DNA from: Nymphaea colorata
Lineage: Eukaryota > Streptophyta > Magnoliopsida > Nymphaeales > Nymphaeaceae
Length of the DNA: 64,000 nucleotides
Assembly: GCF_008831285.2 (NCBI RefSeq)
Contig: NC_045145.1
Coordinates: forward strand, 13,824,802 to 13,888,801
Direction of reading: 5' to 3'
A model generated the notes under the pieces. The model was not told where the DNA came from. It did no database searches and saw nothing but the letters and a program-made list of their open reading frames with translations. The first letter of the stretch is position 1; each line of letters starts with the position of its first letter. Below are positions 1 through 64,000 of this stretch, one piece after another. The position numbers and the translations under genes were made by a program.

Positions 1-1712
1 ATTGATGCCTTCCTTGTGAAGTAGGCCCCAGACTATCTGAGACGTAGGACCCAAATTTTCTTGAGATATTCCTGAACCGATAAGAAGAATGGATACCTGT
101 AGCATCCCGATTCTAGGACTGCTCCAAGTATCAGATTCTTGTCAGATGCTGCCGTTTCCGCCTAAACCTTGCAGGAATACAGCCAAAGGAAGGACTCAGC
201 AAACAGCTAGTGCAGCCACCAACACTCCACATGATGAAGAAGCTGCTGCTCTACTCTACCCATGTTTGTATGCATGCATGAAGAAAAGGGATTAGCCTTT
301 TTACCTTGTAAGGAGGGAGACAACCCAACCCAACCCTTTCACTCGTTTCATGTCATCTTCGACTTCGCATTAATTAGCTCATCTTCTTACTAATTGTGCA
401 CTTACACATATACACATACGCGTTAATTCGTCCACTGCTGCTTGTTATTAAGGTAAGTTGGTTTTGTGCTCCAAATGGGCCAACTTCAGGCCAACAGAAA
501 AAAGAAAAGAAAAGATCCATCGTCGTTGATTGGGGACAAAAGACATCAGACCTTTGAAGTCGACAGAAAGCAAACCTGTGTAACATGCACTTTTTCATCC
601 TTTGTGTTGGTTGCCCTCCTTTTCTCTCATTCAATTCGAGTGGAAGGCTTATGTTTATAAGCTTGATCTGCCTTTTGTTTTGTAAGGGCGAAGAAAAAAG
701 AATGATCGCGGTCGCAGGGATCATCTACCTTATGGCTGGACCCTAACTGCTGCTTGCAGCAGTGCTCTTACCTATCAAGAAAAAGCCAGAAGCTGTCCAA
801 GTGCTGAACTTTGTGCCTCTTTGGACTGTTGGTGTCTTTAAGCTGACCCATCTAGCGACTTGGTCTCTAGCTTGCATAGACAGCCCATAGAGACGCCGCT
901 GTGTGTGTGCGCAGAGTGGATTCTTTAGGTTTTCCCCTCCATGTGGGCAAGCGACAAACAAACATGAAAAGTTGGCAGCGTGGGGGACGAGAGAAAAGGT
1001 GGCAGCGTGTGCGTAGAAGTTGCAAGGTTTTTCTGTGTCCAACATAGGGCCACGTTACAAATTGGCAGAGACTTTGTGTCTTTGTGCGGATCAAGAGATC
1101 AGTGAACGGCGTCACGCCAACCATATGGTGCGAAAATTTTGTCCAATCCTATAACACGAGACCCAGATTTTGTGGTGATGAAGATGTTGCAGATAAAATG
1201 CCAGAGACGACGGAGCTCTGCTGGGTTAATGTTAAAACTGGGCAGTGCAGGTCTGGGACTGGGACCAGGATCAGTTGTGCGCCATCTCCAGATTACATCC
1301 CCACCTGACCGGGTTGGGCCGAGGGTTGACAACTGGGACCAGCGCCTTGCTTCTTTTTTCTTTTCTTACGGTAAATAAGTTTGATCGCTTTTTAGAGTTG
1401 CGATTATAAAACTGGAACCGTAAAGTTTTCGCCAATTGATCCTTAATTTCCCCCAAAACTAATTCGCTTGATTATGGGCAGGGCGGTTGCTGTGTCGAGG
1501 AGAACAGAAGCACCAAAGATGAAGCATTGGTTGGTTGCTGGACTGTTGGTTGAATCCAAAAGCATGTTGCGCCTGAGGGGATCACCATAGTCTCCGCCAT
1601 GCTATCGCCCATCGCCACATGGCGACCAGATTTTGGGTCCACTACTACCGATTCTTATATATACAATATATATATATACATATACTTTTGTACACACACA
1701 CACACTGAGAGA

Positions 1713-1755
<43 letters not shown>

Positions 1756-2870
1756 AAAATCCATTATTAAAGTTTATGTGAATAAAATGCAAAAGGAAAC
1801 CATAAAATCAATTAAAATTACTGAAAATATACTTACTTAAAGAGCTGTAACTAAGATTTATGATGATCTAGCGACGAAATTTAAATTATCTTAAGAGTTC
1901 AAACTTTACAATCAAGCGTGAGTTTCCATATGCATTATTGGCGACACGATGATCGAGCTTTCTTGTTTTTCCAATGAAAAAATATTAACGAGATAAGACT
2001 GAGATGTGGACATGCCAAGTATTTCCTATCATTAACGTCACAAGGCTTTTTCCTTCTTCCTTTGCCTTTAATTTTTGACAAGGAGAAGTATCAAGTATGG
2101 TTTCCACGGGTGCACGGACAAGGCATGCCTCCTTTTCCGTAGACAACATCTTCTTATCTTAGTTTTCACCACACACAAAGCAAAATACAGTTATATATAC
2201 TTGTTTGTTTTCCGTTTTGCCTGCGAGACGGTTGGATGCAGAATCTTAGGAATTCCAATTTAATGATTTTTCATATGAAAACGGCCTCTTTTTGTTAATT
2301 ATGTTCCCCGTATACTTTCTCACAGGGGAAATGGTTTCTTGCCCTTTTGCTGATTGGAAAAAACAAGTCTTCTATGAGGTGGAATGCTTTTTCCATTCTT
2401 TGTTAATAAAAGGATGGGAGCCACGTCTTCCAGCAGTGTGGCGGCGGAAAGCAGCACAGCTAGATCTTCACATGATTAAAAAAAAAAAAAAAAGCATGGA
2501 TTCTCAGTTATTGAGTTACAACAACGGTCGGCAGGTTGGGGCAGCCGCTGGTATGAGGCCAAATAGCTGGTGGCCTTCCTGTGGGCGTCAACCTTGTGCA
2601 TGCATAAACCAAAGCAGGCTTAAGCCTAGGAAGTAGTTGCAGAAGTCTACAATTTCTCTCAAAGTAACTTTGTAGGTAAGCCCAAGTATGACTTTGATAG
2701 CAAGGAAGTTTGGCTTCTCAGCTTCGTTCTTGCTCAATGGAGAAATTTCTTTTTCTGCCAAGATGCAGCTTCTTCTATTTGGCGATTCGGCCTACACTCA
2801 GGATGAATTCAACGTTGCTGTCTATCAAGATACTTGTTCGATTTGGTGATTTGGCCAACACTCTAGATGA
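1..2870. other. Intergenic, no gene recognised
   Basis: No open frame here has a recognisable domain or a convincing splice pattern; the longest frames are about 100 codons and overlap on both strands. The stretch is AT-rich with scattered low-complexity sequence, including a TA-rich, AC and AG microsatellite cluster at about 1655-1752 and an A15 run near 2478. I see no RNA gene in it. Confidence 0.6.
1692..1752. repeat. (AC)n followed by (AG)17 microsatellite
   Basis: An AC run at 1692-1705 is followed by an uninterrupted (AG)17 run at 1719-1752. It is one of many CT/GA microsatellites in this window and probably length-polymorphic. Confidence 0.95.
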
Positions 2871-2879
2871 AGTCCCACC

Positions 2880-3160
2880 CCATCACTTTTCCCTCCTCTT
2901 TTGTGCCTGTGAGGCGTTGCTATTGGGGATCACATGGGATTCATCTAGTACAAAGGTAGGCCCATTAAGTGACCTGTTCCTTGGAGTGTCCCTTTGGGTC
3001 AACTGATGGCCCCATCTTTGCAATGTAAACCCTAAGTCAGGCCACGACCACGCTTGCTTACAAGATATTTCGGGGCAAATTAAAGCTACTGGACTGGCCA
3101 ATGGGATTCAAACACGACACCTTATGCATTGATTTAACTACTCCAACTAGCCATGTGAGG
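2880..3160 (-). mobile_element. tRNA-derived SINE-like element
   Basis: Read on the minus strand, 3153-3143 gives TGGCTAGTTGG, a good match to the RNA polymerase III A box (TRGCNNAGYNGG). The sequence 3113-3104 gives GTTTGAATCC, a near match to the B box (GGTTCGAATCC). The A-to-B distance of 40 bp is that of a tRNA. The region between reads like a decayed tRNA, and no intact tRNA fold is apparent. About 200 bp of unrelated sequence follows on the minus strand, ending close to a T-rich stretch near 2886-2900 (an A-rich tail on the element's strand). This is the build of a tRNA-derived SINE. The element ends and any target-site duplication were not resolved. Confidence 0.45.
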
Positions 3161-3169
3161 ATTCCCTAT

Positions 3170-6100
3170 AAGGTAATATGGCATAGTTCCAGGCATGCAT
3201 CCCTGTGAGTGGATTTGGAGAAAGGACAAAGAATGAAGATGGTATCTTTCACCGTGAAGAGACATTGGGTGGTTTAGTTCTTTTTGGATTACGATCCAAC
3301 AGACTTGGGAAATTGGAGCCTAAAAGGTGAAAGACGCAAAAACTAGAGACAGAATTGACAAGACATAGCTTGTTCGGCATTTTTTTTGTATATAAGTCGA
3401 GCACTTGAGCTCCCTTCACCAGCTTAGGATTTCGGAGAGAAAGTAACCGAGCCCTCATTCCCCACAAGTCAGCACCCAAATAGGAGAAATCAGAAGGAAA
3501 TCTTGAAACTCACTGAAAAGGGAATGCTTCAACTCCCGTTTTTATGTGGAACAACTCTTTGCTTCAAAGTGCTGCAGGGAAGTAGTACACATGAAAATGA
3601 TCTATCAAACCCCGACTGAAAATTTTAACCCAAATCTTGAAAGCTGAACAGAAGGTGCTGTGATTCTTTTAAAAGTAATATCACTAGCCTTTTTTTTTTC
3701 TTTTCTTTTTTTCCTTCTGAAAAGTCAAAAGATCTTAAACATATGTACTTTTGTAAAAGCATGAACTGAAAATTAAATGTGGTGGTGGTGGTTTGACCTT
3801 CAAAACAGAAAGGGAAAAGGAACAGACTTTTGTCACACACGAACACTTCGTGATCAGATCTTCCTATCAAGCTTTTTCCTCCTTTTAATTGTGTACGAGT
3901 CTGCCCAAGACCATCCTGAACTGATTTTGAATGTATTCTTCTATCTGAAATTGACCCGTTTGCACTCCCAGGACCGAGTCAATTTTATAAGGACGCCATT
4001 CAAAACTAAAAGAACCTTCATCATCACCGTTTATCTTAGAGGTTGTCGAGCTCTACGTCCTACGATAAAGAATCGTTAATGTCTATAAATGAATTAAAAT
4101 AACCGATATCACGTTTCTTCCAGAAAATTAAATTGATGCTCAGAGCATTGCAGATATTGGCGTAACCAGGAAAGGGCAACTTTTTGGAACAATTACGGTT
4201 CTGAAACGTAGCGTGAAAGAGACGTAGTAGTCCAAAATGGGGGATGTTTCCATAAATAGTAGATACGTTGGCGTCTATTTGAAATTCATTCCAAGATTAT
4301 ATAATTGTCAAGATTAGTGGACCATCGTGATAGTGTAACCATCAGCAGCATTATAGAGGCACTCAAGTGGGATAACGTGGACCAAAACTGGGGTTGAATT
4401 ATTGGTGCTCCAGATTGGTCTAATTAATAAAATAGATCTGGATTTGATAAAATAAAATCCCTCCTGGTAATTAGACCTGTCCATTTATAAATCTGAAAAC
4501 ACTTTCAGTGGTTGTTCCAATTACCATGTCTTAATTAAATAAGGTCCAGTTTGGATATCTGTCTAAGACCATTTTTATCTAGTAAATTATCATGCCCTTT
4601 CAAGTTAGCTAAAAACTGTTTGTTCACACTTATTACAGGAATAAGGGCGGTATTTGATTTCCGTCTGATTTAAGCAAAGGAGCAGTGACAGTGGTAGGCC
4701 TTCATCAGAAGCAATTGCAAAGTTGTTTGTAAGAGAAATGGGATTCATTTTAGAATTATGACAAAGAATGAGGCATCATCGAAGCAAAAATTTACTTCTC
4801 CATTTGGGAGGCCTTCGTTCCCAGAGAAGAAAGGGTCCAAGATCTCCTTCCTTCCTTGATCCTTCCCTCCCCCCACTCTCAGCTGCCTATGCACCTGCTT
4901 TCTCTGCCTCCTCCTAATTAACGCTTCATTACCGAGTCATACGAAGACTAGTTTGTTAACTGCCAAACAAGTTTAGTTTCTTCAAAATTCGGTCCAAGTA
5001 ATAGAGAAGGGGAGCCAGTAGAGGAGGCAACCTCAGCTGGAACACACGGAGAGCAACTTCTGTGAAACAGGAAAAAAAGGAAAAAGAAATTGCAGACTGC
5101 GCGTGTTTCACATTGAAAAGGAGATCGGGGAAAGAGAGGAGAGGCGGGGTCAGGTCGGGGATAGGGACGGAGCGAGAGGCATGCAACAATGGTCGAGTGG
5201 TGGGCAGTCGGGGAACGAGCCAATGCATGTACGAATCGCCGACTGGGACTTCGAGCTGGCGTCTCAGTATCCTTGAAGGGGGGAGAGTTACAGGAGAGAG
5301 TAGGAAGCGCCGGAGAGGAAGAAGAACGAGGCTCGCTCGTCTCGTGACCATTATAGGAATTAGGGACAACAATAAGGACGCGTCTCTCTATTCTCGGTTT
5401 CTCTCTCTCTCTCTCTCTCTCTCACGTACCCTTTGGAACTTGCAGTTTTGACACAGGACGGTGGGTCCCATCCCCATTTTACAAGGATCGTACTGCTTGT
5501 TCTTTTCTTCGTGCACCATTTTGGCCCTCATGCAGCATCTCTCTCTACTACATTTATGCACAATGGAGAAAGAGGATAAGCTAATCGTGTTAAGTAATAC
5601 TGGTTTCTGCATTCTGGGCATTGTCATGGCCTGGTTTAATCCAATGTATGTGAAGGAAAAGAAAATGGCTTGAAAGAAGTTAACTTTTGTAGGATTTTAC
5701 ATAATTTTAGGTTTGGCTGGTTAAGAGTTCAATGTTAGACACATGGCAAACTGACACGGAAACTTGCTAATGCCAGCTTAGATTGAGAAAAGTGAAAGAG
5801 CTATATGACAAGGTTGGCTGGAGACTGAGAGCCTCTCCCCCTTAGACAGGCACGAACGGCTAGGGGGATCTCAGTCTCACCAAGTGCATGAACGAATAGA
5901 GAGTGACAAGATGGAAGCCATGCATTGGTTGGCACAAACGCTTTCTTGCTGGGACGTTCTTTATTCTTATTACAGTTTAGTGGATTAATGATTCCACTTT
6001 TGAGTTCATGAACCTTTCCATTTTGAGCAACTTGCAGTTGCAGTCTTTTTGAGTCCAGCGGTCTAGCCTACTGTGTATATTCAATTAGAGATGATAAGGC

Positions 6101-6380
6101 TGGTCTTTTGTTTTATGTTTGGGAGACTCGGTACTCTTAGAAAAATAAAGATTTTGAGAGGCTGGGGGAGAGAGACAGCCGACAAAATGGGAATGAGAGA
6201 GGGAGAGATTTATATGTGAATATTGTATTTACGACCAACGACTCCTTTGTAATTAAATATTACAAAAGCGATTCAATATCTTCGTCCTCAGAGGGGTAGG
6301 GAGAGCGAGTGTGTGGGGACTACATTGAGTTTGTTTGTTGCGTTCTGTGAATCGACCCTGGCACGCTTTTGTCTGAGAGA
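3170..6380. other. Intergenic, no gene recognised
   Basis: Short overlapping open frames without family features. The stretch contains homopyrimidine and homopurine runs (near 3690 and 5062-5150) and a CT microsatellite at 5401-5423. The last few hundred bases before 6382 are the presumed promoter of the MATE gene. Confidence 0.55.
5401..5423. repeat. (CT)n microsatellite
   Basis: Uninterrupted CT dinucleotide run of 23 bases. No gene is recognised next to it. Confidence 0.95.
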
Positions 6381-6381
6381 A

Positions 6382-6388
6382 TATAAAA
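6382..6388 (+). promoter_or_regulatory. TATA box of the MATE gene
   Basis: TATAAAA lies 107 bp before the predicted start codon at 6495, inside a purine-rich stretch. A plant TATA box usually sits about 30 bp before transcription start, so the leader would be about 75-80 nt. That leader includes a GA-rich tract at about 6445-6471 of the kind bound by plant BBR/BPC GAGA-binding proteins. Position and sequence are seen; use as the promoter is inferred. Confidence 0.65.
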
Positions 6389-6494
6389 CAGGGGGGAGGT
6401 GGGGGTGCGAGGGAGGAAGGGCGATTATAGTAAAGGAAAGGCAAGAAGAGAGAGAGAGCGAGAGAGAGAGATAAATGAGTGTAAGTACTGAAGG

Positions 6495-8317
6495 ATGGAC
6501 GGTGGTTCTCCCATTTCCGACAGCCTCCCTCTGAAAGCAGCGCCACCACCATTGATGATTCTTGCCTACCTCAGGGTCGCAGGCCATGACCAAGGTCGCC
6601 CCAAGTCCTGGCCTTCCATCTCGGAGGTACTGGTTGTTATTATTCGTTGTTGTTTATTGTTATTACGATGCTTAGTTTTATATTCCTCTTCTTTCATCGC
6701 ATCGCTATATATTATGCATTTGTTTTTGTGTCTTTTCCTCCGCGCTCTTTTTCTTGGCTTCCTGCTTCTGCGGAGCTCTTTCCGTAAGCAATTTTCATGG
6801 TTTTTATGCGAGTTCTGCTCCTCTTTCACCAGGTGGTCGAGGAGATGAAGGAGATGTGCAAGATTGGAGGGCCTATGCTGGTAGTGGGTCTCATCTTCTA
6901 CGGCAGAGCGGCCGTTTCCATGCTGTTCTTGGGCAGATTGGGGAAGCACGAATTGGCGGGTGGGTCTCTGTCCATTGGCTTCGCCAACATCACCGGCTAC
7001 TCCATCCTTTCCGGCCTGGCCCTCGGCATGGAGCCCATCTCCTCACAGGCCTTCGGCGCCAAGAGGTATTCCCTCATGTGCCTCACCCTCCAACGCACCA
7101 TCCTCATCCTCCTCGTCGCCTGCCTCCCCATCTCCCTCCTCTGGCTCAAGATGAAGCCCATCCTCCTGCTGTGCGGCCAGGACCCAATCATCACATCCGT
7201 CGCCTCTACCTACCTCGCCTTTTCCCTTCCCGACCTCTTCTTTCAGGCCGTTCTACACCCACTCCGAATCTATCTCAGGACGCAGGGCATCACCCGGCCC
7301 CTGACCCTCACCGCCGCCCTGGCTCTGGTCCTCCACATCCCCATCAACCTCTGGCTCGTCCTGTACATGGGTCTCGGGGTTAGAGGGGTAGCCCTATCAA
7401 TGGTGGTCACAGACTTCAACTTGGTGGCCTCCCTTTTGGTCTACCTGTGGTTCTGTGGGGTCTGTGGCAAGGGGTCGTGGGAGGGTTGGTCCCTGGAGTG
7501 CCTCAGGGAGTGGCGGCCCTTGCTAAGTTTAGCCATACCAAGTTGCGCGTCGGTTTGCTTGGAGTGGTGGTGGTATGAGCTCATGATAATCTTCTCGGGC
7601 CTACTCTCCAACGCCAGCGACGCCGTGGCCACAATGGGCATCCTCCTACAGACCACCTCCCTTGTCTACATCTTCCCTTCGTCTCTAAGCTTGGCCGTCT
7701 CTACCAGAATTGGCAACGAGTTGGGGGCCAACAGGCCTAATAGGGCCAAGGTGGCCATGTTCGTGGCCGTCTGCTGCGCCTTCATGACTGGCATCATGGC
7801 CTTGACCTTCACCACGACGCTGAGGAACGTGTGGGGCTGGGTGTTCACTAGCGACAGGGGCATTGTGGCCTTGACGGCTAGGGCCATGCCCCTGGTTGGC
7901 CTCTGTGAGCTGGGCAACTGCCCTCAGACCACTGGCTGCGGGGTTCTCAGAGGCAGCGCCAGGCCTTCCCTTGGTGCCCATATCAACCTTGGCTCCTTCT
8001 ACGTCATCGGCATGCCTGTGGCCCTGCTTATGGGGTTCGTGGCCAACTTGGGGTTCCTGGGACTGTGGCTGGGCTTGTTGGCTGCTCAAGGATCCTGTGC
8101 CCTGCTCATGATGTGCGCCTTGGCCAAGACTGACTGGGCTCTTCAGGCGAGCAGGGCTCGGGAGCTGACTGGTGGAGCCGTCGATTGCAAACCGGTCAGG
8201 AAGGTGGTCAGCGAAACCACCAAGATGAGTGGATCCAATTCCTACAAGGTTGAAGTTGCCGAGATGCTTGAGAGGGCGCCTCTCATTTCCATCAAAGTGG
8301 TGCAGCCAAACGATTAA
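6495..8317 (+). CDS. MATE family efflux transporter (DETOXIFICATION type)
   Basis: The predicted mRNA joins 6495-6626 and 6833-8317, giving 538 residues. The 206-nt intron has a GAG|GT donor and a CACCAG acceptor, phase 0, and splicing reads WPSISE-VVEEMKEMCKIGGP across the junction. Starting at the ATG at 6797 inside the intron would lose the N-terminal region. The product is a polytopic membrane carrier; MATE proteins have 12 helices and export organic solutes in exchange for H+ or Na+. Family landmarks include ELAGGSLSIGFANITGYS (about residues 80-97), HPLRIYLRTQGIT (about 175), CLEWWWYELMI (about 280), FPSSLSLAVSTRIGNELGA (about 325) and LCELGNCPQTTGCGVLRG (about 400). These match the plant subgroup that includes Arabidopsis ADP1/DTX51 and relatives, linked in the literature to organ initiation, iron homeostasis and stress signalling. 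The substrate cannot be inferred. Exon 2 is GC-rich compared with its surroundings. Confidence 0.93.
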
Positions 8318-10789
8318 GGGAAATGAAAGGGCAAGGAATCCCCCGAGACTTTTGTGCCGAAACCCCTTCGTTGGTTTTGGCTCTCCTCAAAGAACCAGAG
8401 AGCTGATGCTGGGAGGCCGCGGACTGTCATTATTCGTGACAGCAGCTGACCGGCGGAGAGGAGGTTTTTAATTTTCTTCTTTACTTTTCCTTTCCTTCTA
8501 TATGGAAAAGAGCTTTCTTTTTCGTCGATTGTGCAAATATTCAAAGGCTACCTGTAATTCATTTATGAAGATTTCTTCTTGTGAATGTAAAATCTCTGAG
8601 CTTGAATTCACAGCTGCATTCAACAACTGTTCAGATTTCCCCCCCAAGCAAAGACGCCTTGGTTTCTTGTTTCCTCCCTCTTTCCCGTAACGTTACGAAA
8701 CAGGTGGCTCTGTTTTCTGTTTTATTCAACCATTCATTCATGGCGCTGGTCCGGTTGCCTTAATTTGACACACAATCTATATATTTACCAACATTATCCT
8801 ACTGTCACTTCTGTTTGTGATGCACATAAATGTAAACAGGACGTTACTGCTCATTCCTACTCGATTGTCGCGTTGCATAAAAAAAGTTAAATTTGTTAAC
8901 GAGTTACAACCTCTCTCTCTCTCTGTGTGTCTGAACTTTAGGTCAATGAATTGTCGGATTAAGAGAAGGCAAGAGATCAGGACCAACTGCAGGAAGGAAT
9001 GAGGATATCGGCGATAAGAAGTTGACTGTATTGGGTAGTGGTTTGAGTGTATCAGGTGAAGATATTATCCTGATTGGGACGTTGGTACTATTGAATCTTG
9101 AGGATGCTTGACTTGAGCAAGAAACCGACTTTTGACCTTTTGTTAACCTTTAGATTCTCGTAAAATGTTTCCAAGCCGTTATTCCTGACAATTAAAAAAT
9201 AGACGTTTCAACTTTTTAAAAATTGACATAATAGCTGCTGTTGCGAAGCGCTCGCTCGTATGTGAGGCGCTGCAATTATTCATGAAAACAGGAAAGGTAG
9301 ATATGGGTGAGATATGAGACGCCGTTTGGTAGTCTTCCCCACCTGCCCTTGCAGCGGCGTCCACGATACAACAATACAAGATGGGCACCAGACATGCGCC
9401 GAGATGTGGGCCCGAGCAAAATTTTCTGTCCATTCAACTCTTTTTTTTCTTTCCCTTTCGAATTTAATTTTCTTCTTTGGGCCTTTACTCTTTTTAGTTA
9501 GGGCCATTAATCTATTCCTGCGTCTTGAAACTCCATCTAATCTATCTCTTGCTTATGCTGCTTTCAAATTTGCTCCTTGGAAGGAAGGAAGTTTATCATT
9601 GTTGTTCTTGATGATAAAGGAAAAGAGAGGAACGAGTTACCGCAGACAAAGGCGTTTCTTTCTGCAAGTAACATGAGCAGGCTCGGCCTGCCGGTTAATT
9701 ACTACAAGTCGTCTTTAATTATATAATGGCTTTTTTTTTTTTTTGTTTGCCCAGTCTTTCGCACTAAAAAACAAACAAAAATATCAATATTGAACTATAT
9801 ATTTCCTTCAGTTGACGTCTCGCAACTCTTCTCTTCCAAATTGTAGAGCAGAGTCTGCGATGGGCTTCCTCTGGTTTGCCGTCAATTGCTTTCCAAGGGG
9901 CGAGTAAAGACTGAAAGGTGATGGATGCAGCATTGTACTGCAGCCTGGCTAGCAGAAAGCCGTATAGGCCGCATGAACCCACGTACCATGGACGCTTAAC
10001 CACACGTTTTTATGGACTCATTCATGGCACCCAACAGGAAGGGGATTCCTGTCAAAAGCAACCAAAAAAAGTACACAAGGACAGGTAAGCTAGCTTGGTC
10101 CCCTTCTTTGCAGCCTTGGGCCAGCGGAAGTCTTGGATCGCCAAAGGGTTGAGGGGAGGTCTGCTCCGAAATGAAATGCGGCCCGAGCCTGACCCCCGAC
10201 TTCCCTCCTGCTTCTTTCTTATTATGAAACGATGCACACACTCGCGTCCATTCATGCACATGGCTGAAGCATTGCCTTTTTAGAGGACATATACACACAT
10301 GCACTCCAAGCATTCCTGTCACACGCACACACACTCACACTCGAGCATTGGTGCTGTACTATTTAGAGGCTGATTGATACTGGAACAAAAGTATGAGGCA
10401 TCTGGGCCCCAAAGAAGGGGACAGAATGGAATCAGGTCCGATCCGCGTGGAACAGGGCAGACCTTCTAGGATCAACTTAATTAGGATCTGCCCATCTCGA
10501 GCCCGGCACCAGGAGGCCAATATAAAAAGGGCGTCCCACCAATGTCATGTTCTCTTGGCAACAAACAAGATGGTCTGGTGTAGTAATGGAGAGCTCTGTC
10601 AGCCCACTCTGTTCCCCTTGTATCCAAGCAAAAAAGCAAGGGGTGTAAAAAAGGAATGCTTTCTTTTGTCCATAATTTCTCCTACACTTCCCAACACCCT
10701 TTCCTCACTTCGCGGCCTCTACTCTTTGGTCTTCCCATTTATCAATTATATATATGTATATATGTTGATTGGCCCTTGCTTGCTGTACC
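8318..10789. other. Intergenic, no gene recognised
   Basis: The first part is presumably the 3' UTR of the MATE gene, although I see no canonical AATAAA soon after the stop. The rest is AT-rich with CT runs (near 8911) and a T-run near 9728. A possible TATA motif (TATAAAAAG, about 10520) has no recognisable gene after it. Confidence 0.5.
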
Positions 10790-10819
10790 GGCCTCGGCCT
10801 CGGCCTCGGCCTCGGCCTC
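10790..10819. repeat. GGCCTC hexanucleotide repeat, five units
   Basis: Five perfect tandem copies of GGCCTC, followed by a degenerate sixth. The repeat is GC-rich within an AT-rich stretch and carries clustered CpG sites. No coding region is recognised around it. Confidence 0.95.
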
Positions 10820-13135
10820 TCCAAGACATTGTGGATCCCCATCTCCCACCGATATGCACCCTGCTTTCTGCCTGCTCCGCTCAGCACCAAAATCTTTCTG
10901 TTATGCTTCTCTGTGTGGCAAGTGGTGGGCTGTAATACCTACGTAAGTAACCCCAATCCATGTTGAAAAAAAAAAAAGCAAATAACATCAATAACATCAA
11001 GTAACCCCCTCTACATTATAAGGGATTCTTACAAAGATTACTCATAGATAAAAGGAACTTCTACAATCTTTTTTGACTTGATGACAATGACATCTTCGCC
11101 TCTGATAACTTTCACAGCTTCGGGCACCTTTAGTTTAAACTCTCTTTTGGACGACAGGTCGTCATCCAATCACACTCAAAAAAATTTCATATCTTCTACT
11201 TTTTAGATAGAGACACCAATTGACGGATTCATTTGGATTTGGATCAGCATTGCATTATAGAAATCGGTTTTCGAGGATGCAAAAGAAAATTTCCAAAGTG
11301 CAACGGGGCCAAGGAAGGTGGAATTTCACATGGGGAGGGGGGGGCCCAGGCTGGTGTTGCCATGAATGTGCAGACATGGAGATTGGGCCTAGGAATTTCA
11401 TGTGTTGTTCCTAACTGAGTTGCAGGCAGGCTGGCCCAGATGGGCGGTGGTGGCAGCCACGGCGGCCGGCCGCACATTATCTCCGCTCCTCCTTCCCCTT
11501 GGCCCATGTATGTACTGCCTCAACTGTACAAGCACATGCACCTGCACTCCACCACACACGCACCCACCCACCCACGTGCGCATGCATCCACGAATTTGGC
11601 GTGCCTTGGTGAGAGAGGACCAGCCCCACCCTGCACCAACCACAGTACCCCAACCTTCCCCTCCCCTTACAAACAGTAACTTGAATTTGACCCCTTCTAA
11701 TTAATCCCCTCTCCATCGCTATAAATTATGGTTGTCAACAGCTTCCCCTCTTTTCTGCTCATTACAGTAGACAAGATGAATATATATATATGGATGCCAA
11801 ATGACTTAATATGAGGGAGAGAGAGAGAGAGAGAGAGAGGAAAGGGGGTTTGGAGGGCCCAAGAAAAACATAAAGATGCAAAAGGTTTTGCCTAAAGGGA
11901 AATGACGGTGACGCGACATTATTGGGGTCGATGGAGAGCAGTGTGGGGCATCTTAGGCTTTAGTTGGTTGTTGGGGAGCCAAATCCACTGTTGTCACCAC
12001 CATGACGCATGCCCCGCCCAGTATGCTTCTGCCACCCATCTCCTTTGTCCTCTACTCACTCACTCGTTCAATATCTCAGAATTTAAGGCACTACCTGCTG
12101 CATCCCTTCACCCACCTCACTGTTCCCACACATGGACTTTCACTTGCGTACTCACATTCAGCCTTCACACTGGAGCTCTTACATCACCAGGAATTGGTCA
12201 CATCACATACCCACACAATGAAGATAAAATCTAACTTGGTTGCTGTTCTTGGATATACAACGTAAAAGAAAAAAATACTGGTGATGGTGGATTACTAATA
12301 GCAGAAAATGTAAGTACCGACCGTGTCAAAACTTGTAAGGCATATTGTCCACCACACACGTTGTTCTTGTCCTTGGCCAATCGTCTTCCTGTCTTTTCTC
12401 TCGCTGAGTGTGTGTTTTGTGAACTTGTTTTAGTTTGCGGACAAGCTCTACATTTCTAGGAGCACACAGAAATGCAGGGGTTTGATGATGTTGGTGAGAA
12501 TTGAGCATTATTGGGCTTCCTTGTGCAGGAGCCATGCAATCTTCGATTCTTTGTATGAATCGTTCCAATTTTATCGGATGTCTCCAAACACATGAACATA
12601 ATTGGGCTTAGGTATGTAAAATGTGAGAGTATGTATCGTTTGTCATTTTTCTCTCCTTTGATTCGATTGCCAATGCAGTTAGATTGTCTGCATCAAAGTG
12701 TTCGCGGCCTTAATTGGGTGGATGATACTTGTGATAAGAGCAGATCTACATGGTGCATACCAACTGAGCTAATTAACTTGAAACGGTCAGTGTGCAAATT
12801 GTTTTTGTCCATTGTAAATTTACTAAGATCATCTTGATTCCAATTCTTTGAATCCTTGATTGGATGGATGGTACTTATGCTTGCCTACGGTCTCTGCGCG
12901 GCTTATCTGCTTTCTGTCCGTCTTTTGATGAGTAGGGAACGTGAACATTTGTGGCAAAAAACTAATCCATCTTGATTATTTGACCAAAGAGTTGGTCTTT
13001 CTGATCTTCTCTTGATGTGACCTCCACCGCCAAGGCAGCAGGATAAGTTGGAGCTCCAGTCTTACATCATGATTCAGTTATAAAAAAAGAGGAAAGCCGT
13101 CAAGTTCTCCAGGTATGAAAGAAAAGTAGTTCATT
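10820..13135. other. Intergenic, no gene recognised
   Basis: Open frames at 11220-11720 and 11900-12270 overlap on both strands and reflect C/G-rich low-complexity stretches, not a protein family. The stretch also holds a GA microsatellite at about 11815-11838. Nothing else is recognised. Confidence 0.5.
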
Positions 13136-13326
13136 TGTAACACCCCAGAAGTTTAGTCCCGTATCGAAGATTGTGAGGAATCTTCAAGGGCTTATAATGG
13201 GAGGCTATTAATGAGATGATTGTCCTGGTTCCTAGCCTTTTTAGGATTGGAACCGAAATTGCTAGGGGGCGGGTTGGGATCCGTTGAACCAGGGGCCCGA
13301 ACCCGGGAGTGGGTCAGGTTGTTATA
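13136..13326. repeat. 5' LTR of the TRIM element
   Basis: 191 bp, starting TGTAACACCCC and ending GTTGTTATA. It differs from the 3' LTR at only two positions that I can find, both T/C or A/G transitions near the end. Confidence 0.88.
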
Positions 13327-13327
13327 G

Positions 13328-13339
13328 TGGTATCAGAGC
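13328..13339. other. Primer-binding site (initiator tRNA-Met)
   Basis: TGGTATCAGAGC, complementary to the 3' end of plant initiator tRNA-Met and one base after the 5' LTR. This is the main evidence that the repeat pair is a retroelement and not a simple duplication. Confidence 0.85.
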
Positions 13340-13402
13340 AGTTTCAACACTCGGACCTGGGGTCCCACACGCGCGGACGCGTGCCCTTTAAGGGGGGTGG
13401 AT

Positions 13403-13593
13403 TGTAACACCCCAGAAGTTTAGTCCCGTATCGAAGATTGTGAGGAATCTTCAAGGGCTTATAATGGGAGGCTATTAATGAGATGATTGTCCTGGTTCCT
13501 AGCCTTTTTAGGATTGGAACCGAAATTGCTAGGGGGCGGGTTGGGATCCGTCGAACCAGGGGCCCGAACCCGGGAGTGGGTCGGGTTGTTATA
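13403..13593. repeat. 3' LTR of the TRIM element
   Basis: 191 bp, nearly identical to the copy at 13136-13326, and preceded by the purine tract AAGGGGGGTGGA. The near-identity of the two LTRs points to recent insertion. Confidence 0.88.
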
Positions 13594-16500
13594 ACTCATC
13601 ATCGGAGTTCAAATTCACCATCCTCTACACGGGTCTGGCTCTCTTGTTTGTCATACAATTTCCACATGTTATGGATAAGAAAAGGTCACCTTGCCAAGAT
13701 CGATCGAGTTCGGTGCTTTCGTTGAAATTTGTCCCTAGGGATGGCCAATGGCAAAAGCAATCATTCAATTTTTTTTTTCTCCCTCTCTCTCTCTCTCTCT
13801 CTCTCTTTCTCATCCTGATCTTCAATGCAAATTAACAGCATCACGTGGGAGTGGGTACTCACCTAGATCTGTCCCACTCTTTGTGCTTGCTTTTTGGACT
13901 TTAGGAACAGATGCTATTGCTAGGATAGAAGTGAAAACTACCCTCACACACAACCTTCTTCTTTTCTGTGGCCACATTTGTAGCCCATGTTTCCACCGCT
14001 CCTTTGGAACGATCAAGCTGCGGAGACAAGATAATGGTTGTAAGGATAGTGTTTTTCCATGCTTCAACTTTTCAAAGGCGATCCATGGGAAGGTCAGGCA
14101 GCCTGAAATCATGTCTAATCCCTGGCATTTTTCCAAGCACGCATCTCGTGAACTTGCACTCTCTAGTTGGTGGCAGCTACACGGCCAGGACGACGGCACG
14201 CACGCATGTCTGAATCTCTCTCTCTCTCTTGCACATAGAACATATTTTGACAATATATCGCACCTTTTCGTTTAGAATCTTTGGGAAGGCAATTTATACA
14301 CTATTAGACTATAAAGACATTGCGAGTAAGTACGGTTGGAATGCGTGCTTTGCGCTTTCTACGTTCTTGTGAAAATAATCTCTTTGTTTACTTAGTGCAG
14401 AGCATGTAATAGATTAAGAATTATATAGGCATTATTAATAATTACATATGTTTTCAGATTGCACCAGCAACTCAGAATATTATCTTGATATATAGAATAA
14501 ATATACATTAAGGCACTTGTTTCAGTAATAGAATGTACCTAATTATGATTGTATGCTGTACCACAAATTTGGATTTAATAAAAACTAGCACACGAGGTAT
14601 TGTGCATTTCTGCATAGGGCATTTGTGGGTATTTTTATCGTGAAACAATTATGTATGTTACCAGTCATCCAATTAATTTAGTCAATTGACTTATAAGATA
14701 AGTTGTCATGTGTAAGATAATGTTTTTAAAGTCAGTTCAATCGCTTTCACATTGCCTTTTCATAAAGTTGTTTTACAACCGACAACTTTGTGAATAACTA
14801 AGTCATATCCAATGAACAAGTACTATAAATGTGATCATAGTCTCCTAGTATATACACAAGAAGAGCATTCTGTATGTAATGCCCCAGTGCTGCATGGTTG
14901 ATAAATTGATACTCTGTAGATGGATTGAACATGCACGATTTGGTAGCAACTGATCTTTTAGATCATATTGCAAACCCAGTGTTGGCGAATATAGGACTAA
15001 ACTTGTACACAGTAAGCCAAGATTTCTCAGGTTTGAAACTTAATTTGTAACAGGAGTTACTGAACCCTGGCAGGTTGCTTCTACGTATATGGAAGAAAGA
15101 TCCAATCCCATACAAGATCAACCTCATTCATTTTCCAAGATTCTTTCGCCAAGTTGAAGGAACATCACATGCTCGAAATTTAAGCCACTGCATGTGCACC
15201 TCTTGCGAAGAAGTCGAAATGGGTGTACCCCACGGTAAACAAAGGGAACCTCGATGCCTTTGCTTTGTGAAAGCCAGTCAATGTGAAGCCACTGGTGGCC
15301 CCAGTGTTTTCTTGAGTCGTCTACAAAGAAAAGCGAAGCATCTACGTATGTGACCTTAGATTATGGGAAGGCTATATATATATATATATATATATATCTG
15401 CGAGCTATTAAAGCTTTGCACTCAAGGATAGCAATCACAATAAAGGCTTCACGGCCTATTGGTTTGCAAGTTGTTGGCATCTTCATTTGGCCCTATTCTA
15501 TCCACTATCTCACTAGCGTCTTTTGTGCTGTCATGGCAACATGTGACAAGTTGCCTGGTATTTACTTATTATGACATTTTATGTAAACCATTTTTACGAA
15601 TAAAATTTGTGACTTTGGATTACTTCAGCTTTCATATAGCAACTTACCTTATAAGAATATGTTCAGAATTTTGGTGTAATCCAACTCTTAAATGGCCTTA
15701 ATGATATGAAAACATGGATTATCTCATTTAGCTAAATCCCTAATGATTACTTTATTTGGGAATTAAAGTAGTTATTTATGGCTTTAATGCCCATGTTTAT
15801 CGTAATTGTTGCTACAGTCTCCGTTATAAATGTGTCCTCGTCGTTAAATGAGCATGGGCAATCAGTCTCAATATATACGGGCAATGTACGGGGGAAGAAC
15901 CGTCCTTCTTAGTTCTTACCATCTCCATCAGACCTGCGTTCATCGAAGGCAGTAATGGCCGAAGAGAAATCAAGCCTGTGAATTCACCCTTATAATTCTC
16001 TAAAATGTTCGTTTGTCCGCAAATTCTGGTGAGCCAATGCGAGCGAGCGGAGAAATAAGTTAAGGAGCAGAACAGGCTCGATCGTTGCCCTTCAGCAAAG
16101 CTCCTAATATGCGGCATACTGGTGCACAAACTTTGGTGTTCAATATAATTAATGATTAAAATGCCCTCAGTTCACATTAAAAAAAAAAACCCTTTTGTAA
16201 AGACAAAAATAAAAATGGAAAAAACTAAAAAGACTATAAAAGATTTCTTTTTAAAAAATTACCAAAACATTCATTGCTCCTTCACGGCGTAGTGTTGTTT
16301 GTCGGTGAACCTGGTTATATGCGCCATGCTGGTGCATGTCTCCCATATCAAACGGCACACACAACTTTCTCTCGCCCGTCGTGGCTTGCAGCCTGTTAAG
16401 TGTTGAGATTCTTAAGGGCCGAACTCTTTTGAAATGTCAAGACTAATTGCAATTCAATGCCATCCGTCACGGTATCATTTCCACTAGAATCAGACCAGTA

Positions 16501-18510
16501 GCTGATTTCACCACTCATCATCAAACATGCCCTAAGACTACTACCTGCTTAAATGAGGTTGATGAAGAACATGACCACAAACAAGCAATTGGTTTACAGC
16601 GAAGGTGTCCAAAAGTTGATGAAAAATTGCCAAACTAACTGGATGGCCGGAACGCAGGTTCAATTAGTGCTAAACCCATTGATATTTATAAGTTCATCCA
16701 TATGAATGCAATTAATCCTCTATGAACAACGTAGATATGTAAGAGCTGTTGTCATCCACGTAAGGCTAATTAATAGACTGTACGCCATAGCTTTTATGGA
16801 TGTATATTTGCAAAAGAAGTATGCGGAGTACATAGATGAGCTAACTGTTGCAAGCAAAATCAGATTGCCAAAAGATATTGTATGCGGACTAGGAGTATTG
16901 AATTATATACTCTTGACCTCTTTGAACTTGAAGATCTTGAATCCTTGATGTTCAGTTACCTAGACGACTCGTGCTAATTTCTTGCCATGCATGCAAGTCG
17001 AACTGCACTGCTGCTAAAAGATGAAGTATGAACCAAGGCATTGAGTTTCTTTAGCTTCAAGGTTTCTAATGTTTAAACTCCGAAGCAAGGAACAGGAGAT
17101 CTTGTTGCTTTGCCCCTGCAACCGTATTAAACTCTTGGCTTCCTTTAAAAATCACTTCAAACTCTCTTTCGACTTGATATCACTTCCTCCACTTGCACAT
17201 ACTGGTTGGATAGAAGAAGAGTTTGAAACCAAGGAGTCATTTATCCTACCGATTCAAGCCACATCTTCGGGTATTGAAGTTCATCGTATCTTGGGACTGG
17301 GTTTTTCATCTCATTTTTTTTCTTTCATCTGCTTTTTCTCTCTCATTTATTTTCTTTCTTTCCTACAACTGCTTTTTTTGACTTAAACTTGGTAAAAAAC
17401 TTGAAAAGAAAAAGGAACTGGAAAACTAATGTACTTGGCGAAATAACTTGTTCATCTATCAGTACCCATCATGCTAGTTAGTGGTAGCATTAAACCAAAG
17501 AATTTTAGTTTATGAATCCATGTGCATCAAACAATAAAAAATTTATATAACTTACCAGACAAAAGAAATTTAATACCAAGTATGGCTTTGTCCACATATT
17601 ATGGAATACTAAACAGAATAATCAATAATGAAATGCGACAATTTAAACCTTGTGCTGGGGAACCCTGTAGAGCTTGGCATAGCTGGTTCGGCAGGCAGCT
17701 ATGCAAGACCAGTCATTGGTTTGATATCCATGGGTGTCAAGTTTCCTGTTGAAGACTGAACAGGCATAGGGCGTGAACGCATGAGTACTAGCTAGCATCT
17801 TCATGCCATGATCAGAGGGCAACAAAGTCTTCCACCCTCAGTGTTGGTTCCTCGAGTAAGAAACTGCACCAGCGATTGTTAGGCTTGGAGCTGCTATTGG
17901 ATCGGGCTTCCTACCTGTCTGAGTGAACTAAATTCCACCCACATAAAAAAAAACCATTGGATTTGGGTTGTATTGGGTCAAGGAAAAATGCATGTTCCAC
18001 AAGATATGCATGGATATATGTATGCGCTCGCTTGTTAATTTTAACAAGTATAGGAGTTTAAGAACGGAACAAGTTAATATTTAATAGTCTTTAATAACAC
18101 GAGATTGAAGGATCAAAATTAATGGACAAGAATGTTTTATATTTTTTGGGTGCTCATTTTCTGCGAGTGAAGAGAATGCAACGTTTGTCGGTTTTTCTGG
18201 GAAATGGTCAGTAGTTATCAAGCCACTGGGGCGCCCGTCGTCCAATGCTTAGACTGGAATTCTTTAAAAATTATCATCCGAATCCTAATGTAATTCAGCT
18301 TAACTTTTATTGGGTCTGAGTAAAAATCTAGTGGTACTTTGGATTTGGTTTAAATATAAGCGAATCCGAACTGAATCTGATTCCTTCGCACCCATAGGCC
18401 TATAGCGTTTGTTATGGATTTGAAATGAGCATGTCAAAACCAAATCCGAAGGGTTTCTCTAGTAATACGAGCACTGCTTAGAAATTCGGACAAAGCTGAG
18501 GGCCCAACAC
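13594..18510. other. Intergenic, no gene recognised
   Basis: AT-rich sequence with many stop codons. It holds a CT run (about 13781-13808), a TA microsatellite (about 15372-15398) and an A-rich stretch at 16178-16260. The 15075-15353 and 16706-16948 frames have no recognisable family. Around 18240-18450 there is AT-rich sequence with repeated GAATCCGAA-type words of the sort seen in old plant transposon remnants, but I could not define an element. Confidence 0.5.
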
Positions 18511-18644
18511 TATTTTCTCTCTCTAGTTTCTTCCTCCCTCGGCTTCCCTCGCTTTCTTTTTCCCGAAGACATCTCTCTCTCTCTCTCTCTCTGCCCCTCT
18601 AAATCTAGATCTTCCCGCATTTCTGCTACGCAAGAAAAGATCAG
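18510..18644 (+). other. Probable non-coding first exon (5' UTR) of RPN7
   Basis: A CT-rich leader ends in AGATCAG|GTAACA, a good splice donor at 18644/18645. The matching acceptor (TTCTTCATAG) ends at 19152, five bases before the start codon. A 5' UTR intron of about 508 bp is therefore likely. The upstream limit is only approximate. Confidence 0.5.
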
Positions 18645-18907
18645 GTAACAAAGATTTTCCGCGGTCTTGATTGCAAAGAATGCTTGTATTTTGCTACAGT
18701 CTCTTCTTTTAGTCTTTGCTGGATCTCGGGAGTTCCCGATTGTTTGTTATGTCTGATTCCGGGGTTCTCCCTTTCCAATTTGTTCTGGCTTTGTCGAGTG
18801 TTGGTGCAACTGTCCGATGCTTATTCTCCGATCATTCTGGTCATGTACTTCTCAGTTCACTCGCTCGATGCGGCCTCACCATGCTTGGGGTTTCCATCTT
18901 TCTAGGG

Positions 18908-18916
18908 TTAGGGTTT
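18908..18916 (-). promoter_or_regulatory. Telo-box (AAACCCTAA) in the RPN7 leader intron
   Basis: TTAGGGTTT on the + strand, within TAGGGTTAGGGTTT, is the reverse complement of the plant telo-box. This element is common near the transcription start of housekeeping and translation or proteasome genes. The site is seen; a regulatory role here is inferred. Confidence 0.55.
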
Positions 18917-19157
18917 GTAGCTGTTCGTACGATCAAGCCCTTATTTGTTCCATATCCTCACCTTGGTGATGAATAAGGGCTTGGAATTTGGCGGAATCAT
19001 TCTCGTTGTCTGCTGAGGTTGTTTGAATTTCACTATTATCTGGGAAACTACCATGATGGTTCTTTTATTCGTCGGAAACTTAATTTGAAGCATGAATTGA
19101 TTGTATTTGTTGTCTGAATCTGGAATTCTTTCCCCCCTTGATTTCTTCATAGGAAGC

Positions 19158-22100
19158 ATGGAAGGTCAAGAGGGAACGCAGATGCCTCATCTTGTCCTCG
19201 CTAACAAGTTGTTCCTCCTTCGGCATCCCGATGTGCCTGATATCGAAAAAGTTCGTCTGAAGGAGGAGGTGTTTGTTTCGATAAAAGATAATGGTACAAA
19301 TGCTCCTTTTATCTCTTTTTTGCTTTTCCTATTCTTGGGTTTTCAAATTTGGAGTCTCATTTAGGTTAGAATTGCTCGCATTCAGACATGGTTTCAGTAT
19401 ACGAGTCTACAGCAGCAGAGCTAGGTTGGGAAGTAGACCAAGGACTTGTCGATGCTATGCGTGTTAAAATTGAAGAGGAAGTGAAGAAACTCGATGAAAA
19501 GTAAGGTTCCCACTTAGTCTATTCTTATTATTTTGAATATCAACTTGATGATATAATGCCATCAATTCCTGAATCCACTTGCCGGAAGCGCTTGGTGAGG
19601 CTTTGTGACTCGGGTCTTTCTGGCGCTTTCGACAATTGGGTGTTAGGGAAAGGTATATTATGACCCCCCTTTTGTACTAAAATCTGAAATCTGATGATTA
19701 TTCGGATAACCGAGCTTTGTTGCTCAAGGGGGTTGCACCAACGGGGTTAAGGGACATGGCTTTAGAGGTGTTATTATCTTCAACAAGTCTGATGTATTGG
19801 AGTGTTACATAAGAACTGAAGTTGGAAAAACAAGTTTTCTAGGATTTGCTGGAAATCTAAATTCCTCTCGAGCTTTGATAGCATAGACATTGAAGAGGTT
19901 CATTATTTGACAAGCACCTAGAAATGGTACGCAAGACTAAAAGAATCAGGGATCTTAGAAATTATAGTTCATGTATTTGTCCCATGCGCTTGTGAAGACA
20001 TTGACCATGTTAGTGGATTATGGTGGCACTGGAACAAACTAATGTGCTGGTACAAAATTTATTTGCATTAGTCATAGTCACCTCTAGTTGATAAACCCCT
20101 CCAGACTTGGATCAGCTGATGACTAGGTTGCGGGTTAGCGAGTTGACTGGGCGACTCGTGTGTCGCTTGGAGGTCATAATTTTTTTTGTTTTACTTTTCC
20201 TGCAGATTGATAAACAATGAATGCTTATCAAGTATATGTAATCAAATAACCTTTATGAGAATTGAACACAACATGCATAACTGCAAAAATGCATTAGTTT
20301 GGCACTGAGCAGTCAAAGCTCAACTAATTTATTAAGTAACGTTACTCATTTGCTGAAATAGGTGAATGTGTGCGTGTATGAGAGAGAGAGAGAGAGAGAG
20401 AGCCGATGACCCCTTGGTCATTTGAGACCTTGGTCCTTGATGACAGTCTTCAGGGACTTGGGAGAATGAGAGAGTGAATGGGAGTCATTGAGACTCTAGT
20501 CCCCAATGACTGTCATCATGGGACCTCGTAATATGAGAGAGAAAGAGTCTTGTCATCTTCGCAACCCCCTGACTATGAAAAGGGAGATAGTTGACCCTGG
20601 TCTTTGAGGATATATATATATATATATACCCTTAGGGTCCATGGAGACCACAGTTGACAGTCCCCGGCCAACAACTGTCGTTGTGAATGTGGGGGAGAGG
20701 AAGACAATTACTCGTGCAGCATCTGCTGGATAGTGTTGCCAGTGGACTGTTGGGGAAACCTCTAAAGAATGCGAAACAAGGATGGAATCATGCAAGGAAA
20801 CCCTCACTCCCTGGTTTTTATGAGAAGAATTGTGAAGGGTGAAAGCTTATAAAAGGTTTTAATTAGAGAACCAAGTTGAGAATCAGGTGTGAATCACATA
20901 CATTGCAACTTACTATCATAAATCAGATCTGATTAGACTGATGATACAGACTCAATTCCTTTAATGATCAGTTATATATCGGTAAAATCTTGAATCATGA
21001 CCCAGTACCTGGCTGATCTGAGCTGTCTTGGATGATTCTTGAGTTGAATTCCAGATTTGCCAACTATGGCATTAGTGGTTGCAGCTCGACGTGGATGTGA
21101 AGTACTTTACTGTACATATCATTAGTTTCTGCTCTCTATAAAGTGTATCAAAGTGTCACAGTACAATGTTATGGCTGATTCTCTTGTTATGGCTATTCAT
21201 CCAACCACAGTGTCACAGTACAATGTTATGGCTGATTCTCTTGTTATGGCTATTCATCCAACCACAAAATTTGCTCGCTGTTTGATGTTATTAAAGTAGA
21301 TTTTGCAGTTACTAGCTCGATCTGCTTAGTCTACCTCTTTTGACACTCTATCGGTACAATCTTCACAATTATTTCTAACTCTAGCTTGTTGATAAATTAG
21401 GAGCTTCTTGTTACTTGCAAACTAATGAATGCGCTCTAGCCACTAGCGATATTGTGGTAGTTTTTTCTCTTTAAGTGGACTGTTTTGAAAGCTGGTTTTC
21501 TCTCCATTAACTGGTCCTGTGGTTCCCGTTGAGCTATAAATGTTCCAAAAATTGTCATGTTTCCTTTATTCCAATGTCTTGCACATTACTTTTTCAAATT
21601 GCTCATCATATCCATTAGGAACTTGGTCCTGCTGATCATGAAACCTCCAGAAGATGCAACTTGCATATGTCTTCCTTTGGTGGAATCAAACTCTTTTCCT
21701 TGTAGCATCATGAGAGCAGATCCTAAAAAGTAGGCTCTCTGGCACCTGAGCCTCCTGACAGTATCCAGATCTATGTGATTGTTCAGTATAGGAATTTTGG
21801 CCCCTGTGTCTTGTGTACTTAGTTTTCTAATTTAAAAAGTAGTTGGCACCCACTGCATCCTATCAGACTGTGATGTAGTGCCTTTCTTAGTTTATTGATA
21901 CACGTATGAACAGCCATCTAAGAGTCATATTGTCCATAGAAGAGAACACTTCTTTTCCCAACCTTAGTCTTCATATTGCAGCATTCTATGTGTTGGTTTT
22001 TTGGTATTGACATTGAAGTCTGAGTCATGTAGTGTCACTAACATCCATCTTTAGTCCACATCTTGGTGTTTGGGGTCCCAAACAATGTTCCTCAAAGGGG

Positions 22101-25100
22101 ATATCTATCTGTTATCATAGCTTGTTCACAAATAAGGGCACAAATTGCAAGTTATTTTGTATGATTTTTGTAGATGCTTTTATTTAACTACCAACAATGG
22201 CAATACTTGATGTTGTTATCACATTGGTGTTTGTGGTTTTTAAATGTGAAGAATATGTTTCTGGATGGATATTTTTTAGGAAGAATTGTATATTAGTTTT
22301 CCTCTGGTCTGATCATTAATGAAAAATGAAGGCACAAACACAAGAGCACTGTATAGTTTTAGATGAGCATCTCATGTTTCATGTAGAATTTTTGGTTTCT
22401 CTACCAAACAAAGCTATCGTAATGGTAATACTGTTTGCTTCTGTTTTCACTTTTAGGTGGGTTGTTGTTTCTATGGATGCAAGCATTGCATGTGTTGTTT
22501 CTCAAGTATTTGGAACTTTTAAGCATAGGGTTGCAGATTTGTTTGAAATGAAAAATCTTGGGGTTCACATGTATGTTTTGAGGTTGAGGGTAAAATTTTT
22601 AATAGTGCCTATTTTTTATACTCCGAAGACTCTTAACAGATGGTGTTTAGACTTGCATTATGGCAGATAGTGACTTCATATTACACATCAATTCAGAGCC
22701 CTCAACCAACTCATGTGAAGCCACTTCAAAACCGTATATTGTGTTCAATTGGACACCTTTCTAACAAATGGCAGATTTTGTCTATAAATTTGTCTACCTT
22801 AATGCTTAAGAGTCTCCTCTCCAAACCTATCGTGTACCCTTTACATCATAAAGCTAGAAGAGAAACAAAAAGAAAGCTGTCTAACATGTCTTTTATGTGT
22901 GATATAAAACTTTTCACTTTGCTGCCTAACTTCCGTGTCATGTTCCTAGATATCGAAATACTTTCTACTTATTCCATCTACAATTTGTTCTTGAGTTCTA
23001 GTTGGTACATTTATTAATAGATCGCTTATAAATGTTTTTATTGGATCATTCTTATAAACCACTCTAAGCCCAAAGTTGCTTTCATGGTACATTGCAACAG
23101 GGTTTTTGGATACATGGTATTTTATAATTTATATCAGTCAGGGCTTATGTTAAAGTTTCTATCTTTTATGCAAACGCAGAATAGCAGATGCTGAAGAGAA
23201 CTTGGGTGAGAGTGAAGTTCGAGAAGCTCATCTGGCAAAATCTTTGTTCTATATCAAGATTGGTGACCAGGTATGAAGAGCTCACTTAGAAGACTCTTGT
23301 TTCGTGCTTTTCTCAAAACAGTAATTCCCCCCCCCCCCCCCCCCCCCCCCCCCTTAACTTGGAACATTCTGCAGGAAAAAGCTCTGGAGCAGCTGAAAGT
23401 AACTGAGCGCAAAACTGTTGCTGTAGGTCAAAAGATGGATTTAGTGTTTTATACGTTACAGTTGGGCTTTTTCTATATGGATTTTGATCTAATTTCCAAG
23501 AGCATTGACAAGGCAAAAAAGTAAGTGAGATTGCCATTCTAGTTTTGTCTTTAAAATACTTGCTTTCTATTAATATTCATCATAAAGCATTGAAGATTAT
23601 TTTTCTCCATGTAGCCTTTTTGAGGAGGGAGGAGATTGGGAAAGAAAAAATCGCTTGAAGGTCTATGAAGGCTTGTATTGCATGGCCACCAGAAATTTCA
23701 AGAAAGCTGCAAGCCTGTTTCTTGATTCCATATCAACTTTCACCACATATGAGCTCTTCAACTATGACACTTTCATCTTCTACACAGTTCTAACCAGTGT
23801 CATATCGTTGGATAGAGTTTCTTTGAAGCAGAAGGTATGCATAAAATTTTGTTTATATTCCTTGTCTGATTTGCATTATTGCAGATTTCTTATTTTAGAA
23901 TGTTGCAGGTGGTGGATGCACCAGAAATCCTGACGGTGATTGGCAAGGTTCCACATCTGTCGGAGTTCCTAAACTCACTTTACGGGTGCCAGTACAAGTC
24001 TTTCTTTTCGGCATTTGGTACGACATCTGTTATTATGGGATTGCATGGGAATGCTAAGGCCTCTAAGTCTTGTATCTTAGCTTATTTCATTATCATGACC
24101 ATTTTCCTCTATGATAATTTGTGCTTGTGCTTGTCTGTTCTTGAGAACTTAATTCTGCAGAAATGGCCATGACCTTGTATGCATGGTACAACTTATTTGC
24201 GCCTTGAAAGCAGTTTGAATACATTTGAATGCACGATGGGAATGTAGGCAATCCTTTTGCATTAATGATGCCTCCATCTCACAAAATGCTTCCTGATCTT
24301 TGAAGATGCTCTGAAAGAGAGGGATTTCATGTGAAGTAGCATAGGTCCAACTTTGTCATCATTGCATTGATCATTTGGCGCTACCAACTTTAAGAAATAG
24401 GCCCTTCTCCCTTTAAAAGGGCCTCTGGTGATTTAGGGCAATGCATACATCATGTGAATGCTTCTTTATGGCTGTTGCACATCTCTTGCGATGAAGTATA
24501 AAAGTGAAATTACATTAGAAAGTTTCTCCCCCTTTCTTGATTTTCTTGGCAACTGAGAGAGATTGTGTTTTGTGCAGCCATCTCTACTTTTGGTTATCAC
24601 CCCTTTTCATTATACTGTGGTTTGTTCTCAAATATATTTGGGTTATCAAACTTGATTAGGAATTGCATGCTCTTTTGTAATTGCATAATTTACATGTCAG
24701 TGTAGGTTCAGTAGACCAGTCTACTTGTCAATACACAAGGAGAATGGATGGACAAGCTTTGAGGGCAATTTGCATACATGTGGTTGATTCAGTTTCTTAA
24801 GCTGACAATTTGTGCATAGTTGAAATATTGCCTCTTGTTTTTAGCTTGTGATGTAGTTGGCGGCTGTTGTCATGCATAACAATGAAGACATGTTGGCCAG
24901 GATACCCAGTTACGTTTAATCTTTTGACAATTTATTCTCCATTCTGTCTACTTCTGCAGCGGGTTTGGCAGATCAAATTAAGCTGGACAGATACTTGCAC
25001 CGTCATTTCAGATATTACATGAGGGAGGTCCGAACAGTGGTTTATTCACAGTTTCTGGAGTCCTATAAGAGTGTCACCATGGATGCCATGGCAAGAGCTT

Positions 25101-25447
25101 TTGGAGTGAACGTTGATTTCATTGACATGTAAGTCCCTACCTGTTCTTTGTATTTGGGGAACAGGATCAGAAATATCCCGTCTTATTTTTCTGTATTCTG
25201 GTTGTTAGTGCATTGGAGTTTGTTTGCTTATATACTAAAGTTGGGGCCTTTGGCATGCTTGGCTGTCTTCAGGGAACTTTCTCGATTTATTGCAGCGGGG
25301 AAGCTTCATTGCAAGATTGATAAAGTCGCTGGTGTACTCGAAACAAACAGGCCAGACGCGAAAAATGCTCTATACCAGTCGACCATAAAGCAGGGAGACT
25401 TCTTATTGAATCGAATTCAAAAGCTGTCCCGTGTCATTGATCTTTGA
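19158..25447 (+). CDS. RPN7: 26S proteasome regulatory subunit RPN7 (PSMD6)
   Basis: Eight coding exons join in phase: 19158-19293, 19386-19500, 23180-23270, 23375-23520, 23615-23834, 23909-24017, 24960-25128 and 25273-25447. They total 1161 nt, or 386 residues, the normal length for plant RPN7. The protein is a non-ATPase subunit of the 19S lid, which de-ubiquitinates and passes substrates to the proteasome. It has an N-terminal helical repeat region and a C-terminal PCI domain that holds the lid together. Diagnostic stretches are [12 protein letters not shown] near the start, [57 protein letters not shown] and the C-terminus [14 protein letters not shown]. The start is the first ATG after the leader-intron acceptor. 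Oddities: intron 2 is 3.7 kb, intron 3 carries C27, exon 2 has two in-frame acceptors, and the exon 4/5 junction gives Asn where relatives have Lys. Confidence 0.95.
21153..21266. repeat. 57-bp tandem duplication in RPN7 intron 2
   Basis: Two adjacent, apparently perfect copies of a 57-bp unit (21153-21209 and 21210-21266) beginning GTGTCACAGTACAATG. It is intronic. Lack of divergence suggests it is recent. Confidence 0.95.
22455..22655 (+). mobile_element. Possible decayed Copia reverse-transcriptase fragment in RPN7 intron 2
   Basis: The translated frame contains [15 protein letters not shown] followed by VLRLRVK and IFYTPKTLN. This resembles the Copia reverse-transcriptase segment that reads roughly L..FEMKDLG...(I/V)LG(M/I)(R/E)(I/V) and then a (L/I)SQ-K-Y segment. 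No YVDD motif, integrase or LTR is seen. The intron is much larger than its neighbours, which suits a transposon insertion. The match is short and degenerate, so this is a weak call. Confidence 0.3.
23327..23353. repeat. C27 homopolymer in RPN7 intron 3
   Basis: Twenty-seven consecutive C residues end 21 bases before the exon 4 start at 23375. The 104-nt intron is therefore one quarter poly-C, placed where the polypyrimidine tract is expected. The exact length in an assembly may be unreliable. Confidence 0.9.
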
Positions 25448-26866
25448 GCATGCTCACTCTTCGCTGATGGCCAAGTTTATTTTTCCTGGAGTTCTCTCCT
25501 CTTTCTCATCTTATGCTCTTGAGAATAGAAATTCTGTCCCCACCTTTGATGCATGATTATTTGTTCAAAGAATACGTTCTAAGCCTGTGTTTTAGGGCTC
25601 TGAATGCCAGTGTTATTTTTGCTTGTTCAGCTCCCGTGTCCTTGCTTCTATCCAGTTGCTTTCTAAGGAAGTCAGGTTGATTTCCCATTCCGTGAACACT
25701 TAAAATCTGCACTAATCTGGTTCAAGGCAAGCCCAGGTGCCACCCAGAGTGCTTTTGTTTTATGCCTAATTTGTGTGGCGCTTGACAATCGGGTGTGTAG
25801 CATACATGTAAGTCTGGTGCTGTAAAATCAGAAATTGAAAGTATAACGTCACTGCTGTGAGGCCAGAAATTGAAGGTTGCTGGTTCGGCTATTATCAATT
25901 GGACAAAAAAAATTTTATATACATCCTTTTGAAGAATAAAAGGAAAATATCAATAAAATAATTAAAAGAAGAAAAATCTTAAAAAAATAAAATAATGATT
26001 AAAAAGAATTAGAGTATATGGAAAGTGGCATTGTTGAATTGGGTGATGAATATTATTATACTGTGATCGGTTTCATCGGAGTAGGTTGATTCAAGTCGAT
26101 TTTACAGCTGTGGGTGTTATACTTGATTATTTGGGTTTCTGGTGGGATGTTAGAAATCAGGTGGACCAAACAGGTTAGAGGTAGATTGCCCTGGTGTACC
26201 ATGTATGGTCAAGACCCGACCTGAAGCATTGATTCGTAGGTTCTGTTTCTAGAGCCCAGCAATCCCGAGTTGGAGAAGCTGTTCTCGAATCAACAAAGCC
26301 AGCAGCCCAGCGTTGGAAGACACCCTCTGAAGTTGGATCAAGTGCTTGACGCCAGGGCTGCTCGCACGTCTCTTGAGGCCATGGCCTTAGCTGTAGCTGA
26401 AGGCTGGCGGTGGATAAAAACTAATGTCAGTATGAAGGACTCCCTCTTTTGCTTCTGCAAGTGAAATTTCCTTCTTTAAATAATACGTGAATGGCTTGTA
26501 AATGCATGCAGCTAAATTACATGAAGGGCACCCTTAGCAAGGGAGAGGCGTGAAATGGTGGGCACCGGGACTGCGTGTCCTAGGGGGAGGCGCATTTCGC
26601 GTCTGTTCCCTAGCCTGAACAGATCACCTGCTTCGAACTACACGTACTTATCTGTTTCTGTTTGAGATTTGGATTCTAACTGTGGCTTTGCATCTGAATG
26701 TGGTCTATATCCAAAATCAGATCTGGAATGAACAATGCACTTTTTCTTCGGAATCTAATCTCGACCACCAGTTAAATTGGATTAAGGTTACATGAGGGCC
26801 GAATGGTATCTCAAAATTGCAGATTCGGAACCATGCACCATGAGTCGTATACGACACACCACTCCA
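25448..26866. other. RPN7 3' flank and intergenic sequence
   Basis: The RPN7 3' UTR comes first, without an obvious canonical AATAAA. An A-rich stretch follows (25910-26010). A short open frame at 26270-26464 includes an alanine-rich segment (ARAARTSLEAMALAVAEGW), but I cannot assign it to a family or join it to other exons. Confidence 0.45.
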
Positions 26867-26874
26867 TATATATT
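26867..26874 (+). promoter_or_regulatory. Possible TATA box
   Basis: TATATATT lies about 170 bp before the start codon at 27041, in otherwise AT-rich sequence. It is the only TATA-like candidate at a plausible distance, but such sequences are frequent here. Confidence 0.35.
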
Positions 26875-26981
26875 TGACCCAATTTGAGATTCAAATCAAG
26901 TCTAATTTCAAACACACACAAATGTTCAAGTAATCAATCGCTCAAACATAAATTGTATATGAAAAGGTGGTTAATTGAAAA

Positions 26982-27044
26982 ATGCCGAAACACAAGATTG
27001 TTTTGGTACGAACCTCCACGAGCAGCGGGGCCCTCCAAACATGA
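26982..27044 (+). promoter_or_regulatory. Possible 20-codon upstream ORF overlapping the main start
   Basis: An ATG at 26982 opens a 20-codon frame whose TGA stop (27042-27044) overlaps the ATG at 27041 as ATGA. If transcription starts upstream of 26982, ribosomes would meet this frame first and terminate on the main start. That arrangement could lower translation or allow re-initiation. Whether the mRNA includes it is unknown. Confidence 0.4.
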
Positions 27045-30000
27045 AGCCACAATCAAAGGGATTCACGCTCTCTTTCTCGGAGGAAGCCTGGGAGACGATG
27101 GTGTTGCACAAGGGTGGTGCCGCCCATCCCCTGGAAGTGGTGGAAACGGTGCTCGAGGTTGCCGACGTCGCCTGGGCAGCTCTGGAGCGCCGCCATGATA
27201 GCAAACTCTGTGCCACCGCGCAAGAAGAGCGCCTCCTCGTCGGGGAAGAATTGGAGAGACAGAGAGCCGAGAACCACCGTCTGAGGGCAATCCTCGAGGA
27301 GAACACCAGGGTCTTCGAAGCCCTTCAACGATCTCTCTCCCTTTCCAAAGATTGCCCCGATGATGTACCTCCCGTTCCTCTCCCCTTTCCTTTCCTAATT
27401 GAATTTTTTTCATTTCGTTTTTCTTCGTTGATCTCATTTCTCGTTGCTTGACAATTGGCTCTGTCTCTCTCTCTCTCGCGCGCGCTAATGGGTGTTGGAC
27501 AATTGTGATTGTCCTTCCTCGACCTTATGATTGTGATTCTATCTTAGGTGAGTTAGGGTTTCAAAGACTTCGGCTAGGGCAAAAACTGGGAAAATCTTAA
27601 AAATTTGTGGAATTTAGTTGCTTTGAAGATTTTTTTTTGGGGGTTCCTGTGACGCGACGTGGACTTTGGAATGATCTGTAAATGGGGTAAGAGTTGGTTC
27701 AGGGCAAGGAGCACTAATTTGCCTACTTGCAATAACTGTGCAGTGGTCAATCATTTGAAATAGGAAAATTTTTCACATTTGGGACTTATGGCAGGTATGA
27801 TATGGTTCTTAGAATTTATTAATTCGTTCTAGGAAATTGTCTTTCTTTGAAGTAGGTGGGTGCCTGCATCTGGAGAAGTGTAAGTGCGACATAAGATTGA
27901 ATTAGGTTCTTCAATTGCGGCAGTAATCTCTTGGACTTCGTAAGTTGGCTGTTCGATTGAATTAGGATGTCGAATAACTTCGTTATTGTCTTTTTTGCTG
28001 CTTCATACGGTTAGTGGCATAACAACGTGATTCTTTATGTCTTTGAACTGTGAAAACATCCGATTGTGGAGGTGGTATCAGAGATGTGATTTTCACTTTT
28101 ACTTCTCACACTAGGTAGATTTCCTGTTCTAATCTCAAGACAAAATCATCATTGGAATAGATCTGGCAACAACTAAAAAGATATATCGCACGTGCTCTTG
28201 CTGTTTTCTAGAGTTTCCAAATCTGTGGCATTCTAGCTTTTTTACTTTAAGCAGCATTAGAGCCCTGCAATATTTCTGAGGCTTGTAAATTGATGTCTAA
28301 TCACATCATAATAGCGATGGCTTTTATGATCTTGTGATCTTTGGAAAAATTGTGTGACCGCAGTGATGGTCGTTCCTTTTCTCTACTTGATCATCTGTGG
28401 GGGAACCCTTTCGTTTGATCATCACTTCACTTATACAAGTTAGATGCGGATGCCCTACCCCTAAGCCCCTGCATGTTCATATGACTCCAAGAAAGATGTA
28501 ACGTGTTTCTATTTCTACTTTACATGGTCCAATTTGTGACAAGGTAACAACTTCATCTTCCATGGTCAAAATTTATATGCATATCTAAAAGATGAAGTTT
28601 TATATATCATTCCTTTGATTCCCCTTTCCAAATATCATTTATTATGCCTCTGCCGGTTAAGCATAAAGTACATAATTCCCTCAACTCTTTCTATAGTCTT
28701 ACCATTTGTGCATATGATCTGCAGCTTTATGAGCAGCTTCTGGCAACATTGGAGACCTCAAACTTTCTGAAGCAGCTTGATTTCCTTAAGAAATCTTTAT
28801 CCACTTCAACAAAAAGTGATATTCTGTTTAAAGAAATTGATGGTATCGTTTACATTTTTCAACAAGAATTTGTTTCTCTACTCCATTACATGCTCATAGA
28901 ATTTGTTGCTCTACTCCATTACATGCTCATAGTTTTTCTATCTTCACAGTACTTTTTGCTAGGTTATTTTGACTGTAGCACATGTTTTTCACCTTAGGGG
29001 AAACTCTTATCAGCGTCGAACTTGAGGAACCAAGTTGGTGGGTTTTAGTCACAGGTGAAGTGGCACCAAATGCTGTGGAAGAGTTTAGCGGAATTGATGA
29101 TGAAAGCTATCTAATTGTCAATGAGCAGCATGTGGTTGATGGAATTGCCAATTTTATGGCAACATGCATTGTCTTGAACCCAAAGTCTCGGGTATGGGAA
29201 CAAAAATTTGGTCCATGAGATTTTATAATAGATTGTGTATTTTTAGTACTGACTGGCATGTTTTGCAGGCATTGACCCCAGAAGAGCTACATAAAGGTGC
29301 CTCTCTCTCTTGAGCTTGTTAGAAAAAATATTATTAATCACCACAATATGTTGGTTATTTTTATTAGTTCATGATCTACCATTTCCAGCTCTCTTGTATC
29401 TATATATCCTTAGTGAGGATACCAGTATAAGAATCATTGCGAATCTTCAAATTCATTATGTTTCATTTGTGCAAAATACATATTATTAGGTTCCACTGTT
29501 GGTCAAGGTTTATCGTATGGTTGCCCATGCTTCATCCATGTCAGACTTGACCTTTATTATCCGTTATCATCTTTTGCAATCAGTGTTCTTTTTAGTTGGA
29601 TGAACTTCAATTTTTCCTCAATATTTTTTTCTCTCTCCTTTTATTCACACACTTTCAAGCTAGAACCTCTGTCAATATAGCAATATTGATTTCCATTTAC
29701 TTGTGTCTGTTTATGCAAGGTCGAGTCAATTGCCCTTCTTAATTTTTGGCTTCAGGAATTCCTCTATAACTCAAGCGACAGAATAAAATGTTTTTCCAAT
29801 CCCATGTTAACCAATTTATTTATTGGATTCAATTTTCCTCAATCTTGGGAACTAATGATTGGTTTGTACAAGGATTCTGGATTTTTTTATAATGAGAAAA
29901 TTATATCAGGACTTGTTTCTGCCTTTCCATTCATTCTAGAAACAATACCAAAGTATTGGATCTTTCATTATTCAAACTGTGTATCTCCTTTGCTTGCAGT

Positions 30001-31942
30001 AATTTATCATGCACTGAATGGGCAAAAGAACTGATTTAATCTGACACCATAAAGAAAATTGTAATGTCACTTTGTATGTAAAGTGTAAACAATCCATTAA
30101 AATTTTATTCATTCTTTATACTTGCTACTTCTGCATTCCATCTAGCAGCAGAATCGGGGATAGGAAACTTTACTAACTCTACACCTAATTTATTGTAGAA
30201 ATTTCTGGGATCAATGTTTAGACCGTGGAAAAATTTTCTGACACTATGGCATTAGTCAACTCTTTTTTTCTCTTAAAATTTGTGTTTTTCCCCAGTTTAC
30301 ATCATAAGATTGAAAGTCATGAAGTGCAGGTCTGGTCTTATATGTGGATGTGTCACTTTCATTGTGCTTATTGTGCATGTCTTTTACATGTAGCATTGGA
30401 GGTCTGGTGTTGATATTTGGCATCTAGGTGGCTATAAAGTTTTTTGATATATGTATCTGATTGAATTTGTCTTGTGCTTCCAAAATGTTTCACACTGACT
30501 CTATTACTGGTTTGATTTATCGTTTCATTTTGTTTGATTGATGCTGATACTTTAGAAGAATCTAGTGTATTCTTAAATTATTCAACTGCAGATCAAGTAT
30601 GTCAAAAAATGTTTTTCACAAAATAAGTTCCTTTATTAAGAACATTTTTTGGTGCTTTTTATCGCGATGGTATTCTGGAACCTATGTATGACTCAACTGG
30701 ACTATCTGTATTTGGTGCTGCTGTTTTCTGAGATTGAATTTACTTATCGATCAGTTGACTAGTTTGATCCACTGTTGGCAACAGATTTCATTTCCACGCA
30801 GTGACTAAAGGCTGAGCCTGTATCTTGGCAAGGCTTTGCGACACGTTTTTGCACCTTTATTACTAGAGCACATTGTATCTGAACAATTTGAAGTCTATTT
30901 AAGAGCAGGACGTGTAGTCGAGCATCTGCAAGCATCTAACTAAAAGTACTTTCTCTGCTATGTTTTCACTTGTGTTAGTGATGATGTAACCTTGTGAAAT
31001 ACAAAAGAAAATGCCCTACCTGTTTGTTATAGTAATCTTTTTGCCAATTTACCCATCAATGATTTCATTCCTTTTGCAGGATCATTTTATTATTGGAAGT
31101 CTATATTCGTTAAATGTATGTTATAACTTTGACATCGTGGTTTACCTGTGGATATGCAGTTCTGTTGAAAGCGTTTGGCCACGCGAACCATAAGGATAAG
31201 ATAAAGAAGTTGTGGCATGCTGGGAAGATTTTGTATACTTTATCGACATGGGGAATTGCTTTGGCAGGGTGAGTGACCTAATTTGTTGTTACAAATAGTT
31301 GCACTCGAAAGTAATTGAATTATGGAAAACATCAAAGAAGTACTATCAGAAATGAGTTTCTAATCCTATCACAAATAATTTTGAGCATTTTGCAGTGTAC
31401 ATAGGAGTTGTATCCATTTAATGTGTGGTACATCTGTATTTGTCAACGTAGAGCTCAATCTCTGATGCAATATCCCTCAAATAGAGGTGTATAGGTTTGT
31501 ACACAGCAATTGTCTCAACATGAACCTATATATTTATGTGTGCGGACAAGGATGGTTACCTGATAAGTTTTGGGCATCCTGAGGCCGCACAGGCTGTATG
31601 TATTTTGGGCTTGATCGACAAGTTTTGTTGGATATCTGTTCTTCGAACCTGATGTTAGCCTTGTGAGCCTGATCGCTTCTCCTTTTTCTGATTCTGGCTT
31701 AACTTAACCTGGGCTATTTGCAGTTTGTGAGGGAACGCCCTAAAGGGAAAGATTAGATTCTGACAGGCCCCCATATAGATCTGTTAACTTTCTAGAAAGT
31801 CCCAAAACCATTCGATGATTGTTTTAGCATTTACTCCATTTACATATTCTTGATTTACAGATTATACAGGCATCGTGTTCTCATAAAAGCTGCTGCCAAG
31901 GGAGTTGGGGCAACTGGAAAGGTCATGTTGAAATGTTTGTGA
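27041..31942 (+). CDS. Conserved uncharacterised plant protein with coiled coil
   Basis: Six exons join in phase: 27041-27364, 28725-28842, 28998-29191, 29269-29296, 31160-31268 and 31861-31942. They total 855 nt, or 284 residues, and all introns are GT-AG. Residues 40-105 are charged and heptad-like ([20 protein letters not shown]), typical of a coiled coil. The central block is [20 protein letters not shown] followed by [15 protein letters not shown], which I recall as conserved in uncharacterised plant proteins. Near the C-terminus, [20 protein letters not shown] could be a short membrane-associated helix, followed by a basic tail. I cannot name the gene and assign no function. 27041 is the first in-frame ATG, because the frame further upstream has only TTG. 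The 28-nt exon 4 is the least certain, and a small extra exon in intron 4 cannot be excluded. Intron 1 has a telo-box (27553-27561). Confidence 0.8.
27553..27561 (-). promoter_or_regulatory. Telo-box in intron 1 of the uncharacterised gene
   Basis: TTAGGGTTT on the + strand, the reverse complement of AAACCCTAA, lies about 190 bp into the first intron. Its placement is like that of the telo-box in the RPN7 leader intron. A regulatory role is inferred only. Confidence 0.4.
28867..28932. repeat. 33-bp tandem duplication in an intron
   Basis: Two 33-bp units (28867-28899 and 28900-28932) each contain CTCTACTCCATTACATGC and differ at one base. They lie in the 155-nt second intron of the uncharacterised gene and make up almost half of it. 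Confidence 0.9.
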
Positions 31943-33844
31943 TTCGCATCTTCTCATCTGCTGTATTCGAAGAATCAGCACTTGTCCGACTTCCATGCAT
32001 TGTAATTTGTTGAAGCATTTATTGTATATGCTTGTACAGGAATGTTGGTGTCGTCGCTTTTCTTTGTGAATTATAAAAATAACTGTATTTGATTCTTTAT
32101 GTGAACTTCTGGTTCTATAAGAAACTTGCCGTGTGTGTGTGCATTGTGAATATCTTTCAGATACGTCTAAAATTCTTGTTATATTCCTGGGATTGTAGAT
32201 TACATTTGAAGAAGTTGAGACCACGTAGAACCAAACGTTACGCAGTCTATTCCAGATTTGAATTTTTTTTGCTAACAACTTCAGCCAGTCCAAAACATGC
32301 TGTCACAAGAATAATTACTCGTTCATTACCAAATCCTTCTTGATTGGTGTTCATGTCTTTTTATTCTTTTTCTCTAAAGACTTTCATATCGACAAGGCAA
32401 CAGCAGGGCCAACGTGTGCTTAAATGCATATGATACTTCCGTGAAGCAAAATCTGGCGACTGTTCGGTTCACGTGGTTGAATGTGTTTGGGAAATGTTAG
32501 AAAACCGCGGCACCGTCGATTGGAAGTGTCGTAGCTGCTTTTGCGCCCGAAACCAAATTGGAAAATTTCGTAATGTACGACATGGGTGGTGCTTTTCACT
32601 TCATCTGAAGTCAACCAGGTATTGTGCCGGTCAGCCTATCAACCAGCCGTCACGTACCCATAGTTTCAAATGACGCAGGCAGCAGAGAGCGATAGGCAGG
32701 ACACTGGGAAGTAACATCTTAAAGGTTCCAAAAAATCCTGGGTCGGTGGATCCTTGGTTTGAAGCCCGCACTGAAGGTTGTCCAGAGGGGAGTTAACGGG
32801 AATGAATTTGTTGCCACGAGAGCCAAGTAAGTTGGACGCTTTTTCATACAAACAAGGTGAAGGTGCTCAAATGAGCTTACACTGAGGCGGTTGAAATAAG
32901 CACGGCGACCGTGCACGACATGGAACTCGGTGGATTTGATCGTCATTGCAGGAAAACAGTCTAAAAAAGAAGTCAAATGACTGTAATAATAAATTGAATT
33001 TCTCTTGAATGTTCTGCTCAAAATTATGCGAAATACAAAGAACAACGGTGCCTAACTGTAGTCTGTAGGGGATCATCCTGTATGGATTCGGTACTGATTC
33101 ACATATATATTTTATTGGCATGAAAAATCCGGCTTCTTCAATTACGTGCAGTTTCAGCTTCTGCACTTTTTCAGCGAAGGGCGGGCTTACGTGATTCTTG
33201 TCTGTAAGGAGCCCAACCTTTTATTTTTTATTTTTTATTTTTATAATGGTGTTGTGGATGATTGGGCCCAGATGTTTGCTTGAGCGTGTTAAGTTGGGCA
33301 GACTTTTCTGTTGCTTCATTTTCAATTACCAAGAATGGGTAGCTCCGTCCCAATCATCCTCTAAAGTTTGCCTCCCTAGAGTGGCCGAAAATTTATGAGA
33401 TGGAAACTGATACCAACCCATTTGGCTGTCCAATTATGGTTACTTACGTGAATGGGCTTCGTTAAGGGGAGGAGAGAAAGAGAAAGATCGGAAAATCGAA
33501 GAAGAAAGTTTCTCAATCTCGACAATAATCCTTTTTGAAGTCCAGACGAGTAGTATCGTCTGGATTTTGTGATGAACAAATTGTACAACATAAATGGAAA
33601 TTTTGGACATTGAGAAGCATGTCTTGTTAAGTGTAAACCAGGAATCATGAGCGCGCGCGCGAGAGAGAGAGACCGAGCAATCCAAATGGAAAGTTTAATC
33701 AACTTGACAAGCATGACTTTGTGAACTCCAAACATGGAATGCTTTTTTGTCCAGTTGGCTACGTGATTGATCAACCAAACACTGATTCGCCATGAGAATC
33801 ACAAATCTGGACGAGATATGCAGCTGCGTGTAGCCCTAAGACTA

Positions 33845-33884
<40 letters not shown>

Positions 33885-36056
33885 ACACACACACAGAAAC
33901 AGAGGGATAGGCGGAAAGATTGCATAAATATTGTTGACAACCCAATTATCATCCACAGATGGATGAAATTTCTCAAAGATGTTTCAGCTTAATCAAACCC
34001 TCCCAGAATATGCCATGAATTTATTTACATTATTAGCCACTTGGCCAGAACTCATCTGTCCAACCAGTTTAGACAACTTGCACGGGGCGTGCTCCATGCT
34101 GTCTTTGTTTTGTATATGCAGGGCACACATAAATAATTAAGGGCATCGAGGTGCCCAATAAATTATTGTTACAGAATACAGTTTTCACTTTTCCTATATG
34201 AAGATGGCATTGGATGCTCATTGGCGTGAAAGAAATCAGATTCCAGTAAATGATCATCTGGTGGGGAGTCTGACATAAAAGAAGTAATGGCAACATCAGC
34301 CTTAAATTTCTATGCTCCTTGAAAGCTAACCAACAGAAGCGACAACGTGGTTGCAATTAAAGAACATGACACTGGCATCACAAGATCAACACGTCTTCAA
34401 TTCCCATGGCTGGCTTCTTTAGCCAGATGACTTTATTTTAGAGCAACTTATTTCAAGGAAGACAATTTGTGAAAAATGGTACAGTTCACGTTTTCCAGAT
34501 GGCACTTTGAAAATCTAGAAGATCTTTTTGAAAGGTTGGCCTCTACCTTTTGTCACCTTATTGATTGATGAAATACCTCTGTTCGTGACAACCTAAACCA
34601 GGAAGTAATAGTACTTCAGTAATTATTAGAGTGAAAAAAAGTGTAAAAGTGAGCATCCCATCTCTCTCTCTCTCGAGACATAAAAGAAAAAGTCAGGTTG
34701 CCTTTCCATATTCAAACTTGAATCTCATTGTCATATTAAGGTTTGTGACCCAGAACGAACTTGTGTTAGATCTAATAATATGAAGATATTTTAATGTGTA
34801 TACATGCGAGACATCTTTCTTAATAAAAAGTATGTCTCAAAATAGTTTTCATGGGCTCGCATAGCAGAGTAGTTTTTTCATGTGCAATAAAACTGACGAG
34901 GAGAATGCTTCAAGCTAAGAGGTAGAGGGGTACCAATTACGTTTTGTGTTCAAATGGATTATAAAAATACTCGAAAGTGGGGCAAACCCATTCTTTATTT
35001 TGAAGTTCAAAAGTTTCAGGCAAGTTTTGTTTGTGGGTGTCTTTTATCTTTTCTTTCTTTCTTTTTTTTTTTTTTCCCCGAAGGACTAAACCACTTAATA
35101 TACATGCCTTTTGAAAAGGAAAAGCGTTGGTAAATCTGGACCGTCGTATCTTGCTTCGACAAGGCTGTGCGAAAAATGACAACAGATTGACGGCGTAATT
35201 GTTTTGAGGGTCGCCTTCGCTAACTAATCTTGCAAGGCAGGTTGTCTACCAAGTGTATGGATATTATTAATGTACATGTACATGACAATAGTCTTAGATT
35301 TGTTGTCTTAAAATCCTATCTATATATCTGATTTTTACATGCTAAAAGCGAGTTCATTAAAAACAAACTAATTAAGCTGTTAGAAAAGTCAAACTGTATA
35401 TATGTATGTGTGTGTATAGAGAGAGAGAATATGAAGATAATGGATTGGTAGGGCCGACTCATTAGTTATTAGTTGATTTCCCGACAAGTTGGCGAGATGA
35501 GGGGATGAAATCAAACGCATTCTTAGTCTAAAATGGCAAGGTTAGATAATGATATGCACATTGTCAGAACCTGAGAGTGGCGTTTGAGAAACCCCATTTG
35601 AAGTTTTTTGGGACCCAAAACACAAAGGCCATCTCCATCTCCATAATTGATAGAAAAATAAAAGCATGATCAAGGGAGAAGAGGAGGGTCCATCCACTGA
35701 CAAGGACATGTAGAGTCCAGCATGGTGATGAATGTGATAGCTAACTGACATGGACTTTGGGAGGGAAGTGATGAGTCTTAAAAGCTAAGGCTCGAGGGTC
35801 ACCCCCACCATGTCTTGGCCATTAACAAGAAAGAAACAACAATGTACTTCAAATTCAAAATCTCTTTCCCCGGCCTCAAATTGGGTCGCTAAAACTACAT
35901 GTGGTACTGGACCTACCATGTCCAAACCAGTTTCGCAAACAACAAAAAAAGCTAAGCATATAAGATAAGAAGGAATTTTCCTTCCGCTCTAAAACTTCCG
36001 TTTACATTACACAAACAAGAAGGGGTGGATCGGGGAATTGGGGCGACTCTTCCTGC
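31943..36056. other. Intergenic, no gene recognised
   Basis: The first part is the 3' UTR of the upstream gene. After that only short two-strand overlapping frames occur. Features are a CT/AC microsatellite (33848-33895), a T-rich run near 35055-35078, and short GA runs. I recognise no protein or RNA gene. Confidence 0.5.
33848..33895. repeat. (CT)17 followed by (AC)n microsatellite
   Basis: Perfect (CT)17 at 33848-33881, followed after a short joint by an AC run to about 33895. Confidence 0.95.
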
Positions 36057-36086
36057 GCCCCGCCCCGCCCCGCCCCGCCCCGCCCC
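36057..36086. repeat. GCCCC pentanucleotide repeat, six units
   Basis: Six perfect copies of GCCCC in a short GC-rich island. Such a sequence can form strand-asymmetric structures: the complementary strand has repeated G4 runs and could fold into a G-quadruplex. No gene is recognised around it. Confidence 0.95.
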
Positions 36087-36638
36087 AGAGGAATCAAAGC
36101 GCGGTACACGAAGACTGTCGGAATTGAAGGTCAATGTGGGACCCGCTCCAGCTCAATCTCCCCCCTTAGGTCCGCCTAGTGTTGACCAATACTCTAGCAA
36201 ATGTCGGTGGTGATTGATAGACGCGTTATGTTCTGTATCTACCACAGTAAAATAACGTGGCGATATTTAGAAAAAGTCTAGATATTAAAGTTAAAAATAC
36301 AAGGCCTGAGTTGTTAATGGAATGGAGGGAAAGTTTGGTTGCTTAGATAGCTCGTTGTTTTTAAAGGGAAGAAGTTAGAAGTCTGCACTTTACAAAACAC
36401 ATCCAGATGATAAAATGTGATTACTAGGAAAAGTATCGCCGCATCGCCAATTTGAGAAATGGAAAGCTTTTGTCTGCTATTATGGCAGAATTGGTGGACT
36501 ACCGGTATTAAAAGTTTTCAGAAATTTTGAAAAGACACGCTGTAGGTTCTTGAATGAAAACAAGGCTACCAACAAAACAAAACAAGAAAAAACTATTATT
36601 AATTAATATATGGAACAAGAAAGGCTACAGACGTGACC

Positions 36639-36640
<2 letters not shown>

Positions 36641-36673
<33 letters not shown>
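36641..36673. repeat. (GA)16 microsatellite
   Basis: Perfect GA run of 33 bases in AT-rich surroundings, just upstream of a GC-rich island. Confidence 0.95.
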
Positions 36674-36676
<3 letters not shown>

Positions 36677-36699
36677 GAAATCCCCCCGGGAACCAAGGC

Positions 36700-38880
36700 G
36701 GACGCTAAAAATTTAAAAAGAGGAAAAATCTATATTTTATTCACTGCGGAGCTCCTCAACCACATCCTATCATCATTAACCCCATAATTGCAACAAATTT
36801 CAAACGACGCCACGTTCTGCGCATCCACGTGCTTATGCCCCCTCCAGTGGGCCCGGTCTCCCTCTGGGTACTGGCGAGGACCGGGGCCCACGGCCGCTTG
36901 GATGTGGCATTTACCGCTGAACACCGGCTGACCCCGCCCTCTTCTGGTGACACTTCCCCTCTTCCGGCCTGCCTGGCGTGTTGCTCCGCGGCGGATTCAG
37001 GTGACCGCCGCAACCTTCCGATTAGCTTCCAGCAGTTTGACAGGCACTCTGCTATCTGTCCTCCAACTACCAACAGTGTCTGATTGTTGTTGGCGATGCG
37101 CTTTTAACATTACATTAACATCTTTGACAAATCCAATCCCATCTGTTAGGCGACCGACCAACTAGCAACTTGATTTCGACTCTGTTTCTTTGATCCCCAG
37201 GCAACACCACCAAGAATAGCAGAGTTTAGGTTACAGATACCACACCACTGTTGTTATTTGATAGCAGCTCGGCCTTCATTTGATTCTTAGTTTTGTTTTC
37301 GAACCAAGAGAAGGTTCTAATATTGTTGATGTGGGTAGCTCCTTTAATGAGTAGAGGTACTAAGAGCAAGTTGGGTGCAGGAGGAAGCATGACGATGGGT
37401 GAATCATATTGATTTCTTCCACTTGCACGATGCATCTTGAGAGCTAACGCGGACCAGCATAGCAAGGTGGCCTTTGGACGCCATGAAAGAGTCACGAATG
37501 ATTCAAAACTCATGGGTGTCACACTTCTTGTAACAAGCCATGCTATTTAGCTAGTCGCAGAAGATATAATTTTGGAAAGCCTCCTTCTTGTGGCCCGACC
37601 ACTGGCTCTGTAGATGACTACCCATTAAACTCGTTTAGAAAATTCAGCTACAAAATATCTTTAAGAAGCCGTAGAGTAGATGCGCTTTCAAGTTTCAACT
37701 CTTCGATTGAAAGCCAAGAAGAGCCGACCTAATTAGGAGAAGATGATTTAACTTGACTTAGCCGACACGCGTCTGGTTTGGCCAGTCAGTTCGACACTCA
37801 TGAGTTTTGGATTCTCTATGGTTGTTTGTTAGTTGGTGAAGATGGCAGACAGTCACTGCTCAGTAAAAAGCTAAACCATCCGACTAGCTAGCATTTCATC
37901 GTCGAATTAACCACTGCAAAATCTTTGCATTGCAGGCAAGTTTTTCTGCCGATAATTCTTGCAATCGTTCGGGATGAGTAAACAGGTGGACGTCTCATGC
38001 TTTTCTAAAGCCGGGAGATCAGGCAAACACTTGTGGTTCGGCTCACCTCAGCTTGTGAAGTCCTTGCCCTTGATCAAGAAACGGGCCGGTCTATGTTATA
38101 CGGTTATGATCATATCCCATGCATACATTTCAATGTGATGCTTTGCTTTTTATATCGAAGTCATCATTGCAGAAAGTACTGTATAAAAGAAACATGAGTT
38201 GCGTGTGTTTGAACCTTTTTTGTCTGGCTCCGAACAACTGTGAGCTTAAACTCTGCTCGTTCTTATGATCACGAAATTTCGAACAGGAGAGGGAAATAAG
38301 GAAAGAGTGGAGGGCTACAAAAAGGCAAACCTCTTTTTATTTGCCATGGTTTGAAAAAATAGAATGTTGAGTCGTGCAGGATCCTCGCTGTCCTTGGCCT
38401 GGAGTCGGTGTACGTTTGCATGAAACATTTAATATGGACATAAATAAATAAATGAATGAATGAAGGAAAAGGAAAAGGAAACGGAAGGCAATCTCTCTCC
38501 CCGTACAGTGCGTGAAAGGGAATTCATTTCATTTCCACCCTCGAGGAGATAATAATAACCCAATCATGGGGAATCGCAATAAAGCTTTTTCTCTTTCCCG
38601 TTCGATATCTTGAAAAGGCTGGAGAGAAAAGGCAAAACGCATGGGAAGAGCCGGTTTGATAAGGGTCAACAAGGTGCTGGGATCATTAATTAAAAGGTAG
38701 CCCGTGCCGAGAAATGGTGGCAGGTGGGCAGAGGTGACCGGTTGAAGCAGGTAAGCGCTGCCGGAACCTGAGGAAAAAAAAAAAAAGAGAGTGGGAAATT
38801 GAAAATTGGGTGCATACTAACTTAAATGCATAATTATTGAATAATCATGCACTTTTATTAAGGGCCTTTAATTACCTGGG
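36700..38880. other. GC-rich island then AT-rich intergenic sequence
   Basis: 36780-37030 is clearly richer in G and C than its surroundings and contains a G-box (CACGTG, 36826-36831) and GGGCCC-type words. Open frames on both strands there look like base-composition artefacts. The island could be a promoter or the first exon of a gene whose other exons I cannot find. The remainder to 38880 shows nothing recognisable. Confidence 0.35.
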
Positions 38881-38882
38881 AG

Positions 38883-38891
38883 TTAGGGTTT
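38883..38891 (-). promoter_or_regulatory. Telo-box upstream of the MIR166 pair
   Basis: TTAGGGTTT on the + strand lies about 160 bp before the first MIR166 hairpin and is followed by a CT-rich tract (about 38980-39000). Both are common near plant transcription starts, so this may mark the start of the primary microRNA transcript. No clear TATA box was found. Confidence 0.35.
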
Positions 38892-39040
38892 TGACGCCAC
38901 TAGTCCAATCCTCCAATTAATACCATCTTCTTCCCTTAAAGTCCCATTCATGGGCCTTCTTCCTTCCTTCCTCCTCGGTTCTCTCTCTCTCTCTCTCTCC
39001 CCAGCGCTGTGGTGGGGAGGGGGGAGGAGCAGCGGCCTGA

Positions 39041-39141
39041 AATTTGAAGGGAATGATGGCTGGGTCGAGGCCACACGGTTGATGAGTTTCTTGGTGAATG
39101 GTGGAGGCGTCGGACCAGGCTTCATTCCCTCCAAGTTTGAT
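39041..39141 (+). ncRNA. MIR166: MIR166 precursor, copy 1
   Basis: The 3' arm at 39110-39130 reads TCGGACCAGGCTTCATTCCC plus T, a miR166 mature sequence with a terminal U. The 5' arm at 39050-39070 (GGAATGATGGCTGGGTCGAG plus G) is the matching star strand, as in known MIR166 genes. The arms pair almost continuously, including flanking bases (TTTGAAGGGAATG against CATTCCCTCCAAG with G-U pairs), around a loop of about 39 nt. miR166 guides cleavage of HD-ZIP III transcription factor mRNAs and so sets leaf polarity and meristem and vascular patterning. The hairpin sequence is seen; the function is family knowledge; expression is inferred. Confidence 0.93.
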
Positions 39142-39229
39142 TGGCTAAGACTATGCCTTCTTCCTTCTACAAGTTTCCTGTCCTTCGTCTCTGCAATTCC
39201 CTCCTCAACTTTGGGGCGAGTTCGCAAAA

Positions 39230-39331
39230 GGTTGTGGGGAATGTTGTCTGGCTCGAGGGCATATGGGCGTCTTGCTCAGGCGTGTGCTTCTTTCCCAGGT
39301 GAGCTCGGACCAGGCTTCATTCCCCTCAACC
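39230..39331 (+). ncRNA. MIR166: MIR166 precursor, copy 2
   Basis: The 3' arm at 39305-39325 reads TCGGACCAGGCTTCATTCCC plus C, the canonical miR166 sequence. The 5' arm at 39238-39258 (GGAATGTTGTCTGGCTCGAG plus G) is a canonical miR166 star. GGTTG at 39230 pairs with CAACC ending at 39331 at the base of the stem. The mature sequence starts 195 bp after that of copy 1 on the same strand, so both hairpins probably lie in one primary transcript. Loop sequences of the two copies differ strongly, so the duplication is old. Confidence 0.95.
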
Positions 39332-39339
39332 ATGCATGG

Positions 39340-41060
39340 CTTTAACCTCCCTTTTCATCATTCTCTTGAGGCTATGTCTATGTCTAAGGTAAGGGCCTTT
39401 CAAGAAGTTGGTCATCTATTTTTAGATCCCCATGGCTACCAACTCTTGCTTGAATGAGCCATTTACGGGGCCGGTTCTTTTGCTACTGCTTGCAGTAGCT
39501 GGGTTTGTTTTTCTTCTTTCTCGAGGTCTTGTTTATGGCTTTCCACGAAACTTACCAGTCACTCCGTGACGTGAATCTCGCACGTCATTCACACACGATT
39601 GAATCTCGGCATGCACGTAGCTTAAAGTTTTTAGCACACAGGCTGTAGATGTTTACCACTCATATCTGCCGTTTTGATTTTCACAGATTTATGAAACTAA
39701 TCCTTCAACTCTTTTCCTTGTCTGTCTAACGCTACTACAAGCGCGAAACCTCATGATCCATCAGCTACAAATGAAACCAGCACTTATCCTTTGCCTTTGT
39801 TCGGGGAGTATATTCATATATAGGTGAGAATTTCCGGCAACCCAACAATGAAAAAGTGCAGCTTTCCGGCAGCTGGGTTGAGTTTTCCAAAGACGGAAGT
39901 GCAAGAAGAGATAGGGGAAGAGGACAGAAAACAGATGGAGAAGGTATTTAGAAGGCTTTAAAGAGGACCCATCAGAGAGAGAGAGTCAGTTTCCAATGAT
40001 AGTAGTTTGATAATGTGCACCTGACATTTCAGCCAGCCTTTGCCAATCGAGGCATACTTTGGAATTTCTCTTACTGTACCTTTCTTGCCTCTTACCGCGG
40101 CCCTCTTCCCTTCCTTAACTGATGGCTATAGATCAGTTTCTCGTCTCATCAGCACTCTTTTAAGCCAATGAGAAAGCAAAAGGCTTCTAACAAGCCCACT
40201 TGGTTGTTCTGATGCACTTTTTTGGTTCGCATTTTTGTCTTTTTTTTTTTTTTTTGGTTGTCAAAATGTCCTCTACCTCATTTTTCTCTCATTTTCATTC
40301 AAGTACTCTACTCAGTTCATTTGAATGATGATTTTGGATAACGATTTAAATCAGGTGCATTTGTATACTTTTTGCACATCATGCAAGTGATGGCGTTGCC
40401 GTGAACATGTTCTGAAGAAATCGGTTCCTTTTAATAAATCCATGTATGTGATTGCAGGTGAAGTCTCATTCTTTGAAAAGCATCTAAAGTTAGTTTATCG
40501 TAACTTCTTCGCATTGGATCTTATGTGTGTTCTTACTCTTCTATCTGTCTCTTATTGCTGTGTTTCATTGTGTATGTAGGAAATTCTTTACGGGTCGTAT
40601 GTAAATATGTGTGCGTTGAAGATGTTTTTAATGGTATACCAGAAAATGTATAATGCCTTCCACGGATTGGCAAGGTTGAGTTGTTAAGTATTTTTCACTT
40701 TATCTTTTTGTTCACTTTACATTAATATATCTAGATACCATCTCTTTCCTCCTAAAACAATGCTTGAATATATATGTAAGCATTGAAAAGTGAAAGGAAT
40801 ATATCTTTCTCTGTGCCTTTGAGTATGTTGCCAGTAGGTTTCTGCAGTGGGGTACACTAATATCTACGTTGTTGAATTTTGAATGTGATTACTTTAAGGT
40901 GTTCATTAACACACGGTTTCCTTCTTGGAAATAATGAAAGGTGCACTCACCAAAATCCGGAACACGTAAACAGATTTACTTTTCGCAATCAAAACTCTTG
41001 TAAGGATTTGTAAAGACACCAAGACTTGGTACAAAAGTCATTCATTATTATACCGCAACC

Positions 41061-41107
<47 letters not shown>

Positions 41108-44100
41108 CCTTCCATTAGAAGGGTTTAGAAGAAACAACAGATTCGATGGCAACACTCTTCCCATAATTGTCGTCATTGTAGGCAGATCACGCTGAGTCTC
41201 TGTGCGAACTGAAAGGAGGGGAGGGCCCTTCTGCACCAGCACCACGCCATTTTGATATAAAGAATAATAAAATTGAAGAAACAAATGCTGACGCCCTCGG
41301 TAAGCGGAACCCATATCCCTCACCCCCACGCTTTTGTCTTCTTCCACCACCTTTTCTTTCGGTTCTCATTTCAGAAAAACCAAAAACTAAAATAATCTTA
41401 ATAAATAGGAGCACGTTCCTAAGCGCCAAGTACAGGAGCGATAGTGCTTGACTTTTCATCTCTCTCTCTCTTTCCTCCATCTCTCTTGCTTGCTTGGAGG
41501 CTTGACAAGATTGGGTCTGACTTCACACTGCTTGAATGAATGAAAATTAGTCACGGTACGACTGTCTAGAGCCCTGCTAACATCAATCCTTCACCTAAAG
41601 CAAGGAATCTCATTGCTCCTCTGCTTCTCGATCCTCTGGTAAAAGATTTATAAGTTACCGTGTTATTTACTGCTCCGTCTCCTCTCAGGGACCGCAGCTA
41701 GGGCGGCCATGGACTACCATCTCACACGTTTGTATATGTTTAGGTAACTTCGCATTCACCCTATTCTAAAACAAAACGGGAGAGAGGGACAGAGAGAGAG
41801 AGAGAGATTTTCCATGTTGGGAGGACTCTGTTTTTGAAATTGGTGTTAGTTGACCCCATTCTGGACGCACGGCCGTCTCCAGTCTTCCTTTTTTCCTAGG
41901 CAGCGTACAGACAGACCGCCAGCATTTACGTGCACCCAAAACGTGGATCTGGGGGGAATCGGAGAGTAGTAACCACTGGAGCTGCTTTCCTATGTGCATG
42001 AGAAAACCTGCTCTGAGAAAGTTTATCATACTGCTTCTCAGTGGGTGGGGCATCCTGCTTTTGCTAAGAATAGCATTCATATGACTATCCTGTGCTTGGG
42101 TGAAATCAGGTCCTTAGGAGAAGTTGTGTGGCGCCCCGACCTTTCCCCCCTTCTTTTCTTCCCCTTTTTCCAGTGCCGCAAGATAAACGACCATCGTCAT
42201 AGAAAGAACGCCAGTGGCTTGGTTTTTGATTCGTGGAACTCCTTGAGCTTTGTTCGAATGGTGTTCTAAAGCGAGAAGAAGAGGCCTACCTATCTGCTTC
42301 ATATCATGTTGTTCGAATGGTTTCGTTCTACTGCGCAAACAAGGGCTGCATCGAATGTGTCCCGTGCATGGAGGAACTTATCTTAGGAGCAAAGGCGAAA
42401 CCCAATGCCCCGTCCAGTAACAGGCTGTTCTGCTCCTTGCCATCAAAAGTACGCGAGGAAAATAGACCGGTGAAATTTAATATTTGGAAAGTCCCATGTG
42501 ACATCTGCTTCATATCATGTTAACCAACGAGTGATAAATACTTATGGAATTTCAACCATGATTGCTTCTGTAATGACAAAAGCACGCTCCATTATATCAT
42601 TTTTTTCTTTTACGCACATCTTGGTGATTTTGTTTTTCCTTCCAAATAATGAGTTTGAGGAGAAACCAGGCCTAAACCGATAACGTACTGAGCTATGTTT
42701 TTTGACTCAAGCGGCCTGCTGGAGTGACAGTCATGAGATTTGAACCGTGGCCGTCGGCATGACTCCTGCATAGCTAATGCATTGTTTTCAGGGCTGTGAG
42801 AAACAAATGCCATTGCTTTCTCATTTAATTTAAAGACAGCTTGTCCAGCTTGAGCCAAACTGCAGCTCATGCATGGTCATGCCTAGAAGAAATTTAGAAG
42901 GAAGCTTCTCTTGCCATTCCAAACGGCAGTGTTCTGCTCATGTGAAAAGCTTTCTCATCTCTGCCTTACTCGATCATTACATACAATGGACAGTTTCCCA
43001 CCTCAAAAAGGAGAAAGTTTTTCGCAGACGCCTCCTGATTATTTGTATCCTCATAATAGTGAATCCTAAAATTTGCAGGTTTTTTCAACGTGAAAGCCCT
43101 GCGACGGCATTCACAGGCGTAGGCGTAAATGGAAGAGAGTCCTCATATGATGTGAGTGATGGAACATGGGAACAGCTAGTCACATGCCTTGTGAGGGAGG
43201 CAGGATTTTAGACCTGGGGCTGGGGCCAACATCAATAGGTCTGTCAACGGGTCCGATTTGTATCGGATCAATTTTATGTTTCTTAAATCCATTCCACGGT
43301 GCCTTGATAATACATTCCATGAACCGATGCGTCCTATTTGTGCCGGATGAGAGTGTGGATGGATCTAATCAGATCCAATACACATCTAATAATGACAAAC
43401 ATGCTTGTACACAAAAGCGGCCTCTCGTGCGTTTTAGCAAGTAAATTTTATTGCTTAGTAGTTCATGACTTTGTGACCAGTCGGAGAACAAAATGCCATT
43501 TCTCACAAGGTAGGCCTCACGTTAGATCACACCGAGACGTGAGATATTGGGATCTTAGACATCAAGATTTTAAATCCTTTGTTTTTTTTAGGAACCTTTG
43601 TTCGAAAGGTGCAAACAAACATGATTTTCTGACTTTTAAATATATAATCCATGAATCTCAAATCTGACCCCTTCTTTACAGACTCACGGACTAAATGGAT
43701 ACGTAACGAAAATCTTGCGTTTGTGCATCTGGGATCATGAATTTAAGGTGTCCCGCACATATGTGGGATCAGACCATAAGAATTAGGGTACACGATGGGT
43801 TTGCTCTACCTTGAGAAGTAAACCCCGAAAACTAAGACCATCACATGAAAAAATCAGATATATGAAAAAAAAAATAGTATATGAGTAAGAGATCAGATTG
43901 AATTCAGATTTAAGAAATGACATCTGATTAGTTTTAGAATCAAATATATGTAAAAAGTATGAATGGTCTGGGACTCAAATCAAGTCAGGTTTAATCTTAA
44001 ATATATATCCAATGCCCTTACAATTTGAAAGTCAGCTATAGATTTCGTTTAAAATTTAAAGTCAGTTGTGAATTCAAGTATCGAACATGCATCAAATTCA

Positions 44101-44659
44101 AATTGTGAAATCAAGTTTTGTATTCAAATTCAGATATAATTTTTATTTTATTGACATTCAAATCTGAATTCGGATATAAATATATGAACACTCACTCAAA
44201 AAAAGAGGATATGTTTAAAAGTACATGTGATTCTAATCTGATCTGTTGGCATCCTATTTCTTTCTTGTTTAGACAACAAACTGGGATGTAAGTTTTTGGA
44301 CCCACTCTCACTGGGTTTGAATCTTTCAGGGAGCACAACTTAAGGGGTAGGCACCTAGATTTTACCCAATTTGTTGCTTAATAAAGGTTAAGGGGTCTAC
44401 TCTAACCCCCTAACAGCTGTTTAACGAAAGAGGTGGCCGGCTTTAATTCCTTTCTAGAGTGTGCTTCTTGCTTCACAGCACTTTTTTAAACGAATCATTT
44501 ACGCCAATGTAATATTAATACTTTACAAGGTATTTTTCGCTTCCAACTAGCTCGTATGCCACCTTAATTGCCCTTTCCTCGACATTTTCCATTCCCGATG
44601 CAAAGCTGTTAACTATTTCGATCAGTCTCCCCTGCATCACGTAATATTTTGTTAACTGT
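39340..44659. other. Intergenic, no gene recognised
   Basis: Contains the (AG)21 microsatellite at 41063-41104, a T-run near 40240 and a second GA run near 41788-41806. At 42735-42776 on the minus strand a weak tRNA-like pair of boxes (GGTTCAAATCTC and TAGCTATGCAGG, 30 bp apart) may be another SINE relic. From about 43200 to 44240 the DNA is AT-rich with repeated ATTCAAATC/GATTTG-type words, likely old transposon sequence. No coding gene is recognised. Confidence 0.45.
41063..41104. repeat. (AG)21 microsatellite
   Basis: The longest uninterrupted dinucleotide run in the window, 42 bases. Confidence 0.95.
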
Positions 44660-45076
44660 TCTCCCATCGACAAATTTTATGGGTCCCACCGGTTTGCTTT
44701 GATATCTCGGAGCTCGTCATCACTAATTAACCCCCCCTCGCGGCCAACTGGCCCAAGGCCTGATCAGATCAGTCTAGCTCCCAAGAATTTCAATCAAACT
44801 TGCCCATCCAAGAATTTCAATTCTGCTTGGATTCCGAAACTTGTAGCTTTTGGAAATCATTAGTACAAAAGAAACTGGTGATCTATTGCGCGTCGATGTG
44901 TATGTAATGCATATATCGGTTTACACTTTTGTGGTCAATCGAAGGGCAGTATGCCATTACCACGAACATAAGTTCTCATTATTAGTTTCAGTAGATACAT
45001 CATACGGGACCATACCTTTTAAGCTAGATAAACAACAGCCACGCTAAGAACCAGCCAGGCCACCGGCTTGGCAACC

Positions 45077-45082
45077 TTTATT
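45077..45082 (-). terminator. Poly(A) signal, unit A
   Basis: AATAAA on the minus strand within CCTTTATTCATAG on the + strand, 55 nt after the stop of the broken copy. The surrounding sequence is shared with units B and C, so the 3' UTR was duplicated together with the gene. Confidence 0.6.
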
Positions 45083-45136
45083 CATAGACACAACAGTGCT
45101 CAACTTTAAGACGACAGTAGAGCCGAAAAGTATAGA

Positions 45137-45220
45137 TCAGGGGCAATACGGAGGGCCGCTGCCACAGTAGCCATACTCACAGCAGGAAAAGCTGGGATTT
45201 ATCCTCTTGCAAAACAACAT
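45137..45220 (-). pseudogene. Hevein-like peptide pseudogene (truncated)
   Basis: The minus strand translates to a 27-residue remnant, FCKRINPSFSCCEYGYCG followed by a GPPYCP end and a stop. It is clearly related to the intact copy at 49299-49520, which has the same KINPSF segment. The signal peptide and the N-terminal cysteines are gone; sequence upstream of the ATG at 45220 does not continue the homology. The core has lost the chitin-contacting Ser, and spacing is CC-x4-C instead of CC-x5-C. The 3' flank and poly(A) signal survive, so this is a dead member of the cluster. Confidence 0.8.
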
Positions 45221-48200
45221 GAAGTATTGCAGCTTAATGTCAACAGCTTTTGGAATTTCTTTCGGACCTACTCTTTGTTTCTACTTCCATAAAAAAAAGA
45301 CTACCTTTTGTGATTTTCTAAATAGAAAGTTTAAACATCAAATAAACGCCTTGATGTGAAATTTTGTTAATTACTTGAGGCACCGCAAGGGTTGGTTACA
45401 ATTTTTTTTCGACATTAACATGACTCCATCTCCAGATCACAATATTATTTGCATGGTCGTAGCCGAGATGTCTTGTTTTTCGTATTAATGGAAGTAGCTA
45501 GCGGAGAAGTTTATACGTTATGTGTTAACCTTGTCACTGGAGCTTCCCAATGTGTGTCAGAGAGGGAGCCTTCACATTCTTTCCTCCTATGCCCATGGTA
45601 CAAGGCCCTAACATTGTTCTTGTATAAAATAAACCTGAGTTTCATTGTTCCACGCTTCGTACCAATCCTTTCCATGCACCTTTCTGATTTTTCACCAACC
45701 ATTCTTTAGGCGACCATACTTCTTGAAAATCTCCTCGAGGTTGAAGCACAATGACTTTGCATGCATGGAAACGCGATTATGTCTTTTTCGAAACGAATCC
45801 AAACAGTTTGTGTTATTAAGATATTGTATGAATATTGAATATAAGATATTTAATTAAAAATATCTGTGATCTGAATCCGAATTCCATTAGAAATTTTTCT
45901 TAAACCCAATCCGAATATGACGAGATGTTACGTTTTAAAGTTAAGGCAATCTAAATTTTTAATTCGATGTCACATCTTTTGCCTATATCCGAATTTTTTG
46001 GAAGCGGTTTTGTCAGTTTCAAAATCGGATTTATGACACCCCTAACTGGAAGCAAAAATACCTGTCCATTTTAATTGTTTAAATATTTTGGATTCAAATT
46101 GAATATTGAGTTATATGTGAATCCTTGACACCCTGATGTGTATGTGAGGCAACTGTGGATTAATTGAGCTGTAGTTGGAAGGTGAAAGAGATGACCCGAT
46201 TGCCCATGACAATGAAAACTGTGCTTCCATGAAAACTTTTGAATTTACCGAGTTCACAAGCGATCTCGAGTTTAAATTGTATATGAAGCCTTTCTTGAAT
46301 CGCATGAAAAGTTTGGTGTTCTCTTTGGTTGACATGAAAAAACTTGAATTGTTTGATCAATAGCAGAATTGCCATCAGGTCCAAGTTTTTCTCGACACAA
46401 CAAAAGACAGATGGCTTCAATGGCTTGACCAATTGGAGACTATGCTCATTGGGTCGGGGTGCTACAGAAGGTTCATCAACTCCCACTGCCATTATATCGA
46501 ATGTTGTATGATGTTCCTGTCCATTTTTTGCTAAGTTATAATTGATGGTCCTTCACTGCAAAAGAGCAATTCCGATGAAGAATATCAGCTTGTGTCGTTA
46601 CAACGGTGAGAAGCATCAGGTTATAGATTCATTAGCGTGAACGAATCACTAGCATGGGTCTATACCTAAGGGCGGAGTCAGGATTTTTCTTAGAGACGGG
46701 CCAAACCATCTGCTGATCGGGCCAAGAGGAGCGGCGGGTCGGGCCAAATAAAAAAAAAAATTGATTTTTTACACATAATTTTTTTTTTTTCTGGGCCAAG
46801 TACAAAAAAAATGTTATCTTTAGGTCAAGGGATGAGAAAAATGCTCCTCCTCTACCAAAGGGGGTTGAAGACCTTACTATACCATTTGATATTACATTAC
46901 ACTATACCAGTGATCACGAACAACCAACAGACTACTATACAGGTGAGTTTTCCATTGCTAAAGATCAATTTTATCAGAGGTATAGTTCTTCAACGGTGAG
47001 AATGTTCACCCTTATAGTTCCCCCTCGGAACACCATTCTGCTCTGATTCTTAACTTTGTAATTGTACTTATGAAAGTTGAAGATGTAATTAAATGCGAAC
47101 TGCAGGTTAAATTTGACCAAAATCAGCGTTCGAATCGTGTTCTTTTTATGCAAGAACGAGTCGCTTCAGTTGATGGCTTCTTTTTGCAATTGTCCATTGT
47201 TGACACTCAGGCGATTCAAGAAATTACTGCTGATTATCAGGCTATAGTAATTACGGCTCTCGAATACTGCCCCCAACTTTAGCATTCTGTAAAAATACTG
47301 GAGTTAAGTCTCCACCGCACTTGGCGAGAAACTCAGGCAGTGTGAGCTCGCTCTTCCGATGATCTTCAACTCCCATTGGGTAATAGATAACCCTGATATT
47401 GGACCGGACCATCTGAAATAAACCCGATACCGTAACTCCTACCGACCCACAACTCAAATCTGATTAAAAATTTAAAACAATTTAAAAGTGATGGGAATTC
47501 TGGAAACTTGTGCGCAATCTTGTAAGTTGAGGAGTAAATTAAGGTGTGGTTGCCTCGAGGGTTGAGCGGCAACGTTGTGGTAGCTGTCATGCTTCGTGGT
47601 GTTAGCTTCCTTAAGCTGCAAAAACAGCATGACACTCAAGTTGAAATATGTATTGTAAGTCTACTTATTAGCAAGAACCTTGAAATTTCCTAGGTGAACC
47701 ACTATTCGTCTGTTTTCCTTTTGGCAACTTGCATGCCGCAACTTTTTCTTATTGACACTGAAGCAGTGGGTGAGGGCAACACTTTAAGGAGTCTTAGTCT
47801 GTTGTTGCCCACTTGCAGATGAAATTTTTGTAGCTAAATTACATAAACATTTATTAAGTTGCCTCTTTTGAAACGGAGCATCAGCTCTTTTCTTTAACAT
47901 ATATTTAACCGATCACCATGTTTTGAAATGTCCAAGTGTTTGTTCTTGAATGACCTTATGCATATACGAATTAAGTTTAAGTTTTTAATGATTTGCAGAT
48001 CATAAAGATCTTTTTCTATATTTAAACACCGACTTGGAAGCCACCTGGTTAGAATGAATTGTAAGGAGAACTTTAAAATTTGTTTTCTAAAACATTTTGA
48101 TTTCATAAAATTCGTACATAAGGTGTCATTTATTTGTAGATGATACCGGCTTGCATCGACGACCCAGACAATGTTTTTTGCCAGTTTTCTTGCAGCGCAT

Positions 48201-49238
48201 CTTAATTTCCACCAGTAGCTCCTTACTTGGTGATGTTTCTTTGCAATTTCTTAGATCAGAATGAGAAATCTGCGACGAGAATTGACCAGTATTTTTCGGT
48301 AACCTGCTCTATGTTTTTGCTAAAGGGAGAGCAAATTCTTATGGTTGAAGGCAACGACCAGCCAGAAGGTTGTGCTTAGAAGCTGGATGTAGACTCAGCC
48401 ACGAAGCTCTCCTGTTAAGAAAAGACGGAGGAGATGATCAAGATGATGTCGCACAATCTCCATTTCCCTGACCAAGATGGGAGACCAAGATGTTTGGTAG
48501 CTACGGAGGTCAGGTGTTTGGCATGGAAGATGAAGGTCCCGGCGGTCACTGGTTGTTTTGTTCCGCTATCAGAACGCAATAAGCAAACGAAAGTCCTTTC
48601 CACATCTATTGTGACTTCCGGTGTCATGACAAAGATCTTTAGTGTGAGGAATAAACTGCCGTTCAGAAAAACAGTGATGAAGTTCTTTACGGCTTCCTCC
48701 TTGGAGACACCATCTCCCATTGACAAATTTTATGGGTCGCACCGGTTTGCTTTGATATCCCAGAGCTAATCATCACTAATTAACTCCCCTTAAGGCCAAG
48801 TGCCCCCAATGCCGGCAAGGCTGATCAGATCCGAGTAGCGGTACCAAGCATTTCAATGAAACTTGTGCATGATTTTGCAGAAAGCGGATCAATAAGCAGG
48901 TGAGACATATTCGCTTGTGTTCCTTTCCATTTTCCATTTTTCTTCTTCTTATTATTACTACTTCTAGTGCGGGCTTCCGTTTTGAAATTAATGACTTGTA
49001 CAATGTTTAACCGATCCAATTCCAACCTAGTTTTATTAGTCCCGGCGGTGCGAAAACTTGCAAAATTAAATCCCAACTCCGAAACTTGTGGTCAATCGAA
49101 AGACAGTATGCTTATTACAACAAACATAGGTTCTTATTACGAGTTTCAACCAACAGATACATCATACAAGACGATACCTTTTTAGCTAAATGAACAAGAG
49201 GCACTCTAAGAACCAGCTAGACCACCGGCTTGGAAACC

Positions 49239-49244
49239 TTTATT
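49239..49244 (-). terminator. Poly(A) signal of the unit B peptide gene
   Basis: AATAAA on the minus strand, 55 nt after the stop codon at 49299. Its context matches units A and C. Confidence 0.65.
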
Positions 49245-49298
49245 CATAGGCACAACAGTGCTCAGCCTAAAGACGATAGTAGAGCTGAAACTTAAAGC

Positions 49299-49520
49299 TC
49301 AGTGGCAATACAGCGGGCCGCTGCCACAGTAGCCAAACGTACTGCAGCAAAAACTGGGATTTATCTTCTTGCAAAAGTCCGACGAGGTGCAGCATGGCCC
49401 CGCCTGGCAGGGCCCTAGGTTTTGAGCCTCTGCACCAGGCGTAACAACTGCCGCTGTAAGCACAAGAAGCGCCACCATGATCAGAAGCGGCGCCGCTGCA
49501 CCCGACCTTCTTCCCTCCAT
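49299..49520 (-). CDS. Secreted hevein-like cysteine-rich peptide (unit B)
   Basis: An intronless 73-residue precursor. Residues 1-32 are a secretion signal: MEGRRSG, a hydrophobic stretch (LLIMVALLVLTAAVV) and a likely cut after GAEA. The mature part of about 41 residues has eight cysteines, C-x4-CC-x5-C-x7-CC-x5-C-x6-C. The end, CCSTFGYCGSGPLYC, matches the chitin-binding core of hevein with its Ser and three aromatic contacts (F, Y, Y). The two last disulfide cysteines of classical hevein are missing, and an extra cysteine motif (GPCQAGPCC) precedes the core. Hevein-type peptides bind chitin and act against fungi outside the cell. A minus-strand TATA-like box lies at 49644-49652 and a poly(A) signal at 49239-49244. 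Function is inferred from the core motif only. Confidence 0.85.
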   Translation of the reverse strand: MEGRRSGAAAPLLIMVALLVLTAAVVTPGAEAQNLGPCQAGPCCTSSDFCKKINPSFCCSTFGYCGSGPLYCH

Positions 49521-49643
49521 CTTAGATGTATGATATGGCCCCCCTTGCCTTCTTCCTCCTCCTCCTCCTCTCTCCCTCTCCCTCTCCCTTGGGGTTGGAA
49601 CAAATGCTCACTCCGTTGCCGTTCAGTACCTTTCCAAGCTCAC

Positions 49644-49652
49644 CTATTTATT
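49644..49652 (-). promoter_or_regulatory. TATA box of the unit B peptide gene
   Basis: AATAAATAG on the minus strand, 124-132 bp before the start codon. The same nonamer lies at the equivalent place in unit C (52417-52425), so it has been kept after duplication. The CT-rich leader between the box and the gene is also shared. Confidence 0.6.
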
Positions 49653-51996
49653 GAGATTAAGAGCAGGGGCAGCCCGTGCTTATCAACTTGGTGAGGCCAA
49701 CCGGGCACTGATATGTTGAGTCATTGTCGTGTCGCTAGTGAACAATTTTCCACGCTTCGCAACAGTCCTTTCTGATCTTCACCAGCCACTCTTTACTCGA
49801 CGACATTTCTTGGAAATTTCCTCGAGGTTGAGGCACGACGAAACAAGTTCTCCTGGTTAATGGGCATGGCTAGCTAGCTAGAAAATTAACATTTCCCCTC
49901 CATGAATCTCTAATTTTGTGATCATGTTCTTCATTCCATCACCAAAGAAAAAATGGAAATTAATTAATTGAGAACTTGGCAGCACAAAGTTTCACTTGGG
50001 AATTTAGAAAAGACCAATTTGTTGAGGTCGGGCTGGTAGGGCACAATCCAATTTCTCAATCAGATGCCGCAGCTTAGATCGATCGGAAGCAAATCTGATT
50101 TCTTTATCGGATATCACATATTTTTTTCTACGTCTGAAGCCTTTTGTAGGATTCAAACAGGATTTAGTGACACTCCCAACTGGATGCAAAAACTCTTGTC
50201 CATTTTAATTTGCTTTAATATTGTGGATTCAAATTGAATATTAAGTTGCATGTGAATCCTTGACACCCTTATTTGTATGTGAGATAACTGTGCATTTGGG
50301 AGTGTGCTCTGATTCTTAACTTTGTATATTCTTCTCATCAAAATTGAGGACGTAATTAAATGCCGAAGTGCAGGTTAAATTTGACCAAAATCAGCGTTCG
50401 AATAGTGTTCTTTTTGTGCAAGAATAAGTCGTTTCAGTTGATGGCTTCTTTTTGCAATTGTCCATTGTTGACACTCCGGCGATTCAAGAAATTACTGCTG
50501 ATTATCAGGCTATATAAAGCCTCGATATTTACTGCCCCCTAATATAGTACTTTCTACATTTAAACACTGAGTTGGAAGCCACCTGGTTAGAATGAATTGT
50601 AAGGAGAACTTTTAAATTTTGATTCTAAAACATTTGATTGCATAAAATTTGTACATAAGGCCCCACTTATTTGTGGCCTTCTCAAAGAAATGACACCGGG
50701 CTTAATTGCATCGACGACCCATACAATGTTGTTAATGCAAACTTTCCACAACTTTTTACCAGTTTTCCTGCTGCCCATCTTCCTTAATTTCCACCAACAG
50801 TTCCTTACTTGGTGATGTTTCCAGAATGAGTCACATTCGATTCTGCACCAAGTGTTGACAAGTCTTTTTGGTAACCTGCTTTATTTTTCGGCTAGAGGAA
50901 AAAAGATCTTATGGTTGACAGGCAACGCAGTGTTTCTGCTACCGACTCTCCTTTTAGGAGATCATACTTGACACTTGGTTTGTTCAACAAATCCGAACAT
51001 ATGGATGATTTCAGCATAGTTCATTTAGTTAGAACCTGTCTTCGCAATTTTAGCACCCGGTCTGTATAACAAGTTCCTAGAATATATGATACAGATGACT
51101 GTAACTTTTAAGAAGAGAATTATCATGTTTTTGCGGAAAAAATGAATGGGAATTTGACAATGAATCAATTGTCCGGAATTCTGATCATTTACTTAAATAA
51201 TGCATAAGTGTGACTTTCAAAAGGATGTGAGCTTAGTTGGAATGTAGGCTAGGAGATGAGAGAAACAAGAAACTTTTAATTTGCTTGACTTGGGAGTTTG
51301 ATGACATGTTTCAGTTTCTATGGACAGTTCATGTGATCATGTCAAGTCTCCAAAACCTCGCTTTAGTGTGTTTAATTTCTATTCACTACTCTCTAGTCAC
51401 ATTTGAACCCGTGAGAAGTTCCTTCTCAAGAAATTGCAGTAGGTTTCGCTTCCCTTCTCAATTTGGTGGTTTTGGTAATTCTCAAAAATTTTCTCTCGAA
51501 ACTTTTCCTCTTTCACTTTTCGCTTTGGGTTGATGTCCAGTCGACCCTTTGTTCCAGGTTGCTCTCAATCTGTCGTCAAGCTTTTTTACACTTCATTCTG
51601 TCCAAATGAAGATCAAACCGTTCATGTTGAACTGCTTAGGAAACGCCCTTGGTCCAGTCAGTGAAGATCAAACAGCTACGACTGAAGGACTTTGAAGATG
51701 ACTTAATTTGGTCCAGCAAATTGAAAATGCTTGTCAACTAGCTTAAAGGGATTTGCAGGTGATGAATGCAAGCATGTTCGCGTAAATCGTAAGATACGTT
51801 TAATTAGCTAGTAATTGTATTGCTTCATACTTTAAAATTTTGCTACCAATTGGAGAACAACATGCCATTTCCACAAACACATGGACTGTTACAAGTTGGA
51901 ACAACAAGATATACTTTTTCCTTTCTTTCTTGTTGACGGTGAATCTTCAAAAAGCAGGCACTGTAAGGACCGGCCGGACCAGCCAGATTGGCAAGC

Positions 51997-52002
51997 TTTA
52001 TT
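51997..52002 (-). terminator. Poly(A) signal of the unit C peptide gene
   Basis: AATAAA on the minus strand, 54 nt after the stop codon at 52056, within the shared 3' flank. Confidence 0.65.
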
Positions 52003-52055
52003 CATAGGCATACCACTGCTTATTTAGCGTAAAGACGATATTGAAGCTGAAAAGC

Positions 52056-52298
52056 TTAGGGGCAATACAGAGGGCCCCTGCCACAGAAGCCATACTGACT
52101 ACAGCAAAAACCTGAACCTAAGTTCCGGCAGTCCACACGGTTACCACCTTTTGGGCCGCAGCATGGCCCCTCCTCGCAGGGCCCTCTGTATCGAGCCTCT
52201 GCACCAGTTGTTACAACTGCCGCTACAACCACTACAAGCAACGCGATGATCATAAGCGGCGCTGCCGCCGCTGTCCTCCTTTCCTCCCTTCCCTCCAT
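52056..52298 (-). CDS. Secreted hevein-like cysteine-rich peptide (unit C)
   Basis: An intronless 80-residue precursor. The start MEGREERRT and a long hydrophobic stretch (LMIIALLVVVVAAVV) form a signal peptide, with a probable cut after GAEA near residue 35. The mature part of about 45 residues has eight cysteines spaced C-x4-CC-x9-C-x7-CC-x5-C-x6-C and is rich in Gly and Arg. The core CCSQYGFCGRGPLYC is the closest of the three to classical hevein, with the chitin-contacting Ser and aromatics Y, F and Y. The start is fixed by the MEGR start shared with the paralogues. It lies in line with the unit B and D genes on the same strand. A TATA box (52417-52425) and a poly(A) signal (51997-52002) are seen. 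An antifungal or chitin-binding role is inferred. Confidence 0.87.
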   Translation of the reverse strand: MEGREERRTAAAAPLMIIALLVVVVAAVVTTGAEARYRGPCEEGPCCGPKGGNRVDCRNLGSGFCCSQYGFCGRGPLYCP

Positions 52299-52416
52299 CT
52301 TAGGCGTATGATATGGCCTCCCTTCCCTTCTTCTTCCTCCTCCTCTCTCCCTTTCCCCTGGGATTGGAATGAATGTTCACTCCTTTCCTTTCCGTGACTA
52401 TGGCTAGCTAGCTATC

Positions 52417-52425
52417 CTATTTATT
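52417..52425 (-). promoter_or_regulatory. TATA box of the unit C peptide gene
   Basis: AATAAATAG on the minus strand, 119-127 bp before the ATG, equivalent to the unit B box. A TTGAC word sits directly beside it on the + strand (ATTGACG), which resembles a W-box or TGACG element; any role is speculative. Confidence 0.6.
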
Positions 52426-54434
52426 GACGTTACGAGCAACAAGCTGTGGCCGGCCAGCCTGTGCTTATTATCTTGTCCCCTCGAGTATACTGTAGATTAT
52501 TTACAATTTTTTTGGGGGGAAAATGTCGGTTCCAAAAAGAACATGAATACCCTTTTGTGATTTTCTTAATTAATAAAGGTTTAGACATCAAATAAACGCC
52601 TTGACGTGAAAGTTGGTTAACTTGAGATGCAGAAATCGTTTGAATTTCGATAAATATTACTCCATCACTATTGCTCCACTAAATTACAATATCGTTTTCA
52701 TTGTCTTAGCTGAGGTCTCTTGTTTCTCAGATTAATGCAAGTACACTTGAGGCGGAGTGGAGTTTACATGTTATGTGGAAAATGGGAGAGAGACACTGAT
52801 TTATTTGATAATTTTGATAAAAGTGTGGCCTCTGTTAAGAAATTACAAAAAAAATAGTATACATCAAGGATTGAAGACTTTAAAAATTTTGTATGCCATA
52901 AAATTCTATCTCTACATTAAATATTTCTGGCTAAAGACCGCCTACGATTGCAACCCCCTCTCAATTATTGGTGGCTCTTCCATGGGAATTTTGTGGCTGG
53001 GCCTGGGGGGTCCAACGATAACCAAGTCAGTGTCGGTAGGGGGAAATTTCCACACTACCCGACGCATATCTGTCTCCCACCTTCCTAATTTCCACCAACC
53101 ATTTCCATCGAGATTGAACCACATTTGATTCCGCATCGGAAATATGATTGTCCTTTCGATAACCCTATTCTATGTTTTGGTGGTGCAAAAAAAAAAAGAG
53201 GGAGAAGCAAATTCTCCTGGTTGGTGGGTAATGGTTAGCTAGAAAGATTCGTGTTTAGAAGTTGGAAAAAGTCCAAGCCACGAATTTCTAATTTGTCTAG
53301 GAAACAGAGTTAAAAGATGTTGATCTTCATCCCATCACCGAAGACAATGGAAATTTAGAACTTGGCAGCGAGCCACAGAGAGTAAATGTTCATTGGGAAA
53401 CCGATCGTTTTTTGTTAAGGGGGCGATCGAGGCTGGTAGGACGGAATGAACCATGTTAAAGTGTGCTTGAGATCGATGGCGATGCACCAAGTGCAAGCTC
53501 GTCTGTATGCAGTGGGCAGAATCAGAATTCTGAATAACTAGGTTAGGCACCAGTTGGTTGAACAAATCCAGATGGGAGGTGGGTAAATGCTACAAGGATA
53601 GGATCTCAGTTACTACTATCATTGAGGATGTAAATCCGCACTACAAGTTAGATTTGACAAGAAATAGCATTGTAAGAATGAGTCTCTTTCAGCTTGCGTA
53701 TTTTTTGTAGCTGGTCATTGTTCATACTCCGGCAATTCTAGACATTACTGCCGATCAGGCTGTAAGGTTTCGATGTTTACCGTCCTTTGCTTTACTCGCA
53801 CTCTGTAAAAATTCAGGAATTATAATGAAAAAAAAAAGGAAAATAATTTCTTTTTTGTTTTTATCGCTTTGACGTTGTTAGAAAAAATGGTATGTTTTAA
53901 ATGGCATACTTATTTCTCGCGTTTTATACACGTTTTTTTCTTAAAAAGGATGAGTTTTTTGTAGTCGTAAATTGAGGAGCAAACATGACCAGGTGCTATT
54001 TTTTCTGTTTATTCCCTTTATTGGTTCTTCCGTTTTTCTTAGGAAACTGGTTTCACATAATGTTTGGGCGATCCAATTTCCTACCAAAGGCGAAGGGAAC
54101 TTGCGCAGTTCCACTCGAACCCTACTCCTAACATGAACATGTTTCTTCCAAAAAACCTTCAAAAAGAAACCGATCGTGATCAATGGCCATTCAAGCTCGC
54201 AACAGAGCCAACGTCACGACGTTACTACAAACACAAAAGGAGCTATATATATATTCCACACTGCTTTGAATGAACAACAGCAAGGACTAGAAACGCTTAA
54301 CGGGATTGCTCCTCCTAGAGAGAGTGAGCCCCGACGGCGCCATTAGAGACATCATCATGCCACCTTCAGTGGCATCTTTTATAATCATAGGCACAAGACT
54401 GTGTAAGATAAAGGTGCTATCGCAGCTAAAAAAC

Positions 54435-54674
54435 TCAGCCGCAATAGTCACGGCCCAGGCCACAGTAGCCATAGGGGCTGCAGCAAAATCTAGGATCTAA
54501 GTTCTTGCAGTTCACAGCGTAACCACCTGGGCGTCCGCAGCACGGTTTCGCCGTCTGGCACGGCCCTAAAGGTTGAGCCTCTGCAGCAGGAATAACTACC
54601 GCCGCTACAAAGACCATCAGTGCCACCATGACCACAACCGCCGCCGTCGCCGTTCTTCCCTTCCTTCCCTCCAT
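54435..54674 (-). CDS. Secreted hevein-like cysteine-rich peptide (unit D)
   Basis: Taking the start at 54674, where MEGRKGRT aligns with the MEGR starts of the paralogues, gives a 79-residue precursor. The frame is open further upstream to 54740 (101 residues), but that extension is acidic leader sequence and not a signal peptide. An adjacent ATG at 54677 is equally possible. A hydrophobic segment (VVVMVALMVFVAAVV) and AEA form the signal. The mature part has eight cysteines, C-x5-CC-x9-C-x7-CC-x5-C-x6-C, with the core CCSPYGYCGLGRDYC keeping Ser and three Tyr for chitin contact. Neither the AATAAATAG box nor a canonical AATAAA in the 3' flank is conserved here, so control may differ from units B and C. 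An antimicrobial role is inferred. Confidence 0.85.
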   Translation of the reverse strand: MEGRKGRTATAAVVVMVALMVFVAAVVIPAAEAQPLGPCQTAKPCCGRPGGYAVNCKNLDPRFCCSPYGYCGLGRDYCG

Positions 54675-55795
54675 CATAGCCTCCTCTTCTTCTTTCTCCT
54701 CTCGGCTTCCTTTCCCTTGGGATTGCGAAAATATGCTCACTCCGTTCAGGCAACAATTTAAATCGTTCTTTGCATGTTGTTGTAATGAGACAATTTTTTT
54801 TTGCAGTTATTAATTTAACCGATCACCATGTTTTAAAATATCCAAATTTTGGTTCTCATGAAGACAGTTTCAAAGATTGAAAAGTTTTAAAATTTTGCGG
54901 GTCATAAAATTCTGTTTCTACATTCAAACACTGATTTACAAGCCACTTGCTTAAATGAAATGTAAGAAAACTTTAAATTTTAGTTTCCAAAACATTTTGG
55001 TTGTGACTTCCTATGGAAATGACAGCGCGGCTGCATTGACCGCCCAGTCAATGTCATTATCGCTCGTGCAAATTTTCCACGACTTTTCTTATCTGCTTTC
55101 TTGGTGCGCATTTTTCTTCGGTAGTTTTCCACAACTTTTTACCAGTTTTCTTGATGCGTATCTTTCTTAATTTCTAGCAATAGCTCTTTACTTGATGAAG
55201 TTTCCTTGCAATTCCCTAAATCAGAATGAGTCACAGTGAATCTGTTTTATTTTTTGCTGAAAGGGAAGCAGACTCTTCTGGTTGATAGGCAACGACTGAA
55301 CGACTAGCTAGAAGGTTATACTTAGAGACCCTGACATTCCTGTTAAGGAAACACGAACGAGAAGATCATGATCCCGATTCCATCAACAAAGCAAATGGAA
55401 TTATTAAGAACTTGGCAACAAATATATGAATATTCCTTTAAGAATTCGTTGCAGATATAATTGTTTAGATCGGTAGCCGGTAGAGTTGCGCAGATTAAAC
55501 CACATTAAAGCTGATCCTCTGCGATTTCTCACAATGGGCCGAGTCCAACCTCATGTCTACAAGACTACAACGGCATCAGCTTATACGTAGAGGGGCAGAA
55601 CCAGTAACCTGAAGAACACCAGATACTCCGATACTATAAAGAGGAGAAGAAACAGATTAAAGGAAACAGTTGCAGATAGCAATTTGAACGTCTGCCCAGA
55701 GATTCGTATGTAGGAAGAGATAACCGTTACATCAGATGGGAGAAACCTGTAAAGATAGGAAGGGCGTTATGGAACATAATATTGTTATTCTGTAC

Positions 55796-55955
55796 GGTTG
55801 TTTGGCGACAGTAACAGTTTGCTATATTTCATGAACCTGTCCCAAAAATTAAGGAATATTTATAGAATACTACAACACAGTGTTTGATGAATTTGTCTCC
55901 ATCTTTGGGACACATTCATGGAACAGTAACAAACTGTTCCTGTTACCAAATAACC
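55796..55955. mobile_element. MITE with about 26-bp terminal inverted repeats
   Basis: The left end starts GGTTGTTTGGCGACAGTAAC and the right end finishes CTGTTACCAAATAACC-like (55930-55955). About 21 of 26 positions are complementary. The symmetry continues inward: CATGAACCTGTCCCAAA against the complement of TTTGGGACACATTCATG. The whole element of about 160 bp could fold into one hairpin, as non-autonomous DNA transposons do. I did not find a clear target-site duplication, so the superfamily is open. Confidence 0.6.
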
Positions 55956-57269
55956 CTTATCTTTTGCTCTAATCTCACATTTCTGTTGCACTATCATTTC
56001 CAACTTAGTCTTTTGCTGAACCTTCAGATTTTCGTTTCTTATCGATACCTGCATTATCCGCATAACTTGAGCCAAATACTGCGACATAGAGTCTCCATTG
56101 TTTTTCTTTCTTTTTCTATCCCCATTGGTCCAACGGAGAGAAGTCACAAGCAAGTTCATCTGAGCTTCAAGGTGGAGCCTGCACTTGAGATAGTTCTGTT
56201 CATGGTGAGCACATCCCTGTCCTGCCTCATTTATGGCTCTGCCACTGGGCTATTTAAGCTGAACTCTAGCCCGCTTGTTCACAACTTACATGAAAAAGAT
56301 GAAAGTTCAAACTTGCAAGTTACTTCAAATTGCAAAATGGCATGTCAACCAAATAAAGACATTATCTTTTAGGGTCTTTTCTTCCAATAGACAACGGAGC
56401 AGTGTGGCCCTGGATCCTTATGGGAGCAGCAGTAAAGCCTCAGAGCTTTCCTCAACCTCAGAAGTACTAGATATCTTTGCATACGCCATACTGATCATTA
56501 ATTTTCGGCCTTTGATTCCCATCCCTTGGGCCGCAGGGGGTTCATATCCCTCAGTGGGTTACAGTATCCTTAACAACACAAAATGGAATTCAAATGATTC
56601 TGGTGGGAAGTTCGAGCCTTAAAAGTTTATTATCCTGGGCATCACTTTGCTGCCATCAGTTACATATCAGGATCAACTGCCGAGGTGAAGTTTCGGATTT
56701 GAATAATGTAGACAAATGGTTGAGTCACATTTAGTACAGTTGAGAAAACCATTATCCTGGAAACCATTGCGACGCCATTTACAGCTTCATGGCCAACGCC
56801 TCCATGATTGCAGTGGGATTGCTTACAGTTCAATTACAGGAAACTACTCAGTTGCCTGAATGAGAGTTCCCTTGTCCCTGTTCTGGTACCATTAAATGGA
56901 CTACCACTGAGAGGGCATTTGGCAACGGGACCGATCTCAGCATATTTCATTTTGTTAGAACCAGTCTTTGCATTTTGGGCGCCCAGTCTATATAACAATT
57001 TCCTACAATGTATCATGCAGATAACTGTAACTTTTAAGATGACATTTACCAGGTTTCTGTTGATAAAATGAATGGGAATTTGACCATGATGAAATGATCC
57101 TGTCGTCAAGCTTTTTAGACTTCATTCTGTCCAAGTGAAGATCAAACCGTTCATGTTGAACTGCTTAGGAAAAGCCTTTGGTCCACTCAAGCGAAGATCA
57201 AACAGCTCATGCTGAAGGGTACATTGAAGATGACTTAATTTGGCCCAGCAAATTGAAAATGCTTGTCAA

Positions 57270-58383
57270 CTAGCTTAAAGGAACTTGCAGGTGATAATGT
57301 CAAAGGTGCTAAGAGGAAGAATGGGTCAAGTCCTAACCCTGACACTGTATATCTTCTTCGGCCATCAAACACGCCCCAAGTAAAAGGGTAAAACTGTAAC
57401 TAATTATTGCGCTGGCGTCTGGATTGTGGGAACAGTTCCCTTGCAAGCGTGTGCTGCCTGTCCAGACAAATCGCTGCAAATGAAATTTCACACTACTATT
57501 GATGTGACAGTACACGCGAGTCCTATTACTAATGACACCAGCTTAATCGGCACATCCAAAAAATTTGTGAAGTTTAAACACCATGATGCAAGTATTTTTC
57601 ACCTTTTAATCAATATCTTTTTTCTGACTTTATGTCAAATATATATTACTTTAATAAGAATAAATAAAAATATATTAAAATAAGGTATCTTGCAGCTTGC
57701 AGATCAGCAACCGGGCATGTCAGCTGATGCCATTGAAGACCCATAGGGTGTGCTCACTGTAGTAGGCTGGCGCCTGTCTTGGCTCCGTAGGTGTGCCAGA
57801 CTTGTTTGTATTATTCCTGTTCATTGGGTCAATTCCCTGTTTTTTTCTCAATATTTGGCCGTCGCCTGAGCCTGTTACTTATTTGCTCCATCCTGATTGT
57901 GCTTGGATGGCTCAGTTTTATTTCTTCATGTTAGTGGTTCCTTTGGATCGGTTCTTCTGAGCAAAGAAACTGTGTGCTGTAATAGAAAAATAATTCTTAT
58001 CGGGGCTGCTTTATAATTTATATTCGATATGGTTCTAGCATAGGCAATCCCTCAAGTTTTATAAGGAAAGATTGTATGAACTGATTTGCACAATTCAGGT
58101 ATGTGCTTCCGTATGTATCTAACTACCAAAGTTGAAATTTTGACTTCAAGAAAAATGATTTCCAAAACCCGTGGCAAAAAGTCATCAAGCAAAGACATTC
58201 CATTTGAATTGCTGATCAGAACTCTCCTCCTAATGTTGTCTGAGCAGTAAAAACAGCATTTTTGGTTGTGGAATACCCACTAAGAAGAACAATGCCAACA
58301 TGAGAAACATGAAGATCGATGTTACCTATACATAACAAGTGCATCATCCTGATCAATGTTTCCCATTCGAGGCATGAAAGGCC
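57270..58383. other. Intergenic, no gene recognised
   Basis: AT-rich sequence between the last cluster unit and the first gag fragment. The frame at 57426-57683 has no recognisable family. Part of this stretch may be decayed sequence from the retroelement whose gag starts at 58935. Confidence 0.45.
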
Positions 58384-58935
58384 TCATAGCTCCAACCCAT
58401 CCAGCGCAAAACGAACTCTGTCTTGGTTGCACATTGGCATCTGACTGGCAGAGAAGGAACCATTGATCAAGTCCTTTTTCATTTTCTGAAGATGATCACG
58501 CAATTGCAGTGGTTGGCCCTTGGGCTTGTCGTTTCCACTGAACATCTCTGCAAGAGCGTCCCAAACTGCTTTTGAAGTACTGAAGCCTGCTACATCAGAA
58601 AGAACAGATTCATGGAGAGTGGTTTGAAGTACCCTCATAACATATTGATCTGTCTGTCGCCAATGGGTGTGGGCGGGATTGAGGATCAGCTCAGAGAGAG
58701 AAGAGAGAATTGAGTCACAGACTTCCGCCGAAATGATCAGAGGAGGTGCTGAAATCGATCCATTCACGTAACCCACGAGGCCTTGAGAAACAAGAAACGC
58801 TACCATCTGATTCCGCCAGTCCTTGTAGTTAGTCCCATCGAGTTTTGCAGAGACAAAGCTATCAACAGTAGTAGCTGAGACGCTGGAGACAGAAACAGAA
58901 GATGAAGCAACAGCAGGAATCGATAAAAAGTCCAT
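58384..58935 (-). mobile_element. Copia-type gag fragment 1 (truncated ORF)
   Basis: A 183-residue open frame from MDFLSIPAV. It has the Copia gag N-terminal signature KLDGTNYKDWRNQM, GYVNGSI, a NPAHTHWRQTDQYV segment, TSKAVWDALAEMFSG and LRDHLQKMKKDL. It ends ALDGLEL and a stop about where functional gag proteins have their L-GGL segment. The zinc knuckle and protease, integrase and reverse transcriptase are absent downstream, and no LTRs were found. The frame stays open to 59082 upstream, but MDF aligns best with the start of the second copy. Likely a decayed retrotransposon; a host gene derived from gag is possible but unsupported. Confidence 0.75.
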
Positions 58936-59082
58936 TAAGAAAGAAGAGAAACAGAGGGGGCACAGTGAGAGAGAGAGATTATGCGCTGTATTGGGAGCTG
59001 CAGACGCAACTGGCTCAAATTGGCAGGACCGCAATCGTAATGGCCACACCTTTATGCACCTGCAATTGGCATTTATAGCCAC

Positions 59083-62000
59083 ATAATCCTACCAAACTAG
59101 TGGGCACAATGCACAGAAGACCTCCTTATGGGCGCATTGTTTTTTCTCATTGTAAAGATTGGCAGGCGCTAGGCAGACTAGGGATGTAAACGGATGGGAT
59201 ATATTTGATTACTGATGTGATCTTGCATCCACCTCGTGGAATTCAATAATGAAAAGTAAGTTTTAACTATTAATTGAATTCAGCTTCACTATGCAAGTCG
59301 GGTACCTGACTGGGATCTGATAAATCTGTAAGCATTGCATATGCATGTTGGATCTTTTACCAGTCGGTTTTAAATCTATACCTGATTTTTTGTACGAGTT
59401 TGTTTTTTTACAAAGACCAATTAAGCCAGGTCTGAACGCATTCTGAATCCAAACTACACGTATTTGTAGGCAGAACCCAATCAGTCCATGTTGTTTGGAA
59501 ATTTTGATCTTTCAACTTGTTGGCACCGTGGGACAGCAATGCTACTTCTGCCTTGTCCCCAAATCTCACTTGCTCTGGCTACAAGTTTCATTAGTGCTAG
59601 CTGATAATGACAATGTATTGCCACTCTGCACACAATATAGAGGTGCGAATCGTTCGGGATATTACTTATTCAATTCAAGTAAATTTGACAATAAATTTCC
59701 AATCCTATTCATAATTGAATTGAAACTATCTACATGATTTTTCTTTTTAACTGGATCTGAATATAAACCTTATCTAATTCCATTTTATATTCTGTAGATA
59801 TGAATCCAACCATGCAATAGATCAAATCAATCGAATCTAGTAACACCAAACATCCAGTCAGACATCAAACGGACGCCGCTATTTCCAATAGTGGAAAGGA
59901 CCATGGTCACACTGACAGCTCCGCCGGTGGCATTACAATTAACGACGGCGACGTTGAGACGTCGATGGCACCATCACACCAAGCCCACTTGATCGCCGAA
60001 TGATAGGTGGAGGTGAATAGCGACGAATTAAATTACATCAACGGTGTTGGTCATGGAAAAGTTTATGATCCGATCCGCTTTTTTATCTAAAATCTGATAT
60101 CGTAGTGCTCACATCACCCTTATCTTCACTCTTTTCCTAAAAAATTCATGCTTTTCAATGCTTTTTATTGAATCAAACCGCACAAAAACTAATTTAATGG
60201 CAGGTTGACCTGATAAAGAACGACGCTCACCTCTTCATTCTTGGGAACTAAGTTGACGGGTGAACTTTGATTTCTCAAGAGCACGATAAAACCCGTAGAT
60301 GTTCTGAAAGAAGCTGTATAACTCCTAGGAACACAACTACGAAATTGGTTGATAAAAATGAGGACTCGGCAATTCATGGGTACCATCTCAGCTCAGGCAT
60401 TAATCGCCCACTTGCTGCACCCGCGGGAAATTAATATTGAAGAAATTTACATTTAAGGTCCAACTTTTCTACCACGATTGCGATTACAGATGTTGTGTCT
60501 TTTTAGTTTCGCTGCGCAGGCTTTTCTTCTTCGAAATTGATCACGGAGAAAAAAAAGAGTAACACGATGAAAGCTGTCCGGTGTTTAATTTCTGTAAACA
60601 AAAGCACGACTTTTAATAGGTTGGAAAGGTAACTTGTAAGGCCGAACTTTCTAGACTATGTTAAAAGATGTGCTCCTACATGGAAAGCTCCCTAAAATTC
60701 TGACAGATGAAATCTTTGGAAGATAGTTCATTGTCATGGAACAATACATTAACTCCAGCCATTCAACGCGTTGTTATCAGGAGCAGACATGACCTTATCG
60801 ACGCAGTCAAGTCTTGAACTGTTCACATTTGGACATAAAAGTATATTTTATATATGTGTGGCTCACAATAAAACTTGTCATTGGTTTGGATGATTGGCTC
60901 AGCATATCTGCCGGTGGCCTGTAGGCAGACCAGTTGGCGCCTTGTTTCTCTAACAGTGACAAGCCTACTTGGAGATAGATCTGTTTGTTCTCGCTGATCA
61001 TGAAGGTACCTTCTCCCCTCGAAATAATTATAGTTCAAATAAGACATCCTACGTACTGTAACCCTTTGCTAATTTCTTTTAATTATGTTAGAGCAACCAA
61101 CTGCAGGCATATCAAAGCCCCAAAATCACGTAGATGAAAAAGAAAACAAAATCCTAACATATATAGGGAAGAATCAAATGCCCAAACATACTTACATATG
61201 CCTGCATTTACTGAGGAGGCCAAGATTACACTGTCAATCGAAGAAATTAAAGATGGTAGAACAGAGTTTCAGTTTTTATTAACATGGGGATCGACATTTG
61301 TAGAATAAAAAATTGACATGATTCCCAGGGAGTCGACTTGCACATGTTAATTGAACTATTTTATGAACCAGTCAACAGACCATGGGAAGAGAATAATGTG
61401 GAATTTCCAAGGACGATGATGGTTCTGTCACCTAAGCTTTTTTTTTTTTTTTTTCTGAAGGGAGTGTAAATGCAACGCATTTAGAATGTGCATTATGTAT
61501 ATGAAATCATGCTAAATACAGTTCGAGAAAAGAAACTAAACAAGGATCTAATATTCCAATTCCAACCAAATTTAGAGTACTTTCCAGAAATTGATGGATT
61601 CCACAGTATATGGTGGCACCCACCATTGCACAGCTGTACTGTTCTTGATGGAGATGGGGCGAGTATGTACTGGGTCTGATTAGTGGAACCTCTTTACGAG
61701 GAAGGGGAACAGGAAAGCAGATGAATGCACCTCCATCAGAGGCTGAAGCTCGGCATCCTTCGAGTTGAGAAATAAAAACATTGAGGTCCACCCTCATATG
61801 ACGGCACACCCAGCTTTGACCTAGAAATGGATATTCCTTGAGCTTTCGATTGGATCAACACACCACCAACTTGGTGAAACCTCACAAGCTTGCCCTACTA
61901 GTTATTTTTCTCTTATAATTGTGGCCACAAATTTTTCGGTGGGGCTACCTGGCAGTTCTTGGTTCACAATGCACCCACTTAAATGGAGGGTTAGGTCAGG

Positions 62001-63491
62001 AATAATGGGCAGCCAGGTCAGGTCGTTCGGCCTCGGTGCATGTGACCGCTATTAATTAGCTGAAGCTGCAAACTGCAACCTGGTCTCCACCTTCGCATAT
62101 AGCTCTTACCGGATTCTTGGAATTTCATGTTTATGGTAAGATTCGATTGCAGTTACCATAACATTAAAAGATATGGATATTCCATAATTATCTTCATTAT
62201 TTATTTTTCTGTAATTATCTTCTTAACAGTCATATCATGTGTAATGCCAGAATCCTTGATTCATGGATCTCATTGTACATATATACTGCAATTTCATACG
62301 AAGAATAGCATTCTTTTCTCTTCTTAAATTTCTCAGCTCTCATGTTGGGGACTCTCTTCATTTAGGTTTCTATGCCTGAAAGGAAAGTAATTTTTCCTTG
62401 ACCTACGTAGTCCAGGGTGCAACCATGAAAGAGTACTAAATTCAGATAGCCAAAGAAATAAAAGAACTAAGCTATCGCAAGTGAAATTGTTAAAATTAGA
62501 GAAGGAATCTTCATATATTGAAACTCAAGCTAAAACCAAGAGCAAACACCTGCATATATGGGGGAGCCAGGCTGAACTAAGATCTGCTCTTTAGGTCAAA
62601 TGAGTCCTATTGTTGATCAACTACAAATTAATCAATATATTGCAAAAATCTGCTTTACCTGCAGGAAGACTGTCATTGTTAGGTGACAAGGAAACTGTCA
62701 ATCAAATGAACTGCACATTATTATTATTAACTGATTTAGGTATTGAAATACTGGTATTTGTTTTCCTATTTTTAAGCTGACCCCATGAACAAGCCCAAAA
62801 GTTTTTCTGCCTGACAGGGCTTAGTTAGGTACCGAGTTATTTACTGCAAGTACCATCAAGCATGACCATGTCAAGTGAAAGCAAAAGAATTTTAAGTCAA
62901 CCAAAACTACAGAAGATCAGTAAGGAAATAGACATGATCAGACAAGGCACAACGATGTAAGAGATACACACATTTCGAACTAACCAAAAGAACTACTAGT
63001 GACGGCATTACCTTTTTCTTTGCATTTTCTCCTAAATCATAAGAAAGTTTACAAACTAACAAGATCACTACAAACATGGCAAAGATGTAGAATGACACCA
63101 TTTTTTAGTGCAAGAAGATCATGTCTCAGATTGTAGCCAGTAGCATAGTGTCCGACTCTTGATAGGCGCTGCTTGATCAGGAGGCTGGCAATAGACTATA
63201 GGCTCTCCTTGCATTTGAGTCAGCACAAATATGAAAGCGGTCTCTATTTTATCATGAGGGTGGCAATAGACTAAACATGTGCTGTTCTAAGATGCGTCAT
63301 CCTTGTCCATTGTTGATTCAATTTATATTCAAACAGAACATGTGGACCATGGTTATGGAACAGTCGCACACACACATAGCCCATAGGTAGCTATGCAGTT
63401 GATATAAAATGCTGATGCTGCTAAAACACTCATAGATCATACAGGAATTTAGATCCTCTTTTGTGCGTAGTAGGTAATTAACCAAGCCTGA
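59083..63491. other. Intergenic, no gene recognised
   Basis: AT-rich with short overlapping frames. Around 59180-59840 the sequence has repeated GAATCC/GGATCTGAATAT-type words and a start like TAGGGATGTAAACGGATG seen at the ends of some plant DNA transposons, but I found no matching other end. A T-run lies near 61439-61454. No RNA or coding gene is recognised. Confidence 0.45.
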
Positions 63492-63959
63492 TCACAAGCC
63501 AAGTGCACCAAGGGCAGAGAGGACGACACCTTTGTTGGATTCGGGCAGCTCGGATCTGCAAGCAAACATCTCAGCCAGGGCATCCCAGACTTCTTTGGAG
63601 GTGGTGCAGCCAACTACATCAGACAGAACCGAGGGATGAAGCGTTGCATGGAGGAGGCTGATGATGTGCTGGTCGGTCCGTCTCCAAGCTACATAATCAG
63701 GGTTCAGGATCAGCTCACATAAGCAGGAGATAGTGGAGCCACTGATTGCTGCTAAGGAGATCTGTGGGGGAGCAGAAACTGATCCATCTACATACCCCAT
63801 CAAGCCTTCGAAAGCAAGAACATGTTCAATCTGCTTCCTCCAGGCAGAGTAGTTAGTCCCGTCGAGCTTTGTGGAAACAAAGCTAGTGATGTTTGGCTTT
63901 GTTGGATCACTCGAAAGAGCAGAAGCAATGGAGGAAGAAGAAGAGCATGAGGAGGCCAT
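63492..63959 (-). mobile_element. Copia-type gag fragment 2 (truncated ORF)
   Basis: A 155-residue open frame related to the one at 58384-58935. It has a Ser-rich start, SFVSTKLDGTNYSAWRKQI, GLMGYVDGSVSAPPQI, LILNPDYVAWRRTDQH, SVLSDVVGCTTSKEVWDALA. After EMFA, about 45 residues expected in gag are missing, and the frame resumes as VVLSALGALGL and stops. This looks like an internal deletion followed by truncation. No zinc knuckle or pol region is seen on the minus strand below 63492. The upstream end lies near the edge of the window, so an LTR beyond 64000 cannot be excluded. Confidence 0.75.
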
Positions 63960-64000
63960 GAGAAAGCACTGGAGGCATAGGGGTGAAACAAAGTGAAGTT

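Follow-up and report, generated by a model that had tools for sequence, protein, structure and literature searches.

A hevein-like peptide family of Nymphaea colorata with a new cysteine arrangement that may be a permuted hevein order

A family of small peptide genes in Nymphaea colorata is, judged by its sequences, a new cysteine arrangement within the hevein-like peptides, because its members combine a hevein-like core and a probable hevein-like fold with eight cysteines that follow none of the 6C, 8C and 10C plans. We suggest, with about even confidence, that the products are order-permuted hevein-like peptides, secreted and cargo-free, in which the fourth disulfide would lie before Cys1 instead of after Cys6 (a1 to a8 denote the peptide cysteines in order, Cys1 to Cys8 those of hevein).

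The window, a stretch of 64,000 nucleotides (C8:13824802-13888801) of the 407,766,735-base assembly (783 contigs), carries three intact single open reading frames on its minus strand, g1 (49299-49520; locus L006), g2 (52056-52298; L005) and g3 (54435-54677; L001), which encode precursors of 73, 80 and 80 amino acids, respectively. As the initial annotation had proposed, they are accompanied by a pseudogene, a 5'-truncated copy at 45137-45214. At the start of the g1–g3 precursors, a basic n-region leads into a hydrophobic stretch that ends in A-E-A|Q or A-E-A|R, followed by the mature peptide; the cleavage site (A-x-A|Q/R) was read manually by the -3,-1 rule, without a predictor. The common type of signal peptide assigned to all four copies is thus seen in g1–g3, and the pseudogene has lost it. 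Each mature peptide contains eight cysteines, with 41 residues in g1 (49302-49424, minus strand; C-x4-CC-x5-C-x7-CC-x5-C-x6-C), 45 in g2 (52059-52193, minus strand; C-x4-CC-x9-C-x7-CC-x5-C-x6-C) and 46 in g3 (54438-54575, minus strand; C-x5-CC-x9-C-x7-CC-x5-C-x6-C), so that g3 exceeds the originally stated range of 41-45. In g1, the loop behind the first CC (a3-a4) is shorter by four residues. The combined plan, C-x4/5-CC-x5/9-C-x7-CC-x5-C-x6-C, matched the six frames of the window three times, exactly at g1, g2 and g3, and had no match in 50 mononucleotide shuffles (0/50); this rules out a chance origin of the plan, in a test that is mild because the shuffles were mononucleotide.

A TATA-like stretch, TCAATAAATAGG, lies upstream of g1 (49643-49654, minus strand) and of g2 (52416-52427, minus strand), and stretches resembling that of g1 were seen by eye in an alignment upstream of L002, L007, L011 and L017. 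An AATAAA polyadenylation-like signal of g1 (49239-49244, minus strand) is part of a 3' block common to relatives, and that of g2 (51997-52002, minus strand) has similar counterparts in relatives. In g3, neither a TATA-like nor an AATAAA-like stretch was seen by eye in the flank alignment. A scan for bacterial promoters and terminators, of a type unsuited to a plant, gave nothing in the g1 flanks.

The pseudogene (45137-45214, minus strand) is g1-like and retains the 3' half with the stop codon (FCKRINPSFSCCEYGYCGSGPPYCP). Its signal peptide and first three cysteines are gone, the loop preceding CC is longer by one residue, and a patch of other flank sequence lies upstream. The window copies follow each other at distances of 4.16, 2.76 and 2.38 kb, and their flanks are repeated in an uneven patchwork, in agreement with the tandem cluster originally described. 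Two observations bear on the age of the array: a 181-base upstream block common to the g1 and g3 units has two matches in the genome, both in the window, the second 91% identical, whereas the g1–g3 synonymous divergence is 0.58.

The family is larger than is apparent from the window alone. With the g3 precursor as query, at least 18 family places were found at four sites of the 407.8 Mb genome, 14 of them intact and four broken; these counts of places are lower bounds. Besides the window site on C8, with its three intact genes and one fragment, the sites are C8:19.23-19.27 Mb (three near-identical intact genes and a signal-peptide fragment, L053, at C8:19.225 Mb), C5:1.68 Mb (one intact gene) and C10:3.32-3.62 Mb (seven intact and two broken copies). 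With mature g2 as query, 19 places were recovered, 17 of which are among the 18 family places; the other two are hevein domains in class IV-like chitinases. The broken copy L010 has lost its promoter and signal peptide, as judged by eye; in the broken copy L022 the signal and mature parts are about 2.3 kb apart, with TTGTAG at either edge, and two cysteines, a1 and a3, are missing together. The 14 intact genes encode eight distinct mature sequences, and those outside the window conform to a common pattern, QC(Q/E)NGPCCGxxGxxxVxCxxINxx(F/Y)CCSxxGYCGSGPAYC(G/S). The stop codon stands one residue past Cys6 in all 14 intact genes, as expected from the earlier statement that the C-terminal disulfide is absent. 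A prodomain or hidden exon behind the stop was considered and rejected, given the same stop position in 14/14 genes and a nine-sequence alignment in which, by eye, no extender-like codons were seen downstream. The net charge of the mature peptides (K+R-D-E) ranges from -2 to +3. The most basic peptides are those of g2 and g3 (+3); g1 and the genes on C10 carry +1, and the acidic ones come from C8:19.2 Mb (-1) and C5 (-2). Copies that differ in net charge may therefore differ in target.

By its core and probable fold, the family is probably hevein-like. The core CC-x5-C-x6-C with Ser and three aromatic positions is present in 14/14 intact genes, and profile matches to hevein proteins likewise bear out the hevein-type core recognized at the outset. 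A profile of the eight mature peptides, searched against all PDB chains, gave 11 rows at E<=1e-4, which comprise wheat germ lectin, Arundo lectin, pokeweed lectin-C and small 6C-type peptides; looser rows (E up to 1) include hevein, morintide, vaccatide, EAFP and others, as well as two chains of peptidoglycan recognition protein 3. The 6C structures 1mmc, 2n1s and 5zv6 match the peptide core in this comparison. In the other similarity searches, the rows outside plant hevein proteins are 2mw7 Mo3964 (E 1.9), the antibody 6e9g (E 2.7), peptidoglycan recognition protein 3 again, and a beta-sarcoglycan row whose match falls on the signal peptide. A low-confidence fold model points to the hevein family, and a Foldseek comparison with 16 chains named no family outside hevein among those 16. 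Knottins, snakins, defensins, ginsentides and lybatides were considered and rejected; none was among the rows of the similarity searches (E up to 10, or up to 1), and we know of none with a CC-x5-C-x6-C core carrying these residues.

In hmmscan against the Pfam model Chitin_bind_1 (PF00187; cut-off 27.8 bits), g3, g2 and g1 scored 29.1, 26.1 and 21.1 bits, so that only g3 among the window copies is over the cut-off. When all six frames of the genome were searched with Pfam, 30 candidates were scored and 23 rows had E<=1; 15 of these belong to the peptide family (two broken copies included, g1 absent; g2 at 28.1 bits) and nine of these 15 exceed the cut-off. The other rows come from a chitinase-like frame at C9:23.700 Mb (L028; one row for each of its two domains), from two chitinases at C2:7.09 Mb (L026/L027), which we take to be class IV-like, and from a degenerate copy at C9:23.704 Mb; the remaining three are weak, and no CC-x5-C-x4-7-C core was found when they were searched for one. 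By these rows, the canonical hevein domains detected in the genome are few, and its detected small hevein-core genes carry the unusual plan. In 14 control genomes, Chitin_bind_1 had a match in one, below the cut-off.

The classes of hevein-like peptides are defined by a fixed cysteine order, in which an optional fourth disulfide is C-terminal. The 8C peptides (hevein, morintides, vaccatides, ginkgotides) resemble the present family in having eight cysteines in about 40 residues and a CC-x5-C-x6-C core with Ser and aromatics. Their spacing is C-x8-C-x4-CC...C-x5-C-x3-C; here, x9 (x5 in g1) and x7 are found in place of x8 and x4, no fourth disulfide can follow Cys6 in a chain that ends one residue after it, and a C-x4/5-C precedes Cys1. 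The available portions of two papers describe several 8C peptides as cargo-free (PMC5478723, PMC5093130) and their fourth disulfide as C-terminal (PMC5478723). The 6C peptides (Ac-AMP) likewise end near Cys6, and 1mmc matches the core, but they have six cysteines, against eight in 14/14 genes here, and lack a C-x4-CC-x9-C front; as of 2017 they had been isolated only from Caryophyllales, according to the available portion of PMC5478723. The 10C peptides (EAFP, Ee-CBP, WAMP) demonstrate that a bridge between the two ends of the fold is feasible, as with Cys7-Cys37 of EAFP, which joins the N-terminal coil and the third strand (PMC4695807, available portion), but differ by having ten cysteines and a retained C-terminal extender, neither of which is found here. 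In wheat germ agglutinin and Arundo donax lectin, the elements of the peptides recur in the same order between Cys7 of one domain and Cys6 of the domain that follows, and the Arundo lectin contains CQSGGCC and CQSGACC; these lectins differ in having four domains per chain and a retained final extender and, in wheat, five residues between Cys8 and Cys1. The class IV-like chitinases (L026/L027) share the x4 extender (GCRGGPC) but have the canonical order, with Cys1-x1-Cys2 and then a catalytic domain.

A search of literature on hevein-like peptides, in partial texts and mostly without subscription papers, found no description of the cysteine plan, which is not proof of its absence; text searches for hevein domain together with circular permutation, and for the motif letter strings, gave no match, and the available portions of Nymphaea literature on hevein-like peptides yielded no such peptides. 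The family may be among the 847 motifs of potential new families that the available portion of PMC7168108 reports from 1267 plant transcriptomes. The suggestion of a new hevein-like subfamily therefore stands as far as the 6C, 8C and 10C plans and the descriptions found are concerned, with the qualification that its eight cysteines can be read as a permuted 8C set.

This qualification arises from the front motif, which is present before the core as initially described but is probably not extra. Its resemblance to the hevein extender Cys7-x4-Cys8 suggests, as the simplest reading, that this C-terminal pair may have been moved before Cys1, and the eight cysteines would then be those of 8C hevein in permuted order. 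In comparisons with multi-domain lectins (wheat-germ, Arundo), the mature profile begins, at its first cysteine, on Cys7 of the domain before, and the alignments, of 15.6-20.5 bits each, run through Cys7-Cys8 of the lectins. Opposite C-Q-N-G-P-C-C of the peptides stand C-Q-N-G-A-C and C-Q-G-G-P-C in the lectins, and C-Q-S-G-G-C-C and C-Q-S-G-A-C-C in Arundo; in g3 the loop is x5. Single-domain rows that extend past the core begin at the third cysteine, and most others cover the core only. In both wheat lectin domain 1 and morintide, residues 3-32 are matched by profile positions 8-41, and a3-a8 therefore correspond to hevein Cys1-Cys6. Within this genome, class IV-like chitinases have a hevein domain that ends in GPAYCGQGCRGGPC, with the x4 spacing of the peptides, and their cores are 14/16 identical to the L002 core; both domain cores of the C9 chitinase (L028) are 13/16 identical to it, with x3 extenders. 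When loops were scored against four extender loops, a set of references picked after the likeness had been noticed, the score of QNGP and QAGP was reached by 0.6% of loops at family composition and 0.05% of loops at average protein composition, and that of the weaker ENGP and EEGP by 2-3% and 0.3-0.6%, respectively, with the five-residue loop of g3 excluded. Misfits to the permuted order are that a2 and a3 are adjacent, without a linker, that the Cys2-Cys3 loop is longer than that of hevein by three residues, and that the lectin alignments do not pair a3 and a4 with Cys1 and Cys2.

In the permuted order, the predicted signal peptide would lead to export of the product from the cell, and the predicted bonds a1-a2, a3-a6, a4-a7 and a5-a8 would be equivalent to hevein bonds 7-8, 1-4, 2-5 and 3-6. 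The Ser and three aromatics of CC-S-x-Ar-G-Ar-C-G-x4-Tyr-C would provide for a putative binding of chitin oligomers, probably in fungal walls, and such binding may slow hyphal growth in a candidate defence role. Secretion, disulfides, chitin binding and slowed fungal growth are described for hevein-like peptides in the available portions of PMC5478723 and PMC4695807. The arrangement may have originated by a cut in a tandem hevein array that retained one domain's extender together with the Cys1-Cys6 core of the domain after it. The genome holds a two-domain chitinase-like frame (L028, C9:23.700 Mb), but its extenders are x3, and no intermediate between such an array and the peptides is among the 23 whole-genome Pfam rows. 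More tentatively, and with somewhat less than even confidence, we propose that the hevein domain has been circularly permuted in nature, the fourth disulfide now lying ahead of the knot, and that this form is fixed in a family of at least 14 genes that outnumbers the detected canonical hevein domains of the plant and is restricted to an early-branching angiosperm lineage.

None of the 14 intact genes has lost any of the eight cysteines, the Ser or the three aromatic positions. From the first cysteine onward, 14 of 36 gap-free columns are invariant among the 14 genes, 8/8 cysteines among them (P 1e-4, hypergeometric), and in the window trio 8/8 cysteines are invariant with 21/36 gap-free columns varying (P 2e-4, hypergeometric); these P values are a guide only, because the sequences are related. 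Codon models were fitted to 12 of the 14 genes, omitting L004 and L019, which encode the same proteins as L003 and L018, with the null (dN/dS = 1) fitted on a kappa grid. From the first cysteine on, dN/dS was 0.33 (2dlnL 18.0, P about 2e-5 versus 1), and 0.23 with the window trio removed (P about 8e-5); it was 0.65 for the whole precursor (P 0.009) and 0.74 before the first cysteine (P 0.22). For the trio, the mature dN/dS of 0.49 is not distinguishable from 1 (2dlnL 2.6 on a wider grid; 3.8, P 0.05, on a narrower one), the whole precursor gave 0.76 (P 0.20), and Nei-Gojobori estimates between pairs of mature parts were 1.00, 0.64 and 1.11. Since its mature dN/dS is below 1, the family is under constraint, and the ratio near 1 that, together with a lack of any expression, had been named as a refutation does not apply to it; for the window copies, whose dN/dS is not distinguishable from 1, constraint is seen only in the cysteines.

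An alternative that we consider unlikely is that a 6C-type peptide, truncated behind Cys6 like those of amaranth, independently acquired an N-terminal disulfide and serves the same function, the likeness to an extender being a convergence in a small Gly/Pro-rich loop. The position of the stop in all 14 genes fits this origin, as 6C peptides end close after Cys6, and so do the core matches of 1mmc, 2n1s and 5zv6 and the account, in the available portion of PMC5478723, of 6C peptides as 8C peptides without the extender. However, the loop residues and x4 spacing fit an extender better than composition-matched background, and the profile continues through the extender in multi-domain lectins. The alignment register also bears on a new connectivity, quite improbable in our view, in which a1 and a2 replace hevein Cys1 and Cys2 as an amaranth-like C-x4-C and a3-a4 is an inserted loop, or in which a1 and a3 are bonded: single-domain alignments that reach the front place a3, not a1, on Cys1, and the other cysteines are no more invariant than a3 and a4. 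Such bonding would agree with the joint loss of a1 and a3 in L022, with the occurrence of C-x4-C ahead of a CC core in 6C peptides too, and with an a3-a4 loop that tolerates change, g1 having shortened it by four residues.

Roles other than defence, as secreted signals or as cell-wall or reproductive proteins that retain a chitin-binding core, appear improbable, as the Ser and three aromatics that hold chitin in hevein are kept in 14/14 genes, and tandem clusters with near-identical copies, as found here, are common among defence peptides. What speaks for such roles is the charge range of -2 to +3, with acidic C5 and C8:19.2 Mb copies, versus hevein-like peptides described as basic in the available portion of PMC4695807. 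Least probable to us is that the window trio are decaying, functionless duplicates and that the working genes are those on C10, at C8:19.2 Mb and on C5. The mature dN/dS of the trio, the pseudogene in the same array, the patchwork flanks and a g3 without the TATA-like and AATAAA-like stretches of g1 and g2 would be expected of decay, yet g1, g2 and g3 have no stop or frameshift, g1 and g2 carry both kinds of signal, and the cysteines of the trio are invariant among columns that mostly vary.

If the permuted order holds, an N-terminal fourth disulfide would be a fourth arrangement of hevein-like peptides, the hevein unit could be cut at another place, and the peptides would offer a compact, cargo-free scaffold. 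Gene mining would also gain, because hmmscan scores two of the three window genes under the Pfam cut-off.

In the g1 and g3 units, the blocks that lie upstream (window positions 51570–51768 and 57100–57299) share ~91% identity and are more similar to each other than are the g1 and g3 genes themselves (49299–49520 and 54435–54677, minus strand), between which synonymous divergence amounts to 0.58. In a whole-genome search, a 181-base query derived from these blocks gave no match outside them. The peptide cluster is adjoined by a Copia-type retrotransposon gag fragment (58384–59088, minus strand; Retrotran_gag_3 match, 35.8 bits). Elsewhere in the window lie a MATE-type transporter gene with an open frame of 509 aa (6788–8317, plus strand; MatE [PF01554] match, 215.9 bits) and a GA microsatellite (~41063–41105).

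The front end of the N. colorata peptide family resembles two interdomain stretches of the Arundo donax lectin (PDB 6stm), CQSGGCC and CQSGACC, in which the extender loop ends in CC. Canonical hevein domains are found on C9 of the N. colorata assembly, where a chitinase-like frame (L028, 23.700 Mb) carries two of them in tandem, and a degenerate hevein copy (L045, 23.704 Mb) is located ~3.6 kb beyond this frame.

On C10, a family copy at positions 1519–4266 of locus L052 (C10:3383000–3392900) is interrupted within the signal peptide by ~2.3 kb, with TTGTAG flanking both edges of the interruption. This copy lacks two of its cysteines, and its 5′ part is duplicated, the two duplicates being 191 bases apart.
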